A DNA stretch of 64,000 nt, taken from NCBI RefSeq assembly GCF_017875465.1, contig NZ_JAGGMQ010000001.1, forward strand, positions 186,001 through 250,000, read 5' to 3'. Below, piece by piece: positions 1 through 64,000 of this stretch. Origin of the DNA: Winslowiella toletana. GTDB lineage: Bacteria > Pseudomonadota > Gammaproteobacteria > Enterobacterales > Enterobacteriaceae. Under the pieces are notes generated by a model. That model ran no database searches, was not told the origin of the DNA, and was given only the letters and a program-made list of their open reading frames with translations. A program made the translations under genes and the position numbers. The first letter of the stretch is position 1; each line of letters opens with the position of its first letter.

Positions 1-1482
1 TCGCTGTTACAGCAGCCGGATGTACTGACGGTAAAACTAAGCGCGCCGGAGAGCTACGGTATTGATGGCGGCCAGCCTGTGGTGCTGCATGGCATGAAAA
101 TTGGCCAGGTTATCGGCCGCAAGCTGGACACTAAAGGGGTTAACTTTGAAGTGGCTATCGCACCGGAATATCGGCAGCTGGTGCATGGCGACAGCAAATT
201 TATTATCAACAGCCGCCTGAATGTGAAGCTCGGTATCGACGGCATGCAGGTGCTGGGCGCCAGCGCCCGCGAATGGGTGGATGGCGGCATTCGACTGGAG
301 CCGGGCAACAAAGGCGCAGTGAAAACCAGCTATCCGTTGTACGCCGATAGCGAAAAAGCCGAGGAAGGCATTACCAGCGATCGACCACCGACGACCATCA
401 TGCTGACCGCCAACAGCCTGCCGGATATTCAGGCCGGTTCAGTGGTGCTGTACCGCAAATTCCAGGTCGGCGAGATTGTCGATGTGATCCCCAAAGCCAA
501 TGAATTTGATGTTGCGGTGCATATCAAGCCGGAATACCGCAAGCTGCTCAGCGAAAATAGCGTGTTCTGGGCGGAAGGCGGCGCGCGGGTGCAGCTGAAT
601 GGCAGCGGACTGACGGTACAGGCATCGCCGCTAAATCGGGCCTTAAAAGGGGCAATCAGCTTTGATAACCTGAGTGGCGCCAGCGCCGGTATCAGCCGCG
701 ATCAGAAGCGCGTGCTCTACGCCTCCGAAACCGCCGCGCGTGCGGTCGGCAGCCAGATTGCACTGCATACTTTTGACGCCAGCAAACTGTCAGCAGGGAT
801 GCCAATTCGTTATCTCGGCATTAATGTCGGCCAGGTTGAATCCCTGGCGCTAAGCGCCGATAAAAACCAGGTGATTGCTAAAGCAGTGCTGTATCCGGAA
901 TATGTTAACGATTTTGCCCGCGCAGACAGCCGTTTCTCGGTGGTATCACCGGAAATCTCCGCCACCGGCGTCAATCATCTGGAAAGCCTGTTGCAGCCGT
1001 ATATCAATGTTGACCCGGGTCAAGGCCGCGCCGGACGCCGCTTCGAGTTGCAGGAATCTACCATTACCGATTCGCGCTACCTTGATGGCCTGAGCGTGGT
1101 GGTCGATACCCCGGAAGGAGGATCGCTGACCGTCGGCACACCGGTGCTGTTCCGCGGTATTGAAGTCGGCACCGTGACCGGCACCTCGCTGGGCAGTATG
1201 GCGGACCGCGTGCAGGTCACGCTGCGTATCAGCAAAAAATATCAGCATCTGGTGCGTAATAACTCGGTGTTCTGGCTGGCTTCCGGCTACAACCTCGAGT
1301 TTGGCCTGATTGGTGGCGTGGTGAAAACCGGCACTTTCCAGCAGTTTATCCGCGGTGGTATTCAGTTTGCCACCCCGCCGACGGTGCCGCTGGCGCCACA
1401 GGCGACCTCCAACAAGCACTTCCTGCTGCTGGATGAAGAGCCGAAAGAGTGGCGTACATGGGGAACCGCGATCCCACGCTAA
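1..1482 (+). CDS. letB: LetB/YebT MCE-domain lipid transport protein, C-terminal part
   Basis: The frame is open from the first base, so the start lies outside the window; 493 codons remain of a protein that is about 880 residues in E. coli. Four MCE modules can be seen from their recurring hydrophobic/Gly signature (GMKIGQV, GSVVLYRKFQVGEIV, GMPIRYLGINVGQV, GTPVLFRGIEVGTV), matching the last part of the seven-ring LetB tunnel. In the family, stacked MCE rings form a periplasmic channel that carries phospholipids between inner and outer membranes, working with the inner-membrane partner LetA. The next gene downstream is rsmF, as in E. coli. Identity is secure from domain architecture and synteny. 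Confidence 0.93.
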   Translation, partial: SLLQQPDVLTVKLSAPESYGIDGGQPVVLHGMKIGQVIGRKLDTKGVNFEVAIAPEYRQLVHGDSKFIINSRLNVKLGIDGMQVLGASAREWVDGGIRLEPGNKGAVKTSYPLYADSEKAEEGITSDRPPTTIMLTANSLPDIQAGSVVLYRKFQVGEIVDVIPKANEFDVAVHIKPEYRKLLSENSVFWAEGGARVQLNGSGLTVQASPLNRALKGAISFDNLSGASAGISRDQKRVLYASETAARAVGSQIALHTFDASKLSAGMPIRYLGINVGQVESLALSADKNQVIAKAVLYPEYVNDFARADSRFSVVSPEISATGVNHLESLLQPYINVDPGQGRAGRRFELQESTITDSRYLDGLSVVVDTPEGGSLTVGTPVLFRGIEVGTVTGTSLGSMADRVQVTLRISKKYQHLVRNNSVFWLASGYNLEFGLIGGVVKTGTFQQFIRGGIQFATPPTVPLAPQATSNKHFLLLDEEPKEWRTWGTAIPR

Positions 1483-1565
1483 CCCTGCTTGCGGGCGGCG
1501 CGCGTCGCCCGCAGCTTTTTCGTGTGCTAAACTCCCGCCTTCACTTTTTGTAACGGAACCCTTCA

Positions 1566-3002
1566 GTGGCTCACTCTTCCCGCGTCTATTTTCCTGAATC
1601 CTTTCTCTCTGTCATGCGCGATATCCTGCCAGACAGCGCTGCCTTCGATGCCTTTATTGCTATCAGCCAGCAGCCGCTGCGCCGCAGCCTGCGGGTTAAT
1701 ACGCTTAAGATCAGCGTGGCGGATTTTCTCCGGCAAGTGGCGCCCTATAACTGGGCGCTGACGCCGATTCCGTGGTGTGAAGAGGGATTCTGGATCACGC
1801 GTGACGATGCCGATACGCTGCCGCTCGGCAGCACCGCCGAGCATCTCAGCGGCCTGTTTTATATCCAGGAAGCCAGTTCGATGCTGCCGGTCAGCGCACT
1901 GTTCGACGCCGTACCGCAACCGCAACGGGTCATGGATGTCGCCGCCGCGCCCGGTTCCAAGACTACCCAGATGGCTGCGCGCATGGGCAATCAGGGCGCG
2001 ATTCTGGCTAACGAATATTCCGCCAGCCGCGTCAAAGTGCTGCATGCTAATCTCAGCCGCTGCGGCGTCAGCAATACCGCGATGACCCACTTCGATGGCC
2101 GGGTCTTTGGCCCGGCGTTACCGGAGTGTTTCGATGCGATTCTGCTTGATGCCCCCTGTTCCGGCGAAGGGGTGATCCGTAAAGACGCCGATGCGCTACG
2201 TAACTGGTCACCCGAGAGCACACAACAGATTGCCGCCACCCAGTGCGACCTGATTGACAGCGCCTTCCATGCCCTGAAGCCAGGCGGCACGTTGATTTAC
2301 TCCACCTGCACGCTAAACCGGACGGAGAATCAGCAGGTAGTGGCATGGTTGCTGGATCGCTATCCTGACGCCGTTGAAGTCCTGCCGCTTAACGGTTTGT
2401 TTGAGGGTGCCGATCAGGCGCTGACCGCGGAAGGTTATCTGCACGTCTTTCCACAACTGTTCGACAGTGAAGGATTCTTTGTTGCCCGTCTGCGCAAGAC
2501 CGGTTCGGTGCCGGCAATGGCCAGACCTGGCTACAAAGTGGGTAAACTGCCCTTCTCGCCACTCAGCCGTAAGCTAAGTGAAGAAGTGATAGCGGCAGCC
2601 AATAAATCCGGACTGCACTGGGACAGCTCGCTGGCGCTGTGGCAACGCGATAAAGAATTGTGGCTGTTCCCGACCGAAATTGAGCCGCTGCTGGGCCGCG
2701 TGCGTTTCTCGCGCATCGGGCTGAAGCTGGCGGAAACTTTCCCAAAAGGCTATCGCTGGCAGCATGAAGCTACCGTCGCGCTGGCGCGTGCAACCCCGGC
2801 TAACAGTGTCGGGCTGACCGAGGATGAAGCCGAAGAGTGGTATCGCGGTCGCGATATCTATCCTGAAGCTGAATTACCGCGCGATGAAGTGATTGTCACC
2901 TGGCAGCAGCAACCGATTGGGCTGGCAAAGAAAGTCAGTAACCGGCTGAAGAACAACTACCCGCGCGATCTGGTACGTGATGGCAAACTGTTTAAGGCCT
3001 AG
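1566..3002 (+). CDS. rsmF: 16S rRNA m5C1407 methyltransferase RsmF
   Basis: 478 residues, full length for RsmF (YebU). The start is a GTG giving [13 protein letters not shown], which lines up with the E. coli N-terminus; no better ATG lies upstream. The SAM-binding segment reads [15 protein letters not shown], and the two catalytic cysteines of RNA m5C methyltransferases are visible in DAPCSGEG and in YSTCTLN. The C-terminal part is the PUA-like RNA-binding extension of this family. It methylates C1407 of 16S rRNA in the 30S subunit. It follows letB by about 80 bp, as in E. coli. No defects seen. Confidence 0.97.
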
Positions 3003-3004
3003 GG

Positions 3005-3652
3005 CTATTGCAACTGGAGTAAAGTCAGACGATTACCAAACACCGCGCCGGTATCAATAAAGTGCTGATTCCAGGCGTGAAGCGGATTTTTCAGCGGCGT
3101 ATGACCAAAGTAAAAATCGTCGGCGCCGTTGATCGCCGCCCCTCTGCCGCGCTGCAACTGAGTAATGCGCTCACGGGACCAGACCACCTTATCGAAATCA
3201 ACCTGCTGCCCCCAGGCGTAATGCGCTGCGGGGTAGTCAGCATGGGCCACCACCGCAATGCGCTCTTCCAGCGTCAGATGCAGGATTAGCGGTAAATCGC
3301 GACACTGGCTCAGGGCATGACGCGCACTCACCAGCGCAGCGCCACTCAGCCGGTAGAACCAGTCACCACCGTTCATTTCCCATAAGTCGCGTTCACCAGC
3401 AGTAATCGCCGCCAGCGCCATCGCCTCATGATTCCCCAGCACACAACGAAACCATGGCTCATTTAATAAAGCCAGGCATGCCAGGCTGTCCGGACCGCGA
3501 TCGATAATATCGCCGACAGAAATCAGCAAATCCTGCGCGGTGTCGAAGTGGCAAGCGATCAATTGTTGATCTAACAGCGCCCGGCAGCCGTGCAGATCAC
3601 CAACTATATAAATATGTCGCCACTCTTCACCATTAAGATATTGATACATCAT
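3005..3652 (-). CDS. pphA: Serine/threonine protein phosphatase PphA-like
   Basis: 215 residues, the size of the lambda-phosphatase/PphA family. Metallophosphatase motifs appear in order: GDLHG near residue 18, GDIIDRG, GNHEAMA, then HADYP and GHTP near the C-terminus, giving the His/Asp/Asn ligands of a di-metal centre. PphA dephosphorylates phospho-Ser/Thr proteins and in E. coli is induced by misfolded protein. The gene converges on rsmF with only two bases between the stop codons. Two adjacent ATG codons open the frame, so the start may be three bases later. In E. coli pphA directly neighbours the sdsR-yebY locus; here about 37 kb separates them. Confidence 0.93.
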   Translation of the reverse strand: MMYQYLNGEEWRHIYIVGDLHGCRALLDQQLIACHFDTAQDLLISVGDIIDRGPDSLACLALLNEPWFRCVLGNHEAMALAAITAGERDLWEMNGGDWFYRLSGAALVSARHALSQCRDLPLILHLTLEERIAVVAHADYPAAHYAWGQQVDFDKVVWSRERITQLQRGRGAAINGADDFYFGHTPLKNPLHAWNQHFIDTGAVFGNRLTLLQLQ

Positions 3653-3755
3653 GACAACAACCCATACAGCAATATCTGCGATATTGATGCTCTGTTTAAG
3701 TGAATACGCTTAAAGTATAGCAACCGCAGGTATACAGCAGAAGGTTTCTGTAATA

Positions 3756-3863
3756 ATGGATGATCGTAAACAGTTTATTCTGACATTAGTCCTCATATTT
3801 ACCGGTAGCCTGTTGTTGCTCGAAGTATTAGCCCGCCTGGTACATTTCATTATTGTTGGCTAA
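3756..3863 (+). CDS. Small single-span membrane protein (35 aa)
   Basis: A 35-codon frame, MDDRKQFIL... to ...FIIVG, with a charged N-terminus followed by about 25 hydrophobic residues, the layout of a small inner-membrane protein. An AG-rich stretch (agaaggtttctg) precedes the ATG, a modest ribosome binding site. Its stop codon abuts the stop of the convergent GNAT gene with no gap. I do not recognise the family. The case for expression is the clean membrane segment and tight packing; it could be chance. Confidence 0.5.
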   Translation: MDDRKQFILTLVLIFTGSLLLLEVLARLVHFIIVG

Positions 3864-4316
3864 TTATTTAGTCAGCATTCGACTCATATTATAGCCGGTT
3901 ACCTGGAACTGACAGGCTTCATACAGCGCCTTCGCGCGGCTGTTATCCGCCGCTACACGTAAACGGATTTCCGCTACCCCCTGCTGTCGCAGCAACACCT
4001 CAAGATCACGCAACGCCTGCCTGCCATACCCTGCTCCACGGAAAGCGGCAAGCACCAGAAAATCCAGAATATACGCACTCTGCTCATCACGCTGAAACCA
4101 CAAATAACCGACTACCTGCTGCTGTGCTTCGATACACAGCAATACCTGCTGTGCAGTTTCCAGTCCCTGCGCCAGATAATTATCGAGGGTTTGCTGCGCG
4201 CGCTGGCGAGCTGACAGCTCGCTGTAGCCTGAATTGGCGCAAAGATCCGCGGCATATTCATCGATGAAAAGTTGTTGCCAGACCGCATAATCCGCTGGCT
4301 GCATCTCCCTTAACAT
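3864..4316 (-). CDS. GNAT family N-acetyltransferase
   Basis: 150 residues with the GNAT layout: the central strand AYILDFLVLAAFRGAGYGRQAL holds the acetyl-CoA pyrophosphate loop (R-x-x-G-x-G/A form), and the C-terminal NSRAKALYEACQF is the usual last helix and strand. Members transfer an acetyl group from acetyl-CoA to an amine; the substrate cannot be read from sequence. It stands alone on this strand, with no operon partner, and converges on a tiny membrane-protein ORF. Composition matches the backbone. Confidence 0.85.
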   Translation of the reverse strand: MLREMQPADYAVWQQLFIDEYAADLCANSGYSELSARQRAQQTLDNYLAQGLETAQQVLLCIEAQQQVVGYLWFQRDEQSAYILDFLVLAAFRGAGYGRQALRDLEVLLRQQGVAEIRLRVAADNSRAKALYEACQFQVTGYNMSRMLTK

Positions 4317-4719
4317 TACGCTATCTCCTGATTACTGATTGAATAATCAGCATAATAATCCTCCAGTGTGTTAATGGACAGGTAATAATTTGAAATGACA
4401 CCCTATGGCGACAGTGAATGATGCCTGCCATACTCATTATCAGAATAATTTAACAAACAGAGATAAGCGGGAAGAGTCTATTCAGACCTGTAAATAACTA
4501 TTGTTTATACCTAAAGCATTGATCAGACCCGATTCCAGCCCATTTTTTGTCGTTATCCTCAGGCCAGTGAGACCCGCATCATCTTTTTTTGCGGTTTTTT
4601 TACGAAAACCCTTAAGTTCGGCGCTTTTCAGCCGTTATCCATAGAAAGGCCGCAGTTAGCTCAGCGTTGGCCCGCTGCGCTGCGGATGAAAATATCGACT
4701 AAAAATTAGGGAGAATGTA
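4317..4719. other. Gene-free interval with an orphan terminator; possible small RNA
   Basis: About 400 bases with no convincing coding frame, AT-rich in the first half. The flanking protein genes cannot explain the plus-strand terminator at 4574-4601, because the gene to the left runs on the minus strand. A small RNA transcribed rightwards and ending near 4601 would explain it. No known sRNA was recognised, and a start point cannot be fixed by eye. Confidence 0.35.
4574..4601 (+). terminator. Rho-independent terminator, orphan
   Basis: A five-base-pair stem CCGCA/TGCGG is followed by seven T residues (4595-4601). No plus-strand protein gene ends just before it, so it may end an unannotated small RNA. 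The stem is short, so strength is uncertain. Confidence 0.5.
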
Positions 4720-4812
4720 ATGCTTACAAAACGAGCCGCATGGAGTCTGGTGTTTATCTGTTGCGCCATCTTCTGGCTGCTGGTGGCCGTCGCATGGATT
4801 ATGTATATGTGA
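4720..4812 (+). CDS. Small membrane protein (30 aa)
   Basis: A 30-codon frame beginning MLTKRAAWSLVF and ending WIMYM, with one continuous hydrophobic span rich in W/F/A. A good ribosome binding site (tagggagaatgta) sits just before the ATG, which makes this more credible than most tiny frames. The pattern (basic start, then AWxxVF....FW.LVA) is reminiscent of the YmiA family of small inner-membrane proteins, but that likeness is by eye only. It precedes the glycosyltransferase gene on the same strand. Confidence 0.6.
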   Translation: MLTKRAAWSLVFICCAIFWLLVAVAWIMYM

Positions 4813-4979
4813 TTTAAATCACAAAATGATAATCAACAAAATCACAATCTCCCCCTCCCGCCATGTCTCGCGCCGCTCATCCAGCGGCCCTGTTTCGTTA
4901 AGTTTTAGCAAAATAGTGCGTTAATTGCCGCCGTAATATGTTAGAAATACGGGCATCTGTTTTCGAGACCTTAAGTCCA

Positions 4980-6002
4980 ATGAAAATCCTGCTTATCCGC
5001 CGCGACAATATCGGTGATCTGATCCTCACCACTCCGCTTATCGCCACGCTGGCCAAAGCGCTGGACTGTAAAATTGATCTGCTGGTTAACACATATAACC
5101 AGCCAGTTCTCGAACACAACCCGCATGTGGGTAAAGTGCATACTTACAGCAAGTTACACCATCGCAAGCCGGGTCAGTCGGCTGCCAGCGTGATTTTTCG
5201 GCGTTTTAAGACGATGTTTGATCTTCGATCTAAGGCGTATGACCTGGTCATTATTGCGGGTGGACCGCGGGATAAGCGATCGCTGCAATGGGCCAAATTC
5301 TCCGGGGCCAGACGTATCCTTGCTATCGGCGAGAATGGCCTGCCAGCAATCACCGAGCTGATTCCGCCCCCTCACGAACCAACCCACATCGTTGAACGGC
5401 TGAACCGGTTTGCACAGGCGATGAATATTGATCAGCTGCCTGGACCGCTTGAACTCTATGTTTCCGATCAGGAACTGGCCGCAGCCAGACAGAAAGTAGC
5501 GCCGCCGGCTGGCGTGCCGTTGTACGGTTTACAAATCAGCGCGCGTAAGCCGTTGCAGCGCTGGCAGGCAGATAAATTTATTGAGCTGGCGCATCGTCTG
5601 GCAAGTCAGCATAAGTGTCACTTTCTGCTGTTCTGGTCGCCTGGCAGCGCTGATAATCAGCAGCATCCCGGCGATGACGAAAAAGCACAGTATATAATCG
5701 AGCACTGCAAAGATCTGGCGATGACACCGGTAATAACCAGCACCTTGCGTGAATTAATGGCGTCAGTGTCGTTATGTGATCAGATGGTGACCAGCGATGG
5801 CGGAGCATTGCATATCGCCGTTGGCGTCGGGAAACCGGTGGTGGCATTATTTGGTAACAGTGACGCCTGGTTCTGGGGTCCATGGCAGGTGCCAAATCGT
5901 GTGATTGCCGCAGAATCGAAGGATGTCGGTGATATCACCGTCGATACGGTGGAACAGCAATTCCTGCAACTGCGCGATAGCGTGGTTGCTGCTGCACAAT
6001 AA
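4980..6002 (+). CDS. Glycosyltransferase family 9 (heptosyltransferase-like)
   Basis: 340 residues from the ATG giving MKILLIRRDNIGDLILTTPL, the classic N-terminus of the WaaC/WaaF/GT9 family; the frame is open for 14 codons upstream but those residues are not typical of the family. The C-terminal domain contains the nucleotide-sugar pocket signature DGGALHIAVGVGKPVVALFGNSD (read as TSDGGALHIA then KPVVALFG). GT9 enzymes usually add heptose or related sugars to lipopolysaccharide core from ADP- or GDP-sugars. It stands apart from the main LPS locus, so it probably decorates a variable surface glycan. Neighbouring genes suggest a small accessory surface-modification block. Confidence 0.88.
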   Translation: MKILLIRRDNIGDLILTTPLIATLAKALDCKIDLLVNTYNQPVLEHNPHVGKVHTYSKLHHRKPGQSAASVIFRRFKTMFDLRSKAYDLVIIAGGPRDKRSLQWAKFSGARRILAIGENGLPAITELIPPPHEPTHIVERLNRFAQAMNIDQLPGPLELYVSDQELAAARQKVAPPAGVPLYGLQISARKPLQRWQADKFIELAHRLASQHKCHFLLFWSPGSADNQQHPGDDEKAQYIIEHCKDLAMTPVITSTLRELMASVSLCDQMVTSDGGALHIAVGVGKPVVALFGNSDAWFWGPWQVPNRVIAAESKDVGDITVDTVEQQFLQLRDSVVAAAQ

Positions 6003-6075
6003 AAACTGGCTTACTCCCGGCGCTACTGACACCGGGAGCATTTTCAGTACCAGCCAGACTGGAACGGTTATCGGC

Positions 6076-7089
6076 TCAGATATAAGATTTTTTCTTGATA
6101 CTTAGCCGCGGTCTGCTGAACAGGAAATCGGCTCTCCAGCGTTTCAGCACATAAACAGCAATAACCGGTACAATAATTCCAGCCAGAGTGCCGAACAGTA
6201 CATGGGCAGTCCAGCTGTTAGTATGCAACACTTTATTCAGCACAATCCTCATGCCACTCCCTGCCAGAATATGCATTAAATAAATATACATGCTGAGCTC
6301 ACCGAGGATACGGAAGAGTTTTAAATCCATTTTTGACAGCATTGATGCCAGCATCACAATAAAACCTATCGATATAACTGCCAGCAGTACGCTTAACATG
6401 CCGGTATGAGTATAGGTATATCCCAGCCCCCAGTGAAAAAGATACTGAGATAATATAAACAGTATCGCAACCCCGCCAAAAACCACTTCATTCGCGTTGG
6501 CGGTAATTTTCCCTGATACTTTATAAAAAAGAATGCCAAGCATAAAGAAGAACAAATAATTAGTGATAAAATCCAGATGGAAATTATTGGTCAATTCTTC
6601 CTGCCAGACATTCATCACCAGCGACAATATCAGCAGATAAGGCAGGTATTGGTTAAAATATTTTCGATGCCAGAGTACAGCCGCAACCGCAAAAATCATA
6701 AACAGCGCATAGAGGAACCAGAACTGGGCGCGGGGATAGATCAGAAATGCCAGCACCTCACCAAGGCTGGTTTTACTGTTGGTGTAGTTTGACAGTACAA
6801 CTTCAATCCCTCCCTGAATTAATGACCAGACCACATAGGGATAGACGATGGTATCTGCTTTACTGACAATAAACTCTTTTTTACCCTTTCTCTCAATAGA
6901 TTGCAGAAAAAACAATCCAGCCAGAAAAAAGAACAATGGCATATGAAAACTATAAATAATGCTATCAACTAACGTGTAAGCGCCTTCGGAAAGATAAACC
7001 CCGGAACTGTATAACCCTCGATTAACATGACCAAACACCACCAGAGCAATACCGATGCCCTTTGCATAGTCCACCCAGAGATCTCTCAT
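6076..7089 (-). CDS. Membrane acyltransferase family 3 protein
   Basis: 337 residues with about ten hydrophobic spans. The N-terminal WVDYAKGIGIALVVFGHVNRG fits the acyltransferase-3 (OafA/NodX/fucose 4-O-acetylase-like) signature, D-x-x-K/R-G-x-A and a conserved His (FGH). These enzymes move acyl groups, often acetyl, from the cytoplasm to a surface sugar. It converges on the GT9 gene. Composition is more AT-rich than the backbone, consistent with acquisition. The substrate cannot be told from sequence. Confidence 0.85.
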   Translation of the reverse strand: MRDLWVDYAKGIGIALVVFGHVNRGLYSSGVYLSEGAYTLVDSIIYSFHMPLFFFLAGLFFLQSIERKGKKEFIVSKADTIVYPYVVWSLIQGGIEVVLSNYTNSKTSLGEVLAFLIYPRAQFWFLYALFMIFAVAAVLWHRKYFNQYLPYLLILSLVMNVWQEELTNNFHLDFITNYLFFFMLGILFYKVSGKITANANEVVFGGVAILFILSQYLFHWGLGYTYTHTGMLSVLLAVISIGFIVMLASMLSKMDLKLFRILGELSMYIYLMHILAGSGMRIVLNKVLHTNSWTAHVLFGTLAGIIVPVIAVYVLKRWRADFLFSRPRLSIKKKSYI

Positions 7090-7651
7090 ATGTCACCTGT
7101 AAGATTTGATTGGAATTGTTTTTAAAAGAAAAAGTAATAATTTCGCTCCATGAAATAAATAAATTATAAATTTTATTTTTTGAAACTAGCACAACAACCC
7201 CGGACTAAAAAGCGATATAAATCACTTCATTTAGCCCTGGGCAAGACCATTATTTAAGACAGAAAAGAGTGAATGAAAAAAAAGTGAAGAAAATAAAACT
7301 CAAAATCTCTTTGCTGAATCTTATTGATATAGATTCAAAAAGCAATCGATACTCAGGCGGTATGGCATTGTGAAAAATTGAGAAAAGTAGTGTAAAGCTT
7401 CTGTAAGTTGCGCTAATAGCAGGATTGTATGGTTCGCAAACTAACTAAAATTGATGCTAATTTTCAGATAATCGCCATAGACGCGGGTTGGGTCTGATTG
7501 TGACTGGCACTAAAATTGGGAGGTAAGGATGAAATGATGGTGACTGGTTTGTTAGCTGGCGTCTGAATTGGCTTCACTGCCACAGTATGGCATGACGGAG
7601 AAGAGCGGGTTCCGTGCGCTTTTTTAAGGGATTAGGTTTACGACGGGCGGC
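7090..7651. other. AT-rich interval without a recognisable gene
   Basis: About 560 bases between the acyltransferase start and the orphan immunity pseudogene. I see no frame with a good start and start site, and no tRNA. It contains the acyltransferase promoter region, and the low GC marks the left edge of the accessory region. No repeat of the prophage attachment core was found here. Confidence 0.5.
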
Positions 7652-7938
7652 TCAAAGATCATACTCAGCAACTGTCTTTTCTACCTGCTGATTGCCCTGA
7701 TACTTTTGCTTTAATCGCTTCTGTTGCTGCCGGGCAGCACTACAGTATTTATCGATCTCAGCTTCTATTTCCTTTTGCCGGCGGAGTGAAAGTGAGCTAT
7801 CCCATTCGCCACTAAGGTGCTGACAAGTTCAGCATTTTCCTGGAAGGCTTTGATATCGGGTTGTATTACCTTTGCCTGCGACCAGCTGCAACTAAGGGTT
7901 AACATTAGCACTATCAATGTGGGGATGGTTTTGTGCAT
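7652..7938 (-). pseudogene. Frameshifted orphan paralogue of the immunity-like protein at 34982
   Basis: Read from the ATG at 7938, the protein has a signal peptide (MHKTIPTLIVLMLTLS) and then KAFQENAE. A one-base deletion near 7835 throws it out of frame; restoring it gives CQHLSGEWDSSL... to ...VAEYDL and the stop at 7652. The repaired product matches the secreted protein at 34982-35269 along its whole length, including KAFQ[DE]NAE, CQH, GEWDS, RRQKEIEA/SRQKEIEA, DKYC, KYQGN and AEYDL. It looks like a spare immunity gene that has decayed, next to another toxin/immunity pair. The frameshift could be a sequencing error, but only one base decides it. Confidence 0.8.
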
Positions 7939-7980
7939 TTTATCTATTATCAGATAATTCATTGGGATCTATAGATGATT

Positions 7981-8349
7981 TCAATCGAACTCTTTGAGTT
8001 CCCACTCGGTACTATCGTAAATGCTTAAACACATAATCATGTCATTACTTTCAGCTTCCAGTGAATCATAATCAACAGGTTGCTTTACGGCGGCCAAAAC
8101 GCACGATTTTACGTCGTGAAGTGATTGGCTAAATTCTCTCAGTTCATCCCATGTAAAACCAAAACCGTATTTTTCTGATGCAACCCGATCTTCAAAATCA
8201 GGCATCGACATATCATAAGGCGCTATCCCGCACCCTTCGAATTCGTATAACCGCCAATCCCAACTATTAGATGGAATCCTGTTCAGCAATTCAGATAACG
8301 TCACTTTTACACCATTACTTTCGAACATATATCCACTTTCTTTTTTCAT
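7981..8349 (-). CDS. Putative immunity protein of the adjacent toxin
   Basis: 122 residues, acidic and soluble, no signal peptide, family not recognised. Its ATG overlaps the toxin stop codon (ATGA at 8349-8346), the tight coupling usual for toxin-immunity pairs. A second ATG seven codons in (MFESNGVKVTLSELL) would also serve as a start. Because the partner ends in a cytoplasmic-nuclease-like polymorphic toxin tail, an acidic cytoplasmic immunity protein is what one expects. Function is inferred from position and size only. Confidence 0.6.
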   Translation of the reverse strand: MKKESGYMFESNGVKVTLSELLNRIPSNSWDWRLYEFEGCGIAPYDMSMPDFEDRVASEKYGFGFTWDELREFSQSLHDVKSCVLAAVKQPVDYDSLEAESNDMIMCLSIYDSTEWELKEFD

Positions 8350-9491
8350 TTTGGCATTTCCAATTTTTTTGCTGGCCCATGTTGTAACGCGCCCCCGATC
8401 GGGTTGGCAATATAATCATGCTGATGAGGGTTCGGATGATTTCCAGGCCTGCCATGATCGGTAAAATCAATATCTCGCCTGGGCACAAGACTGTTCTGCG
8501 AATCATACCCCCACTCTCTGGCCTGAGTGTAGTCGCCACGACGCCCGGACTTTGTTCCTAACTGCGTGTGGGGAATATCTGTATCAGGTTGAGGATTACC
8601 AAATTTATCGCGTGGAAGTGACCTTGCAGGCCTGTATTTTCCAAACCCTGCCGCACCTTTGGTACCGAAAATGATGGCAGAAGCGGTGAAAATTGTCCCA
8701 GACGTCTGCTCATTTAGCACCTGATCAAACCCTTGTGCAGCTTCACCACCCAACTTACGTGCAGTGTCCGCAAACATTTCCGGGTTCTGGTTATAAATAC
8801 CACCAGCAGCCAGCAGTCGCCCCGCCATTTTACTGTTTATCATGTCGTAGGTTTGCGGTTTCTTCACTTCCTGAGCAAACGTGTCTGACGCTTTCACCTG
8901 ACTGAAACCGAATAGGATTACCTCTGTTGCCCGAGGTTTAGCGCCACGCTGCCGGTAATCACGGCAGGCCACAGATTTTCGGTATTCGCGGAGAATAGTT
9001 TCCCATCCGCTAAACCTGAAGGCGAATATATCCCGGCAAATCAGTTCGCCTTTATCATCAATGTAAAACAGCTGACCTGGCAAATTTTTGCGATCAAGCA
9101 TAACCACATTGCCACACTCTACCAGGTATCTGAGATTACGTTCTGTGTCGTTTTCCGTTCCCCAGCGTCTGTCAGGCTGCTATCTCGGCTGATAACTAAG
9201 TTTCGGCCTTAACCCCTGAACGTAATAATGATCACGATAGTGATCATCAAATTCATACTCTTCGCTAATATGACGCCAGGTGTCGGAAGGCCGGGCTATA
9301 AGCTCAAAGCGTTCAGGTTCAAGGTTATCGCGTGAAAGGTAAAACAGGTCAAAACCTGGCAGGCTGAAACTCATTACTGTTCCCTCAGTAAAGTTCTCTG
9401 GAATGAAGTTTACATTAAGCATGGGCAATGAGTAATCCTGTTTCTTAAACAGTATTATCGTTAAAAATCTTTCACTTAGCTCACTTACCAA
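8346..9491 (-). pseudogene. Polymorphic toxin gene interrupted by an in-frame amber codon
   Basis: One reading frame runs from about 9422 (MLNVNFIPENF; other ATG at 9491) to 8346, broken only by a TAG at 9182-9180 in the context SYQPR-stop-QPDRRWGTEND. Downstream it continues without further stops for 278 codons. The last 60 residues carry a His-rich tail, DFTDHGRP then HPNPHQHDY, resembling the polymorphic toxin tails found on Rhs/CdiA/T6SS effectors (I think of the type 24 family, by eye). The N-terminal half is unrecognised. An immunity-like gene overlaps its stop. Expression could restart at a GTG at 9107, making a 253-residue fragment that still holds the toxin tail. Confidence 0.7.
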
Positions 9492-9626
9492 TAATACAAA
9501 TATAATCAGACCGCGAATGGAATAACGAGGATTTATTTCAGTGAACAGAAGCCGGAATGCTTAAACCAAAGATTGAAATTTCGAGCAATTTAAGAAGCTG
9601 CAAACGAGTCTGCGAATTTCTAGAAC

Positions 9627-9644
9627 AAAAAAAGACCGAATACG
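9627..9644. repeat. Left prophage attachment repeat (attL core)
   Basis: The 18 bases AAAAAAAGACCGAATACG recur exactly at 40799-40816, where they are the 3' end of the sdsR small RNA gene. The two copies are in the same orientation and bracket all phage-like genes. Here the core also forms a hairpin with the following bases (AAAGACCG ... CGGTCTTT, 9631-9658). Confidence 0.85.
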
Positions 9645-9828
9645 TTTTCCGGTCTTTAAAATCAGTTAGTTAAACTAATGCATGGCGACAAAATGGCTAC
9701 AACTCTTGATGAGAGCTACCTGCAAGACCTTTTTTTCGCAAACTTTTGGGGAAATAAACATGATGGTTTTTCCCAAATGCACCACCAGGAACCTTCCTTA
9801 AACTAAGTGCCTTTCTGTTTTTTTCAAT

Positions 9829-10713
9829 TTATTCATCTGAAACAATAAAATAGCTAAAAAATGAGTAATCCACCTCGAATAAATCAGACACAGTTGCTTT
9901 ATACTTGTCTTCTAATCTTTTGATAGGTAAATGCTCCAACATTTGATACCTACTTAAAAGATCACGGAATTCCCCAGAATCGCATACACCATGATAACAA
10001 TTAAGCAAAAGGATAATTAATTCATTAGATGAGAGCTGGGCTCTTAATGTATGACAATACTGTTTTTTTTCCACTTCTGATACATAATTTTCTGGCAGAC
10101 CATCTACTATCTTCATTATTCTATAGAAGTTTCTAAAGTAATGGCCAAACCATTCATTTTTGTTATTGTTTATTTTTTTATATCTTTCAATAAGAGTTTC
10201 CTGATCCGGACAATCACTAGCCAATAGCTTAATTAACCCCCTAAAACAGTCTCGACCAAAAAACTCATGCTCTCCGATGGAAACCTTTTCCCTCCCTGTC
10301 ATCAACTCATATTCAGAACCTAGGAGATTTAAGTCAATCTTTAAATTGTTTACAATCTCATGATGAAGACTGACACCATTATAAAATGTACTTTCCACGC
10401 TTTGTATCTTCAATACTCTTTTTGTCTCAGCATATTCTTTTCTGGTCAGCAACAATTCATCCCGTTGCATGAGGATATTTTTTATGAGGCATATAAAAGT
10501 CAGGAATGTAAGTAATGGATTAGCAACACCACCAATAAAATCCCCAAACGGGCCTAAATTGGCACCCCACCCAAAATAAAGGCTAATTAAATTTACAACG
10601 AATAATAGCCATAATATAACAGCTATTACAATGGCATATTTGACTAAAACTGCCCCACTATCATCATTTAATATGCCGTCAATAAAAGAAAATGGTTTTT
10701 TATCATTTTTCAT
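9829..10713 (-). CDS. PutAbiC-like membrane abortive-infection protein
   Basis: 294 residues. Two membrane spans lie at about 23-45 and 58-82, followed by a cytoplasmic domain with the features of the putative AbiC (PutAbiC) family: QSVESTFYNGVSLHHEIV near 104-121, a central GRDCFRGL, GHYFRNFYRI at 190-199, and RAQLSSNEL at 224-232. Proteins of this family are annotated as phage abortive-infection proteins by likeness to lactococcal AbiC; the mechanism is not established. It is the last gene of the repressor operon (repressor, WYL-like protein, this gene), so it should be made in the lysogen. GC is well below the structural genes, which suggests separate acquisition. Confidence 0.8.
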   Translation of the reverse strand: MKNDKKPFSFIDGILNDDSGAVLVKYAIVIAVILWLLFVVNLISLYFGWGANLGPFGDFIGGVANPLLTFLTFICLIKNILMQRDELLLTRKEYAETKRVLKIQSVESTFYNGVSLHHEIVNNLKIDLNLLGSEYELMTGREKVSIGEHEFFGRDCFRGLIKLLASDCPDQETLIERYKKINNNKNEWFGHYFRNFYRIMKIVDGLPENYVSEVEKKQYCHTLRAQLSSNELIILLLNCYHGVCDSGEFRDLLSRYQMLEHLPIKRLEDKYKATVSDLFEVDYSFFSYFIVSDE

Positions 10714-10757
10714 AAAAGTCTTCTTTTAAGAATCGGAGTAAATTCTTCCAATTTAAA

Positions 10758-11351
10758 TTAAATAACTTCCATCTCAGCCGCCCAATGATATGCGTCCATC
10801 GCCTCACCGGTATCGCGCAGGATCACATCCCCTTCAACACGGTCAATTCTGAAAGTTTTGAACTTACTTGAAAGGTGACAATACCCCTCAATGTAATGAC
10901 CATCGAATTTCTTAACGTCAACATCGCGAAAACTGCTTTCACCGCTGCCGTTTACATAGTAGAAGGCGACTTTTGTTAAACCGCTGGCATCTTTACCTTT
11001 AGCAAAATTTTCAGTGCGATAGGTGTCTCGTTCATCTTTATTCTGCGTTAAATCAAAATCCTTTAGAGCTGCAGCATGCTCGCGCAGGATCTCGTCGTTG
11101 CTGTTCTTTGGCGCTTTATAAGCACGATTTGAATACAGTACGACAGCAACCCCAACCAGCATCATAACGATTGCGACAAGAATCTTATCTTCTTCTGTTG
11201 CTCCCATCCCGCCAGCCGTAAGAAAATACCAACCTGCGAAAATGGATTTGCCGACCTTCTTACCAGAACTTTGTTGCTTTAAACAAATACTGCGTACAGC
11301 CCATGCGCCCAGAATCAAACCCAACAGCGCTAAAATGGTTCCCATGCCCAA
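10758..11351 (-). CDS. Membrane protein with C-terminal WYL-like ligand-binding domain
   Basis: 197 residues. Two hydrophobic segments (about 4-24 and 56-74) are followed by a hydrophilic linker and a small beta-rich domain at about 127-183. That domain, YYVNGSGESSFRDVDV ... YIEGYCHL ... TFRIDRVEG, has the pattern of WYL-type domains (Y-x-N-x-x-G, then R-x-F-x-x-D-R-I), which bind ligands or nucleic acid in several defence regulators. It starts five bases after the repressor stop and is followed by the PutAbiC gene 44 bases later, so the three form one operon. A membrane-tethered sensor is possible. The WYL call is by eye. Confidence 0.6.
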   Translation of the reverse strand: MGMGTILALLGLILGAWAVRSICLKQQSSGKKVGKSIFAGWYFLTAGGMGATEEDKILVAIVMMLVGVAVVLYSNRAYKAPKNSNDEILREHAAALKDFDLTQNKDERDTYRTENFAKGKDASGLTKVAFYYVNGSGESSFRDVDVKKFDGHYIEGYCHLSSKFKTFRIDRVEGDVILRDTGEAMDAYHWAAEMEVI

Positions 11352-11356
11352 TCCTT

Positions 11357-12199
11357 TTAAAAATTATAATCCATCGTTAAAACTACCTTCCCGGCAGTAT
11401 TTACCTCATCAGCACCACAAGTGAAGTTAGAAGCTTTACTCGTCACGCTAATTTTTCGCCCCGGTAAAAGCGCAATATCATAAACATCGTATTTATTATC
11501 GATGCCAAGAAGCCAGCGACCATTACTGATTTCAGTCACACCTGTATCTACAATCCACGAACATGTGTTACTGAAGACAAAAACCGGCTCAATAAGCGTA
11601 TGGGGGATATAGCTTAAATCGGTGACCCAATTGCCAGCATCATGCAAAACACCTGCTGTCAGATTTTTGCGTGGAATTGCCCCTGCCTTACTTGCTTCCG
11701 AACTGTCACTTTGCTGCGCCCCTTTCCCTGTTGCCAGCCACTGAAGAGGAACACCGGTATCGAGCGCACACGTCACCACCACATCACCTGGAAAGTAATT
11801 TCTACGTACCCATGTACTGACGGTGCCGGATGAAATCCCCAGCAGCTCACAGAGTTGTTTTTGCAGGGTGAATCCGTAGGCGTCCATGATGCGGCGCAAT
11901 ACTGGCTTGCCACCGTTTGAAATGATCTCGTTATAGAGGACTTCACCTTTATGGGAGTCAGGCATACCTTCAAAACTTGCTTTTGCAAGTTCACCAGTTA
12001 CCAGCCACTGTAAATCAGCACCGGTATCTAATGCGCATTTGATGATGGCATTGCCTGGAACACTGTCGCGCTGCGTCCAACCACTGATGTTATTTGCTGG
12101 GATATCCAGAGCCGCAGCCAAGTCTTTCTGCGTATTCACGCCATACGATGACATCAATCTTTCGAGAATCTGGACGCTTCCGCCCTTATCTTCAATCAT
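11357..12199 (-). CDS. Lysogeny repressor CI with two tandem helix-turn-helix domains
   Basis: 280 residues. Residues 7-71 and 97-161 are two copies of the 186/P2-type CI N-terminal DNA-binding domain, each ending in CALDTG(A/V)xLQWL(V/A)TG, 90 residues apart. The remaining C-terminal part (about 180-280) is a beta-rich region expected for oligomerisation. In phage 186 the repressor has one such DNA-binding domain, so the duplication is unusual. It lies divergent from the cox-like gene over an inverted repeat at 12209-12237, the likely operator, and heads an operon with the WYL-like and PutAbiC genes. Confidence 0.88.
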   Translation of the reverse strand: MIEDKGGSVQILERLMSSYGVNTQKDLAAALDIPANNISGWTQRDSVPGNAIIKCALDTGADLQWLVTGELAKASFEGMPDSHKGEVLYNEIISNGGKPVLRRIMDAYGFTLQKQLCELLGISSGTVSTWVRRNYFPGDVVVTCALDTGVPLQWLATGKGAQQSDSSEASKAGAIPRKNLTAGVLHDAGNWVTDLSYIPHTLIEPVFVFSNTCSWIVDTGVTEISNGRWLLGIDNKYDVYDIALLPGRKISVTSKASNFTCGADEVNTAGKVVLTMDYNF

Positions 12200-12208
12200 A
12201 AAAACACC

Positions 12209-12237
12209 ATTAGGTGATAAATAATTATTTACCTAAT
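12209..12237. promoter_or_regulatory. Likely repressor operator in the lysis-lysogeny control region
   Basis: Inverted repeat ATTAGGT, 15 bases, ACCTAAT, centred in the 114-bp region between the divergent repressor and cox-like genes. The spacer is AT-rich and could hold the -10 of either promoter. Function is inferred from position and symmetry. Confidence 0.55.
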
Positions 12238-12313
12238 CGTTTTTACGATCTACAGTATCATCACACCACATGAAACACCGTAGAACAAAACGACCCAAAG
12301 GAGATACTGCTTT

Positions 12314-12715
12314 ATGCATACTGAAAATGCAAACAGTCAAAATGCATTTGACCTGCTTCAGACGCCAGAACTGATCGCGAACATCGCATCAGTTTTGATG
12401 CCCGCGCTCAGCACTGCTGTTAACGCCGCAGTAGAGAAAGCACTGGCGATCAACACCTCTGCAACCATGTCTAAAGAGGACTTCGCTACCGCCAACGGTA
12501 TCAGTAAGTCGGTGTTAGAAAAGTGGATTGCTAACGGCGTTGTCCTTCTCGCCCCTACCCCAACCAGCACAGTTACCCGCACCATTGAGTGTAAAAAGAC
12601 CGGCCAGACTCGTACAGACGTGATGGAAAAACACGGTAACGCGCTGGTCAATGTTGCCGCATGGCGTGAGAAAAACCTGCAACACGCAATCAACTGCCGC
12701 TATATCAAACGCTAA
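12314..12715 (+). CDS. Cox/Apl-type DNA-binding regulator
   Basis: 133 residues. The middle holds a short helix-turn-helix-like segment, SKEDFATANGISKSVLEKWI, of the kind seen in P2 Cox and 186 Apl, followed by a basic C-terminus. As the first gene of the rightward early operon opposite the repressor, its expected role is to repress the lysogenic promoter and to act as an excision factor. A good ribosome binding site (aaaggagatac) precedes the ATG. No integrase partner of P2 type is present in the window. Assignment is mainly positional with modest motif support. Confidence 0.7.
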   Translation: MHTENANSQNAFDLLQTPELIANIASVLMPALSTAVNAAVEKALAINTSATMSKEDFATANGISKSVLEKWIANGVVLLAPTPTSTVTRTIECKKTGQTRTDVMEKHGNALVNVAAWREKNLQHAINCRYIKR

Positions 12716-12746
12716 TTTGATTTTGCAAGTTTTGAGGATCCGAATC

Positions 12747-13256
12747 ATGTTTGATTTTCAGGTTTCTAAACACCCTCATCTCGATAATGCCTGCCGTCAG
12801 TTTGCGCAAAAGCACAACCTGAAAGAGCTGGCATGCAACATCGATATGAAAGCGCAGGTACTGCGTAACAAGCTGAACCCGGAACAGCCACACCAGTTAA
12901 CGGTCACTGAGATTCTGCTGTTAACCGATGCATCTGAAGATGCTGCGCTGATTGACGGGCTGCTGGCACAACTTAACTGCCTGCCCTCTGTACCGGTTAA
13001 TGAACTGGCCTCAGAGAAACTGGCTTCCTATGTGTTGAACGCTACCGCCGCAGTAGGCCAGGTCGCTGCCGGTGCAGTTTCTTCCGAGCGTATGACTCAG
13101 TCACGTAAAAACGCTTTCGTCGATAGCGTCAATTCAGGTATTCGCTGCCTGACGCTGGCAGCAATGGCAGTTCATACGCGGATCCACAGTAACCCGGCGA
13201 TGTCCTCCACTCTCAATGCTGTCAGCGGTCTTGGCGCATCTATTGGTTTGAGCTGA
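12747..13256 (+). CDS. Phage regulatory protein CII (P2/186-like)
   Basis: 169 residues from the ATG at 12747, which has a GAGG start site; the frame is open further upstream within cox but that extension is not phage-like. The sequence MFDFQVSKHPHLDNACR, QVLRNKLNPEQPHQLTV and TDASEDAALIDGLLAQLNC are hallmarks of the CII/CP76 family of 186- and P2-related phages, where CII activates the promoter used to establish lysogeny. It lies second in the early operon, the conserved position. Confidence 0.9.
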   Translation: MFDFQVSKHPHLDNACRQFAQKHNLKELACNIDMKAQVLRNKLNPEQPHQLTVTEILLLTDASEDAALIDGLLAQLNCLPSVPVNELASEKLASYVLNATAAVGQVAAGAVSSERMTQSRKNAFVDSVNSGIRCLTLAAMAVHTRIHSNPAMSSTLNAVSGLGASIGLS

Positions 13257-13263
13257 GGTGACG

Positions 13264-13449
13264 ATGACGTTTTCAATTGCACCGCTGTTAAAGCGCCAGA
13301 GTCCGTCACCGTCATACGGTCATGGCTGGATCATGGGTGAAGACGGTAAACGCTGGCACCCATGCAATGACCAGAAAGCGCTTTTACGTGGCTTGTCGAC
13401 CAACAGGCCGAGCCGATTTAAACCTTTTCGCATTCTGTTGGGGGAATAA
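13264..13449 (+). CDS. Fil-like phage filamentation protein
   Basis: 61 residues, MTFSIAPLLKRQSPSPSYGHGWI, with the GHGWI-x-GxDGKRWHPC pattern of the Fil family of 186-like phages. Fil inhibits host cell division when over-expressed. An ATG two codons upstream (13258) also exists; 13264 is preferred by family alignment and the gaggtgacg start site. It follows cII within eight bases in the early operon. Confidence 0.8.
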   Translation: MTFSIAPLLKRQSPSPSYGHGWIMGEDGKRWHPCNDQKALLRGLSTNRPSRFKPFRILLGE

Positions 13450-13450
13450 T

Positions 13451-13831
13451 ATGGCCCGCCTCGCACAAGCAGCACCGGCTACCAGCAAAGCGCCTTTCAG
13501 TCATATTCGTTTGATTCATGCCCGTACCGATCAGGTTGAATCAATGACGTTTGAAGAGTTTCAGCAGCGCTGGCGCCAGATGCGTAAGAACAATGAAAAC
13601 CCTGCCCTGCGCTATTTCAACCGCCAGAGCGATGATTTTAAGTTCTGCGTACTGACACTGGCTAACCGCGAACAGCCTGCCGCTTTTAAGCAGGATGAAA
13701 TCGGCAAGCCGTTCGAATACTTCGACAAATATCACCGCGAACTGATTATTAAGGCCATGAACAAAATGTCGCGCTGGGGCGAACTGCTGCCGCGTCGATT
13801 CTCAATCTCAGACTGTTTTCTGTCTGAATAA
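13451..13831 (+). CDS. DUF5347-type phage early protein
   Basis: 126 residues from the ATG at 13451, preceded by gttggggga. The sequence is well folded in appearance, with FEEFQQRWRQMRKNNENPALRYFNRQS followed (after a break) by DDFKFCVLTLANRE, a pattern I recognise from a conserved early gene of P2/186-like enterobacterial prophages. No activity is known. It overlaps the end of the Fil-like frame region by spacing of one base. Confidence 0.75.
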   Translation: MARLAQAAPATSKAPFSHIRLIHARTDQVESMTFEEFQQRWRQMRKNNENPALRYFNRQSDDFKFCVLTLANREQPAAFKQDEIGKPFEYFDKYHRELIIKAMNKMSRWGELLPRRFSISDCFLSE

Positions 13832-13899
13832 CTGACTTAACCCAAACACAATGGCGTCAACTCGCCGGGCATTCTTATGCCTGAAACAAGGAAATATCT

Positions 13900-14130
13900 A
13901 TGCGTAACGTAGAAGTAAAACAGATGGTAATTGGTGCTGACTTTAACACTGAGACACTGCTGAATGCCGCCCGCAACGACGAGCGTAAAAACAAAGCACT
14001 GGCCGTATCAATCCGTATGGAAGCGCTGGCCATTTTTATCACCCGTACCGAAATGAGCGGCGCGGATGCGGCTGAACTGTTACGTCAGGAAGCGCAGCGA
14101 TTTGAGCATGAAGCGCTGGAGTTTCACTGA
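13900..14130 (+). CDS. DUF2732-type phage early protein
   Basis: 76 residues, mainly helical and charged (NDERKNKALAVSIRMEALA ... GADAAELLRQEAQRFEHEA). This is the small conserved protein commonly found between the early regulators and the zinc-finger gene in P2-like prophages. Its function is unknown. Its stop codon overlaps the start of the next gene (TGATGG), indicating translational coupling. Confidence 0.75.
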   Translation: MRNVEVKQMVIGADFNTETLLNAARNDERKNKALAVSIRMEALAIFITRTEMSGADAAELLRQEAQRFEHEALEFH

Positions 14131-14354
14131 TGGCTGACTCAATCGATATCGCCCAGCAGCGCGAGGCTGAGAATCTGGCGCGTTGCCTGGCTAACACTAT
14201 CCACCGTTCTGTTGGTGTCAGCGCGACATTCTGCGAAGTCTGTGATGCCCCGATCCCTGAAGCGCGTCGTAAAGCACTGCCAGGTGTGATGACCTGCATT
14301 CACTGCCAAACCATCCAGGAGCTTAAAAGCGCTCATTTCGGTAAGCGTCAGTGA
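14130..14354 (+). CDS. TraR/DksA-type C4 zinc-finger protein
   Basis: 74 residues with four cysteines in CEVCDAPIPEARR and CIHC, the C4 zinc finger of the TraR/DksA family. Such proteins bind the RNA polymerase secondary channel and shift promoter choice without needing ppGpp. The gene overlaps both neighbours by a few bases, so it is part of the early replication operon. In P2-like phages a gene of this type normally precedes gpA. Confidence 0.88.
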   Translation: MADSIDIAQQREAENLARCLANTIHRSVGVSATFCEVCDAPIPEARRKALPGVMTCIHCQTIQELKSAHFGKRQ

Positions 14355-16579
14355 TAATTGAATATGCCTACCCGTGGAACAAGCCACGGGCGGCCATTGC
14401 CAGCCCTTACCTCACCTATAAAGAAATCCATCGCCGCGATCAACTGATTGCGGCTGAGGCACATCTTGCGCGCCAGCCTTCACTTGTCCGTCAAAATGTT
14501 AATCGTCGCGTCAATGAACTTAAAAAAAGTCATGGTGTTCTGCGAGGCAATGCCTATCTGACGAAGTCTTTCTTCGGGCGGGCATTGCCGCGTCTTGAAC
14601 TGGTGGCAGATAAATACCGCCTGCAAATTACAGCATCCCCTTCTACTGAGGAGCTGCTGCCTGATGTTCCCCGCGCCTCATCAGCTATACATGATGTGCA
14701 GTTAGTTATCCTGATGCGCCGCTTTAACCGCCTGCCTGATATGTCGCGCAGTGATATTGATTTGCTCGCCGGTGATATCAGCAACTTTATTACCAGTGAA
14801 TTGATTCAGGTTAACAGCGAGATCGGCGAAGTATCGGAGTATCGCGCACTATGGTGCCTGTATCGTACTGCAGCCAAAATCACCCGCGTCTTAGGTCAGG
14901 CTGCACCTGCCTGGGACAAAGTAACCACGCGCTTTTTTAGTGAAGACGATGCCGCGCCGGCGATCCACAAAATGAAAGCCGAACGTTGGTGGAAAAACCT
15001 TTTACGCCGTATTGCCGCTGAATGGCGTGAGCATTTACATATTGCTCTGGCTAACGTCAGCAAAAAGCATACTCCCTATGCCAGCAACATGGCCGTATAT
15101 GAATGGCGCGAACAGAAGCGACGCACGCGCGAGTTTCTGAAAGGTATGGAGCTGGAAGATGAGGACGGCAACCGCATCAGTCTGATTGATAAGTTTGATG
15201 GCAGCATTGCCAATCCGGCGATCCGCCGCTGTGAGCTGATGACGCGTATTCGCGGCTTTGAAAACATCTGCAACCAGCTCGGTTACGTCGGCCAGTTCTA
15301 TACCCTCACCACTCCCTCGAAATATCATGCGACGACCAAATCCGGCTACCATAACCGAAAGTGGAATGGCGCCAGCCCTGCGGCAACACAGGCATATCTT
15401 TGCGGTGTCTGGCAGAAGATACGCGCCAAACTGCATCGTGAAGAATTGCGCATTTTCGGTATTCGTGTTGCCGAACCACACCACGACGGGACACCTCACT
15501 GGCATATGCTGATGTTTATGCGTCCTGAAGATGCCGCGCGCGTGACCGCGATCATCCGCAGTTATGCATACAATGAGGATGCCGCAGAGTTGAAATCAGA
15601 TAAGGCAAAGAAAGCGCGCTTTCACGCTGAAGCCATTGACCCGGATAAAGGCAGCGCTACCGGTTATGTGGCGAAGTACATTTCCAAAAATATCGACGGC
15701 TATGCACTTGATGGCGAGCTGGACGATGAAACCAACAAACCGATTAAAGAAACTGCGGGCGCAGTGTCAGCATGGGCGGCACGCTGGCGCATTCGTCAGT
15801 TTCAGTTTGTCGGCGGTGCGCCGGTAACAGTTTATCGTGAACTGCGCCGTATGGCTGACAGCGAAACCGCTCAGGGGCTTAGCGTTGAGTTTGCAGCAGC
15901 ACATGATGCCGCTGATATCGGTGACTGGGCTGCATATGTTAACGCGCAGGGCGGCCCGTTTGTGCGTCGTGACGAGCTTGCAGTACGCACCTGGTATCAG
16001 CCCGCTGCGCAACTTAATGAGTACACCGAAGAAACATTCAAGATTCAGGGTGTTTATGCAACAGCCGTTGGCGCAGATACGCCAATTCTGACCCGTCTCA
16101 AGCAGTGGAAGATTGTCGCAAAACGCGCTGTTGATTTGGCCGTTGACCTGAAGGACGCGTCTGCGTCCTCTCGGAGTTCTGTCAATAACTGTACGGGGCA
16201 GCAAACTGAGCCGCAGGAAATTGACTTCAATAAACCGCCGAGCCGGGCAGAACGGCGCCGAATACTGGCACGGATCCGCAGTAAAGACACAGTTAAGTCG
16301 GGCGAACCGCCACTCACCCACCCAGGTAACAGCGATGCGAGGCTTAAGCTGCGTGAAATGGTCAAAGACATATCCGATATCGTGCTGACTGAATCAGAGA
16401 TAACCAGAATGATGGGCGGTGGCAAAGTGACGGTGAACGGCCAACCATATTTTAGCGGTCCGGCGGGTAATCTGTATCAAGCGGCCAGAGCATCAGAAAA
16501 TCCTCTTAAGAACTTCCGACTACTGGCTAAAAAGGTTACTGATAAAGCTAACCGTATGAAAAACAGGCACTCGGACTAA
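14351..16579 (+). CDS. Replication initiation endonuclease gpA (HUH family)
   Basis: 742 residues, the size of P2 gpA. The HUH metal-binding motif is at H383-W-H385 in the context GTPHWHM, and the two catalytic tyrosines are Y439 and Y443 in GYVAKYISKN. The family nicks the phage origin on one strand, stays covalently attached and starts rolling-circle replication. The P2 origin lies within the A gene itself, so the nick site is probably here too. The gene overlaps the zinc-finger gene by four bases and appears intact. Confidence 0.95.
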   Translation: MIIEYAYPWNKPRAAIASPYLTYKEIHRRDQLIAAEAHLARQPSLVRQNVNRRVNELKKSHGVLRGNAYLTKSFFGRALPRLELVADKYRLQITASPSTEELLPDVPRASSAIHDVQLVILMRRFNRLPDMSRSDIDLLAGDISNFITSELIQVNSEIGEVSEYRALWCLYRTAAKITRVLGQAAPAWDKVTTRFFSEDDAAPAIHKMKAERWWKNLLRRIAAEWREHLHIALANVSKKHTPYASNMAVYEWREQKRRTREFLKGMELEDEDGNRISLIDKFDGSIANPAIRRCELMTRIRGFENICNQLGYVGQFYTLTTPSKYHATTKSGYHNRKWNGASPAATQAYLCGVWQKIRAKLHREELRIFGIRVAEPHHDGTPHWHMLMFMRPEDAARVTAIIRSYAYNEDAAELKSDKAKKARFHAEAIDPDKGSATGYVAKYISKNIDGYALDGELDDETNKPIKETAGAVSAWAARWRIRQFQFVGGAPVTVYRELRRMADSETAQGLSVEFAAAHDAADIGDWAAYVNAQGGPFVRRDELAVRTWYQPAAQLNEYTEETFKIQGVYATAVGADTPILTRLKQWKIVAKRAVDLAVDLKDASASSRSSVNNCTGQQTEPQEIDFNKPPSRAERRRILARIRSKDTVKSGEPPLTHPGNSDARLKLREMVKDISDIVLTESEITRMMGGGKVTVNGQPYFSGPAGNLYQAARASENPLKNFRLLAKKVTDKANRMKNRHSD

Positions 16580-16619
16580 TCTTATTGATACGAATCTTTA
16601 CGCTTCCTTAACGCCATGA

Positions 16620-16639
16620 TACTGTTTATACATACAGTA
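16620..16639. promoter_or_regulatory. LexA (SOS) box
   Basis: TACTGTTTATACATACAGTA, only two bases away from the ideal TACTGT(AT)4ACAGTA palindrome. It ends 29 bases before the ATG of the small gene at 16669, so DNA damage should switch that gene on. Confidence 0.9.
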
Positions 16640-16668
16640 ATATGAATTATGCAGGAGATAAGAGACTG

Positions 16669-16845
16669 ATGGAGTTGGATAAATTGAATGAAACAATCGC
16701 ACGTATACAGTTCATAGCGGATGTAGCGCTTATCGCACAGTGCAAACCTGATGAACTGAAGCTGGCTATGTCTTTGGTTGGTGACCTTGCTCGCGAGATT
16801 GATACCTCCAGACTGCAGGATGCAATTTTTTACCAGGCTGAGTAG
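16669..16845 (+). CDS. Small SOS-controlled phage protein, candidate inducer
   Basis: 58 residues (MELDKLNETIARIQFI...), helical, acidic, no family recognised. The ATG at 16669 has a strong start site (aggagataagagactg); an ATG at 16642 lies immediately after the LexA box and would leave no leader. In phage 186 the SOS-controlled gene tum, an antirepressor that inactivates CI, lies in the same region between A and cos. This product is much shorter than Tum and does not look like it, so an antirepressor role is inference from regulation and position. A good terminator follows. Confidence 0.75.
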   Translation: MELDKLNETIARIQFIADVALIAQCKPDELKLAMSLVGDLAREIDTSRLQDAIFYQAE

Positions 16846-16888
16846 CTAATCTGCAAGGTTGTACCTGCCATAAACGAGACATAACCCA

Positions 16889-16911
16889 GCCGCCAAATCA
16901 GGCGGCTTTTT
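16889..16911 (+). terminator. Rho-independent terminator of the early operon
   Basis: GCCGCC, six-base loop, GGCGGC, then TTTTT. It lies just after the SOS-controlled gene and ends rightward transcription before cos. Confidence 0.85.
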
Positions 16912-17045
16912 GCTGTCTGTAAAACGCATTTTCACGCATTAGATCGCATGATCCAAAATGGATCCCCTGCCCCGGTGAGAGCTAGTACAGGCGCGGCTTG
17001 GGGCAAGGCATGCAACTGCATGAAAAGCGATGCATAAAGCGGGCA

Positions 17046-17064
17046 GGCGTGGCGGGGAAAGCAT
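17046..17064. other. P2-type cos site
   Basis: GGCGTGGCGGGGAAAGCAT differs at two positions from the 19-base cohesive end of P2/P4 as I recall it (GGCGAGGCGGGGAAAGCAC). The surrounding 100 bases are G-rich and gene-free, as in P2. The terminase (gpP/gpM) would cut here to make virion ends. Confidence 0.85.
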
Positions 17065-17252
17065 TGCGCGCGGGGATTAGAAAGAGTTTGTTTAGTAGCA
17101 GTATATCAAAATCTATATGCAAGCAAGATTTATGGTGTAAACTGACTCCACAAGGAAGTTTAGGTGCGTTTTTTGACAAAAATCGTCAAAATTAAACGTT
17201 TAAATCCTAAAAAAGCAATTTTAGGTGAGATTTAGAGCTTAGGAGCATAAAA

Positions 17253-18518
17253 ATGTTGATCGAATTCTCAGTAGAAAACTATAGATCGATCTCAGAGCGC
17301 CAAACATTAAGCATGGTTGCGCAAAAATCAAGAGATAATAATGACAATGTGATGCCTTTAGATGACTCAGGCAAGGTTGATATTGTTAGAAGTGCAGCTA
17401 TTTATGGGCCTAATGCGGCGGGAAAATCAAATCTTGTAAGAGCCATTACAACTATGGCTGATATCATTGTGCATTCTGCAACAATGACTAATACCCCGGA
17501 TAAAATTCCGGTCACTCCTTTCATGCTAGACTCTAAATTTACAAATTCGCCATCAGAGTTCGAAATTATCTTTTCTTTTGAAGGGGTTAGGTACCAATAT
17601 GGATTTTCAACTACTGATGAGAAAATTTTAGCAGAGTGGCTGTTCGCTTTTCCTAAAGGCAGATTGCAGCGCTGGTTTACTAGGATGTGGGATAACGAAA
17701 AAAATGAATATGAGTGGGAATTAGGAAACTCTTTAGTTGGAGAAAAACAGACATGGGTAAAAGCCACAAGAAGTAATGCATTATTTCTTTCCACTGCTGT
17801 GCAATTAAATAGCAAGCAGCTATCTCCAGTATATAATTGGTTTTACTATAAATTAAAATATACTGAACTTGCCGGATGGAATGATGATTACACGTCACGA
17901 CAATGCTTTAAAGATGGAAGCGAAGAGATCCTACGTTTTCTAAAGGCTGCTGATGTCGGGATTGATGACATTCAAGTTAAAAAAGAAAAATTTAACCCAA
18001 ATAGTCTTCCTGATGATATGCCTCAGGAGTTCAAAGACCTTATTACTAAGCAGTGGCAGGGCAAAGATAGCTACATCGTTAAAACATTGCATAAAGGGGC
18101 CGATGGCAATCTTGTTGCTTTCGACTTAGATGAAGAATCTGAAGGGACAAGAAAAATTTTTAATTTCGCAGGGCCTTTAAATCATTCACTGAAAGAAGGC
18201 AATGTAATCATCATTGATGAGTTAAATGATAACTTGCATCCTAAACTAGTGGAATTTATTGTTAATTTATTTAACAACCCTTTAACTAACAAAAATAACG
18301 CTCAGCTTATTTTCACTACACATGAGACTAGTATTCTAAGTCAAGATGTATTCAGAAGAGATCAGGTCTGGTTTGTTGAAAAAGACACTGACAACACCAC
18401 CAAGCTCTTTCCGTTATCGGACTTTAGCCCAAGAAAAGGAAGAGAAAATTTAGAAACAGCTTATCTTGAAGGGAGATATGGTGCATTACCCATTATTAAG
18501 AAGCTGGAGAAGATGTAA
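17253..18518 (+). CDS. AAA ATPase, RloA/AbiLi-like, first gene of a candidate defence pair
   Basis: 421 residues. It starts with MLIEFSVENYRSISERQTLS, typical of ABC/SMC-like AAA15 ATPases, with Walker A GPNAAGKS at 52-59, Walker B VIIIDE at 318-323 and a switch histidine in FTTHE at 354-358. About 240 residues lie between A and B, as in OLD/PARIS/RloA-type proteins. It overlaps the next gene by one base (TAATG), so the two are a unit, like ATPase plus Toprim-effector pairs in AbiL, PARIS and Gabija. GC is far below the flanking phage genes. It sits between cos and the portal gene, next to but not in the usual P2 tin/old cargo site. A strong AGGAG precedes the ATG. Confidence 0.85.
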   Translation: MLIEFSVENYRSISERQTLSMVAQKSRDNNDNVMPLDDSGKVDIVRSAAIYGPNAAGKSNLVRAITTMADIIVHSATMTNTPDKIPVTPFMLDSKFTNSPSEFEIIFSFEGVRYQYGFSTTDEKILAEWLFAFPKGRLQRWFTRMWDNEKNEYEWELGNSLVGEKQTWVKATRSNALFLSTAVQLNSKQLSPVYNWFYYKLKYTELAGWNDDYTSRQCFKDGSEEILRFLKAADVGIDDIQVKKEKFNPNSLPDDMPQEFKDLITKQWQGKDSYIVKTLHKGADGNLVAFDLDEESEGTRKIFNFAGPLNHSLKEGNVIIIDELNDNLHPKLVEFIVNLFNNPLTNKNNAQLIFTTHETSILSQDVFRRDQVWFVEKDTDNTTKLFPLSDFSPRKGRENLETAYLEGRYGALPIIKKLEKM

Positions 18519-19201
18519 TGGCATCAGACAAACTATTCAATAAGATGAAGGCTCGAAAAGCATCCGATTTAAAAAGGAAAAATGCGAGCCGTAAAGCTAT
18601 GGAAAAAATACTTATAGTATGCGAGGGAGAAAAAACTGAACCCGAATATTTTGATGAAATAATCGCTCATTACAAGTTAACATCTACAGATTCAGTATTT
18701 ATCACTGGAGACTGTGGCTCAAGCCCGAAAAGTGTGGTTGAACATGCAAGAGAAGTCGATCGAAAAGAAAGCAAAAAAAGCTCACCATATGATTTAGTAT
18801 ATTGTGTTTTTGATAAAGATTCACATGCCGATTATAACACAGCCATCGAGCAGGTCAGGCAATTGAAACCTGCTGGGAAGTTTCATGTAATAAATTCAGT
18901 TCCTTGTTTTGAATATTGGTTTTTTTTACATTTCACAAATTCAAGAAAATCATTTGTGGGTGATAAAAAAAATAGTGCCGGAATGCAAATGCAGAAGGAG
19001 CTTAAAAGCCATATTCATGATTACCAAAAGAATAAAAAAGGAATGTTCGCCTTATTACATGATAAACTACAAGATGCAATCAATAATAGCATTAAAGTTA
19101 GAAAATTAGCCGAGCAAGATGGTAACGAAAACCCTTCAACTAAAGTAGATATTTTAGTTGAAAAACTCATAGAAGTAAAAAAAGGGTTTTATGGTTCTTA
19201 A
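18518..19201 (+). CDS. RloB-like Toprim-fold protein, second gene of the candidate defence pair
   Basis: 227 residues with the RloB signature: CEGEKTEPEYF with the acidic residue at E36, D99-K-D101-S-H103, and PCFEYWFFLHF at 129-139. The Glu plus Asp-x-Asp arrangement is that of Toprim nuclease domains. In related two-gene systems the ATPase senses a phage product and the Toprim-like partner is the effector that harms the cell or cuts nucleic acid. RloA/RloB genes are known as extra genes in restriction loci, and AbiL of lactococci has the same pairing as I remember it. Intact, AT-rich, and convergent with the portal gene. Confidence 0.85.
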   Translation: MASDKLFNKMKARKASDLKRKNASRKAMEKILIVCEGEKTEPEYFDEIIAHYKLTSTDSVFITGDCGSSPKSVVEHAREVDRKESKKSSPYDLVYCVFDKDSHADYNTAIEQVRQLKPAGKFHVINSVPCFEYWFFLHFTNSRKSFVGDKKNSAGMQMQKELKSHIHDYQKNKKGMFALLHDKLQDAINNSIKVRKLAEQDGNENPSTKVDILVEKLIEVKKGFYGS

Positions 19202-19250
19202 ATAAAACAGGCCATCATAGTGCGAACTGGTGGCCAGTCCGTAAGGAATT

Positions 19251-20279
19251 TTAAGAATCAAATTGGTACGTTTCAAATCTAACTACTTCATGTCTAATCC
19301 AAGCGTTTATCTCTTTAATTCGTTCCTGCAAGGGCGTTAACTCATTACGTACAAATACCTGCGAAGCCTTCACCGCATCACCAAACCCGCCCGAATTATC
19401 AGGAATAATCCCCATCATCTGCGGCGGCACCCTATGCGCACTTAGCAGATCATCCCGGCTCGCCTTCTTGATATTAAAGAAATCATCTTTAGTCGCCACT
19501 TCGCTCAGCGGCACAATCTTGATGCCATCCGGCTTACCGTTCGGCGCATACATAAACAGGTTGCGGAAGTTACCCAGCCCTTTTGTATCGCGCATCGCTT
19601 CACGCATGCGGTCGATATCGGTACTGCTCTGCGCCGCATCGGTCATATACAGGATGTAACCGGCATGGGCGCCGTTCTGGTAATACTTGCGGCGGAACAG
19701 CGTCGCCGCCTCATTCAGCCAAGCGGAGTTAAGCGCGCTGAGATATTCCGGCAGGCCATACAGCTCCTGGTTAATATCCGGCTCAACCAGATGGAAAACA
19801 CTACCCGGCTCAAAGCGATGCGCCTCTTTCCAGTTCTGTACAAACCAGTAAACGCCCTCCTCTACACCGCGCCGGGTATATTTCGCCGGCACGCACTCCA
19901 GCCGCATTGGTTCACCTAACGCATTCTTGCGCAGCTCCAGAAACGCATTACCAAATACCAGATAATCCAGCGCAAACTTGCTGAATTCCTGCTGACTCAG
20001 CAGCGGATGCGGGACGAAAGTCGACGCCAGAATATTGCGCTTAACGTAAATCGGCGAACTGTGATGCACCGCCGAGCGCAGGCTGCGCGCCAGCCCGTCA
20101 AAACTGACCGGCGGCTCATACCAGCGCCCGTTATGTATGCACTCGGCGTAATCCAGTATTTCACGCTTATCAAGTACCGGTGTCGCATCGCCAAAGCTGA
20201 ACGCCTGCGCGGACGCCGCTGGCTGCTGCAGCGGTTCTGATTTAGTGGCGAATGCCTTGCGGCCCTTGCGCTTGCTCAT
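19251..20279 (-). CDS. Portal protein gpQ
   Basis: 342 residues, the length of P2 gpQ, with the conserved DYLVFGNAFLELRKN, GVYWFVQNWKEAHRF and HRVPPQMMGIIPDN... segments of the P2-family portal. Twelve copies form the vertex ring through which DNA is packed. It overlaps the terminase gene gpP by one base (TAATG) and is transcribed leftward towards cos, as in P2. Intact. Confidence 0.95.
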   Translation of the reverse strand: MSKRKGRKAFATKSEPLQQPAASAQAFSFGDATPVLDKREILDYAECIHNGRWYEPPVSFDGLARSLRSAVHHSSPIYVKRNILASTFVPHPLLSQQEFSKFALDYLVFGNAFLELRKNALGEPMRLECVPAKYTRRGVEEGVYWFVQNWKEAHRFEPGSVFHLVEPDINQELYGLPEYLSALNSAWLNEAATLFRRKYYQNGAHAGYILYMTDAAQSSTDIDRMREAMRDTKGLGNFRNLFMYAPNGKPDGIKIVPLSEVATKDDFFNIKKASRDDLLSAHRVPPQMMGIIPDNSGGFGDAVKASQVFVRNELTPLQERIKEINAWIRHEVVRFETYQFDS

Positions 20280-22042
20280 TAATAAAACTCCACAAAGTTT
20301 GGACTCATACCACCGGCGGCGGCGGTAAGCGGTTCGTTAAGTAAGGCGTGCATAATCGCCCAGGCGACGTCGGCGTGGCTGGCGTCCTCGCTGCGGCTGG
20401 CTTCATAGGTGGAACGGTTACCGCTGGCGGTCATGGTTTTGCGGATCGCCATAAACGACTGCGTGATATCGGTGTGACCGGCGTCGTATTCGAGGCGCCC
20501 GCTGCCGATGGTGTCTTTTGCCTTCAGCACCATCGCGGTTTTCACTTCCGGCGAGTAACGGATTTCGCGCGCCGCCGGGAAAAACTGGCGTACCAGCTGG
20601 AAAACGCCCTGGCCGATGCCGGTCGCATCCACGCCGATATATTCGGTCTGATATTTTTCGGTCAGCTCTTTAATCGACTGCGCCTGCGCGGCGAAATCCA
20701 TGCCGCGCCACTGATGGCGCTCCAGCACACGGAACTTGCCACCGGCAACCAGCGGCGGCGCGATAACCGCACAGCCCGCGCTGTCGCCGGTGTGGGACGG
20801 GTCATAGCCAATCCATACCGGGCGATAATCGAACGGCCGCAGCGCATACGGGTTGAAGTCTTCCCACTCTTCCAGGCTGTCGATCATGCAGGTCTGCAGT
20901 TCGGCGAACGGGAACACGCTGGCTTCATCGTCAACGAATTCACACATCAGCAGGTTCTGGTACTCCGACGGGCTGTATTCAAGCGCCAGCTGATTGATAT
21001 CGAACAGGTTACAGCCGCCCGCCAGCGCATCATCCACGGTGACAATCTGGCGCCACTGACCATCACCACACAGCGCACCGTCGGCCAGATGGCTGTGACT
21101 TAAATCCAGCTCAATGCGGTCATTTTTGTTGCGGCGTCCGCGGTTAAACAAGTCGCCAGACCAGAACGGGTACGCGCTGTGCGAGAGGCTCGACGGCGTT
21201 GAAAAGTAGGTGGTGCGCCATTTCTTGTGCAGCGACATGCCGCTGGCGACTTTGCGCAGCTCCTGAAACTTGGGTATCCAGAAATATTCATCAAGATAGA
21301 GATTGCCGGTATAGCTCTGCGCGGTGCGGACGTTGGTGCCGAGGAATATCAGGCGCGCGCCGTTCGGCAGCACAATCGGATCGCCTTTCAGGTCAACATC
21401 CACCTGGCGGGCAAAGTCGATAATGTAGTTTTTAAACACGTGCGCCTGCGCCTTACTGGCCGACAGGAAAATCTGGTTACGCCCGGTGGTCAGCGCATCA
21501 ATGAGCGCCTCACGGGCAAAGTAAAAGGTGGCGCCAATCTGGCGCGACTTGAGGATATTGCGGATGCGGTACGCCAGCCCTGCCCGATGCCAGCCGAGCT
21601 GATATTCAAAGCAGTTATCCATAAACAGGCCGGTCAGCTTTTCGATGGCCTCATCACTGAAGACATTTTTAATCACCGGCGCGCGCTCGCCCTTATTGCG
21701 GTTACGCACGTTGGGATTGAGATCGGCCTCATTGCCGCTGTCCTTATAGCGGTTGACGCGGGCGATGCGTTCAATCTGGCGGCCTAACAGGTCAATCTCC
21801 TTGTAATCCCCTCCACTTTTCACCTCTTTGGTTATCAGCTGAATTAACCGCGCTTCCATGCTGAATTCCACACGACTGATGGGCGCGACGCTGTCCCACG
21901 CGTCGCGCAGTTTCCAGCTCTGTACGGTCGGCGTTTTGATGCTGAGCGAGTCCGCAATCTGGCGCACCGACCAGCCCTGCCAGTAAAGCAGTGCCGCCTG
22001 TCGCCGTGGGTCGCTGATGATGGTTGTCGGTGTCATGTTCAT
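20279..22042 (-). CDS. Terminase large subunit, ATPase gpP
   Basis: About 587 residues from MNMTPTTIISDPRRQAALLYWQ; the frame is open 70 codons further upstream, but that stretch overlaps the divergent promoter region and is not phage-like. An N-terminal helix-turn-helix (WSVRQIADSLSIKTPTVQSW) is followed by the packaging ATPase core: SRQIGATFYFAREAL (Walker A-like), LYLDEYFWIP (Walker B), and the nuclease-like WIGYDPSHTGDSAG. gpP with gpM cuts cos and pumps DNA through gpQ. A second ATG at 22036 is equally possible. Confidence 0.94.
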   Translation of the reverse strand: MNMTPTTIISDPRRQAALLYWQGWSVRQIADSLSIKTPTVQSWKLRDAWDSVAPISRVEFSMEARLIQLITKEVKSGGDYKEIDLLGRQIERIARVNRYKDSGNEADLNPNVRNRNKGERAPVIKNVFSDEAIEKLTGLFMDNCFEYQLGWHRAGLAYRIRNILKSRQIGATFYFAREALIDALTTGRNQIFLSASKAQAHVFKNYIIDFARQVDVDLKGDPIVLPNGARLIFLGTNVRTAQSYTGNLYLDEYFWIPKFQELRKVASGMSLHKKWRTTYFSTPSSLSHSAYPFWSGDLFNRGRRNKNDRIELDLSHSHLADGALCGDGQWRQIVTVDDALAGGCNLFDINQLALEYSPSEYQNLLMCEFVDDEASVFPFAELQTCMIDSLEEWEDFNPYALRPFDYRPVWIGYDPSHTGDSAGCAVIAPPLVAGGKFRVLERHQWRGMDFAAQAQSIKELTEKYQTEYIGVDATGIGQGVFQLVRQFFPAAREIRYSPEVKTAMVLKAKDTIGSGRLEYDAGHTDITQSFMAIRKTMTASGNRSTYEASRSEDASHADVAWAIMHALLNEPLTAAAGGMSPNFVEFY

Positions 22043-22088
22043 GGCGATAAGGCTACCGGTGCCACTGATGCCGCGCCTGCACTCTCTG

Positions 22089-22106
22089 TTGTGCAGCGAT
22101 TCACCA
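22089..22106. promoter_or_regulatory. Candidate late-promoter activator box before gpO/gpP
   Basis: TTGTG, eight bases, CACCA; an imperfect dyad that recurs with the same geometry before gpV (28902) and FI (36054). P2 late promoters are switched on by Ogr/Delta zinc-finger activators binding a TGT...ACA dyad upstream. No ogr gene is visible in this prophage. Confidence 0.45.
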
Positions 22107-22187
22107 GACCGGCATTCATTGAGAGGAGTTGTAAAGGTGGCGAAACTGGCCCTGAACCGAATCAACCCCAAACGGAACCGATCACGA

Positions 22188-23024
22188 ATGCCTAAATTAT
22201 CGAAGTTTTTCCGCGTCGCTGTCGCCGGTGATACCTGTGATGGCCGCAACATCAGCGACGCCGATATTCAGCAGATGGCTGACTCCTTTGACCCGCGCGT
22301 TTACGGCTGCCGCGTCAATCTTGAACACTTTCGCGGCCTGTTTCCCGACGGTGATTTCCGCCGCCTCGGCGATGTGACCGCGCTGAAGGCTGAGAAGATT
22401 GATGATGACTCGGCGCTTAGCGGCAAGCTGGCGCTGTTTGCGCAAATCAGCCCGACTGACGACCTGATCGCCATGACCGGCAAAAAACAGAAAATCTACA
22501 CCTCCGTTGAAATCGGCACCAACTTTGCCAACACCGGCAAAGCCTATCTGGTCGGTCTGGCCGTTACCGATGACCCGGCCAGCCTTGGCACTGAAATGCT
22601 GGCCTTCAGCGCCCAGGCTGAACACAGCCCGCTGGCCAGCCGTAAAAAAGCCCCTGAGAACCTGTTCTCTGTCGCTACCGAAACCGAACTGAGCTTTGAC
22701 GATATCGCCGACCCGGCGCCGTCGGTACTGGCACGCGTTAAGGAACTGTTCTCCGTGAAAAAGAAAACCGATGACGAGCGTTTTACCGACGTTAATGCGG
22801 CGGTGACCGTGGTCGCCGAACAGGTACAGACCAACTTTGATACCACCGCGCAGAAGTTTGACGCCCTGAATGACCGTCTTGCCGCACTGGAACAGGAAAC
22901 CGGCAACGACCGCACCACCGTGCAGACGCTGACGCAGAAGCTGGAAACCACCGACGGCAGTTTCAGCCGCCGCCCGCTGGCGAACGGTGGCGAAAGCAAA
23001 ACGGCGGTACAGACCGACTGCTGA
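22188..23024 (+). CDS. Capsid scaffolding protein/protease gpO
   Basis: 278 residues from MPKLSKFFRVAVAGDTCDGR, close to the 284 of P2 gpO; upstream in-frame codons were not used because they are antisense to the gpP N-terminus. The N-terminal domain is the serine protease that matures the capsid (FDPRVYGCRVNLEHFRG, and TSVEIGTNF around the catalytic region); the C-terminal part is a coiled-coil scaffold (LNDRLAALEQE). It is the first gene of the rightward late operon O-N-M-L. Confidence 0.92.
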   Translation: MPKLSKFFRVAVAGDTCDGRNISDADIQQMADSFDPRVYGCRVNLEHFRGLFPDGDFRRLGDVTALKAEKIDDDSALSGKLALFAQISPTDDLIAMTGKKQKIYTSVEIGTNFANTGKAYLVGLAVTDDPASLGTEMLAFSAQAEHSPLASRKKAPENLFSVATETELSFDDIADPAPSVLARVKELFSVKKKTDDERFTDVNAAVTVVAEQVQTNFDTTAQKFDALNDRLAALEQETGNDRTTVQTLTQKLETTDGSFSRRPLANGGESKTAVQTDC

Positions 23025-23075
23025 TCGGGCTTTGCCTGCGTAACCAAACCAAAAAAACTGATAACAGGAACACCA

Positions 23076-24173
23076 ATGCGCCCGAACACCCGTTTTAAAT
23101 TTAATGCTTTCCTGACCCGCGTCGCCGAGCTGAACAACGTTGATACCGGCGATATGAACAAAAAATTCACCGTTGAGCCATCGGTCAGCCAGACGCTGAT
23201 GACCCGCGTGCAGGAGTCTTCGGACTTTCTGACCCGCATCAATATCGTGCCGGTATCGGAAATGAAGGGTGAGAAAATCGGCGTCGGCGTGACCGGCTCG
23301 ATTGCCAGCACCACCGACACCGCCGGTGGCGACGAGCGTGAAACCGCCGACTTTGCCGCGCTGGATGCTGAAGGCTATGAGTGTGCGCAGGTTAACTACG
23401 ATTTCCATATCCGCTACAACACTCTCGACCTGTGGGCGCGCTATGAAGATTTTCAGGCCCGTCTGCGTGACGCCATCGTTAAGCGCCAGGCGCTGGATCG
23501 GATTATGGTCGGCTTTAACGGTCTGGCCCGTGCGAAGACTTCTAACCGTGCCGCTAATCCGTTACTGCAGGATGTCGCGACCGGCTGGCTGCAGAAGTAC
23601 CGCAAAAATGCACCGGCCCGCGTGATGAGCAAGGTGCTGGCCGAGGATGGCAGCACCGAGTCTGAAATCATCCGCATCGGCACCGGCGGCGACTACGCCA
23701 ACCTTGACGCGCTGGTAATGGACGCAACCAACACCATGATTGAGCCGTGGTTTCAGGAAGACCCTGAACTGGTAGTTATCTGCGGTCGCCAGCTACTGGC
23801 CGACAAGTATTTCCCGCTGATTAACCAGAGCCAGGCGAACACTGAGACGCTGGCCGCCGACATGATTGTCAGCCAGAAGCGCATCGGTAACCTGCCTGCG
23901 GTACGCGTGCCCTACTTCCCGAAAAACGCCCTGCTGATCACCCGCCTCGATAACCTGTCGATTTACTGGCAGGAAGGCACCCATCGCCGCCTGCTGGATG
24001 AAGTGGCGAAGCGCGACCGCATCGAGAACTACGAATCGATTAACGAGGACTATGTGATCGAGGACTACGCGGCGGGTTGCATGGTGGAAAACATCGAACT
24101 GTCAGATGTGCCGGAAGAAAAGAAAGATGGCGCCACCACTGTAACCGGTGACACACCGGAAGCCGGAGAGTAA
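23076..24173 (+). CDS. Major capsid protein gpN
   Basis: 365 residues (P2 gpN is 357), starting MRPNTRFKFNAFLTRVAELN. Conserved P2-capsid segments include FTVEPSVSQTLMTRVQESS, GFNGLARAKTSNR and RRLLDEVAKRDRIENYES. It adopts the HK97 fold and is trimmed by gpO at its N-terminus. The gene has a clear AGGA start site and sits between gpO and gpM in the standard order. Intact. Confidence 0.96.
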   Translation: MRPNTRFKFNAFLTRVAELNNVDTGDMNKKFTVEPSVSQTLMTRVQESSDFLTRINIVPVSEMKGEKIGVGVTGSIASTTDTAGGDERETADFAALDAEGYECAQVNYDFHIRYNTLDLWARYEDFQARLRDAIVKRQALDRIMVGFNGLARAKTSNRAANPLLQDVATGWLQKYRKNAPARVMSKVLAEDGSTESEIIRIGTGGDYANLDALVMDATNTMIEPWFQEDPELVVICGRQLLADKYFPLINQSQANTETLAADMIVSQKRIGNLPAVRVPYFPKNALLITRLDNLSIYWQEGTHRRLLDEVAKRDRIENYESINEDYVIEDYAAGCMVENIELSDVPEEKKDGATTVTGDTPEAGE

Positions 24174-24176
24174 CGC

Positions 24177-24845
24177 ATGTTAAGCCCTGCCCAACGTCAC
24201 ATGATGCGCCAGCAGGCGGTCGAAGCCGCACAACAGCGGGATAACCCGCTGCGCCATGCCAACGGTTATGAGCTGATGCTGATGAAGCTCAACGAAGATA
24301 AACGGCAGCTGAAAAAGGTGCGTTCGATTGAGCGTAAAGCTGAGCTGAAACGCCAGCTGCTGCCCGCTTATCTGCCGTGGGTGTCGGGCGTGCTGGAAAG
24401 CGGCAAAGGCGCACAGGATGCCATCCTGATGACGGTAATGATCTGGCGTCTTGATGCCGGTGATATTCCTGGCGCGCTGGAAATTGCCCGTTATGCGCTG
24501 CAGTTCGGCCTGGTGCCACCTGATACTTACAAGCGCAACAGCACCGCCTATCTGCTCGCCGAAGACGTTGCCGAAGCGGCTACGCGGGCATGGACGGCAA
24601 AGGAGCCGGTCGCTATCGACCCGCTGCTGGCAACGCTGGAGCTGACGAAATCCGAAGATATGCCGGATATGGTGCGCGCAAAGCTGCACAAAATTACCGG
24701 TTATACCCTTCGTGATGCGGGCAGGGCTTTGGATGCGATGGAACACCTGAAACGTGCGCTGCAGCTCGATGGCCGCTGCGGCGTCAAAAAGGACATTGAA
24801 CGGCTGGCGAATGCCATGAAAAAGCAGGCTCTCGCCAGCCGCTAA
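24177..24845 (+). CDS. Terminase small subunit, endonuclease gpM
   Basis: 222 residues; starts MLSPAQRHMMRQQAVEAA, the conserved N-terminus of P2 gpM. With gpP it makes the staggered cut at cos. The C-terminal helical repeat region (GYTLRDAGRALDAMEHLKRAL) is typical. It starts three bases after the gpN stop, consistent with coupled translation. Intact. Confidence 0.94.
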   Translation: MLSPAQRHMMRQQAVEAAQQRDNPLRHANGYELMLMKLNEDKRQLKKVRSIERKAELKRQLLPAYLPWVSGVLESGKGAQDAILMTVMIWRLDAGDIPGALEIARYALQFGLVPPDTYKRNSTAYLLAEDVAEAATRAWTAKEPVAIDPLLATLELTKSEDMPDMVRAKLHKITGYTLRDAGRALDAMEHLKRALQLDGRCGVKKDIERLANAMKKQALASR

Positions 24846-24936
24846 CGAACGCGCCCCGCGCCGGGCGGCACGGCTGTTGCGATCCGTTTTACGGTATCAA
24901 TGCCGCCGTCCACCGCCCACCTATTCAGAGGTCACT

Positions 24937-25404
24937 ATGAGCACGGTTGTTATTCCCGCACCGCGACCGGCAGACACTGCCGAGCCGCCGATCACTAACA
25001 CCTTTTTCTGGCCGGACGTTGACCTGCAGACCCTGCGCGACAGCCTGCGCTATGAAGGAACGGTGACCGCCGTGCGCCTGCGTCTGGCAATCAAAACGGC
25101 AATGTCAGAGGTCAACGCCGAGCTGTATGACTACCGCGAACGCCAGATGCTGGCCGGGTTTAAAACGCTGGCTGACGTACCGGCGGAAACCATCGACGGC
25201 GTGAGCATTAAACTGTCGCACTATTTCGCCGCCGTCAGCGCGCTGACCGCCGCGACTATCGTTGAGCGCTATCGCGGCTATGATGCCAGCGGCACGCGGA
25301 CGGCCAGCGAGATCGAATCCAGCGCCGACGAATACTGGCGCGATGCCCGCTTTATGATTGCGAAAATCGCCGGTCAGCGCCCCTGCATTATCGGGCTGCT
25401 CTGA
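24937..25404 (+). CDS. Head completion protein gpL
   Basis: 155 residues from MSTVVIPAPRPADTAEPPIT with a good start site (cagaggtcact). The segments ITNTFFWPDVDLQTLRD and GTRTASEIESSADEYWRDAR match P2-type gpL, which finishes filled heads ready for tail joining. Its stop codon overlaps the gpX start (TGATG). Confidence 0.93.
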   Translation: MSTVVIPAPRPADTAEPPITNTFFWPDVDLQTLRDSLRYEGTVTAVRLRLAIKTAMSEVNAELYDYRERQMLAGFKTLADVPAETIDGVSIKLSHYFAAVSALTAATIVERYRGYDASGTRTASEIESSADEYWRDARFMIAKIAGQRPCIIGLL

Positions 25405-25607
25405 TGCAGGTCTATGCGCAGCAGGGCGACACGGTAGACGACATCTGTTTTCGCCATTACGGGCGCACGCAGCAGGTGGTCGAAATGGTCTACGCAGCAA
25501 ACACCGGCCTCGCCGCACAGGGGCCGGTACTGCCCCACGGCTACCCGGTAGAGCTGCCCGACCTGCCGGAGTCCTCCACCCGCGACACCCTTCAACTGTG
25601 GGACTGA
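25404..25607 (+). CDS. Tail protein gpX (LysM-like)
   Basis: 67 residues, MQVYAQQGDTVDDICFRHYG, a compact LysM-type domain as in P2 gpX, which belongs to the tail assembly genes. It lies between head completion and lysis genes, the conserved location. It overlaps gpL by one base. Confidence 0.92.
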   Translation: MQVYAQQGDTVDDICFRHYGRTQQVVEMVYAANTGLAAQGPVLPHGYPVELPDLPESSTRDTLQLWD

Positions 25608-25610
25608 GCC

Positions 25611-25841
25611 ATGGAAAAAAACAGCTCCATTATCAGCTATCTGATCGGCCTGCTTATGATGTGGGCCAGCAGGCATTCGGTGCAGGACATTGCCTTTATG
25701 ACCGGCACCGTGGTTGCGCTGGTGACGCTGGTCATTAACGTGGCGAACTTTTTTATTAACTGGCATTACCGCCGCAAAACCTACCGGCTGCTGAAACAGC
25801 AGCAGATGCCTGACGAGGTGGCCGATGAGTTCCTTCGCTAA
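25611..25841 (+). CDS. Phage holin (gpY-type position)
   Basis: 76 residues with two hydrophobic spans (about 8-20 and 28-50) and a charged basic tail (WHYRRKTYRLLKQQQ), the class II holin layout. It lies directly before the lysozyme gene and overlaps it by 17 bases, so it is the pore/timing protein that triggers lysis. Its family differs from P2 gpY by eye, but the role is clear from topology and position. Confidence 0.88.
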   Translation: MEKNSSIISYLIGLLMMWASRHSVQDIAFMTGTVVALVTLVINVANFFINWHYRRKTYRLLKQQQMPDEVADEFLR

Positions 25842-26334
25842 ACGCTGCTCGGTGGCGGCAGTGCTGGCAATCGCCGTGCTGCTGCCGCAGTTCAAGCCCC
25901 TGAAAACCTCTGAGGCCGGGCTTGCGCTGATTGCCAACCTCGAAGGCTGTCGCACGTCGCCGTACCAGTGCAGCGCGGGCGTCTGGACTAACGGCATCGG
26001 CCATACCGCAGGTGTGACGGCGGCCAGCGTGATCGGTGAGCGCACGGCGGCGGTTAACCTGGTGTATGACGTGATGCGCGTCGAGCGTGCGATTGATCTC
26101 TGTATGCCGGTCGCGATGCCGCAGGGGGTTTACGACGTGGTGGTTTCCTTCGCTTTCAACGTCGGCATTACCGCCGCCTGCAGTTCCACGCTGGCGACAT
26201 TTATCAACCGGCAGCAGTGGCCGGAAGCCTGTGGTCAGCTCAGCCGCTGGGTATATGTGAAGGGGGTGATTATCGCCGGGCTGGTTAACCGGCGCGCCAC
26301 CGAGATGGCGTACTGCCTGAAGGCGGCAGCATGA
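25825..26334 (+). CDS. Signal-anchor-release endolysin (GH24 lysozyme)
   Basis: 169 residues. Residues 8-24 (CSVAAVLAIAVLLPQF) form a weak hydrophobic N-terminal anchor, as in P1/P21-type SAR endolysins. The catalytic triad follows the E-8-C-5-T spacing (E in NLEGCR, C in YQC, T in GHT). It cleaves glycosidic bonds of peptidoglycan once released into the periplasm. It overlaps both holin and i-spanin genes. Confidence 0.92.
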   Translation: MSSFAKRCSVAAVLAIAVLLPQFKPLKTSEAGLALIANLEGCRTSPYQCSAGVWTNGIGHTAGVTAASVIGERTAAVNLVYDVMRVERAIDLCMPVAMPQGVYDVVVSFAFNVGITAACSSTLATFINRQQWPEACGQLSRWVYVKGVIIAGLVNRRATEMAYCLKAAA

Positions 26335-26765
26335 ACCGGCTGCTGCTGTCACTGACGGGGCTGCTGATTGCGGCGCTGGCCTTTACCGGCTGGCGCGCGT
26401 CGCATCTGGACGGCGAACTTGCTGCCGCCCGGCGGGTTATCGGTACGCTTTCAGCGGGTATCGAGAGCCGGGATAACGCCATCAGCCGCCTGCAGAGTGA
26501 GGCCGGTGACCGCGAACAAAACGAGCTGGCCCTGCGCACCGATTTGGGTAAGGCCAGCGCGCTGACGCTGACCCGTCAGTTTAACGATCAGAAGGTGACT
26601 GATTCCGATGAAGCACTGCAAAAGTGGAGCCGTACTCCTCTGCCTGATGCTGTTATCAGGCTGCACCGGCGTCCGGCCTTCGCCAGCGCCGCAGATTATT
26701 TACGTTGGCTGTCCGAGAGTGACAAGCTGCCCGATACCGGGCAACGACCTGAAAACCGAGGCTGA
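26331..26765 (+). CDS. Inner-membrane spanin LysB
   Basis: 144 residues: one N-terminal membrane span (LLLSLTGLLIAALAFTGW) and a periplasmic coiled coil (LDGELAAARRVIGTLSAGIE ...). This is the LysB/Rz-type i-spanin that, with the nested o-spanin, fuses inner and outer membranes at the end of lysis. Its start overlaps the lysozyme stop (ATGA), and lysC is embedded in its 3' half in another frame. Confidence 0.9.
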   Translation: MNRLLLSLTGLLIAALAFTGWRASHLDGELAAARRVIGTLSAGIESRDNAISRLQSEAGDREQNELALRTDLGKASALTLTRQFNDQKVTDSDEALQKWSRTPLPDAVIRLHRRPAFASAADYLRWLSESDKLPDTGQRPENRG

Positions 26766-26922
26766 TCTGCGCGCCGATAATCGCCAGCTCGAAACCGCGC
26801 TGCTGATGTGCGGCCTGCAGGTTGAAACCATCAAAACATGCCAGGAACAACACGATGCTAAAACCGGCACAACTCCGCAGGGCGTTAACAGACAGCGTAT
26901 CGATGCTGGCGCGCAGCCCTGA
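26608..26922 (+). CDS. Outer-membrane spanin LysC, nested in lysB
   Basis: 104 residues. A lipoprotein signal with lipobox LLSGC (Cys at 19) is followed by a Pro-rich segment (VRPSPAPQIIYVGCPRV). The gene begins inside lysB in the +1 frame and runs 157 bases past it, the layout of P2 lysB/lysC. The mature lipoprotein sits in the outer membrane and binds LysB. The far C-terminus overlaps the start of gpR. Confidence 0.9.
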   Translation: MKHCKSGAVLLCLMLLSGCTGVRPSPAPQIIYVGCPRVTSCPIPGNDLKTEADLRADNRQLETALLMCGLQVETIKTCQEQHDAKTGTTPQGVNRQRIDAGAQP

Positions 26923-27322
26923 CAGCCTGAATGTATTTATCGATAACGGGCGCATTGTCTCCACGCTGGCACCGTCGCTATCGTTTGAATACCAGTACCG
27001 GCTGAATCTGGTGATCACCGATTACGCCGGTGACGTCGATTTGCTGATGGTGCCGGTGCTGGCCTGGCTGCGAGAGAACCAGCCCGATATTATGGCGACC
27101 GAAGAGAAACGCCGCACCGGCTTTGTGTTTCAGGCTGATGTGATTAGTGATGCACTGAGTGATATCAGTATTGAGCTGCAACTGACGGAACGTGTGATCG
27201 TTAAAGATATCGACGGCGCGCTGCACGTTAACCATGTTGGCGAGCCGCCGCTGCCGGAAGGCGCTGCACGTCCCACGCAGATGTATGCTGGCGGTGAACT
27301 GGTCAGCGGGTTGCAGCTATGA
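26855..27322 (+). CDS. Tail completion protein gpR
   Basis: 155 residues from MLKPAQLRRALTDSVSMLAR, the conserved gpR start; it overlaps lysC by 68 bases as in P2. Segments LAPSLSFEYQYRLNLVITDY and LPEGAARPTQMYAG are typical. gpR and gpS finish the tail so that it can join the head. Its stop overlaps the gpS start. Confidence 0.93.
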   Translation: MLKPAQLRRALTDSVSMLARSPDSLNVFIDNGRIVSTLAPSLSFEYQYRLNLVITDYAGDVDLLMVPVLAWLRENQPDIMATEEKRRTGFVFQADVISDALSDISIELQLTERVIVKDIDGALHVNHVGEPPLPEGAARPTQMYAGGELVSGLQL

Positions 27323-27774
27323 GCGAGCTGCAACCTTTTATCGACCGGCTGTCGGCACTGATTAATAACCTGTCACCGCAGGCACGCAAGCAGATAGCGA
27401 CGGCTGTCGCGCGTAAACTACGCGTCAGCCAGCAGCAGAATATTAAACGTCAGCAGGCGCCGGACGGTACGCCGTTTAAGCCGCGTAAGACTCAGCCCAT
27501 CCGTAAAAAGAAAGGCCGTATCAGGCGTGAAATGTTCGCCAAACTGCGCACGGCGAAATATATGAAAGCCAAAGGCACCGCGAACGATGCCACTGTGGAA
27601 TTTGCAGGGAGGGTGCAGCGTATGGCGCGGGTGCATCATTATGGACTGCGTGATCGTCCGGTGCGTGGTGCGGAGGATGTGCAGTATGAGGCGAGGCCGT
27701 TGCTGGGCTTTAATGAAAATGATATTCAAAAAGTACAGGAAATAATTATTCAGAAATTAGCCAGCTCTAATTAA
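27319..27774 (+). CDS. Tail completion protein gpS
   Basis: 151 residues with the P2 gpS pattern: LSALINNLSPQARKQIATAVARKL, GTPFKPRK, RRGEMF-like IRREMFAKLR, and the C-terminal ARVHHYGLRDRP segment. It ends the first late block. The stop codon lies in the loop of a hairpin, after which an unrelated minus-strand gene is inserted before gpV. Confidence 0.93.
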   Translation: MSELQPFIDRLSALINNLSPQARKQIATAVARKLRVSQQQNIKRQQAPDGTPFKPRKTQPIRKKKGRIRREMFAKLRTAKYMKAKGTANDATVEFAGRVQRMARVHHYGLRDRPVRGAEDVQYEARPLLGFNENDIQKVQEIIIQKLASSN

Positions 27775-27781
27775 GAGCTGG
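27761..27781. terminator. Hairpin between convergent gpS and DUF4917 genes
   Basis: Perfect eight-base-pair stem CCAGCTCT/AGAGCTGG with a five-base loop holding the gpS stop. The T run is weak on both sides, so efficiency is uncertain, but its place between convergent genes suggests a shared terminator. Confidence 0.45.
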
Positions 27782-27789
27782 CCAAAAGC

Positions 27790-28809
27790 TTATGAGGACC
27801 AGACATTTGCACTTTTAGCATCATAGAAGAATACTTCCAAAGTGCCTTTCTTCCTATTAATAGCCATTAGATTAGCTCTAGTTATTATTTTTGCATTTAA
27901 TTCCGAATCTGCATCACCATAAATACCAACATAAAGCTGCCTTATTTTTCCTTGTTCTATTTTCTTTAAAAAATGCTCATCATTTTCCGCCAATGAATGG
28001 CCATATATAAAAAGGGCGCCACCTATTTCAACAAAACTACGATAAGCTTTTGCCAAGTAGTCATTATGTCGAATTCTTTCAATTTTTTCTTTACTCTTAC
28101 CCTCTGACACAAAAACTGGAAAGAGATTGTTGCTTATAGCTGTTCTTATTTGGTCTATTAATTTTACATTTGTGTTAACCCAAGTATATTTTCTCAACTC
28201 ATATCCTGCATCAAAAAGATGCAATGCTCCGTGCAGGAAAAACATACTTTGCTTATGAGCATTAGTTGGTTCCCACGTTACATAAGGCGCATCATAATTT
28301 TGATATGCTTTTCTAAACCCATCATCACATGATGGTTCTTCCCCTTCAGCACAATGCATACAAACCCAATAAAGCAAGAGGTCATAATTTAATGTATATA
28401 TGCGGTCAAAGTTTTCCAAAAAAGATTTGCAGTGCTGGTACTCAGACTCATCTAGTTCTCCCGGATGGGCTGGGTGGCTCAAAGCTAAGGTTTGCACTAA
28501 TAGCTCCCTCAAGGCTAATGCATCACTATCCATGGAGCGGATTAACTCATCATTATCTCCAGTGTAAGCCGTTAACGCCAAGCATGAGTCTTGCAATGTA
28601 CTAATTACTTTTTCAAAGTCTTCAGTTTTCAAATTTTCGAAAACTTTTTTTGCAGATGGTGATAGCTTTGAAAAATCGGCTTGTTCAAAAAGTTTTCCAT
28701 AGAGAAAGATTTGCGGCCTACAAGCTATACTAAACCCGTTGCCTAATAAAGCACGCCTCGCATGTCCAGATGATTTTTCCAAGGCTTGTTTAAACGTGAG
28801 CATATCCAT
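27790..28809 (-). CDS. DUF4917 protein with SIR2-like motifs, accessory gene
   Basis: 339 residues. Segments LLGNGFSIACRP near residue 22, NFDRIYTLNYDLLLYWVC in the middle, YVTWEP, YFLHGALHLFDAG-like FFLHGALHLFDAG, and FIYGHSLAENDEHFL near the C-terminus match the DUF4917 family. GNGFS plus TLNYD resemble the nucleotide-binding GAGxS and TxNYD motifs of SIR2-like NADase effectors in anti-phage systems; that functional link is inference. It is AT-rich, on the opposite strand, and splits the S-V junction of the tail genes, so it is a cargo gene with its own promoter at about 28810-28900. Confidence 0.8.
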   Translation of the reverse strand: MDMLTFKQALEKSSGHARRALLGNGFSIACRPQIFLYGKLFEQADFSKLSPSAKKVFENLKTEDFEKVISTLQDSCLALTAYTGDNDELIRSMDSDALALRELLVQTLALSHPAHPGELDESEYQHCKSFLENFDRIYTLNYDLLLYWVCMHCAEGEEPSCDDGFRKAYQNYDAPYVTWEPTNAHKQSMFFLHGALHLFDAGYELRKYTWVNTNVKLIDQIRTAISNNLFPVFVSEGKSKEKIERIRHNDYLAKAYRSFVEIGGALFIYGHSLAENDEHFLKKIEQGKIRQLYVGIYGDADSELNAKIITRANLMAINRKKGTLEVFFYDAKSANVWSS

Positions 28810-28901
28810 TATTACTCCTGATTCATTTTAATATTGATTTTTTACGTCAGCAATAACCACCCAAGGATTTTAAGCCTTCTACATATTAAAATTTTAAGTT
28901 G

Positions 28902-28919
28902 TTGTGTCGACAGCCACAA
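28902..28919. promoter_or_regulatory. Candidate late-promoter activator box before gpV
   Basis: TTGTG, eight bases, CACAA: a perfect five-base inverted repeat 49 bases before the gpV ATG. It has the same geometry as the boxes before gpO and FI. Confidence 0.5.
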
Positions 28920-28967
28920 AGCAGAGCTTAGTTGTTAAGAGGTAGTTCAACATAGCATCATTCAAAT

Positions 28968-29609
28968 ATGAAAACATCAGAAAACCTCAGCGAAACCCAG
29001 CGCCTGCTGCGCAACCTAATCCGCATCGGAACCGTGACAGACCTCGATCTGGATAACGGGCTTTGCCGCGTACTGACCGGCGCTAACACCACCGACTGGC
29101 TGCACTGGCTTACCGGCAGCGCGGGCAATGTGCGCTCATGGCGCGCGCCTTCCATTGATGAACAGGTGCTTATCCTGTCGCTCGGCGGTGAGCTTGATTC
29201 CGCCTTTGTGCTGACCGGCATTTTCTCTGATGACTTCCCGGCCCCGTCAGCCTCTGCCGATGCGGTTCACTTTACCTTTCCCGATGGTGCGGTGATCGAG
29301 TACGAACCGGCAACCGGCGCGCTAACCGCTACCGGCATAAAAACCGCCACTATCGAGGCGACAGATTCCGTCAGCGTTACAACTAAAGTGGTGCTGGTGA
29401 ATGCCAGCGAAAAAATCACCCTCGATACGCCGCTGGTTGAATGCACGCAGAAACTGAAAGCGGCCAGCTTTGAGCTGACCGGCGGCGGGAGCATGCGCGG
29501 TGATATCAGCCACAGCGGCGGCAGCTTTACCTCAAACGGCGTTGTCGCTCATACCCATCAGCACGGCGGTATTGAACGCGGCGACAGTCAATCGGATGGC
29601 CCTCAATGA
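28968..29609 (+). CDS. Baseplate spike protein gpV
   Basis: 213 residues, like P2 gpV (211). The N-terminal OB-fold region (LIRIGTVTDLDLDNGLCRVL, TDWLHWLTGSAGNVRSWRAP) is followed by beta-helix repeats and a His-rich end (VVAHTHQHGGIERG) which binds the iron at the spike tip. It punctures the outer membrane. First gene of the V-W-J-I block; overlaps gpW. Confidence 0.95.
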   Translation: MKTSENLSETQRLLRNLIRIGTVTDLDLDNGLCRVLTGANTTDWLHWLTGSAGNVRSWRAPSIDEQVLILSLGGELDSAFVLTGIFSDDFPAPSASADAVHFTFPDGAVIEYEPATGALTATGIKTATIEATDSVSVTTKVVLVNASEKITLDTPLVECTQKLKAASFELTGGGSMRGDISHSGGSFTSNGVVAHTHQHGGIERGDSQSDGPQ

Positions 29610-29956
29610 GCAATGAAAAATTCCTCGGCATGAACCGCGACAGCGGCAGGCAGATTGCGGATATCGACCATATCCGCCAGTCGGTCAGCGACATTCTGAT
29701 GACGCCGGTAGGCACGCGCGTTATGCGCCGCACCTATGGCTCGCTGCTGTCCGCCCTGATTGACCAGCCGCAGAACGCCGCCCTGCAGCTGCAGATTATG
29801 TCGGCCTGCTATATGGCGATCCTGCAGTGGGAGCCGCGCGTACAGCTGACGGCTATCGCTTATGAATCTGCCGCTGACGGCAGCATGGTTGTCGAAATCA
29901 CCGGCAACCGCGCTGACTCAGGCGCAGGCTTTTCCCTGACCATTCCCGTGAGCTGA
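29606..29956 (+). CDS. Baseplate wedge protein gpW
   Basis: 116 residues with the T4 gp25-like fold signature of P2 gpW: GMNRDSGRQIADIDHIRQS, SDILMTPVGTRVMRRTYG and PRVQLTAI. It starts four bases before the gpV stop. Part of the baseplate; intact. Confidence 0.94.
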   Translation: MSNEKFLGMNRDSGRQIADIDHIRQSVSDILMTPVGTRVMRRTYGSLLSALIDQPQNAALQLQIMSACYMAILQWEPRVQLTAIAYESAADGSMVVEITGNRADSGAGFSLTIPVS

Positions 29957-29960
29957 CACT

Positions 29961-30869
29961 ATGGCAACCATCGACCTGAGCCAGCTACCCGCGCCGAGCG
30001 TGGTTGAAGCGCTGGACTATGAAACCCTGCTGGCCGAACGCAAAGCCACGCTGATATCGCTTTACCCTGCGTCGCAGCAGGACGCCATCGCCCGCACTCT
30101 GACGCTGGAATCTGAACCCATCGTTAAGCTGCTGGAAGAAAACGCCTATCGTGAGGTCATTCTGCGCCAGCGTGTTAACGAAGCGGCGCAGGCGGTGATG
30201 GTGGCCTATGCGATGAACGGCGATCTGGATCAGCTGGCGGCGAATAACAATGTGCAACGGCTGGTGATCACCCCTGCCGATGATGAGGCCGTACCGCCGG
30301 TCGCCGCCGTGATGGAAAGCAACGCCGACCTGCGCCAGCGTATTCCTGCCGCCTTCGAAGGGATGAGCGTGGCCGGGCCAGCCGGCGCCTATGAGTTTCA
30401 CGCCCTCAGTGCCGACGGCAACGTGGCCGACGCCTCGGTTATCAGTCCTGCCCCGGCAGAGGTGACCGTCAGCGTGCTGTCACGCACCGGCGACGGCACC
30501 GCATCAGCTGAGCTGCTGGCCGCCGTCAGCGCAGCCCTGAACGATGAAACCGTAAGGCCGGTGGCCGACCGCGTCACGGTGCAGTCGGCGCAAATTGTCG
30601 ATTATCAGATTGATGCCGTGCTCTATGTCTATCCCGGCCCGGCGGTCGAGCCAATCCGCGCCGCCGCTGAACTGCGCCTGACCAGTTATATCAACGAACA
30701 GCGCCGCCTTGGTCGCGATATCCGCCGGTCGGCCATCTATGCGGCGCTGCATGCCGAGGGGGTTCAGCGCGTTGAGCTGGCATCACCACCTGACGATGTG
30801 GTGCTGGATAAAACCCAGGCGGCCAACTGCACCGCCTGGCACATCAGCATCGGCGGTTCGGATGACTAG
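29961..30869 (+). CDS. Baseplate assembly protein gpJ
   Basis: 302 residues, the P2 gpJ length. Conserved start MATIDLSQLPAPSVVEALDYE, the helical EENAYREVILRQRVNEAAQ region and C-terminal VQRVELASP... segment. Forms the outer baseplate with gpW and gpI. It starts four bases after gpW and overlaps gpI. Confidence 0.95.
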   Translation: MATIDLSQLPAPSVVEALDYETLLAERKATLISLYPASQQDAIARTLTLESEPIVKLLEENAYREVILRQRVNEAAQAVMVAYAMNGDLDQLAANNNVQRLVITPADDEAVPPVAAVMESNADLRQRIPAAFEGMSVAGPAGAYEFHALSADGNVADASVISPAPAEVTVSVLSRTGDGTASAELLAAVSAALNDETVRPVADRVTVQSAQIVDYQIDAVLYVYPGPAVEPIRAAAELRLTSYINEQRRLGRDIRRSAIYAALHAEGVQRVELASPPDDVVLDKTQAANCTAWHISIGGSDD

Positions 30870-31476
30870 CCTGCTGCCGCCAGGTTCTACACAGCTGGAG
30901 CGGCGCGCGGCTGCAGCCTGCGCCGGTATCAGTGATTTAAGCGTGCCCCTGCGTGATTTGTGGAACCCGGACGCATGCCCGGTGAAGTTTCTGCCCTATC
31001 TCGCCTGGGCGTTTTCCGTTGACCGCTGGGATGAGAAATGGTCTGAGGCGGAGAAGCGCAGGACAGTTAAGGATGCGTTTTATATCCACCGGCGCAAAGG
31101 TACCGTTGCCGCCATCCGCCGCGTGATTGAAAACATGGGCTACACCATGACGCTGGCGGAGTGGTGGCAGGTTGCCGACCCCGCCGGAACGTTCCGCCTG
31201 ACCATCGACCTGATGGACGTCGGCATTACGGAGGAAATGGTCAGCGAGCTTGAGCGGCTGATTGGCGATGCCAGACCGGCGAGCCGCCATATCGCGCAGC
31301 TGACGCTTTCGGCGGGCATGACGGGGGCGGTTTATCACGCCGCCTCGCTGTGCGACGGCAGCATTATCACGGTCTATCCGCAGGGCTATCAGCCTGACGG
31401 CAGCAACCGGTATGACGGTTCGACCCACTATGACAACAACTATCACTATTCCGGGGAAAGAGATGGGAAAAATTAA
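30862..31476 (+). CDS. Tail protein gpI
   Basis: 204 residues from MTSLLPPGSTQLERRAAAAC; the ATG lies inside the end of gpJ as usual for P2. Typical segments: PVKFLPYLAWAFSVDRWDE and FYIHRRKGTVAAIRRVIENMG. gpI links the baseplate to the fibres. Its last 14 bases overlap the tail spike gene. Confidence 0.94.
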   Translation: MTSLLPPGSTQLERRAAAACAGISDLSVPLRDLWNPDACPVKFLPYLAWAFSVDRWDEKWSEAEKRRTVKDAFYIHRRKGTVAAIRRVIENMGYTMTLAEWWQVADPAGTFRLTIDLMDVGITEEMVSELERLIGDARPASRHIAQLTLSAGMTGAVYHAASLCDGSIITVYPQGYQPDGSNRYDGSTHYDNNYHYSGERDGKN

Positions 31477-33013
31477 CGAGCAAACCCAGTGGGAACACGA
31501 GGTTTATCAGGTGGCCCGGATGGACAAAATCGAGGGCGGCCGCACCGGCATTGCCAACCTGCAGGCGCAGCAGCTTGGCAACCGCACGCAGTGGCTGAAA
31601 ACCATGCTGGAGTCGGTCGAGTACATCCGCGCGCGCACCTTTTTTAAAACCAGCGCAGACCCGGACGGCACGATTGCCGGGCTGGCGGCAACTCCTGCCG
31701 GGCAGGTGTTTCAGGTGGCGCAGGGGGTGGACAGCATCACCTCATTCACGCTGTATCTGAATGACAGCGGCGCGGCAAAGCCGATAGCGAACCCCGCCGG
31801 GATGGCGGCCATTCAGCAGATTTCGCAGAACGTGACGGACGTCAGAAGCAACGTAACGGAGGGTGAAGCGCAGCAGACAGCAAGGGGTGAAAAAGTCATT
31901 GGCGGCCTGACCGATGAAAACGGCAGGTCGACCCTGTACATGGCCGAAAACGGCGCGGTTTATGCCGGTGGCGCGCGCATGGGAAATGAACGCGTCGCCG
32001 CCGAGGCCGGGCTGTTATGGGCGCTGGCTGATGACACCCCGGAAGCCACGCCCTGGCTGAAGTTCTACGCTGACGGCTGGGTTGATCCGCTGTGGCTGGA
32101 AAACCCGTTACCGCCGGTGGCCGTGCGCAACCTGACCACCGTCGGGCCGTATGGCTCGACCGGCAATGCGTTTGACCCGGTTAACCTGGCTATCCGTGAG
32201 AAGACGCTGAAGCCGGTCAACGACTTTAACGACCAGATTGCAGCATGGTCAGGCGCGTTCCTGTTCGACGGCGACTATGCGCGCGGCCGGGCGGCTGCCG
32301 ACTGGATGCTGCGCTGGGCGCGCTTTAATGCCCTGACCGGCTCTAACGCAGCCGTGGGTATTGCGGATTACGACCGTCACTGGCGGGCGGTCAATATCGG
32401 GCTGACCTACTGGAAGCTGGATAAGGTGACGCCGCTTGGCTGGCGTCCGGCGCTGCTGCGCTGGCTGAATCTGCTGGGCGATGCGGTATCTGAACGCATG
32501 GAACTGTACGGCAACAACAATCATAAAACGTGGGCGGCCTGCGCGCTGCTGTCCCTGTGGAACGCCACCGGCAGGCAGGAATTTTACGACAAGGCCGCCG
32601 CGCAGTTCCTGACCGACCTCGGCCATATCAACGTCAACGGCACGATTAACGTTGAGCTGCTGCGCGGCAGCAAGGCGCTGCACTATCACCATTTCACCTT
32701 TGGCCCGCTGGTGATGATGTGTGAGATAGCGCAGCTGCACGGCGAAGACTGGTATGCGCTGGACGGCGGCAAAATTCACCTGCTGGCCGAAACGGTGATC
32801 CACGGCATTAACGATCCGGCATGGTTTCGTACCCTCAGCGGCGCGGGCACTCAGGACATTTCAGAAATGGGTCACGGCTGGGGCGGCATGCCGTTTTACG
32901 TGCGGCGCTTCCCTGACGTCGTGGCCGGAAGAATGCCGGAAACTGCCGACCACTACGTGGATACGTGGATGGGCGGCGACTGCAATAAACTGTCAACACT
33001 GTGGGTGAAATAA
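31463..33013 (+). CDS. Tail spike with alginate-lyase-like (PL5) depolymerase domain
   Basis: 516 residues from MGKINEQTQWEHEVYQVAR, a common anchoring N-terminus of enterobacterial tail spikes. Residues about 190-490 resemble alginate lyase AlgL/A1-III: N353-H354 in GNNNHKTWAA, R401 in ELLRGSKAL and Y408 in LHYHHFTFGPL. The spacing His-47-Arg-7-Tyr equals that of the catalytic Asn191/His192/Arg239/Tyr246 of A1-III as I recall them. The enzyme would cleave a uronate-rich capsule or exopolysaccharide by beta-elimination to reach the cell surface. It replaces the usual gpH position directly after gpI. Substrate unknown. Confidence 0.85.
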   Translation: MGKINEQTQWEHEVYQVARMDKIEGGRTGIANLQAQQLGNRTQWLKTMLESVEYIRARTFFKTSADPDGTIAGLAATPAGQVFQVAQGVDSITSFTLYLNDSGAAKPIANPAGMAAIQQISQNVTDVRSNVTEGEAQQTARGEKVIGGLTDENGRSTLYMAENGAVYAGGARMGNERVAAEAGLLWALADDTPEATPWLKFYADGWVDPLWLENPLPPVAVRNLTTVGPYGSTGNAFDPVNLAIREKTLKPVNDFNDQIAAWSGAFLFDGDYARGRAAADWMLRWARFNALTGSNAAVGIADYDRHWRAVNIGLTYWKLDKVTPLGWRPALLRWLNLLGDAVSERMELYGNNNHKTWAACALLSLWNATGRQEFYDKAAAQFLTDLGHINVNGTINVELLRGSKALHYHHFTFGPLVMMCEIAQLHGEDWYALDGGKIHLLAETVIHGINDPAWFRTLSGAGTQDISEMGHGWGGMPFYVRRFPDVVAGRMPETADHYVDTWMGGDCNKLSTLWVK

Positions 33014-33798
33014 TGGCTCTTATTCTCGGCGCAACCAAAGCACGTATTACCAATCCTGACGCGGTGACGATTTTTATCCGGCCTGACAGCCTGCCCGCCT
33101 TTAACGGGCGCATGATTTTTCGCGACTCGCCTGCCAGCATTTCGGACGTTTCCGCCAGCGGCATGACCGGCGAGACCAGCGGCACCGGCGTTATCTGGCT
33201 GCCGGACGGCGTACAGGTCAACCGGCTGGCCGGGATTAACCTCGACAAGCTGCCGGCGGCGACGCACTCGTTTTACAGCGTGTTTCGCATGATTGTCAGC
33301 GGTGCCACCGAGTTTTACCCGCTGCATAACTTTTCTGCGTATGCCACGCCCGGCCCGATGGGTGAAGCCATCACCGAACGCACGCCGCGCGCAAGTTCGC
33401 CGGAGGAGTATGGCGCGCTTCGTTACACCAACGACGCTGGCGGCCAGGGCACGCTGGCGAGTACCGCTGACCCGGAGCTGGCGCGACCGGCGCGGGGTGA
33501 TTTTGTCTTCAGGATGGCGGTGTTTGACGCCACGAATTACCAGTACCGGCTGTATACCGGCAAGGGCGGCACGCTGACGGAAGATATCGTCTCCGCTGCC
33601 ACCGATATCGCGAAGCGCGACCTGAGCCGCCCGTTCCAGGTCGGCATCAACTCCACGGTGTCATTTACCGGCCTGACCTCTTCAGGGGGGGTGAGTGAAG
33701 TCGGATTCTTTGATGACGTGGCGCTGGTCGCGCGGCAGGTCGCCGCCGTATATGAAAGCGTGCGGGTTGACGCCCTTGAGCGCGGTATCAGCGTTTAA
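33013..33798 (+). CDS. Tail-associated protein of unknown function, possibly lectin-like
   Basis: 261 residues starting at the ATG that overlaps the spike stop (TAATG), so the two are translationally coupled. The sequence is beta-rich (VFRMAVFDATNYQYRLYTG, FQVGINSTVSFTG) with a jelly-roll/concanavalin look, no transmembrane segment and no catalytic motif I can see. It could be a capping, carbohydrate-binding or branching protein of the spike. I do not recognise the family. Confidence 0.75.
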   Translation: MALILGATKARITNPDAVTIFIRPDSLPAFNGRMIFRDSPASISDVSASGMTGETSGTGVIWLPDGVQVNRLAGINLDKLPAATHSFYSVFRMIVSGATEFYPLHNFSAYATPGPMGEAITERTPRASSPEEYGALRYTNDAGGQGTLASTADPELARPARGDFVFRMAVFDATNYQYRLYTGKGGTLTEDIVSAATDIAKRDLSRPFQVGINSTVSFTGLTSSGGVSEVGFFDDVALVARQVAAVYESVRVDALERGISV

Positions 33799-33830
33799 CC
33801 CTGATGACAGGCAGGAACTGAGGTGAAAAA

Positions 33831-34907
33831 GTGACAGGTAAAAAATTCAGCGCGGTGCTGACCGCCGCAGGAGCCGCCCGGCTGACGGCGGCGGCCCTGT
33901 CCGGCGTGCCGGTAGGGTTTTCACAGATGGCGGTTGGCGATGCGAACGGCGTGCTGCCGGTGCCCGACCCGCAGCAGACCGGGCTGATTAACGAGCGTTA
34001 CCGCGCGCCGCTGAATCGTCTGTCGGTGGCAGACCAGGGTGCCAGCATTATCGAGGCGGAGCTGATTATGCCGCCACAGGTCGGCGGCTTCTGGCTGCGC
34101 GAGGTGGCGCTGTTCAGTGAGGATGACGTCTGTCTGGCCGTCGCCAATATGCCGGAGTCCTACAAGCCGCAGCTGGCGCAGGGAGCCGGACGCCATCAGG
34201 CGATCCGCATCTGGCTGGCGGTCAGCAGCACGGCAGACGTGCAGTTTATTGATAATCCGGCGGTGGTGCTGGCGACCATTGATGAAGTAAACCGGATTAA
34301 GAGCGAGGCGCAGGACTACACCGACGAGATTGCCGGTAACCTTGATGACGCGATGAAAAGCGCCATTGCCGACGCGGTTAAGGGTGCGCTGCGCGACGCC
34401 TGGGAAGATGATAACCCGGTCGGCGAGGTGCGGCTGTTTAAGGATAATGTCGACCCTAACGCGCGCTGGCCGTGGTCGGAATGGAAGTATCTCGGCGAAG
34501 ATAAAACCATCCGGCTCGGCAAACAGGACGGCTCTGATGTGATGGCAACTGGCGGCAGCGACAGCATCCGGCTTGCCAGAAACAACCTGCCTGCCGAACA
34601 GATTAACGTGACGGGTGACACGTCCAGCCATGATTTCGGCACCCTCAATACTGAGGATGGCGGCGCGCACGATCACGAGTATGACCAGTGGGGTACAGGC
34701 GGCACGGCGTCCAGGTTCTCACTTGATGACGTCTGGTTCGGAAATAAGAAAGCCAGAACAGCGGCGGCAGCGGCCCATAAGCACGCGATGAAAATCCCGG
34801 CGCATAAACATACCGTGACGGCAAAGACTGAACAGCTTGGCGAAGGGAAAGAAATCAGCGTGGTAAACAGCTATATCAGACTGATGGCGTGGTATCGGGC
34901 GGCGTAA
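33831..34907 (+). CDS. Tail fibre protein gpH-like with collar-type C-terminus
   Basis: 358 residues from a GTG (tgaaaaaGTGACAGG, start site ggaactgaggtg). The N-terminal 150 residues match the P2 gpH/DUF3751 fibre base (FSAVLTAAGAARLTAAALSG, PPQVGGFWLREVALFSEDD). The C-terminal part (PVGEVRLFK..., then H-rich AAHKHAMKIPAHKH) looks like the receptor-end collar domains of T4 gp12-type fibres. No chaperone gene gpG follows, suggesting this short fibre folds without one or the chaperone was lost. Confidence 0.85.
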   Translation: MTGKKFSAVLTAAGAARLTAAALSGVPVGFSQMAVGDANGVLPVPDPQQTGLINERYRAPLNRLSVADQGASIIEAELIMPPQVGGFWLREVALFSEDDVCLAVANMPESYKPQLAQGAGRHQAIRIWLAVSSTADVQFIDNPAVVLATIDEVNRIKSEAQDYTDEIAGNLDDAMKSAIADAVKGALRDAWEDDNPVGEVRLFKDNVDPNARWPWSEWKYLGEDKTIRLGKQDGSDVMATGGSDSIRLARNNLPAEQINVTGDTSSHDFGTLNTEDGGAHDHEYDQWGTGGTASRFSLDDVWFGNKKARTAAAAAHKHAMKIPAHKHTVTAKTEQLGEGKEISVVNSYIRLMAWYRAA

Positions 34908-34981
34908 TTTTGTCCAGAAATCTGTAGCAGACCGCTGTCATTGTATTGCAGCGGCCTGCGGTCATTCAGGTAAAAGAAAAC

Positions 34982-35269
34982 TCAAAGGTCATACTCTGCC
35001 AGTATCTCTTCTACTTGCTTATTACCCTGATATTTCTTTTTTAACTGCTCTTGTTGCTTACGGGCAGCACCGCAATATTTATCCACTGATGCTTCAATCT
35101 CTTTTTGCCGACTTTTGGGAAGAGTGCTGTCCCACTCACCAGCGAAGTGCTGACAATCCTCGGCATTATCCTGAAAGGCTTTAACATCAGATTGTGTCGG
35201 TTCAGGCTGCGCAGCGGAGCAACTTGCGGTTAGCAGTAAAACTGCCAGGGCGGTAATCGTTTTTTTCAT
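34982..35269 (-). CDS. Secreted putative immunity protein for the M15 peptidase
   Basis: 95 residues from the ATG one base after the peptidase stop, preceded by GGAAGATAAG. A signal peptide (MKKTITALAVLLLTASCSAAQ) sends it to the periplasm; the SC context is a poor lipobox, so soluble or lipoprotein are both possible. The mature part is small, charged and helical with two cysteines. Coupling to a peptidoglycan peptidase lacking a signal peptide suggests a periplasmic immunity protein. A frameshifted paralogue lies at 7652-7938, outside the attachment repeats, which supports the idea that it is selected as an immunity factor. Confidence 0.65.
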   Translation of the reverse strand: MKKTITALAVLLLTASCSAAQPEPTQSDVKAFQDNAEDCQHFAGEWDSTLPKSRQKEIEASVDKYCGAARKQQEQLKKKYQGNKQVEEILAEYDL

Positions 35270-35270
35270 C

Positions 35271-35831
35271 TTATCTTCCATCTGACGACCAGTGCGGCTT
35301 ATCCTTCGCACCGGCGTGAAATTTAATCACTCCATAACTTCGCCCTACCTGATGGAGATCTGTATTCATTCCATCTCTGGGCGATGATTTGATAATGACG
35401 GAATTATTGCTTTTGTCGATAATATTAAGATCGCCAGACCAGGAAATATTCATATCGATAGCTTTTCCTTCAGTATGGCGGCTGCGTAAAGCTGGAGCCA
35501 CATGTAGCCCAGTCATGCCATATGCAGCAACCATAGCGTTAGCTGCTTGCAAACTTTTTGCATCATTTTTGTGATCCCACTCAATATTTACACCGGCCAT
35601 AACTGGAACCTCTGACGGTCGCACCAATCGGCGGCTAATTTTCCAGCTCCAGTGCATCAGGTAAGCTCTTTCTGGCGGTCGCAAAGTTGCAGAAATTGTT
35701 ACTTTTGCACCTGCCTGTTTTAAAGCGCTTAGAAATTGCTCAACGTATGTTCTGAATGGGTAACTTAATGTCTGCGATGACGTGCTTCCCTGAAACTGCT
35801 GCACCCAAGGCGCGCCGCTTAATTGCCTCAT
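35271..35831 (-). CDS. M15-type peptidoglycan peptidase, putative antibacterial effector
   Basis: 186 residues, no signal peptide. The M15/VanY-like zinc site is visible as H119-x6-D126 in SRHTEGKAIDMNI and H180 in DKPHWS. Enzymes of this kind cut peptide stems in peptidoglycan. It lies on the minus strand between the tail fibre gene and the sheath gene, where P2 has its Z/fun cargo site, and is followed by a secreted partner. The arrangement is that of an effector-immunity pair (T6SS- or phage-associated); a second endolysin is the alternative, but the phage already has a full lysis cassette. Confidence 0.7.
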   Translation of the reverse strand: MRQLSGAPWVQQFQGSTSSQTLSYPFRTYVEQFLSALKQAGAKVTISATLRPPERAYLMHWSWKISRRLVRPSEVPVMAGVNIEWDHKNDAKSLQAANAMVAAYGMTGLHVAPALRSRHTEGKAIDMNISWSGDLNIIDKSNNSVIIKSSPRDGMNTDLHQVGRSYGVIKFHAGAKDKPHWSSDGR

Positions 35832-36053
35832 TATTTTCTCCTTTTATTTTTCCATGGAGACCACAGGCTAAATTAATAATTAAATATTTGGAAGATACCA
35901 GCCCAGCTTTAATTTGATTTACATTAAAGAAACCGTAGATAAATAATAAGGAATAATTATTATTTCGCGCAGTAACTTTAACGGGCCGACTATTATTTCC
36001 TTCAGGTAATTAGAGGGCTAAGAAATAAGCCTTATCGACAGAGTCATGTTCTT

Positions 36054-36071
36054 TTGTCCTGTCAGCGACCA
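36054..36071. promoter_or_regulatory. Candidate late-promoter activator box before sheath gene FI
   Basis: TTGTC, eight bases, GACCA; weaker dyad with the same geometry as those before gpO and gpV, 74 bases before the FI start. Confidence 0.35.
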
Positions 36072-36144
36072 GCAAACCCTGATCGCATGCACGCCCCCGC
36101 CTGAGCTGACAATCTGAGCGCACCCTCAATACGGAGTGCATCAG

Positions 36145-36729
36145 ATGTCTGATTATCATCATGGTGTCCGCGTCGTCGAAATTAACGACGGCACGCGCAC
36201 CATTTCCACCGTTTCAACCGCTATCGTCGGCATGGTCTGCACCGCGGATGATGCCGATGCGCTGACCTTCCCGCTCGATACGCCGGTGCTGCTGACTAAC
36301 GTGCAGTCCGCCATCGGCAAGGCCGGTAAAATGGGCACGCTGGCGGTTTCGCTGCAGGCTATCGCTGACCAGTCAAAGCCGGTTACCGTTGTGGTGCGCG
36401 TGGCGGAAGGCAACAGCGAAGCGGAAACCACCTCCAATATCATTGGTAAAACCGACGAGAACGGACGTTACACCGGCATGAAAGCGCTGCTGAGCGCGCA
36501 AAGCGACCTCGGCGTGAAACCGCGCATTCTCGGCGTGCCGGGGCTGGACTCGCTCGAAGTGGCAACCGCGCTGGTGATCTGGCCCGATTTTATTGCCTGG
36601 AACACTACGGCGAACGCCTCCGAAACCGCTTACGCCACGGCGCGGGCGCTGGGCCTGCGCGCCAGAATTGACAACGACACCGGCTGGTATAAGACCCTGT
36701 CTAACGTTGGCGTTAACCGACTTGAGTGA
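36145..36729 (+). pseudogene. Tail sheath gpFI, internally deleted and truncated
   Basis: Starts [20 protein letters not shown] like P2 gpFI, with a good start site (cggagtgcatcag). Compared with the P2 protein from memory, roughly 35 residues are missing in frame after [10 protein letters not shown] (the next residues are VIWPDFIAW), and the frame ends after [15 protein letters not shown], about 190 residues in, where normal sheath has about 396. The last codons belong to the phage remnant beyond the junction at about 36720. A functional sheath cannot be made. Confidence 0.9.
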
Positions 36730-36996
36730 CAGGCCATCGCGCACGATATCCAGCACATCCATCTGATCAATCTCTACCAAGCGGCGTAGAACATAAGCAG
36801 CATCAATGTTTACATGCTCATTGCGTTGTACTTTGAGTTCAGCGATTCTGTTTTGGATAACAAGTTTTGACAGGTTCTCAGATACGGTGCGATTTGCGGT
36901 ATTATCGCTGTACCCCGCTCTGATAGCCCCTTGCGTGGCATTCAACATAATGAGGTACTCGCGACAAAACATTTCTTGTTTGTTGGCGAGTGCCAT
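36725..36996 (-). pseudogene. Phage terminase small subunit, N-terminal fragment
   Basis: The minus-strand frame opens MALANKQEMFCREYLIMLNA and continues GAIRAGYSDNTANRTVSENL, the N-terminal DNA-binding part of the Terminase_2 family of lambda/P22-like phages. After about 90 residues the frame runs into the antisense of the sheath gene, so the rest of the protein is lost although the frame stays open to 36373. This marks the junction between the P2-like and lambda-like parts of the composite prophage. Confidence 0.85.
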
Positions 36997-37023
36997 TTTA
37001 TAACCTTTGAAAAGGAGTATTAA

Positions 37024-37317
37024 ATGATAATCGATAAGCCGTTGTGCAATAAAATTCTTAAAAGCCTTTTGGAAGACTACCCCTCACACATGTCCGCCTC
37101 ATCCTGGGAAAAAGCGACAGAAGGCGAAACTGAATTAAAGAAAGTTGCAGCGCAGTTTAAATACCTCCAAGAAAGAGGATATATCGACACGTCGATTACT
37201 GAAGATGAAGAATCCTCAGGGAAAATAATTTTTTATGTGAATCTGCCTTTCACTATTATCACTTCTTACGGTATAGACTTTATCGAAGAAGGCGGCTTCA
37301 CAGCTTCCAGTAACTGA
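37024..37317 (+). CDS. Hypothetical protein (97 aa)
   Basis: 97 residues, helical N-terminal half (ILKSLLEDYPSHM, LKKVAAQFKYLQERGYI) that resembles a small winged-helix-like domain, then a beta-rich end. A strong start site (aaaggagtatta) precedes the ATG, and AT content is high. It is divergent from the terminase fragment and is intact in a region of pseudogenes, which suggests a recent accessory gene. Family not recognised. Confidence 0.65.
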   Translation: MIIDKPLCNKILKSLLEDYPSHMSASSWEKATEGETELKKVAAQFKYLQERGYIDTSITEDEESSGKIIFYVNLPFTIITSYGIDFIEEGGFTASSN

Positions 37318-37413
37318 TCATTATCGGAGCCGTTCAATGAGTGGCTTCTGTAAAAATAATCTATTTTTTGTCGGTGAGTGATATATTTCACCTTACTAAA
37401 GAGAATCATATTT

Positions 37414-37980
37414 ATGGAAAATCATGACGAGTCAATGCAGGTAAATTTCTCGCATTTTGAGTTTTTGACTATGCATACAGGACAATACTCTAATTTTTTA
37501 GCTGCCTGCCAGACTGAAGATGATATAGGTGCTGTGCTGAGGTTACATTTGCTATTGGAAAAGGATTTGGAAGTTTGGTGCGCATGCTCGTCTGAGAATG
37601 GGAAAATCTTCGCCGGGTTTGGTGAGAATCTTTCTCTAGAATTCTCAGCTAAAAACCAGCTCGCATATAATTTCGACCTAAGTGAAGATCTTTACAAAGT
37701 AATAAAGCGATTTAATAAAATTAGGAATGTTAGGGCTCATCAAGTTGACAACTTTGCAATAACCGACGCAGAGATAGACTCACTGACTTCATTAATTGGT
37801 GTTAACTATCCGTCTAACCTTTTAGCTATTTCAGATTTTGGTGTTCAGGTTAATGGTGGCGAACATCAATTGTTCACAAGTAAAGGCACTCCAAACAGGC
37901 TTAAACTTATAATGATTTATTCGATGCTCAAAATGCGCATGTGTGACGAAGCCTTGCGCAAAATCGGTAGAAGGATGTAA
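37414..37980 (+). CDS. Helical protein with a HEPN-type R-N-x3-H motif
   Basis: 188 residues from MENHDESMQVNFSHFEF (start site taaagagaatc). Mostly helical. LRLHLLLEKDLEVW and IKRFNKIRNVRAHQV resemble the paired helices of HEPN or MltR-like domains; R104-N105-x3-H109 fits the HEPN Rx4-6H catalytic motif of toxin and defence RNases. It is AT-rich and intact beside degraded phage genes. No obvious nucleotidyltransferase antitoxin neighbours it, although the 97-residue protein 96 bp upstream could be a partner. RNase activity is inference. Confidence 0.65.
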   Translation: MENHDESMQVNFSHFEFLTMHTGQYSNFLAACQTEDDIGAVLRLHLLLEKDLEVWCACSSENGKIFAGFGENLSLEFSAKNQLAYNFDLSEDLYKVIKRFNKIRNVRAHQVDNFAITDAEIDSLTSLIGVNYPSNLLAISDFGVQVNGGEHQLFTSKGTPNRLKLIMIYSMLKMRMCDEALRKIGRRM

Positions 37981-38019
37981 CTATTATTAATAGCTGCTCA
38001 GTGAGCGGCTTTTGTAATA

Positions 38020-38400
38020 ATGACTTCACACATTGTTCCCGTATGTACTGCTGAAGGCCAGCTATTTGCTTGCCTGCAATTTCAATTCGCTTTCTGAGGA
38101 TGAAATAATCCCATTCAGCGGCGTCATTAAGTCGGGGGCTGGCACTGACGGGGCCATTCTTTGAACTGGTGGCGTTGATGCGCAGCCCACATTTACCAGA
38201 ACTAACGCACAATTGAAGAGCATCAAGCTTAGCTTTGGCATCTGCCTGTCCTCTGGTGTATTTAGCATCCAGCGCAGCAACATCGCGCGGGCGTGTCTAC
38301 ATATCAGTGATGGTTTCAAGCGCCAGATTAAGGCTGTGTTCTGCAGTGCTCACCTTGTCATAGTAGTAATCGACAGCATAACCAAACAGCACCACGCAGG
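38020..38400 (-). pseudogene. i-spanin Rz remnant with amber codon
   Basis: On the minus strand, VVLFGYAVDYYYDK then ALETITDM-stop-TRPRDVAALDAKYTRGQADAKAKL and later AEWDYFILRKRIEIAGKQ and YIREQC match lambda-type Rz. The stop is a TAG at 38299-38297 where relatives have Gln. The N-terminal membrane part also seems shifted in frame. Rz1 is still open inside it. Confidence 0.75.
38062..38241 (-). CDS. o-spanin Rz1, nested in broken Rz
   Basis: 59 residues from MPKLSLMLFNCALVLVNVGC: lipoprotein signal with a VGC lipobox-like site, Pro-containing middle (APSVPAPD) and the Rz1 hallmark TPLNGIISSSE at the end. The frame is intact, but the surrounding Rz is broken and no promoter is evident, so it is probably not functional. 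Confidence 0.65.
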   Translation of the reverse strand: MPKLSLMLFNCALVLVNVGCASTPPVQRMAPSVPAPDLMTPLNGIISSSESELKLQASK

Positions 38401-38439
38401 AACCACATCAGGCTTCGCCAGTTATTTGCTAGCCATATC

Positions 38440-38690
38440 ATTTATCCGGCCCCAGCATGTAAGCTCTGACTCATGATCGCGCCGCTCCACCTGCCCTTTT
38501 GTCAGCCGACAATCGCGGCTACGGTCATGCATCCACCAGCGAGTCGCCTCACACGCGCCTTTTCGGTCGCCAGCATTCAGGCGCTTATAAAACGTGGACA
38601 GGAAGCACTTATCAGTGCCCGATATTATAGGGGCAGAAAGAAGCGATACCGGCCTTCTGCGGTTCGGTCAGGCGAACAAGGCTAGATGCG
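38440..38690 (-). pseudogene. Phage lysozyme remnant, C-terminal part
   Basis: Minus-strand frames read LTEPQKAGIASFCPYNIGH then a stop and a shift, then FYKRLNAGDRKGACEATRWW and GQVERRDHESELTCWG, the C-terminal half of P22/lambda-type GH24 lysozyme. The N-terminal catalytic half is gone; at about 38700 the sequence changes to a plus-strand methyltransferase fragment. Confidence 0.75.
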
Positions 38691-38720
38691 TAAGAAATAC
38701 GGTGCGCTCGACAAGTAACA

Positions 38721-38912
38721 TGGCGCTATGATACCCGCGCTGGTTTCAGCGAGGCGTTTAGAGTACTGCGGCCACACGGCCCCCTTTTATTCAAATGGAA
38801 CGAAACACAGATTCCGGTCCGTCAGGTAATCGCACTCACCGATCAGAAACCTACGGTCTGGCAGCATACCGGCAAAGATGACAAGACATACTGAATTTTA
38901 TTTCTGAAGGAG
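38721..38912 (+). pseudogene. SAM-dependent methyltransferase fragment
   Basis: Plus-strand frame WRYDTRAGFSEAFRVLRP then LLFKWNETQIPVRQVIALT ends DKTY-stop-ILFLKE. This is the last third of a phage class I methyltransferase; a TGA stands where relatives carry Trp. The first two thirds are missing. Confidence 0.65.
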
Positions 38913-38919
38913 TCATGCA

Positions 38920-39192
38920 ATGGCTAAAACTACTGCCGCCGAACGCAAAGCCTCGCAGCGCACCCGTCAAGCCGCTGCTGGTGAAAAGAAACTGGAGCTG
39001 ATGCTCGATGCGTAGGAACTGGCAACGCTCGACCACGACTGCTCAGCCCGGCGGCTAGGGCACCAGCCCTACGACCGCGGCGAACTGGTGGCGCTTATGA
39101 TCCGTAAGTACCTCGCCAAGCCGCTGGCGACACGCCAGGAACTTAGTAAGCGAAAGTGCGGTAAATGCAAAGACCCGCTGCCCGTTCAGTAA
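38920..39192 (+). pseudogene. Small conserved phage protein with in-frame amber codon
   Basis: 90 codons from the ATG at 38920 (start site gaaggag) with a single TAG at 39013-39015 in LMLDA-stop-ELATLDHDC. The rest reads through to KRKCGKCKDPLPVQ, with a C-x2-C pair. The N-terminus MAKTTAAERKASQRTRQAAA is that of a small conserved protein of P22/lambda-like phages. Relatives have Gln at the stop position as I remember them. Confidence 0.7.
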
Positions 39193-39330
39193 TGCAGCTT
39201 TAAAACCGAAGAGGCGTGTTGGGTAAATTTCGGATGGCATGAGACGAAACTGGTGGTATAACTATTGTGACATGTCACAGAAAACGCCCCTTTCCAAATT
39301 GCATAATATCTTCTAACTGCGAGGACATTA

Positions 39331-40014
39331 ATGAAAAACTACAAACAAACTCTGGAAGACTTCGAAATAGATGATTTTAAGGTTGATTTAGCCATTAAGA
39401 ATGACGATCTGGCAATAAATGATTTCGGGGATTTGCTATTAACTGATACTGAAACTGATTCTCTCTACAGATTCATTCAAAAATGGAGATTTCAAGAACC
39501 AACTATAATCAGTCTTTTTAATTTATGGAAAGAGAAATATTCCGAAAGACAAAAAATTAAAATCAACAGTAAAAACTGGTCATTAAATGATCGCATTGAT
39601 AATGCAGAAGCTCTAGAATCTTATCTAGAAGCTGAGGCAGCTCTGGCGGGAAATATTTTTATTTTGCTTTTCACCCTTATTTCCATCCCCAAGAAACCAA
39701 CCATCACCGAAACAAAAGTAAAAATAATCGGAATTAACATTGATGAATTAATTCAATCTTCTGCAAATAACTTCAGACATTATGATGAATGGTCAAAAAC
39801 AACTAATTATACTAATAAGCAGCTTAAATCCGTCAATAAATTAGCTTTAGTCCTTTCACTTGACACAACATCAAGGAAAAAAATTATAACTAGCAATGTA
39901 TGTTCAGAAGTGTTAATGAAATTAAGCAACTTGCAATATGAAAATTTATTCTTATTATTAAAGGGTTTTATAATTGAATGTTGGCACGAAATAAAAAATC
40001 ACACTAAAAATTAA
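39331..40014 (+). CDS. Hypothetical AT-rich protein (227 aa)
   Basis: 227 residues, very AT-rich and Lys/Asn-rich, start MKNYKQTLEDFEIDDFKVDL with start site gcgaggacatta. One hydrophobic stretch (AGNIFILLFTLISIP, about 110-124) may be a membrane segment; the rest is helical and charged. No family recognised. Its intact frame among decayed genes and odd composition suggest late acquisition as cargo next to the integrase end of the element. Confidence 0.65.
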   Translation: MKNYKQTLEDFEIDDFKVDLAIKNDDLAINDFGDLLLTDTETDSLYRFIQKWRFQEPTIISLFNLWKEKYSERQKIKINSKNWSLNDRIDNAEALESYLEAEAALAGNIFILLFTLISIPKKPTITETKVKIIGINIDELIQSSANNFRHYDEWSKTTNYTNKQLKSVNKLALVLSLDTTSRKKIITSNVCSEVLMKLSNLQYENLFLLLKGFIIECWHEIKNHTKN

Positions 40015-40120
40015 TCATAATCACTTTAAAATTACTTTTTCATTTTTAAAACCGCCCGGTAACTGAACTGCACCCTAAAAGTTGGACACCAACGAGTAGG
40101 GGCACAGTCGTTGATGGGGG

Positions 40121-40714
40121 ATGGAGCGGAATACTGTTGAACCAACCAGAACACCAGCGCCAGAAGTTAAGAGGGAACGACTTTCGCTTGAGCAGTTCAT
40201 GTCGATCTGGCTGGCTGCGGTAAATATGGGTGGGTGACTGGCGTTTTCAATGGATATAGAACTGATTGCCGGTCAGCGGCGCGAAGATATAACGCTCATG
40301 AAATTCAGCGATATTAGTGACGAAAGACTTTTCATAACGCAAAGTAAAACGGGTCACGAGCTGGCGCTGCCATTGAACCTAAGTTTGATGGTGGCATCAC
40401 TTTCACTTAGTCAAATTATTGAAATGTGCCGGAGTGGTAACCCCTCAGACAATTTAATTTATTCAGCAGTTCGTCGTGGTGGAAGAATAGCCGGTGCGGT
40501 GAAACCGGATGCGCTGACGAGCGCATTTGCCGAAGCGAGGGATTTAAGGGGTATTGAATTCGCGACAAACCTTCCAACTTTCCATAATAACAGAAGCCTT
40601 GAAAGCAGGCTATATAAAATGGAAAATGATGCAGAATTCGCGCAAAGATTACTCGAACATAAAAACATAACTATGACTAAAAAAACCTGGATTCACACCA
40701 CCAAGAATACGTAA
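40121..40714 (+). pseudogene. Tyrosine integrase remnant
   Basis: From 40121 the frame reads MERNTVEPTRTPAPEVKRERLSLEQ..., a TGA at 40235-40237 where relatives have Trp, then ELIAGQRREDI (first catalytic Arg), QSKTG (Lys) and FHNNRSLESRLY (His and second Arg). The final segment LLEHKNITMTKKTWIHT lacks the nucleophilic Tyr. The N-terminal arm-binding and core-binding parts are missing. It is a dead lambda-type integrase pointing at the right attachment repeat, the usual place for the integrase of the element that used this site. Confidence 0.88.
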
Positions 40715-40798
40715 TGTTTTACGTCCGGATATTGAAATTTCGGACATAATTCAGACATTTTCGATAGTCATAAGTAAATCGTTAAAAATTAACAAGTT

Positions 40799-40816
40799 AA
40801 AAAAAGACCGAATACG
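40799..40816. repeat. Right prophage attachment repeat (attR core) in the sdsR terminator
   Basis: AAAAAAAGACCGAATACG, identical to 9627-9644. It forms the 3' half of the sdsR terminator and its T run, so insertion leaves the sRNA gene intact. The sdsR/ryeA locus is a known insertion hot spot in Salmonella. Confidence 0.88.
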
Positions 40817-40899
40817 ATTCCTATATTCGGTCCAGGGAAATGGCTCTTGTGGAGCCGTGCGCTAAAAGTTGGCATTAATGCAGGCGATGTCGCCTTGCC
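40799..40899 (-). ncRNA. sdsR: Small RNA SdsR (RyeB)
   Basis: The minus strand starts GGCAAGGCGACATCGCC and continues with GCATTAATGCCAACTTTTAG, CGCACGGCTC, AGAGCCATTTCCCTGG and the terminator GACCGAATATAGGAATCGTATTCGGTC plus T run (read as two blocks), matching E. coli SdsR from memory almost base for base. SdsR is an abundant Hfq-dependent stationary-phase sRNA made from a sigma-S promoter; it represses several mRNAs and is antisense to SraC/RyeA. It lies next to yebY as in E. coli. The prophage uses its 3' end as attachment site. Confidence 0.92.
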
Positions 40900-40901
40900 C
40901 T

Positions 40902-40913
40902 TTAAAGCGTAGA
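40902..40913 (-). promoter_or_regulatory. Sigma-S type -10 region of sdsR
   Basis: Minus-strand TCTACGCTTTAA fits the sigma-S extended -10 consensus (KCTAYRCTTAA) and ends three bases before the likely GGCAAGG transcription start at 40899. Confidence 0.7.
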
Positions 40914-41043
40914 CAAAACCGATGGAATTTCCACCAGGTTGTAAATGGCTTGCAAGAAAGAAGTTAACTCTGTGATCGTGATGGCAGAAATCCGAATGCG
41001 GCCTTTCGCGTAGGAAAAGTTTCGACTAGCAGAACAGTGCGTT

Positions 41044-41081
41044 AACCGGCAGCGCTCATGCTGGCGCAGGCGCTGCCGGTT
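41044..41081. terminator. Hairpin downstream of yebY
   Basis: Twelve-base-pair stem AACCGGCAGCGC/GCGCTGCCGGTT with a 14-base loop, followed on the plus side by ATTTT. It lies 13 bases past the yebY stop and probably ends the yebZ-yebY transcript. Confidence 0.6.
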
Positions 41082-41093
41082 ATTTTAAATCAA

Positions 41094-41435
41094 TCAGTTG
41101 CAGAGTTTATCCGCGCGCTCAATATAGGGCGCCAGACTCATTTTCTGCCCCGGATTTTTCGGGTCATCAATCTGAATCACACTGATGGGTTGCCCTTTCG
41201 CCTCACCCGCTTTCACCAGTTCACTGGCTTTATCATTGAGCGGATACTGCACCAGCGTGCTGGGATTGATGGCGAACAGCGCATGATCTTTACCGCATGT
41301 CAGCATCACTTCTTCACGATCAAATGCCCACTTCTCTTTACCAATCTCAAAACGACTGACGGTAATGATTTGCGATGCAGCGAATGCGCTGCTGCTGATG
41401 CCCATAGCGAGCAATATACAGACCAGTTTTTTCAT
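41094..41435 (-). CDS. yebY: YebY family periplasmic protein
   Basis: 113 residues from [21 protein letters not shown], a clear Sec signal peptide with AFA-A cleavage; upstream in-frame codons lack this. The mature protein has two cysteines (MLTCGKDH and DKLCN) which may pair. It follows copD and copC homologues, the E. coli order yobA-yebZ-yebY, a copper-responsive unit there. Molecular function not known. Confidence 0.92.
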
Positions 41436-41486
41436 CGAGTTTCCTGCGCTCAGTGAACGCGCCCGAACAGTCAGGCGCAAAATAAA

Positions 41487-42365
41487 TTATGCCGGGGCCA
41501 GGGTAGCGAAAATACTGACCAGCAACAGCACTACGCAGCCAACAAATAACTCCAGCTGGGTCATGCGGATAAAGATCTGCTGTGCCTGCTCTCCTGCCCG
41601 ACGAAAACGCGGTACCAGCCAGTAACGATTAATCAGCGCCACCAGCACCATCAATCCCACCAGCAATATTTTTGCCAGCAACAGCTGGCTGTATAACGCA
41701 AAACTGGAAAGCGGCCAGCCAAGTATCATCAGGGAGTTGATCATACCGGTGATAATCACCAGTGCAACCGCCAGATGACCGTAACGTGAAAAACGCATCA
41801 TCGCGCGGATGGCGTCGCTGCGTAACGCAATATGGCGCGCATCGGCCATCAGTACCAATAATGGCAGCAGACCCCCTACCCAGAATGCCGAAGCAATCAG
41901 ATGCAAAGCGTGATTAGTGCGCTGCACAGCGCCGGGCCAGCCATCCAGCATCGCCGCATGGCCGACAAATGCCAGGCCACAAAGCTGCGCCACGCCTGCC
42001 AGCAGTAACAGCCGCTGACAAAGCTGCCCTCGCAGCGTAAATGCCAGACAGGCCAGCAGCGGCAATACCAGCTGCCAGCGCCAGGCGCGGCCAAATCCGG
42101 TATCCAGCACCGCCTGCCAGGTTTCAGCATCTGCGATATTGCGCCAGTCGCCACTCATCAGGCCGGTCTGCGCGGCAAGTAACGCCACCGCACTGGCCAG
42201 CGCAACCACACTGCTGGTGACTAATAACGGCTGTAGCCGTCGCGCCAGCTGCGCTTTATAGCGTTTGGGGGCCAGTACGGCGCTGTAAAAGGCGCTGCCC
42301 GCCAGCAACATCACGGCGGCGAAATGCAGCCAGCGGCAAATAATAAACAGTGTGCTGAGAGACAT
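41487..42365 (-). CDS. yebZ: Copper resistance protein CopD homologue YebZ
   Basis: 292 residues with eight hydrophobic spans. Starts MSLSTLFIICRWLHFAAVML with the conserved His of the first helix and has HAMLDGWPGAVQRTNHALH and SAFWVGGLLPLL, typical CopD features. It is thought to move copper across the inner membrane together with the periplasmic CopC protein. It sits three bases after the copC homologue, in one operon. Confidence 0.93.
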   Translation of the reverse strand: MSLSTLFIICRWLHFAAVMLLAGSAFYSAVLAPKRYKAQLARRLQPLLVTSSVVALASAVALLAAQTGLMSGDWRNIADAETWQAVLDTGFGRAWRWQLVLPLLACLAFTLRGQLCQRLLLLAGVAQLCGLAFVGHAAMLDGWPGAVQRTNHALHLIASAFWVGGLLPLLVLMADARHIALRSDAIRAMMRFSRYGHLAVALVIITGMINSLMILGWPLSSFALYSQLLLAKILLVGLMVLVALINRYWLVPRFRRAGEQAQQIFIRMTQLELFVGCVVLLLVSIFATLAPA

Positions 42366-42368
42366 AGG

Positions 42369-42746
42369 TTACTTCACGCTAAAGCGGTAGTTCCCTGTGG
42401 TTTTATGACCATCAACTGACAGAACATGCCATTTAACCTCATACTTTCCACCCGGCAGCGGCTTTTCCAGCGGCACAATCAGCTGGTTTTTCTGCGCGCC
42501 ATTACGCTGTGCTTTCGCTACCGGCATTGCCTGATTATCAGCACCGGCAATCTCGAGGCCACTAAATGCGGGTTCAATATCTTCCGAAAAAGTGAGCGTC
42601 AGTGCTTGCGGAGAAGCATCAACATGGGCATTCGCTGCCGGATACTGATTTTTCAGATGCGCATGCGCCAGTGCCGACGGCGAAAACGCCAGTGTCAGCA
42701 GCAGCGCAGCCGCGCTATAAACAGGGGAAAATTCAGAGTTAAACAT
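42369..42746 (-). CDS. yobA: CopC-type periplasmic copper-binding protein YobA
   Basis: 125 residues from MFNSEFSPVYSAAALLL; the signal peptide ends ALA-HAHLKNQYPAAN, leaving the copper-binding N-terminal His of CopC. A second ligand set is in VLSVDGHKTTGNYRF near the C-terminus, with EDIEPAF in between. The open frame extends 54 codons further upstream but lacks a start site there. First gene of the yobA-yebZ-yebY operon. Confidence 0.93.
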   Translation of the reverse strand: MFNSEFSPVYSAAALLLTLAFSPSALAHAHLKNQYPAANAHVDASPQALTLTFSEDIEPAFSGLEIAGADNQAMPVAKAQRNGAQKNQLIVPLEKPLPGGKYEVKWHVLSVDGHKTTGNYRFSVK

Positions 42747-42909
42747 CGTCTTGTCCTTCCGTGTTGCAGCCTCCCCGGCTGCCGATGGAGTCGAAGAATA
42801 CTCTCCTGCAACCAGGCTGTCGAGGCGATAACGGCTATCCCACGGCCTCAGGGCTTGCCAATTGCGCCAGTCTGCATTACTTTTTGCCGCAAAGCGGAAG
42901 GAGAACAAA

Positions 42910-43140
42910 ATGAGTCACAACCTGGCAATACTGTCGAAAGAAGAAAAAGATAAGATCAATGTCGATTTGGCTGCCGCAGGCGTAGCGTTTAAAGAACGTT
43001 ACAATATGCCGGTGATCGCCGAAGTGATGGAGCGTGAACAGCCAGAAGCCCTGCGCGAGTGGTTTCGTCAGCGTCTGACGCATTATCGTCAGGCTTCACT
43101 CAGTCTGTCGCGCTTGCCTTATGAACCGAAACAAAAATAA
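42910..43140 (+). CDS. holE: DNA polymerase III theta subunit
   Basis: 76 residues from [20 protein letters not shown] with a strong start site (cggaaggagaacaaa). It matches E. coli theta along its length ([32 protein letters not shown]). Theta binds and stabilises the epsilon proofreading subunit in the polymerase III core. Divergent from the yobA operon. Confidence 0.95.
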
Positions 43141-43213
43141 TGCGTTAACATCTTGAGATAAGTGCAAAATTGCGTTGATATAGCTGCTTTATTAAGTGAA
43201 TTCAGGAGCTAGC

Positions 43214-43957
43214 ATGCCACTCTGGAGTGTTGCCGCTGCGCAGTATGCTTCCCGCGCCCGCGATATTGACGCCAATATTTCCCACCACCTTCGCTGGATC
43301 GAGCACGCTGCCGCACAAGGTGTCGATCTGCTGCTGTTTCCCGAGCTGTCGCTGACCGGCTACGAGCTGGAAGCCGCGCCTGAACTCGCCATGTCTCCCA
43401 ATGATCCGCGGCTGGAATTGCTGGCCAGCGCGGCACGTAATCATCATATGACAGTGATCGTTGGCCTGCCGCTGCGCATGGATCATGCTCAACATATTGC
43501 GGCCATGAGTTTTTTGCCGGATGGCACCCGCCTCAGCTATGCCAAGCGTCAGCTACATGGTAGTGAACAGGCCTTTTTTGCGCCGGGCCACGGCGGCCCG
43601 TTATTTGGCGTGCCGACGCGTAATGTGGCGCTGGCGGTCTGTGCTGATATCGCCGTTGAACAGTTCGCCCGCGAAGCTGCCGAGGGCGGCGCTGACCTCT
43701 ATGCTGCCGGCGCGCTGCTTTCGGAACAGAGTTATGACAACGACTGCCAGCTTCTTGCCCGCTGGGCCACGGCTTACAACATGTCGGTGTTACTGGCCAA
43801 CCATGCGACGCCAGGCGGTGGCTACCAGTGTAATGGCGGCAGCGCATTCTGGGATGCCAACGGCAAGCAGGTGATACGCGCTGGCGACGGTGAGTTGTTA
43901 ATGATAGCCAGGCGCAATGCCGGGGGTTGGCAAGCCGAAGTCCATCCGTTAGGCTAG
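43214..43957 (+). CDS. yobB: Carbon-nitrogen hydrolase (nitrilase family) YobB
   Basis: 247 residues from MPLWSVAAAQYASRARDIDA; start site aggagctagc. The nitrilase triad is visible: Glu in LLFPELSLTGYE, Lys in SYAKRQLHG, and Cys in ALAVCADIA. The family hydrolyses amides or nitriles; the substrate is unknown. It lies between holE and exoX as in E. coli. Confidence 0.92.
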   Translation: MPLWSVAAAQYASRARDIDANISHHLRWIEHAAAQGVDLLLFPELSLTGYELEAAPELAMSPNDPRLELLASAARNHHMTVIVGLPLRMDHAQHIAAMSFLPDGTRLSYAKRQLHGSEQAFFAPGHGGPLFGVPTRNVALAVCADIAVEQFAREAAEGGADLYAAGALLSEQSYDNDCQLLARWATAYNMSVLLANHATPGGGYQCNGGSAFWDANGKQVIRAGDGELLMIARRNAGGWQAEVHPLG

Positions 43958-43984
43958 CGGCAATATTGGTCAGCAAGGTGAGTC

Positions 43985-44644
43985 ATGTTACGCGTTATTG
44001 ATACCGAAACCTGTGGTCTGCAGGGCGGCATTGTCGAAGTCGCCTCGGTGGATGTGGTTGATGGCCGGATTGTTAATCCAATGAGCGATCTGATTGCGCC
44101 GGACCGCCCTATCAGCCGTCAGGCGATGGCGATTCACCGGATTACTGAAGCGATGGTCAGCGGCAAGCCACCTGTTGAGCAGGCAATCGGTCGCTATCTG
44201 GGCAGCCGCTACTATGTGGCGCATAATGCCAGTTTTGACCGACGTATGCTGCCGGAGATGCAGGGCGACTGGATCTGTACCATGACACTCGCGCGTATCC
44301 TGTGGCCAGGACTGAAGTATGGCAACCAGGCGCTGCGCGAAACGTTGCAGCTGGATGTTACGCCCCCTGCCGGTCTGCATGCGCACCGTGCATTATATGA
44401 CTGCTACGTCACTGCCGCGCTGTTAATCCGCATTATGGAGACTTCCGGCTGGGATGCGGCGCAAATGGTCGAACGCATGCAGCGTAAAAGCAGCGGCGAC
44501 AGCTTTCCGTTTGGCAAATATCGTGGACAGAAAATTGCCGATGTGGCGAAACGCGATCCGGGTTATCTGCAGTGGATGCTGAAAAACATCCCGGATCTGA
44601 AAGCCGATCTGCGCAGCGCGATGCTGCGCCATCTGGCGGACTGA
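43985..44644 (+). CDS. exoX: Exodeoxyribonuclease X
   Basis: 219 residues. DEDDh exonuclease motifs: LRVIDTETCGLQGG (D-x-E), HNASFDRR, and HRALYDCYVT with the C-terminal His-Asp. Distributive 3'-5' exonuclease used in mismatch repair and UV repair. The C-terminal FPFGKYRGQKIADVAKRDPG is a conserved tail. Its stop codon abuts that of ptrB with no gap. Confidence 0.95.
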   Translation: MLRVIDTETCGLQGGIVEVASVDVVDGRIVNPMSDLIAPDRPISRQAMAIHRITEAMVSGKPPVEQAIGRYLGSRYYVAHNASFDRRMLPEMQGDWICTMTLARILWPGLKYGNQALRETLQLDVTPPAGLHAHRALYDCYVTAALLIRIMETSGWDAAQMVERMQRKSSGDSFPFGKYRGQKIADVAKRDPGYLQWMLKNIPDLKADLRSAMLRHLAD

Positions 44645-46708
44645 TTAGCTGGCGCTACCAGAAGTTAAGGTCTCCTGTGCCAGCCCGATCAGAAACGCAT
44701 ATTCCAGCGCCACCCCTTCATAGGCTTTAAAGCGACCGGATTTACCACCGTGGCCAGCATCCATATCGGTACACAACAGTAACAGGTTGTCGTCAGTTTT
44801 CAGCTCACGCAGTTTTGCCACCCACTTAGCCGGTTCCCAGTATTGCACCTGGGAATCATGCAGGCCGGTGGTCACCAGCAGATGCGGATAATCCTGCGCG
44901 CGCACATTATCGTATGGGCTGTACTGGCTGATATAGTGGTAATAAGCCTCATCATTTGGATTGCCCCACTCGTCATATTCACCGGTAGTCAGCGGGATCG
45001 ACTCATCCAGCATGGTGGTCACCACATCGACAAATGGCACCTGCGCCACCACGCCATGCCACAGCTGTGGCTCCCGGTTAAGCACCGCACCCATTAACAG
45101 TCCGCCCGCACTGCCGCCCATGGCATATAATCGCTGCGGATCGCCATGCCCTTGTGCCAGCAGTGCGTGGGTGACGTCGATGAAGTCATTAAAGGTGTTC
45201 AGTTTATTTAGCAGGCGGCCATCGTCGTACCACTGCTGACCCAGTTCGCCACCACCACGAATATGCGCGAGGGCAAAGACAAAGCCGCGGTCAAGCAGGC
45301 TGAGACGGCTGCCGCTAAAGTCGGCATCCATACTGCTGCCATAAGAGCCGTATCCATAAACCAGCAGCGGGTTTTTCCCCGGCTGATAGTGTTCGCGGTG
45401 ATAGACCAGCGACACCGGCACCTCAACGCCATCGCGCGCTTTCACCCACATATGTTCGCTGCGATATTTGCTGGCATCGAAGCCCTTCACTTCCGACTGC
45501 TTCAGCACCAGCCGTTCACCGCTGTCCATATCCAGCTCAAACAGCGTGGCAGGCGTGGTCATCGAAGAGTAACCATAGCGCAGCTTGCCAGTTTCCGGGG
45601 TCGGATTGTACGCCAGCCAGGTGACATACGCCGGATCGTCAAACGCGATGCCGAAGGTTTCGCCGCTTTGCCAGTTGATCTGGCGCAGACTGGTCAGCCC
45701 GCGCTGACGCTCTTCCAGCACCAGCCAGTCACGAAACAGCTGGAAGTCCTCCAGCACAATATGATCGCGCGGCTCGACTAGTGTCTCCCAGCGCGAGACA
45801 TCTTTATAGTCGGTACGATACAGGCCAAAATTTTTGCCTTCACGATTGGATCGCACATAAAAGTGGTGATTGTAGTGATCGAGGGTGTACTCGTGGTCTT
45901 TGCGGCGCGGACAGAACACCTGCGGTTCCGCCTCGGCATATTCACCATCCAGCAGCAGGATTTCACTGGTGGTGCTGCTGTTGAGCGCAATCAGAATAAA
46001 GTGCTCAGAGGTGGTTTTATGCACACTGACATAGAAGGTATCGTCCAGCTCTTCATACACCAGCTGGTCGGCGCTCTGCGGTTCGCCGATGGTGTGACGC
46101 CAGACCTGATACGGCAGCAGCGTCTTTTTATGTTTCAGCACATAGTAGAGCGTGCGTGAATCATTGGCCCAGACAAAGCTGGATGAGACATCCTCCAGCA
46201 CTTCCGGATACCAGCTGCCGCTGCTGAGATTGCGAAAACGAATACCGTAGATCCGACGTGAAAGGAAATCTTCCGCCAGCGCCATAATCTGGTTATCCGG
46301 ACTGATATCCAGTGCCCCCATGGTATAGAACTCACTGTGTGAAGCGCGCTGATTGGCATCGAGCAGCGTTTCCCACACTTCCGGCGTGTCGCTGTCGGCA
46401 GGCTGGCGGGTGTAGATCGGATATTCATTGCCGGTTTCATAACGCCGCTGGTAGCGAAAACCATGCTTCACATAGGGAACAGAGTGGTCCTGTTGCGGGA
46501 TACGTCCCACCATCTCCTGCAACAACCGCTCCTGCAGCGCCTGTTGTGATGCCATCACCTGCTTGCCGTAGTCGTTTTCAGCATGCAGATAATCCAGCAC
46601 CGCCGGATCTTCGCGCTCATCGTCGCGCAACCAGTAGTAGTCATCCTGACGGCTTTCACCGTGGAGGGTCATGATATGGGGAATTTTTTTAGCTTTTGGC
46701 GGAATCAT
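44645..46708 (-). CDS. ptrB: Oligopeptidase B
   Basis: 687 residues, full length for OpdB/PtrB. N-terminal beta-propeller, then an alpha/beta hydrolase domain with the nucleophile in [11 protein letters not shown], Asp in [13 protein letters not shown] and His in [10 protein letters not shown]. It cuts short peptides after Lys/Arg in the cytoplasm. The start [17 protein letters not shown] agrees with relatives. Convergent with exoX. Confidence 0.96.
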
Positions 46709-46834
46709 AGAACGTTAACACCATTAAGACAGATTATCTTAAGGGTGGCAGCTAACTCGATGATTGCCAAGTGCTAAACCGCAAGAAAATAGTGGGAAGG
46801 ATCGTACCAGGCCAGCTTGCGCCGGCCCGGTTAA

Positions 46835-47494
46835 TTATGCGGTGAGCTTTTTTTTCTCTTCACGAATATCATTTTCAATACCGTCACGCACATCCTGGGG
46901 GATTTTCAGCGCGTCGCCCAGCGCCTGCAAGTAGCTGCGCTCCATAAAGTGGTCGACATCAATTACCGCATTGCTCAGGAAGTAGAGTTCCAGCGCTTCT
47001 TCTTCATTTTTAATATCACGGGCCAGCAGCTGGGGATCCAGCGGCTGATCGATCGCCTGCTGAATCAGCTTTTCACCCTGCGCGCCAAGACCGAGCTGGT
47101 GGACATTCTGTTCAATCGACTTACGCTCTTCACCGTCAATATGGCCGTCGCTTTTAGCGGCAAACACCAGCGCAGTCAGTAAGCGTGCGGCACGGGCATC
47201 CACCGGGCTTTCACTCTGGCCGAACTGCGGCTCATTGCTGTGTGTTTCGCTGACGCGCTGCTTGTACTTATTCCACAGCACGGTGCCTGCTACCGCCCCA
47301 CCACCGATAATCAGGGCATTTTTACCGAATTTGGTCAGCAGACTGCGCGATGACTTATTGGCAATCAGTAATCCCGCCAGACCGCCGAGCGCACCTGGCG
47401 CCAGCATCTTGCTCAGGCCTTCGCTCCCTCCCTTGCCTGCGCTGCTTTTACTATTGCCTAAAACGGATTGAATTTGCTGTAGCCAGTTGCTCAT
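46835..47494 (-). CDS. yebE: DUF533 inner-membrane protein YebE
   Basis: 219 residues with one hydrophobic, Gly-rich segment ([15 protein letters not shown]) and a soluble C-terminal TerB-like helical domain ([26 protein letters not shown] split over the helix pair). The DGHIDGEE motif suggests metal binding. In E. coli yebE is a Cpx-regulated envelope-stress gene. Function unknown. Confidence 0.92.
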
Positions 47495-47600
47495 CTCTTT
47501 TCCTTCAAAAAATGCGATGAGTTTCAGAGTAGAGGAACGGGCGTCAAGAAGCGTAAGGAGAAGAAAAGACGGGAAAACATTGTCTTCCCATCGGGCAGCA

Positions 47601-47948
47601 TCAGGCCGCTTTTACCGCGCGCATCGGTTTGCTTTTACCCTGCTCGCTGTCGGCAACGCTTTCATCTGCGACTGCGCTGTCATCGCCAACCGTGGCATTA
47701 TCAGCAGTCACTTCCGGCATTTTGCTGGTGCGCAGGATATGCTGCACCGCATCCTTGTTTTCAGCAAGATACATGCCCAGCGCTTCGAGCTGATGCTCTT
47801 CCAGCCCGGTATTACTGGTTACCAGCCAGTCGGAGAAGACTTCCGCCATATCAAGCATCTTGTCATATGCATCCGCTTCTTTTTTGCTGGCAAACGTCAT
47901 CTTTTCCTCACCTTTTCTGACAACGACATATTTTACTTCAACAGCCAT
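47601..47948 (-). CDS. yebG: DNA-damage-inducible protein YebG
   Basis: 115 residues from [20 protein letters not shown]. The first 75 residues are the conserved YebG core; the acidic/polar tail is variable. A LexA box lies 17 bases before the ATG, so it is an SOS gene as in E. coli. Its role is unknown. It is divergent from purT. Confidence 0.93.
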
Positions 47949-47964
47949 AATTTTTGCCTCAGCT

Positions 47965-47984
47965 ACCTGTGTTTATATCCAGTA
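47965..47984. promoter_or_regulatory. LexA box of yebG
   Basis: ACCTGTGTTTATATCCAGTA keeps the CTG-N10-CAG core with an AT-rich centre. It lies just upstream of the yebG ATG on the minus strand. Confidence 0.75.
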
Positions 47985-48028
47985 TATCAGCCGATTTTTT
48001 TGTAAGCAAGCGGGCAAAGCAGATGCCT

Positions 48029-48044
48029 GCGCAATCGTTTTCGT
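48029..48044. promoter_or_regulatory. PurR operator of purT
   Basis: GCGCAATCGTTTTCGT matches the PurR consensus ANGCAANCGNTTNCNT at all but the first fixed base and lies 43 bases upstream of the purT start. Confidence 0.75.
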
Positions 48045-48086
48045 TTATACTGCGCGCGAATTTTTCATCTCTATCAGGTAGGAAAT

Positions 48087-49265
48087 ATGTCGACTCTTGG
48101 AACCGCGCTGCGCCCTGCGGCAACTCGCGTGATGCTTTTAGGTTCAGGTGAACTGGGTAAAGAAGTGGCGATTGAGTGTCAGCGCTTAGGCGTTGAAGTG
48201 ATTGCCGTCGATCGCTATGCCGATGCACCGGCTATGCACGTCGCTCATCGCAGCCATGTGATTAACATGCTGGATGGCGAAGCGCTGAAGGCGCTGGTTG
48301 CGCAAGAGCGTCCTGACTATATCGTGCCGGAAATCGAAGCGATTGCCACTGATATGCTGATCGAGCTGGAAAAACAGGGCCAGCGCGTGGTGCCGACCGC
48401 CCGTGCTGCGCGTCTGACCATGAACCGCGAAGGCATCCGTCGTCTGGCGGCGGAAGAGCTGGCGCTGCCAACCTCCAGCTACCGTTTTGCCGACAGTAAA
48501 GAGGCTTTTCTGCAAGCCGCCGGGGAGATTGGTTTCCCGTGCATCGTGAAACCGGTGATGAGTTCATCCGGTAAAGGTCAGAGCTTTATTCGCACAGCCT
48601 CACAGCTGGATCACGCCTGGGATTACGCGCAACAAGGCGGACGAGCCGGTGCGGGTCGGGTGATTGTTGAAGGCGTGGTTAACTTTGATTTCGAAATTAC
48701 CCTGCTGACCATCAGCGCCGCAGATGGCATTCACTTCTGCGCGCCAATTGGCCATCGTCAGGAAGATGGCGACTATCGCGAATCCTGGCAGCCACAGCAG
48801 ATGAGCGATCTGGCGCTGCAACGTGCCGAAGAGATCGCGCGTAAAGTGGTGAGTGCGCTCGGCGGTCACGGCCTGTTCGGCGTTGAGCTGTTTGTCTGTG
48901 GTGATGAGGTGGTGTTCAGTGAAGTGTCACCTCGTCCGCACGATACCGGCATGGTGACACTGATCTCACAGGACCTGTCTGAGTTTGCCCTGCATGTGCG
49001 CGCCTTCCTCGGTCTGCCAGTGGGTGGCATCCGCCAGTACGGTCCGGCGGCTTCGGCGGTGATCCTGCCTGAGCTGGACAGCGATAACGTGCAGTTTAGC
49101 GGTGTGCCTGCGGCACTGGGCGCGGGTCTGCAACTGCGCCTGTTCGGTAAGCCGGAGATCCGTGGTCAGCGCCGTTTAGGTGTGGCGCTGGCGACCGGCG
49201 ACAGCATTGATGACGCCGTAGCACGCGCTGTCGCCTGTGCTGCCAGCGTGAAAGTTAGCGGCTAA
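48087..49265 (+). CDS. purT: Formate-dependent GAR transformylase
   Basis: 392 residues. ATP-grasp protein: [20 protein letters not shown] nucleotide/GAR binding at the N-terminus, [18 protein letters not shown]-loop, and [25 protein letters not shown] metal/active site. It makes formyl-GAR from formate, ATP and GAR in purine synthesis. A PurR box lies upstream. The start [10 protein letters not shown] and start site ggtaggaaat are clear. Confidence 0.97.
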
Positions 49266-49292
49266 AAAAAGGGGAGCCGGTAACGGCTCCCC
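49264..49292 (-). terminator. Terminator between purT and eda
   Basis: GGGGAGCC, six-base loop, GGCTCCCC. On the minus strand it is followed by seven T residues, so it ends eda transcription; it overlaps the purT stop region and may work both ways. Confidence 0.85.
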
Positions 49293-49315
49293 TGCAATAT
49301 TTCAGAGATTAATGA

Positions 49316-49954
49316 TTAACGCGCGCCAGCCACCGCTTCACGCGCCAGTTCGGTAATCCGCGCATAATCGCCCGCTTCCAGCGCATCTGCTGGCACCAGC
49401 CACGAACCGCCAATGCACAGCACGCTTTTCAGCGCCAGATAATCACGATAATTGCTCAGTGAAATGCCGCCGGTTGGGCAGAAACGCACCTGCGGGAAAG
49501 GTCCGCCAATCGCCTGCAGGGCTTTTACGCCGCCGTTGGCTTCCGCCGGGAAGAATTTAAATTCACGCAGACCGTACTGCATGCCGAGCATCAGTTCGGA
49601 CACCGTACTGATCCCCGGAATCAATGGAATCTGCCCTTCAACCGCCGCCTTCAGCAGCGATTCGGTCAGCCCCGGGCTGATGACAAATTCTGCTCCGGCT
49701 TCGGTCACTTCCGCCAGCTGCTGGGTATTCAGCACCGTACCGGCGCCAACAATTGCTTCCGGCACTTCCCTGATAATCGCGCGCAGTGCATCCATCGCCA
49801 CGGGTGTACGCAGGGTCACTTCCAGCACACGCACACCGCCAGCAACCAGCGCCTTTGCCATCGGAACCGCATGCTCCAGTTTATTGACCACAATCACCGG
49901 CACCACAGGCCCGGTTGTCAAAATCTGTTCAGCACTCGTTTTCCAGTTCTTCAT
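49316..49954 (-). CDS. eda: KHG/KDPG aldolase
   Basis: 212 residues from [20 protein letters not shown], matching E. coli Eda; the open frame upstream (to 50047) is not conserved. The Schiff-base Lys is in [13 protein letters not shown] and the Glu in VLEVTLRTP. It splits KDPG to pyruvate and glyceraldehyde 3-phosphate, and also KHG. In E. coli edd lies between zwf and eda; here eda is followed upstream directly by zwf, so an Entner-Doudoroff dehydratase is not encoded at this locus. Confidence 0.95.
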
Positions 49955-50137
49955 TACTGTCTGTCTCCCGATCGGGCCGCTCAGCATTACGGTGGCTGCA
50001 GCTGGCAAAAGTGACGCGCATCCGGCGCCAGGAAAGTTATCGCGCATCTACCATACATGATTTCTCTGCACAGCGTCCATGCGCTAACGCAATTTTTAAA
50101 ACTGCGGTTCATTTTACGCTATGGCCGATGAGTGCCA

Positions 50138-50163
50138 TAAAAAAACCCGCTTACGCGGGTTTA
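50138..50163 (-). terminator. Terminator of zwf
   Basis: Minus strand: AAACCCGC GTAA GCGGGTTT followed by a T run (plus strand AAAAAAA at 50139-50145). It lies 16 bases after the zwf stop. Confidence 0.88.
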
Positions 50164-50178
50164 GTCTGAGGTTATCAA

Positions 50179-51654
50179 TTACTCGAACTCGTTCCAGGAA
50201 CGGCCATCGCGGGTAATCATCGCCACGGAAGCCACCGGGCCCCAGGTGCCAGCCTGATAAGGCTTCGGCGCTTCGTTATCCGCAGCCCAGGCATCCATAA
50301 TCGAGTCGACCCATTTCCATGCCTCTTCAACTTCATCACGGCGCACAAACAGCGCCTGAATGCCGCGCATGGTTTCCAGCAACAGACGCTCGTAAGCATC
50401 GGCCAGGTGCGACTGGTTAAAGGTTTCGGAGTAGCTCAGATCCAGCTTGGTCGTCTGCAGATTGTGTTTATGATCAAGGCCTGGCACTTTATTCAGAATC
50501 TGAATATCCACACCTTCGTCTGGCTGCAGGCGGATGGTCAGTTTGTTCTGTGGCAGCTCCTGCCAGGACTCTTTAAACAGGTTCAGCGCCGGGTTCTTAA
50601 AGTACACCACCACTTCCGAACATTTGGTTGGCAGACGTTTACCGGTACGCAGGTAGAACGGCACACCAGCCCAACGCCAGTCATCGATATCCACACGGAT
50701 TGAGACAAAGGATTCGGTATTACTGGATTTGTTGGCGCCCTCTTCTTCCAGATAGCCCGGCACTTTTTTACCCTGCACAAAACCGGCGGTGTACTGACCA
50801 CGTACGGTTTTATCGCGCACATTGCTGTGATCGATACGGCGCAGCGAACGCAGCACTTTGACTTTTTCATCACGAATGCGGTCGGCTGAGAGATCGGCCG
50901 GTGGCGACATGGCAATCATAGTCAGAATCTGCAACAGATGGTTCTGAATCATATCGCGCATCTGACCGGCCTGATCGAAGTAACCCCAACGGCCTTCGAT
51001 ACCCACCTCTTCCGCCACGGTGATCTGCACGTGGTCGATGGTGCGGTTGTCCCAGTTAGAGGCGAACAGTGAGTTGGCGAAACGCAGCGCCAGCAGGTTC
51101 AGCACCGTCTCTTTACCCAGGTAGTGGTCAATACGGAACACCTGGCACTCTTCGAAGTACTCGCCCACCTGATCATTGATTTCACGTGAGGTGGCAAGTG
51201 AGGTGCCCAGCGGTTTTTCCATCACCACGCGCGCCGGCATGGCGTTCAGTTTAGCCTGACCAAGACCTTTGCAGATCGCGCCGAAGGTGCTTGGCGGCAT
51301 AGCGAAGTAGTTGATGGTAACGCGATTTTTCTGATCCAGCATCTTGCCCAGTTTCGGGAAGTGGGAGGAATCATTGACATCAAGGTTACAGAAATCGAGG
51401 CGGCTGCTCAGTTTGTCCCAAAGCGCTTCGTCGATTTTCTCTTTCATGAAGGTTTCCAGCGCTTCACGAATCACCTTGGTGTAGGCAGCTTTATCCCAGT
51501 CAGCGCGTCCGACCCCGATAATGCGCGAGTCTTCATGAATCTGTCCGGCTTTTTCCAGCTGGTACAGGGAAGGCAACAGTTTCCGGCGTGCAAGATCGCC
51601 TTTGGCACCGAAAATAACCAGATCGCACGCCTGGGCTGTTTGTGTTACCGCCAT
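50179..51654 (-). CDS. zwf: Glucose-6-phosphate 1-dehydrogenase
   Basis: 491 residues from [24 protein letters not shown] (start site acgaggaga). GAKGDLA is the NADP-binding turn and RIDHYLGKE holds the catalytic Asp-His and substrate Lys. First enzyme of the oxidative pentose phosphate pathway. Divergent from hexR over a 387-bp region with a likely HexR site. The reading frame is open 45 codons further upstream but without a start site. Confidence 0.97.
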
Positions 51655-51716
51655 TTTAATCTCCTCGTTGCAGGATGAATCTGACCTGCGGGTTCCGTAA
51701 TCAGTCAGATTCTTAT

Positions 51717-51731
51717 TGTAATTTTCTTTCA
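51717..51731. promoter_or_regulatory. Likely HexR operator of zwf
   Basis: TGTAATTTTCTTTCA matches 11 of 15 bases of the HexR palindrome TGTAATTAAATTACA, in the zwf-hexR intergenic region, 63 bases upstream of the zwf start. Confidence 0.5.
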
Positions 51732-52041
51732 ATACAATGTACTTCTTTTGGCTATTGCGCGTAAACCGGCGCAGTGTCCGCCAGGGCAATGTATTTACCG
51801 CTATTCAATTTAACGGCTGTTATAATCAACAAGTACGTCAGTTTGTGCGTAATTTTTCGACTTTTTTGTTACTGTTTTACAGTAATGAAAATCAGACCCA
51901 GCTCAAACTCTGGCAAAAAATGTCTGTTTCGCCCGCGATGGCTCTGCCCGCCGTCTGCTACGGCATTGTATATTCTCTACAAATCGACATCGATTTCTCC
52001 TTTGAATGAAATCGTCAGAATTGATGAGTGGTCATCAGCCT

Positions 52042-52911
52042 ATGAATATGCTGGAAAAAATTCACACTTTCCTCGAACAACTTAGCAAATCTGAGCGCAA
52101 AGTCGCCGATGTGATCCTTGCTGCGCCACAAACCGCGATTCACTCCAGCATTGCCCTGCTGGCACGCGCCGCAGAGGTAAGCGAACCCACGGTTAATCGT
52201 TTCTGCCATCGCATGGAAACCAAAGGCTTTCCTGATTTTAAACTACAACTGGCGCAAAGTCTGGCCACCGGCACTCCGTATGTCAGTCGTCATGTCGCCG
52301 AAGATGACAGCGCCGAAGCCTATACGGCAAAGATTTTCGAATCGGCGATGGCCGGTCTCGATCAGGTGCGCCAGCATCTGGATATCAGCGCCATTAACCG
52401 CGCTGTCGATATGCTGACCCAGGCGAAAAAGATCGCCTTTTTCGGTTTAGGCGCCTCGGCTGCGGTGGCACACGATGCGATGAATAAATTTTTCCGCTTC
52501 AATGTTCCCGTCATCTATTCCGATGATATTGTGATGCAGCGCATGAGCTGCATGAACAGCGCAGAAGGTGACGTAATGGTGCTGATTTCTCACACCGGCC
52601 GCACCAAAAATTTAGTCGAACTGGCGCAGCTTGCACGGGAAAATGATGCCACGGTGCTGGCGATTACCTCGCCGCACTCGCCGCTGGCGCTGGAAGCCAC
52701 GCTGGCGCTGACGCTGGATGTTCCGGAAGATACCGATATTTATATGCCAATGGTGTCGCGTCTGGCGCAGTTGGCGCTGATTGATGTGCTGGCCACCGGT
52801 TTTACCTTACGCCGCGGGCCAAAATTCAGAGATAACCTGAAGCGCGTCAAAGAAGGTTTGAAAGAATCGCGTTTAGATAAGGACGCGACGATAACTCTCT
52901 TTCCGCGATAG
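52042..52911 (+). CDS. hexR: Carbon metabolism regulator HexR
   Basis: 289 residues from MNMLEKIHTFLEQLSKSERK. RpiR family: N-terminal helix-turn-helix (IALLARAAEVSEPTVNRFC) and C-terminal SIS sugar-phosphate domain (IAFFGLGASAAVAHDAM, VLISHTGRTKNLVELA). KDPG relieves its repression of zwf and other central-carbon genes. Very close to E. coli HexR. Codons 52006-52041 in frame precede it but lack conservation. Confidence 0.96.
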   Translation: MNMLEKIHTFLEQLSKSERKVADVILAAPQTAIHSSIALLARAAEVSEPTVNRFCHRMETKGFPDFKLQLAQSLATGTPYVSRHVAEDDSAEAYTAKIFESAMAGLDQVRQHLDISAINRAVDMLTQAKKIAFFGLGASAAVAHDAMNKFFRFNVPVIYSDDIVMQRMSCMNSAEGDVMVLISHTGRTKNLVELAQLARENDATVLAITSPHSPLALEATLALTLDVPEDTDIYMPMVSRLAQLALIDVLATGFTLRRGPKFRDNLKRVKEGLKESRLDKDATITLFPR

Positions 52912-53111
52912 CCTGCGGTTACTCGCCATGTAATTAGATCGCATGCAACGGCGATTTGTTATATAAATGTTATATAAAATATAGCTATTGCAGTCAGGCA
53001 TGCAGCACAGCAGCATCAGGGCAGAAACCGCTGTAGCCAGTGCTCCCAGGGGCATAAAGAATTCACTGTGATTGCAATGGCAACACCACGTTAAAGTCAA
53101 CGGAGTCCTAC

Positions 53112-54554
53112 ATGTCAAGACGTCTCAGAAGAACCAAGATTGTAACTACTTTGGGTCCGGCAACCGATCGCGATAATAACCTTGAAAAAATCATCGCTGC
53201 TGGCGCTAACGTTGTTCGTCTTAACTTCTCACACGGTACGCCGGAAGATCATCAGCTGCGCGCCGATAAAGTTCGTGATATTGCCGCTAAACTGGGTCGT
53301 CATGTGGCGATCCTTGGCGATCTGCAGGGTCCAAAAATCCGTGTATCGACCTTTAAAGAGGGCAAAGTGTTCCTCAACCAGGGCGATCGCTTTCTGCTTG
53401 ATGCCAATCTGAGTAAAGGTGAAGGCGATAAAGAGAAAGTCGGCATCGACTATAAAGGTCTGCCGGAAGACGTGGTGCCGGGCGACGTACTGTTGCTGGA
53501 TGATGGCCGTGTTCAGCTGAAAGTGCTGGAAGTCCAGGGCATGAAAGTGTTTACCGAAGTCACTGTTGGCGGACCGCTTTCCAATAATAAAGGTATTAAC
53601 AAGCTCGGCGGCGGTCTTTCCGCTGAAGCGCTTACCGAAAAAGATAAAGCCGATATCCTGACCGCGGCGAAAATCGGCGTTGATTATCTGGCGGTCTCTT
53701 TCCCACGTTGTGGTGAAGATCTGCATTATGCCCGTCGCCTGGCGCGTGAAGCCGGTTGCGATGCGATGATTGTCTCCAAAGTGGAGCGTGCGGAAGCGGT
53801 TGCCTCGCAGGAAGCGATGGATGATATTATCCTCGCCTCCGATGTGGTGATGGTGGCACGTGGTGACCTCGGTGTCGAAATCGGCGATCCGGAACTGGTC
53901 GGTATCCAGAAAGCCCTGATTCGTCGCGCGCGCCAGCTAAACCGCTCGGTGATCACCGCGACTCAGATGATGGAATCGATGATCACGAATCCGATGCCAA
54001 CGCGTGCGGAAGTGATGGACGTGGCGAACGCGGTGCTCGACGGCACCGATGCGGTAATGCTGTCGGCAGAAACTGCAGCCGGTCAGTATCCGGCGGAAAC
54101 TGTGTCAGCGATGGCGAAAGTGTGTCTGGGCGCAGAAAAGATCCCCAGCATCAACGTTTCCAAACACCGTCTTGAGGTGCAGTTCGACAATATCGAAGAA
54201 GCGATTGCCATGTCGGCGATGTATGCCGCCAACCATCTGCAGGGCGTTAGCGCAATTATCACCATGACCGAATCCGGTCGTACCGCGCTGATGACTTCAC
54301 GTATCACTTCCGGCCTGCCGATTTTCGCCATGTCGCGTCATCAGCGTACGCTGAATCTGACCGCGCTCTATCGTGGCGTTACCCCGGTTTACTTCGACAG
54401 CAACAACGAAGGGGTTGTCGCCGCTAACGATGCAATTAATCTGTTGCGCGACAAAGGCTTCCTGGTGTCAGGTGATTTGGTTATCGTTACCCAGGGCGAT
54501 GTGATGAGCACCGTCGGCACCACCAATACCAGTCGCGTACTGCGCGTCGAATAA
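53112..54554 (+). CDS. pykA: Pyruvate kinase II
   Basis: 480 residues, full length. Starts [20 protein letters not shown]; phosphate/Mg motifs in [12 protein letters not shown] and the catalytic [21 protein letters not shown] is the pyruvate kinase signature region. It converts PEP and ADP to pyruvate and ATP; isoform II is activated by AMP. Upstream is hexR, as in E. coli, with start site cggagtccta. Confidence 0.97.
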
Positions 54555-54568
54555 TTCCCGTCTGTTTC

Positions 54569-54604
54569 AATTCCGGGCTGCGCCTGACGGCGTGGCCAGG
54601 AATT
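54569..54604 (+). terminator. Hairpin after pykA
   Basis: AATTCC-GGGCTGCGCC, four-base loop TGAC, GGCGTGGCC-A-GGAATT forms a long imperfect stem 15 bases after pykA. A T-rich tail is weak. Confidence 0.6.
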
Positions 54605-54676
54605 TCGTCTGCCCTTCCCCGCTGCCTGACAAAAAACCTGATTAACCAGATAATCACTCTGCCTATCCCTGCGACT

Positions 54677-54698
54677 TAATGTGATCCAGATCACACTT
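54677..54698. promoter_or_regulatory. CRP-cAMP binding site upstream of the siderophore cluster
   Basis: TAATGTGATCCAGATCACACTT contains the full TGTGA-N6-TCACA dyad. It stands 308 bases before dfoJ in a gene-free region, with pykA ending upstream, so dfoJAC is the only likely target. Confidence 0.75.
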
Positions 54699-54748
54699 CT
54701 AACATCAATTATACTTATATTTATCCTGTAAGAATAAACTTATTGAAT

Positions 54749-54767
54749 GCTAATGATTACTATTTAT
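54749..54767. promoter_or_regulatory. Possible Fur box upstream of dfoJ
   Basis: GCTAATGATTACTATTTAT agrees with about 12 of 19 bases of the Fur consensus GATAATGATAATCATTATC. Iron repression is expected for siderophore genes, but the match is moderate. Confidence 0.45.
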
Positions 54768-55006
54768 AATCTCATTAACATCAATAATCGCAACATGCAT
54801 GTTACAAGTTGTGATTTAACACCATTAAATGAGGGTTTATTGCCTGTTTCAGCTAACTATCTCAGTTATCACGATATTTACTGAATGACAGGCATCGACA
54901 GATAAACGTTAACCACGCTTAACATATCTCCACATATTTTGCAGGGTCACGGCTGTCATTTGCTTATGGCGGCGGGGTTTCTTACGTCCAAAAAAAGGTA
55001 CAGAGT

Positions 55007-56560
55007 ATGGTCTTTGGTTCGCAAACGGCACGCGCTGCCACACAGATTCAACCACAGCCCGGGGAAGCAGCAGCTGAATTGCTGTTTAACGCTGCCCAGC
55101 TCGACGCTTATTCACAACAAACACTGACGGCGCTGGAGTTAATCAGCAACACCATCCAGCAGGTCGAAAAACCTTTTAGCGGTATTCTCCCGCATGAACT
55201 GGCTCCGGCCTTTAATGCCGTCGATCTTAACGTGCCGCTGCTGGATAATCAGGCGGCGCTGGATGAACTGTCACAGCTCTATTTGCGTGATGCGGTTTAC
55301 TTCCACCACCCGAAATATATCGCCCATCTTAACTGTCCGGTGGTGCTGCCATCTCTGCTCGCCGAGCAGATTATGAGCGCGGTTAACAGTTCGGTCGATA
55401 CCTGGGATCAGAGCGCCGGCGGCACCCTGATTGAGCAGAAGGTGATTGACTGGACGCTGAGCCGTATCGGCCTGCCCGTCAGCGCCGACGGCATTTTTAC
55501 CAGCGGCGGCACCCAGTCCAATCTGATGGCGATGTTGCTGGCGCGTGACAGCTGGTGCGCCAGCCATCGTCCGGGTCACCTGATTAAGCAGAAAGGATTG
55601 CCGCCGGAAGCCAGTAAATGGCGTATTTTCACCTCGAAACTCAGCCACTTCAGTATTCAGAAATCGACAGCGATCCTTGGACTCGGGTATGACGCGGTGA
55701 TCGCTATCGATCACGATGAGCATTACCGTATGGATGCTGCGCAGCTGGAGCAGGAGATCCAGCGCTGTCAGCAGGAGGGGTTGATTCCGATTGCGGTGGT
55801 CGCCACCAGCGGCACCACCGACTTTGGCAGTATTGATCCGCTGGCCTCAGTGGCCGCCATTTGCCAGCACTATGGGCTGTGGATGCATGTCGATGCCGCC
55901 TATGGTTGCGGCCTGCTGGTTTCGCCGCAGCATCGTCAGCGCCTGCAAGGCATTGAACAGGCGGATTCCGTTACCGTCGACTATCACAAATCATTCTTCC
56001 AGACCGTCAGTTGCGGCGCGTTCTTTGTGCGTGACCGCCAGCATCTCAGCCATGTCACGGTGCATGCGGATTACCTTAATCCGCTGAGCGCGCAGCAGGA
56101 AGGCACGCCAAATCTGGTGAGCAAAAGTATTCAGACCACCCGCCGTTTTGACGCGCTGAAGATGTGGATGACGCTGCGCATTATGGGTCCGGAAGCGCTG
56201 GGCAATGCCTTTGACAGCCTGCTGGCGCTGACGCGACACGCTCATCAGCTGCTGGCGGCCCATCCGGCGATTGAAGTATTGCATCAGCCAGAACTGACCA
56301 CCCAGATTTTCCGCTATATCCCGCGCCCCGGCATGAGTGACGCTGCTGTCGATGAAGTCAATGCGCAGATCCGCAAATCGCTGTTCCGCTCAGGCAATGC
56401 GGTGATTGCCGGCACCAAAGTGGATGGCCGTCAGTATCTGAAATTCACCCTGCTAAACCCGGCGGCGACCAGCGCCGATCTGGAAGACATTATCGCCCTG
56501 ATCGTCCATTACGGCCGTGAACTGGCGCGAAGTCAGAATGTCAACGCCGCTAACCAGTGA
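55007..56560 (+). CDS. dfoJ: Lysine decarboxylase DfoJ (desferrioxamine pathway)
   Basis: 517 residues. PLP-dependent group II decarboxylase: FTSGGTQSNLMAMLLAR phosphate-binding turn, HVDAAYGCG, and the Schiff-base Lys at K328 in VDYHKSFF. In desferrioxamine synthesis it makes cadaverine from lysine. It is the first gene of dfoJ-A-C, with dfoA starting ten bases after its stop. Long leader region (450 bp) with CRP-like and Fur-like sites. The start MVFGSQTARAATQIQ has a modest site; other starts are possible a few codons away. Confidence 0.92.
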   Translation: MVFGSQTARAATQIQPQPGEAAAELLFNAAQLDAYSQQTLTALELISNTIQQVEKPFSGILPHELAPAFNAVDLNVPLLDNQAALDELSQLYLRDAVYFHHPKYIAHLNCPVVLPSLLAEQIMSAVNSSVDTWDQSAGGTLIEQKVIDWTLSRIGLPVSADGIFTSGGTQSNLMAMLLARDSWCASHRPGHLIKQKGLPPEASKWRIFTSKLSHFSIQKSTAILGLGYDAVIAIDHDEHYRMDAAQLEQEIQRCQQEGLIPIAVVATSGTTDFGSIDPLASVAAICQHYGLWMHVDAAYGCGLLVSPQHRQRLQGIEQADSVTVDYHKSFFQTVSCGAFFVRDRQHLSHVTVHADYLNPLSAQQEGTPNLVSKSIQTTRRFDALKMWMTLRIMGPEALGNAFDSLLALTRHAHQLLAAHPAIEVLHQPELTTQIFRYIPRPGMSDAAVDEVNAQIRKSLFRSGNAVIAGTKVDGRQYLKFTLLNPAATSADLEDIIALIVHYGRELARSQNVNAANQ

Positions 56561-56570
56561 GAGCATAACG

Positions 56571-57875
56571 ATGAATAGTCCTGTTTATGATTTTATCGCC
56601 ATCGGCGTCGGCCCGTTTAACCTTAGTCTGGCTTGTCTGACCGATCCGATTGACGAGCTTAACGGCGTCTTTCTCGACCAGAATCCAGGCTTTGACTGGC
56701 ATACCGGCATGATGCTGGAGAGCGCCCATCTGCAAACGCCGTTTATGGCTGATCTGGTGACGCTTGCCGATCCCACCAGCCGCTTCAGTCTGCTCAATTA
56801 TATGAAGCAGACCGGCAAACTGTATCGTTTTTATATCCGCGAAGACTTCTTTCTGATGCGCAAGGAGTACAACCAGTATTGCCAGTGGGCCAGTGCGCAG
56901 CTGAGTAATCTGCACTGGAATACCCGCGTGGAGTATGTCAGCTATGACGACGCCCTGCAGTGCTACCGGGTACGCAGCAGTTCCACGGTGACCGGTGAGA
57001 CGCAGAGCTGGCTGGCGCGCAAACTGGTGCTTGGCACCGGGCCATCCGCGTGGATGCCGCCGTGCAGCCGTCAGCATCGTCAGCGCCTGACCCACTCCAG
57101 CCACTATCTGGCGGATAAGCCGGCATTGCAGCAGAAAAACTCGATTACCGTACTCGGCAGCGGCCAGAGTGCGGCCGAGATTTTCTACGATCTGCTGGGC
57201 GATATTGACCATCATAACTATCAGCTTAACTGGGTGACGCGCGCCCCACGCTTCTATCCGCTGGAGTACACCAAGCTGACGCTGGAGATGACCTCGCCGG
57301 AGTGGATTGACTACTTTCACGCGCTGCCCGCCAGCAAGCGTGATGAGCTGAATACCAGACATAAGAATCTGTATAAAGGGATTAACGGCAGTCTGATAAA
57401 TGACATCTACGACCTGCTGTATGTTAAACAGCTGGATGGCGATCTGAACGTTAATCTGTTTACCCATTCCGAACTGACCGATATGCGCTGGCTGCCAGAG
57501 GGTGAATTTGAACTGTCGCTGCATCAGCAGGAGCAGGGCCAGCACTATACCCGCCGCAGTGAAGGAGTGGTTATGGCGACCGGTTATCAGTATCAGCCAC
57601 CGATGTTTGTCGAAGGCATTGCTGACCGCCTGCGCTGGGATGATAAAGGCCGATATGACGTACAGCGCAACTACAGCATCGATCAGCATAACCAGATCTT
57701 TGTGCAGAACGCGGAGCTGCATACCCATGGCTTTGTCACCCCGGACCTGGGGATGGCCTGTTATCGCAACTCAGTGCTGATCCGCGAGCTGGTCGGGCGC
57801 GAAGTCTATCCGGTGGAACGACAGATTGCTTTCCAGACCTTCCCGGCGCAGTCGGAGGTGAAAAATGAGCGCTGA
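56571..57875 (+). CDS. dfoA: Cadaverine/lysine N-monooxygenase DfoA
   Basis: 434 residues from MNSPVYDFIAIGVGPFNLSLAC, the FAD-binding GxGPxN motif of IucD/SidA-type N-hydroxylases; the NADPH motif is VLGSGQSAAEIFYDLL and the C-terminal MATGYQYQPP is the family ATGY signature. It hydroxylates the free amine of cadaverine to give N-hydroxycadaverine. The frame is open 18 codons upstream inside dfoJ, but family alignment and start site favour 56571. Overlaps dfoC by 11 bases. Confidence 0.94.
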   Translation: MNSPVYDFIAIGVGPFNLSLACLTDPIDELNGVFLDQNPGFDWHTGMMLESAHLQTPFMADLVTLADPTSRFSLLNYMKQTGKLYRFYIREDFFLMRKEYNQYCQWASAQLSNLHWNTRVEYVSYDDALQCYRVRSSSTVTGETQSWLARKLVLGTGPSAWMPPCSRQHRQRLTHSSHYLADKPALQQKNSITVLGSGQSAAEIFYDLLGDIDHHNYQLNWVTRAPRFYPLEYTKLTLEMTSPEWIDYFHALPASKRDELNTRHKNLYKGINGSLINDIYDLLYVKQLDGDLNVNLFTHSELTDMRWLPEGEFELSLHQQEQGQHYTRRSEGVVMATGYQYQPPMFVEGIADRLRWDDKGRYDVQRNYSIDQHNQIFVQNAELHTHGFVTPDLGMACYRNSVLIRELVGREVYPVERQIAFQTFPAQSEVKNER

Positions 57876-60240
57876 TGCCCTCTACAGCTGCGCGCGCAGC
57901 GCCGGTGAGTTCACCTTGCGCCCGATGCAGCCCGAGGATGCCGGGCTGGTTTATCGCTGGGTGACCCAGGATTATGCCCGCTTCTGGGGCATGCAGGACG
58001 ATTCGTTCGATACGGTCGCCAGTTTCTACCGCAATCTGACGCGTGATAACCCTAATGCGGCGCTTATCGGTTGTTGCAACCAGCAGCCGGTATTCCTGAT
58101 GGAGTTCTATCAGGCGCAGCAGGATCAGATAGGCGAATTCTATCCGGCTCGCGACGACGATTACGGTATGCATATCCTGATCGCCCCGGCGGAAAAACCG
58201 ATTCGCCAGTTTAGCTGGCAGGTGTTCAGTACGGTAATGGATTACATGTTCAGCCTGCCGCAGGTGGCGCGGGTGGTGGTGGAGCCGGACGTGCGCAATC
58301 ACAAGATTCATCCGCTGAATAAGCGCGCAGGCTTTCGTTATCAGCGCACTATCGATATGGGACACAAGACCGCCTGGCTGGCTTTCTGCCAGCGAGACGA
58401 TTATCAAAAAGCTTTATTGCAGGAAACCCTGAATATGACCAATACCTCAACGCTTCTGAACGGTAGCCATCTTGCCAGCGACCACTGGGCACAGGCCAAC
58501 CGCATGCTGATCCGTAAAGCGATTTCTGAATTCGCTCATGAAATGCTGATTGAACCAAAAAAACTGGCCACCGGTGATAAATGGGACAGTTACAGCCTGG
58601 CGGTGCCCGGCAGTGAAGCGGAATACCGCTTCAGCGCCGTGCGTCTGGCGCTGGATCACTGGGCGGTCGATGCTGAGTCGCTGCGTAAGCATCAGAATGG
58701 CGAACCGCAAAAGCTGGATGCGCTAAGCTTTATCGTCGAGTTTAACCAGCAGATCGGTATTCCGGCCACTATGCTGGCGACCTATATGGAAGAGATCACC
58801 AGCACCCTGTGCAGCAGCGTATTTAAACTGCAGAACAATGTGCCGGACAGCGCCGCGCTGACCCGCGCCGATTTCCAGACGGTGGAAGCGGCGATGACGG
58901 AAGGCCATCCCTGCTTTGTCGCCAACAATGGTCGTATCGGTTTTGATGCGCGCGATTATCTGGCTTATGCGCCGGAAGCCGCGACACCAATCAATCTGGT
59001 GTGGGTGGCGGTGCATCAGCGCAACGCGCACTTCTCCAGTATTGATCAGCTGAGTTATGAGCAGGTGATGCGTGACGAACTGGGTGACGCGACAGTGGCT
59101 GAATTTAATGCGCATCTGGATAAGCTGGGGGTGGCGCGCGCTGACTATCTGTTTATGCCGGTGCATCCATGGCAGTGGCAGAATAAGCTGTTAACGGTAT
59201 TTGCGCCGGATATTGCCGCACGCGATATTGTTTATCTTGGCACCGGCGACGACCAGTATCAGGCGCAGCAGTCCATCCGTACCTTCTTTAACCGCAGCCA
59301 GCCAGATAAGCGCTATGTCAAAACCGCCTTGTCGGTACTGAATATGGGCTTTATGCGCGGCCTGTCGCCTTACTATATGGCCACCACACCAGCAGTAAAT
59401 CAGTGGCTGGAAGGTCTGGTGAAGAATGACAGCTGGCTGCAGAAGTGTGATTTCCGCATCCTGCGCGAAGTGGCGGCTATCGGCTATCACAACCGCTATT
59501 ATGAGCAGGCGATCAGCGGAGACTCCGCCTATAAGAAGATGTTTGCGGCGTTATGGCGTGATAACCCGGTCGTCAGTCTGCAACCGAATCAGCGCCTGAT
59601 GACCATGGCGTCACTACTGCATGTCGATCATCAGCACCAGCCGCTGCTGCCTGCGCTGATTGCCGATTCCGGTGTCAGTGCCGAAAGTTGGGTAACCGCT
59701 TATCTGCGCTGCTATTTAAGTCCGCTGCTACACTGCTTCTATCAGCACGATCTGGTGTTTATGCCGCACGGTGAGAACCTGATTTTACTGCTGGAGAATA
59801 ACCTGCCGGTCAGCGCCTATATGAAAGATATTGGTGAGGAGATCGCGGTGCTGAACCCGGATGCGGTACTGCCAGAGAAAGCACAGCGCCTGGCGGTAGA
59901 TGTGCCGGAACACCTGAAACTACTCTCGGTGTTCACCGATGTGTTCGACTGTATTTTCCGCTTTATCAGCGCTATTCTGGCCCAGGATAATACCCTGCCG
60001 CAAGAGGTGTTCTGGCGCTGCGTGGCGGATTGCGTTAAGGAGTATCAGCAGGCGCATCCGCAGCTGAACAGCAAGTTTGCCCGTTATGACCTGTTTATGC
60101 CGGAATTCCAGCGTTCATGTCTCAATCGTCTGCAACTGGCCAATAACCAGCAGATGATTAACCTGTCGGATCCGGCGGAGAACCTGAAGTTTGCCGGTAC
60201 CTTAATTAACCCTATTGCGGCATTTGCTGACAGACGATAG
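57865..60240 (+). CDS. dfoC: DfoC, acyltransferase fused to NIS siderophore synthetase
   Basis: 791 residues. Residues 1-185 are an IucB-like N-acyltransferase (PMQPEDAGLVYRWVTQDYARFW, VVVEPDVRNHKIHPLNKRAGF); 190-790 form an IucA/IucC-type synthetase (HPCFVANNGRIGFDARDY, FMPVHPWQWQNKL, GFMRGLSPYYM). The first part succinylates N-hydroxycadaverine and the second joins units through ATP-dependent amide bonds and closes the ring, giving desferrioxamine E/G. This fusion is typical of Erwinia/Pantoea dfo clusters, whereas Streptomyces uses two separate proteins. A perfect hairpin follows. Confidence 0.94.
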   Translation: MSADALYSCARSAGEFTLRPMQPEDAGLVYRWVTQDYARFWGMQDDSFDTVASFYRNLTRDNPNAALIGCCNQQPVFLMEFYQAQQDQIGEFYPARDDDYGMHILIAPAEKPIRQFSWQVFSTVMDYMFSLPQVARVVVEPDVRNHKIHPLNKRAGFRYQRTIDMGHKTAWLAFCQRDDYQKALLQETLNMTNTSTLLNGSHLASDHWAQANRMLIRKAISEFAHEMLIEPKKLATGDKWDSYSLAVPGSEAEYRFSAVRLALDHWAVDAESLRKHQNGEPQKLDALSFIVEFNQQIGIPATMLATYMEEITSTLCSSVFKLQNNVPDSAALTRADFQTVEAAMTEGHPCFVANNGRIGFDARDYLAYAPEAATPINLVWVAVHQRNAHFSSIDQLSYEQVMRDELGDATVAEFNAHLDKLGVARADYLFMPVHPWQWQNKLLTVFAPDIAARDIVYLGTGDDQYQAQQSIRTFFNRSQPDKRYVKTALSVLNMGFMRGLSPYYMATTPAVNQWLEGLVKNDSWLQKCDFRILREVAAIGYHNRYYEQAISGDSAYKKMFAALWRDNPVVSLQPNQRLMTMASLLHVDHQHQPLLPALIADSGVSAESWVTAYLRCYLSPLLHCFYQHDLVFMPHGENLILLLENNLPVSAYMKDIGEEIAVLNPDAVLPEKAQRLAVDVPEHLKLLSVFTDVFDCIFRFISAILAQDNTLPQEVFWRCVADCVKEYQQAHPQLNSKFARYDLFMPEFQRSCLNRLQLANNQQMINLSDPAENLKFAGTLINPIAAFADRR

Positions 60241-60273
60241 TTCATCAAACCGTCGTTATTCTGTTTTACTCTG

Positions 60274-60301
60274 AACGCGATCGCACTGGCGATCGCGTTT
60301 T
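60274..60301 (+). terminator. Terminator between dfoC and the exporter gene
   Basis: Perfect 11-base-pair stem AACGCGATCGC/GCGATCGCGTT with loop ACTG and TTTT tail. It should reduce transcription from dfoJAC into the exporter gene. Confidence 0.85.
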
Positions 60302-60326
60302 ACGTTACTGGAAACAAGGAGCCTGG

Positions 60327-61568
60327 ATGGCGTCGTCGTATACCCCGGTGTCGAATCTTACTTTACGTCACCTGATTTTTCCCCTCTCACTGGTGCTGTT
60401 CGAGTTCGCGACCTATATCGCCCACGATATGATCCAGCCGGGTATGTTGCTGGTTACCGAAGAATTTCGCGTCGGACCGGAGTGGGTGTCTGCTTCGCTG
60501 ACCGGCTATCTGATCGGCGGCATTGTATTGCAGTGGCTGCTGGGACCGCTGTCGGATAAATATGGCCGCCGCCCGGTGATGCTGGTCGGCGTCGCCTTCT
60601 TTGCCCTCTGTTGCGTGGTGATGCACTGGGTGAGCAGTATTGAGCAGTTTATCGCGCTGCGCTTTTTGCAGGGCATCAGCCTCTGCTTTATCGGCGCCGT
60701 TGGCTATGCTGCAGTGCAGGAGGCCTTTGATGAGACACTGAGCGTACGCATTGCTGCCCTGATGGCCAACGTTGCGTTGCTGGCGCCGATCCTCGGTCCG
60801 GTGGCGGGCGCCGCCTTCCTTGGCTTTAGCGGCTGGCGCAATATGTTCTATCTGTTTGCCGTGGTCAGCGCCCTCGCCTTTATTGGCCTGTGGCGCACCA
60901 TGCCGGAAACCGCGGGTGATCGAAACCATTCCATCTCGCTTAAATCAATGGGCAGTGGCTATCTGGCGCTGGTAAAAGATCGTCAGGTGATGAGCGGTTC
61001 ACTGGCGATTGGTCTGGTGATCACCCCGATGCTGGCGTGGGTTGCGTTGTCGCCGGTGATACTGATCCATGACGCCGGTTTAACGCGGATGACCTATGCC
61101 CTGTTGCAGCTGCCGATTTTCCTCGCGATGGTGGTCGGCAATCTGACACTCGGTAAACTGGCGGGACGTCTGCCGATTGAACAGCCACTGCGTCTCGGCG
61201 CCTGGCCAATTATGCTCGGTCTGCTGGTGGCGCTGATCAGTACGCTGGTGGATAACCATAACTACTGGTGGCTGATTGCCGGACTGAGCTTCTACGCCTT
61301 TGGCGCCGGGCTGGTCAATGCCGGACTGTACCGTCTGACGATGTTCGCCAGCGAGGCAGGCAAAGGCAGCGTGGCGGCAATGGTCGGGATGTTCAGTATT
61401 GCGGTATTTGCGGTTGGCATTGAGGCGGCCAAATATGCGTATTTTGCGGGCGGCAATCTGCTGTTTAGCCTGGTCAATACGGTTTGTGGCATTCTCTGGC
61501 TGGTGCTGGTGCGGGGCTTTTTGCGCGAGCGGAAACGTCGTACGGCGATTAAAGCGATTCAACCATAG
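60327..61568 (+). CDS. dfoS: MFS transporter DfoS, likely siderophore exporter
   Basis: 413 residues with 12 hydrophobic spans. MFS signature between spans 2 and 3: GPLSDKYGRRPVM; MdfA/Bcr-like motif in LQGISLCFIGAVGY and LAPILGPVAGAAF. Its place directly after dfoC matches the dfoJACS clusters of Pantoea, where it is thought to export desferrioxamine. A strong terminator before it suggests partly separate expression. Start site caaggagcctgg. Confidence 0.88.
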   Translation: MASSYTPVSNLTLRHLIFPLSLVLFEFATYIAHDMIQPGMLLVTEEFRVGPEWVSASLTGYLIGGIVLQWLLGPLSDKYGRRPVMLVGVAFFALCCVVMHWVSSIEQFIALRFLQGISLCFIGAVGYAAVQEAFDETLSVRIAALMANVALLAPILGPVAGAAFLGFSGWRNMFYLFAVVSALAFIGLWRTMPETAGDRNHSISLKSMGSGYLALVKDRQVMSGSLAIGLVITPMLAWVALSPVILIHDAGLTRMTYALLQLPIFLAMVVGNLTLGKLAGRLPIEQPLRLGAWPIMLGLLVALISTLVDNHNYWWLIAGLSFYAFGAGLVNAGLYRLTMFASEAGKGSVAAMVGMFSIAVFAVGIEAAKYAYFAGGNLLFSLVNTVCGILWLVLVRGFLRERKRRTAIKAIQP

Positions 61569-61570
61569 CG

Positions 61571-61640
61571 GGCGGCGATAACGCCGTCCCTACTACAGAG
61601 TATCAGGAACGCCGTACGGGAGCCGTTATCGGCTCCCGTT
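61571..61640. repeat. Two perfect hairpins between convergent dfoS and lpxM
   Basis: GGGCGGCG-ATAA-CGCCGTCCC and ACGGGAGCCG-TTAT-CGGCTCCCGT, 25 bases apart, share TTAT/ATAA loops. The second resembles the eda terminator arm but lacks a T run. They could be a two-way terminator or a dispersed palindromic repeat; a genome scan would decide. Confidence 0.5.
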
Positions 61641-61668
61641 CAAATGGCGTTGTCGCTGCCAGTTCATA

Positions 61669-62643
61669 TTATTTCTTCGGATACAGCTCGTCGCGCTGAT
61701 AAGGTTCTGGCTCTCCCTCTTTGCGCGTTTTCAGCAGCTTCAGAATCCAGGCGTATTGCTCCGGATTAGGCCGCACAAAAATTTCCACCTCTTCGTTCAT
61801 CCGCCGCGCCAGCGTGACATCATCAGCATCGAGCAGATCGTCCATCGGCGGACGAATATGCATATGCAGCTGATGGGTCTTATTGTCATAAGTCGGGAAC
61901 AGCGGCACCACTTTGGCGCGACATACCTTCATCAGACGACCAATTGCCGGTAAGGTGGCTTTATAGGTGCCAAAGAAATCGACAAATTCGCTCTGCTCAG
62001 GACCGTGATCTTCATCAGGCAGATAGTAGCCCCAGTAACCCTGCCGCACCGAACTGATAAACGGTTTAATCCCGTCATCACGCGCATGCAGGCGACCACC
62101 GTAGCGACGGCGCACTGCGTTCCACACATAATCCACCAGCTCATTACGCTGATGATGGAACATACCGGCAATTTTCAGCCCTTCAGACGCCATCAGCATC
62201 GCCGGAATATCAATAGCCCAGCCGTGCGGCACGAGGAAAATCACATTCTGCTCAGTGTCGCGCAGCTCATCCATAATTTCGCGGCCGTGCCAGACAATGC
62301 GATCACGCATCTTTTCCGGCTTACGTAACGCCAGCTCAGCCACCATCGCCATTGACTGCGGCGCGACAGCAAACATCTCATCGATAATTGCTTCACGCTG
62401 TGCTTCAGACAGCTCAGGCATACAGTAGAAGAGATTGATCTGCGCCCTGCGCCGCGCGCTACGGGCAAACTTACCGGCAGTGCGCCCAAGTGCGCCCAGC
62501 ATGGGATCTCGCACGCTCGCCGGTAGCAGCGCGATACCTGCACAGGCGCCAATTGCCAGCCAGGCGCCCCAGAATTTCGGTTTAAGGAAAGCCTTTTGAA
62601 AGACGGGAATAAATTCACTATTACTTTTTTTACTGTTTTCCAT
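61669..62643 (-). CDS. lpxM: Lipid A myristoyltransferase LpxM, copy 1
   Basis: 324 residues, full length. The HX4D/E active site is in [10 protein letters not shown], and [20 protein letters not shown] and MHIRPPMDD are conserved. A membrane anchor lies at about 28-45. It adds the secondary acyl chain to lipid A in the inner membrane. It lies downstream of a second lpxM in tandem, with 140 bases and a terminator between, so it has its own promoter. Confidence 0.95.
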
Positions 62644-62715
62644 GCACTACCCTCAACCATAACGGGGTAATGATAGTGCTAATTAATTAATTTTCAATCA
62701 TTAAGCAAGGCTGTT

Positions 62716-62744
62716 AAAAAACCGACGGGCTTTTCGTCGGTTTT
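62716..62744 (-). terminator. Terminator between the two lpxM genes
   Basis: Minus strand ACCGACG AAAAGCC CGTCGGT followed by TTTTT, 40 bases after the upstream lpxM stop. Confidence 0.85.
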
Positions 62745-62783
62745 CCGGGCAACAACAGAGGCTTGTGGTCAGCGAAATAGCCG

Positions 62784-63746
62784 CTACTCAGGATACAAAT
62801 CCTCGCGCAGGTAAGGCTCTGCCTCCCCCGGCTTACGCGTTTTTAACACTTTCAGAATCCAGGTATATTGTTCAGGGTGCGGCCTGACAAGGTTCTCAAT
62901 CTCCTCATTCATCCGGCGTGCCTGGGTAACAGCATCAGCGTTCTGCAGATCGTCCATCGGTGGACGAATATGCATATGCACCTGATGACGCTTACTGTCA
63001 TAGGTCGGAAACAGCGGCACGACTCTGGCGCGACACACTTTCATCAGACGGGCAGCTGCCGGTAACGTCGCTTTATAAGTGCCAAAAAACCCGACAAACT
63101 CACTCTGCTCAGCCCCGTGATCTTCATCAGGCAGATAGTAGCCCCAGCTGCCGTTACGAACGGAATCGATAAACGGCTTAATCCCGTTATTACGCGAAAA
63201 CACGCGGGCGCCATAGCAGCAACGCACTTTGTTCCAGATATAATCCACCAGCTGATTACGCTGATGCTGGATCAGACCGACGCCTTGCACTCCTTCAGCG
63301 GTTATCAGCATAGCCGCGATATCAATTGCCCAGCCGTGAGGCACCAGAAAAATCACGTTCTGCTTGCTGGCGCGCAACTCATCGATAATTTCGCGGCCAT
63401 GCCAGACCACACGCTTACGCAATTTTTCCGGCTGACGTAGCGCCAGCTCGGCCACGACCGCCATTGACTGCGGCGCAACGGCAAACATCTGGTCGATAAT
63501 GTCTTCACGCTGCGTTTCTGTTAGCTCTGGCATACAGTAATAGAGGTTGATGCGCGCGCGCCGCCGCGCCCGACGGGCAAATTTACCGACGGTGCGGCCC
63601 AGTGCACCGAGTAATGGGTCACGAAGCGTGACAGGCATCAGTGCGATACCGCAACAGGCGCCCAGCGCTAACCATGTTCCCCAGTATTTCGGCTGCAGAA
63701 AGCGGTATTGAAATACAGGTCTGAATTCCATTTTCTTATGCATGCT
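62784..63746 (-). CDS. lpxM: Lipid A acyltransferase LpxM, copy 2
   Basis: 320 residues from MHKKMEFRPVFQYRFLQPKY (an ATG five codons upstream is also possible). Same motifs as copy 1: [39 protein letters not shown]. By eye about three quarters of residues agree with copy 1, so the pair is a tandem duplication that has diverged; differences cluster in the substrate loop (IKPFIDSVRNG, CCYGARVFSRNNG). Each could use a different acyl chain or respond to different conditions. Confidence 0.93.
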   Translation of the reverse strand, partial: SMHKKMEFRPVFQYRFLQPKYWGTWLALGACCGIALMPVTLRDPLLGALGRTVGKFARRARRRARINLYYCMPELTETQREDIIDQMFAVAPQSMAVVAELALRQPEKLRKRVVWHGREIIDELRASKQNVIFLVPHGWAIDIAAMLITAEGVQGVGLIQHQRNQLVDYIWNKVRCCYGARVFSRNNGIKPFIDSVRNGSWGYYLPDEDHGAEQSEFVGFFGTYKATLPAAARLMKVCRARVVPLFPTYDSKRHQVHMHIRPPMDDLQNADAVTQARRMNEEIENLVRPHPEQYTWILKVLKTRKPGEAEPYLREDLYPE

Positions 63747-63844
63747 ATTTTCCATTAGCACCTTACCCTACAGTGTTCGGTCAACCTTCCTTTGACTGAA
63801 GCGCTGACAATGACTCCACCACTTATTTTATCTCAGTTAAGACG

Positions 63845-63877
63845 AAAAAACCGCCCCTGTAACAGGCCGGTTTTTAT
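63845..63877. terminator. Terminator after mepM
   Basis: AAACCG-CCCCTGTAACAGG-CCGGTTTTT: inner CCTG/CAGG stem with outer AAACCG/CGGTTT arms, T run on the plus side and A run (T on minus) on the other. It is 18 bases downstream of the mepM stop. Confidence 0.6.
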
Positions 63878-63894
63878 TGGTAATCACGCGAATA

Positions 63895-64000
63895 TCAGTT
63901 GAAGCTGAGCTGCGGAGTAACCTCTCTGACCTGCGCCAGATAATCTTTGCGATCGCTACCTGTCAGCCCTTCAGAACGCGGCAGTTTGGCGTTTAACGGA
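63895..64000 (-). CDS. mepM: Murein endopeptidase MepM, C-terminal end
   Basis: The minus strand reads LNAKLPRSEGLTGSDRKDYL ... VTPQLSFN before the stop at 63895, matching the C-terminus of MepM (YebA), the LysM/M23 DD-endopeptidase that opens peptidoglycan for growth. Only 34 codons are in the window. mepM-lpxM adjacency agrees with E. coli. Confidence 0.9.
   Translation of the reverse strand, partial: PLNAKLPRSEGLTGSDRKDYLAQVREVTPQLSFN

Follow-up and report, generated by a model that had tools for sequence, protein, structure and literature searches.

A Predicted AbiL-Type Defense Module beside cos in a Decayed P2-Like Prophage of Winslowiella toletana

A two-gene unit encoding an ATPase and an RloB protein lies next to the cohesive-end site (cos) of a P2-like prophage in the stretch of W. 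toletana DNA analyzed here (64,000 nucleotides, hereafter the window), where it is most likely mobile-element cargo for abortive defense. On our reading, which we hold with good though not full confidence, the pair is an AbiL-type defense module, carried in the cos-to-portal half of the A-Q hotspot and intact in a decayed prophage, in which the ATPase restrains the RloB protein and RloB arrests the infected cell. AbiL (AbiLi plus AbiLii), first described on a Lactococcus plasmid, is among the less studied ATPase-effector defense families, and none of the open-licence PMC papers listed in our literature searches dealt with the trigger or substrate of RloB. Copies borne by P2-like phages of Enterobacterales would be convenient for testing AbiL in E. 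coli.

Results

The Gene Pair and Its Family

The pair and its immediate surroundings comprise the following features.

14351..16579, plus strand: replication gene A (Phage_GPA), the left border of the A-Q hotspot
16642..16845, plus strand: small phage ORF of 67 aa (phrog_1993)
17046..17064, plus strand: P2-type cos core, the 19-base cohesive-end sequence GGCGTGGCGGGGAAAGCAT, with two differences from the annotated cosL of P2
17065..17252, plus strand: 188-base leader from cos to the ATPase start; homology to phage ENT90 stops 8 bases past the cos core
17253..18518, plus strand: AbiLi-like (RloA-like) ABC-type ATPase, 421 aa (ORF, PADLOC, Pfam, alignment, and model)
18518..19201, plus strand: AbiLii-like RloB protein (PF13707), 227 aa, predicted effector (ORF, PADLOC, Pfam, and alignment)
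19251..20279, minus strand: portal gene Q, bounding the slot on the right and oriented convergently to the pair

The ATPase and RloB ORFs overlap by one base, within ATGTAATGG. The ATPase carries Walker A (GPNAAGKS, residues 52-59) and Walker B (VIIIDE, 318-323) motifs and His357, together with a conserved ESEGT at 295-299 that, to our eye, looks like an ABC signature; RloB carries EGEKTE (36-41), DKDSH (99-103), and FEYWFFLHF (131-139). Both ORFs, their overlap, and these motif residues were recovered at the positions given in a first-pass annotation of this DNA. In an alignment of 40 ATPases that includes the one from the window, G52, N54, G57, K58, D322, E323, and H357 are invariant or at least 90% conserved, and the same holds for E36, G37, K39, T40, E41, D99, D101, H103, and E132 of RloB in a 51-protein alignment, again with the window included.

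Profile searches place both proteins. The ATPase matches AAA_21 in Pfam (1.6e-40), and the sole Pfam match of the second gene at E 0.001 is RloB (PF13707, 3e-42). The first-pass annotation had suggested a search against defense models, and in PADLOC the two proteins match AbiLi (PDLC02335, 9.2e-103) and AbiLii (PDLC02337, 1.5e-28), with each profile aligning to its protein only in part. Judged from sequence, these Pfam and PADLOC matches are not chance. By profile the pair is an AbiL-type module, another copy within a known defense family, and the proposal of an AbiL-like pairing of ATPase and RloB stands. The expected ABC-type fold of the ATPase is likewise seen in its predicted model, in which the ABC ATPase motifs are intact. 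A phmmer search of the PDB gave no clear relative of either protein, the best match being OLD (6p74, E 0.0047) for the ATPase and one at E 0.45 for RloB. The description of the pair as AT-rich in a GC-rich phage is borne out by GC contents of 36.9% (ATPase gene) and 33.6% (RloB gene), versus 57.1% for positions 19251-35000.

RloB is probably a Toprim-like, metal-dependent nuclease. The Toprim assignment made at first pass is a weak one that agrees with the strand order of RloB, with the placement of its E and DxD residues, and with an HHpred-based statement in the accessible text of PMC10440598. It fared less well elsewhere: in the fold comparison the OLD Toprim rows tied with unrelated folds, hhalign of RloB against the P2 OLD Toprim gave no profile support (20 column-shuffled controls scored alike), and hhalign against AriB-like proteins, of which there were three rows only, showed no profile similarity.

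Position in the A-Q Interval

The interval between A and Q of P2-like phages has been described as a defense hotspot (Rousset et al., PMC9122126), and likewise in a second study (Vassallo et al., PMC9519451), both as seen in excerpts. Here the pair occupies the cos-to-Q half of the A-Q interval, next to cos: position 17046, the start given at first pass, is the first base of the 19-base core, and the gap between the RloB stop and the end of Q is 49 bases. P2 differs: there the end of Q falls at base 187 of the left end, with tin and old on the A side, and the P2 annotation thus agrees that tin and old are across cos from the pair. The description of this as a different slot is correct with respect to P2 itself, but the slot is not new, being common and inside the published hotspot. 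Erwinia phage ENT90, whose portal is 83% identical, represents the unoccupied version, with about 210 bases from cos to Q.

No plus-strand sigma-70 match was found in the leader (17065..17252), and the promoter scan gave no more sites than shuffled sequences. An inverted repeat, TTTTGAC-N7-GTCAAAA, was seen by eye upstream of the ATPase at 17171-17191 and may be due to chance in AT-rich DNA.

An Intact Pair in a Prophage Remnant

The prophage is a decayed P2-like remnant that lacks most of the F operon and retains the AbiL pair intact. When 33 P2 and 11 ENT90 proteins (the ENT90 E and U counterparts being chosen by position) were compared with the window by tblastn, matches were found to Q, P, O, N, M, L, X, lysB, R, S, V, W, J, I, and A, and to the N-terminal part only of the tail fibre H. 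The prophage breaks off in the tail sheath gene.

36136..36729, plus strand: truncated tail sheath gene FI, marking the prophage break; the match covers residues 1-234 of 396 of P2 FI

For FII, E, T, U, D, ogr, and int, no P2 or ENT90 protein match was found in the window, and with FI truncated we reject an active P2-like prophage. P2 Y, K, lysA, G, orf30, fun, C, cox, and B were also unmatched in the window; genes such as these differ among P2-like phages. A CI-type repressor is present (11357-12199). Searches of the whole genome recovered no PF04984 sheath and nothing related to the ENT90 tube (a query that had no control) or tape measure; the tape-measure result is informative because, in the genus set, that query matches 24 of the 37 genomes, some of them weakly or partially.

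The only integrase match (PF00589) in the window is a 154-aa ORF at 40250-40714. An exact 18-base direct repeat (9627-9644 and 40799-40816) flanks the element on both sides and may represent the core of the attachment site. Within the break region (36136-41000), an AT-rich stretch holds an ORF of no known function at 39331-40014.

The first-pass annotation did not pick up the loss of most of the F operon, and had supposed that the pair, lying on the portal side of cos, would travel in the packaged DNA and enter a cell at one end of it. With the sheath truncated and the tube, tape-measure, U, D, and ogr genes unmatched, packaging of the pair by this prophage alone is unlikely, and the claim of packaging and injection probably does not hold for this copy acting by itself. 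The AbiL copy has apparently persisted longer than its phage, a point relevant to whether such cargo benefits the cell.

Relatives of the Pair

Relatives of RloB were collected as 43 viral loci and the best 80 of at least 554 genome relatives; the resulting 123 loci lean toward close relatives because of the way the genome part was chosen. An AbiLi-like ATPase lies directly upstream of RloB in 120 of them, and the remaining three are cut by contig ends, starting within 126 bases of the RloB match. The junction between the two genes ranges from an overlap of 44 bases to a spacing of 29, with the one-base overlap in 46.

Ten of the 43 viral loci (L131-L136, L139, L155, L156, and L166) contain a relative of A, P, or Q of this phage, and an eleventh (L147) has the cos core alone. 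The corresponding figure among the best 80 of at least 554 genome relatives is a single locus (L224), although only 42 of the 80 extend at least 4.5 kb upstream of RloB and 3 kb downstream of it, and distant portals may have been overlooked. A 25-of-28 cos-like match on the other strand of one viral contig (L129), beside satellite-like genes, was not counted as P2 context. A tree of 122 RloB rows requires at least seven changes between P2 and non-P2 context, the tree having been built by a quick method that leaves 39 of 111 branches open and early-ending contigs possibly hiding P2 context.

The pair is uncommon in the genus and order sets: RloB is found in one of 37 genomes of the former, and matches, some partial, in 32 of 394 genomes of the latter. 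A copy with 69% DNA identity over 72% of the query is present in 16 of 5,426 E. coli genomes. In the two of these E. coli chromosomes that were examined (L286 and L287) the pair lies outside the P2 A-Q interval, between a prophage integrase and a second integrase. Satellite-like genes follow the second integrase, and four viral contigs (L128, L129, L130, and L137) are copies of this locus. Half of a mobilizable E. coli plasmid of 3,916 bases (NZ_AP027671.1, L285) consists of a distant RloB-ATPase pair; matches were found in 61 plasmid records, and the 25 of these that were listed include further plasmids of 3.7-3.9 kb.

A close parallel is Klebsiella phage ST13-OXA48phi12.1 (L002), which also carries such a pair between cos and Q, although its RloB and ATPase are 45% and 56% identical to those of the window and its genes are one base apart rather than overlapping.

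Cargo on Both Sides of cos

AbiL pairs were found on the Q side of cos in six loci (the window, L002, L131, L132, L135, and L139) and on the A side in five (L133, L134, L136, L147, and L156). The cos site was placed in these eleven loci by the best match to a 28-base string, at 22 to 28 of 28, compared with 15 to 19 of 28 for the best opposite-strand match in ten of them (the window excluded). RloB is 72% identical between L002, a Q-side locus, and L133, an A-side locus; close relatives are therefore present to either side of cos.

Searching viral contigs for the cos core yielded at least 120 loci (L007-L126), of which 24 had no usable portal match and one (L076) had the portal on the wrong side, leaving 95 counted. 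The cos-to-Q distance in these listed P2-like loci is at most 250 bp in 42, above 700 bp in 43, and between the two in ten. For the 68 listed loci with both A and Q, the A side was called long above 1200 bp and the Q side above 700 bp, cut-offs set after the distances had been seen: 30 are long on A and short on Q, 22 short on A and long on Q, nine long on both, and seven short on both. This complementary filling gives a Fisher p of 2e-5, a value that overstates the case because the 68 listed loci are related, not phylogenetically independent, and the cut-offs are post hoc.

In the P2-like viral contigs listed, the cargo side correlates with the cos sequence type. Among 27 listed loci with the P2 type, the Q side is empty (at most 250 bp) in 24 and longer than 700 bp in three; where cos ends in ATACGA (30 listed loci), the respective counts are two and 24. 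The window's own type, GCGTGGCGGGG[AT]AGCAT, is divided (12 and 14 of 31 listed loci), and other types account for four and two of seven listed loci.

The Q-side cargo was sampled from 38 representative Q-side loci: from each of the first 20, we took the longest Q-side ORF. A scan of 120 cargo representatives as one alignment had returned family counts without members, and these 20 proteins were therefore scanned singly. Half of them (10 of 20) have a PADLOC match at 1e-10 or better; the matches include retron and other reverse transcriptases, bSEFIR, and a restriction enzyme, with candidate PDC families the top match for five of the matched proteins.

These observations refine the published hotspot, in that the cargo side follows the cos type and AbiL is found on both sides; the accessible portions of PMC9122126 and PMC9519451 make no such division of the A-Q interval at cos. 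We suggest, tentatively and as something we would sooner doubt than assert, that cos cuts the hotspot into half-slots filled largely complementarily by different lineages, that AbiL entered both, that the ends of packaged DNA rather than the A-Q interval may be the sites of cargo exchange, and that modules can switch sides of cos. Were this so, the remnant in the window would be a module retained by the host after decay of its phage. Two-sided use of the hotspot around cos is a more interesting by-product of the analysis than the pair itself.

Proposed Mechanism and Alternatives

By analogy with PARIS, the ATPase would restrain RloB until infection, whereupon RloB would act as a nuclease. A multimer of the ABC-type ATPase would bind and hold the RloB effector, as suggested by AriA/AriB and by a published RloB-AAA pair; infection by another phage would supply the trigger; RloB, using E36 and D99/D101, would then cut nucleic acid, RNA such as tRNA being likelier than DNA; and growth would be halted before phage progeny form. 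We infer the restraint with support from a distant relative, and the trigger, nuclease activity, substrate, and abortive phenotype by analogy. In PARIS, the AriA hexamer holds AriB, phage proteins act as the trigger, and AriB cuts tRNA (PMC12409363, in part). The distant relative, from C. algidicarnis, combines an AAA partner with a protein of the RloB node (D44) and is listed with the pairs validated by neutralization of toxicity; the excerpts of that study speculate that such AAA-partnered pairs are Abi systems, report zero hits in a phage screen for a different AAA-neutralized pair, AarT, and state that no AAA-toxin interface was modeled convincingly (PMC10440598). For AbiL itself, the F. 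nucleatum AbiLii was toxic in E. coli and its own AbiLi did not neutralize it, and the L. lactis AbiLii showed no toxicity (PMC3985639, in part).

The pair shares with AbiL, by profile, the identity of both proteins, their order, and a two-gene unit with the ATPase first, and differs in riding on a P2-like prophage. PARIS likewise has an ABC ATPase followed by a separate effector, with a one-base gene overlap in the two AriAB-like loci read, and the E...DxD spacing of its effector (54 and 56 residues in AriB-like proteins) is near that of RloB (62-63). The effector here is RloB, however, not DUF4435, and the genome has no DUF4435 (PF14491, AriB) match; membership in PARIS is rejected. The ATPase core is related to that of P2 OLD (hhalign, 77% over 74 columns), but in OLD the ATPase and Toprim form one chain, whereas two separate ORFs encode ATPase and effector here, and OLD/Gabija (GajA) membership is set aside as well. 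Septu is excluded by a second gene that is RloB, with no HNH (PtuB) match.

Given that a published RloB-type toxin is neutralized by its AAA partner, and that the pair is intact while the surrounding prophage has lost tail genes, it might be mainly a toxin-antitoxin-like addiction module keeping the prophage region, with phage defense secondary or absent. We regard this as unlikely: addiction modules usually have small, labile antitoxins, unlike a 421-aa ABC ATPase, PADLOC files both families as defense, and the slot is a defense hotspot. Less probable again is a service to the phage itself, whether exclusion of P2-like phages or P4-like satellites or a role in lytic growth. The pair is phage cargo beside cos, and a P2-like TIR system from the hotspot acts on P2 itself (PMC9122126, in part), but the prophage is a remnant, and the module does not appear tied to P2 biology because 79 of 80 genome-contig loci (the best 80 of at least 554, 42 with full flanks) have no relative of A, P, or Q in the fetched flanks. 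The name Rlo stands for "restriction-linked ORF", which suggests a link to type I restriction, and some relatives carry the name RloB or RloA in their source records, but accessory genes of a type I restriction-modification system are a highly improbable explanation, the neighbors of the pair being phage A, the 67-aa phrog_1993 ORF, cos, Q, and P, with no hsd or other restriction-modification gene immediately adjoining, and a distant pair on a 3.9-kb plasmid adjoining only a Rop-family gene (PLSDB gene tables being incomplete).

Other Candidate Defense Genes of the Remnant

Apart from the AbiL-type pair, a DUF4917 gene (27790-28809, minus strand) lies between tail genes S and V, the position of orf30 in P2. 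It matches the PADLOC candidate PDC-S21 (3e-124), occupies an AT-rich stretch (37% GC at 28001-29000), and is likely a second defense gene of the remnant. A putAbiC gene near the CI repressor (9829-10713, minus strand; PF16872, 9.9e-18; PADLOC AbiC, 1.7e-9) is a candidate third, at the left end of the prophage.
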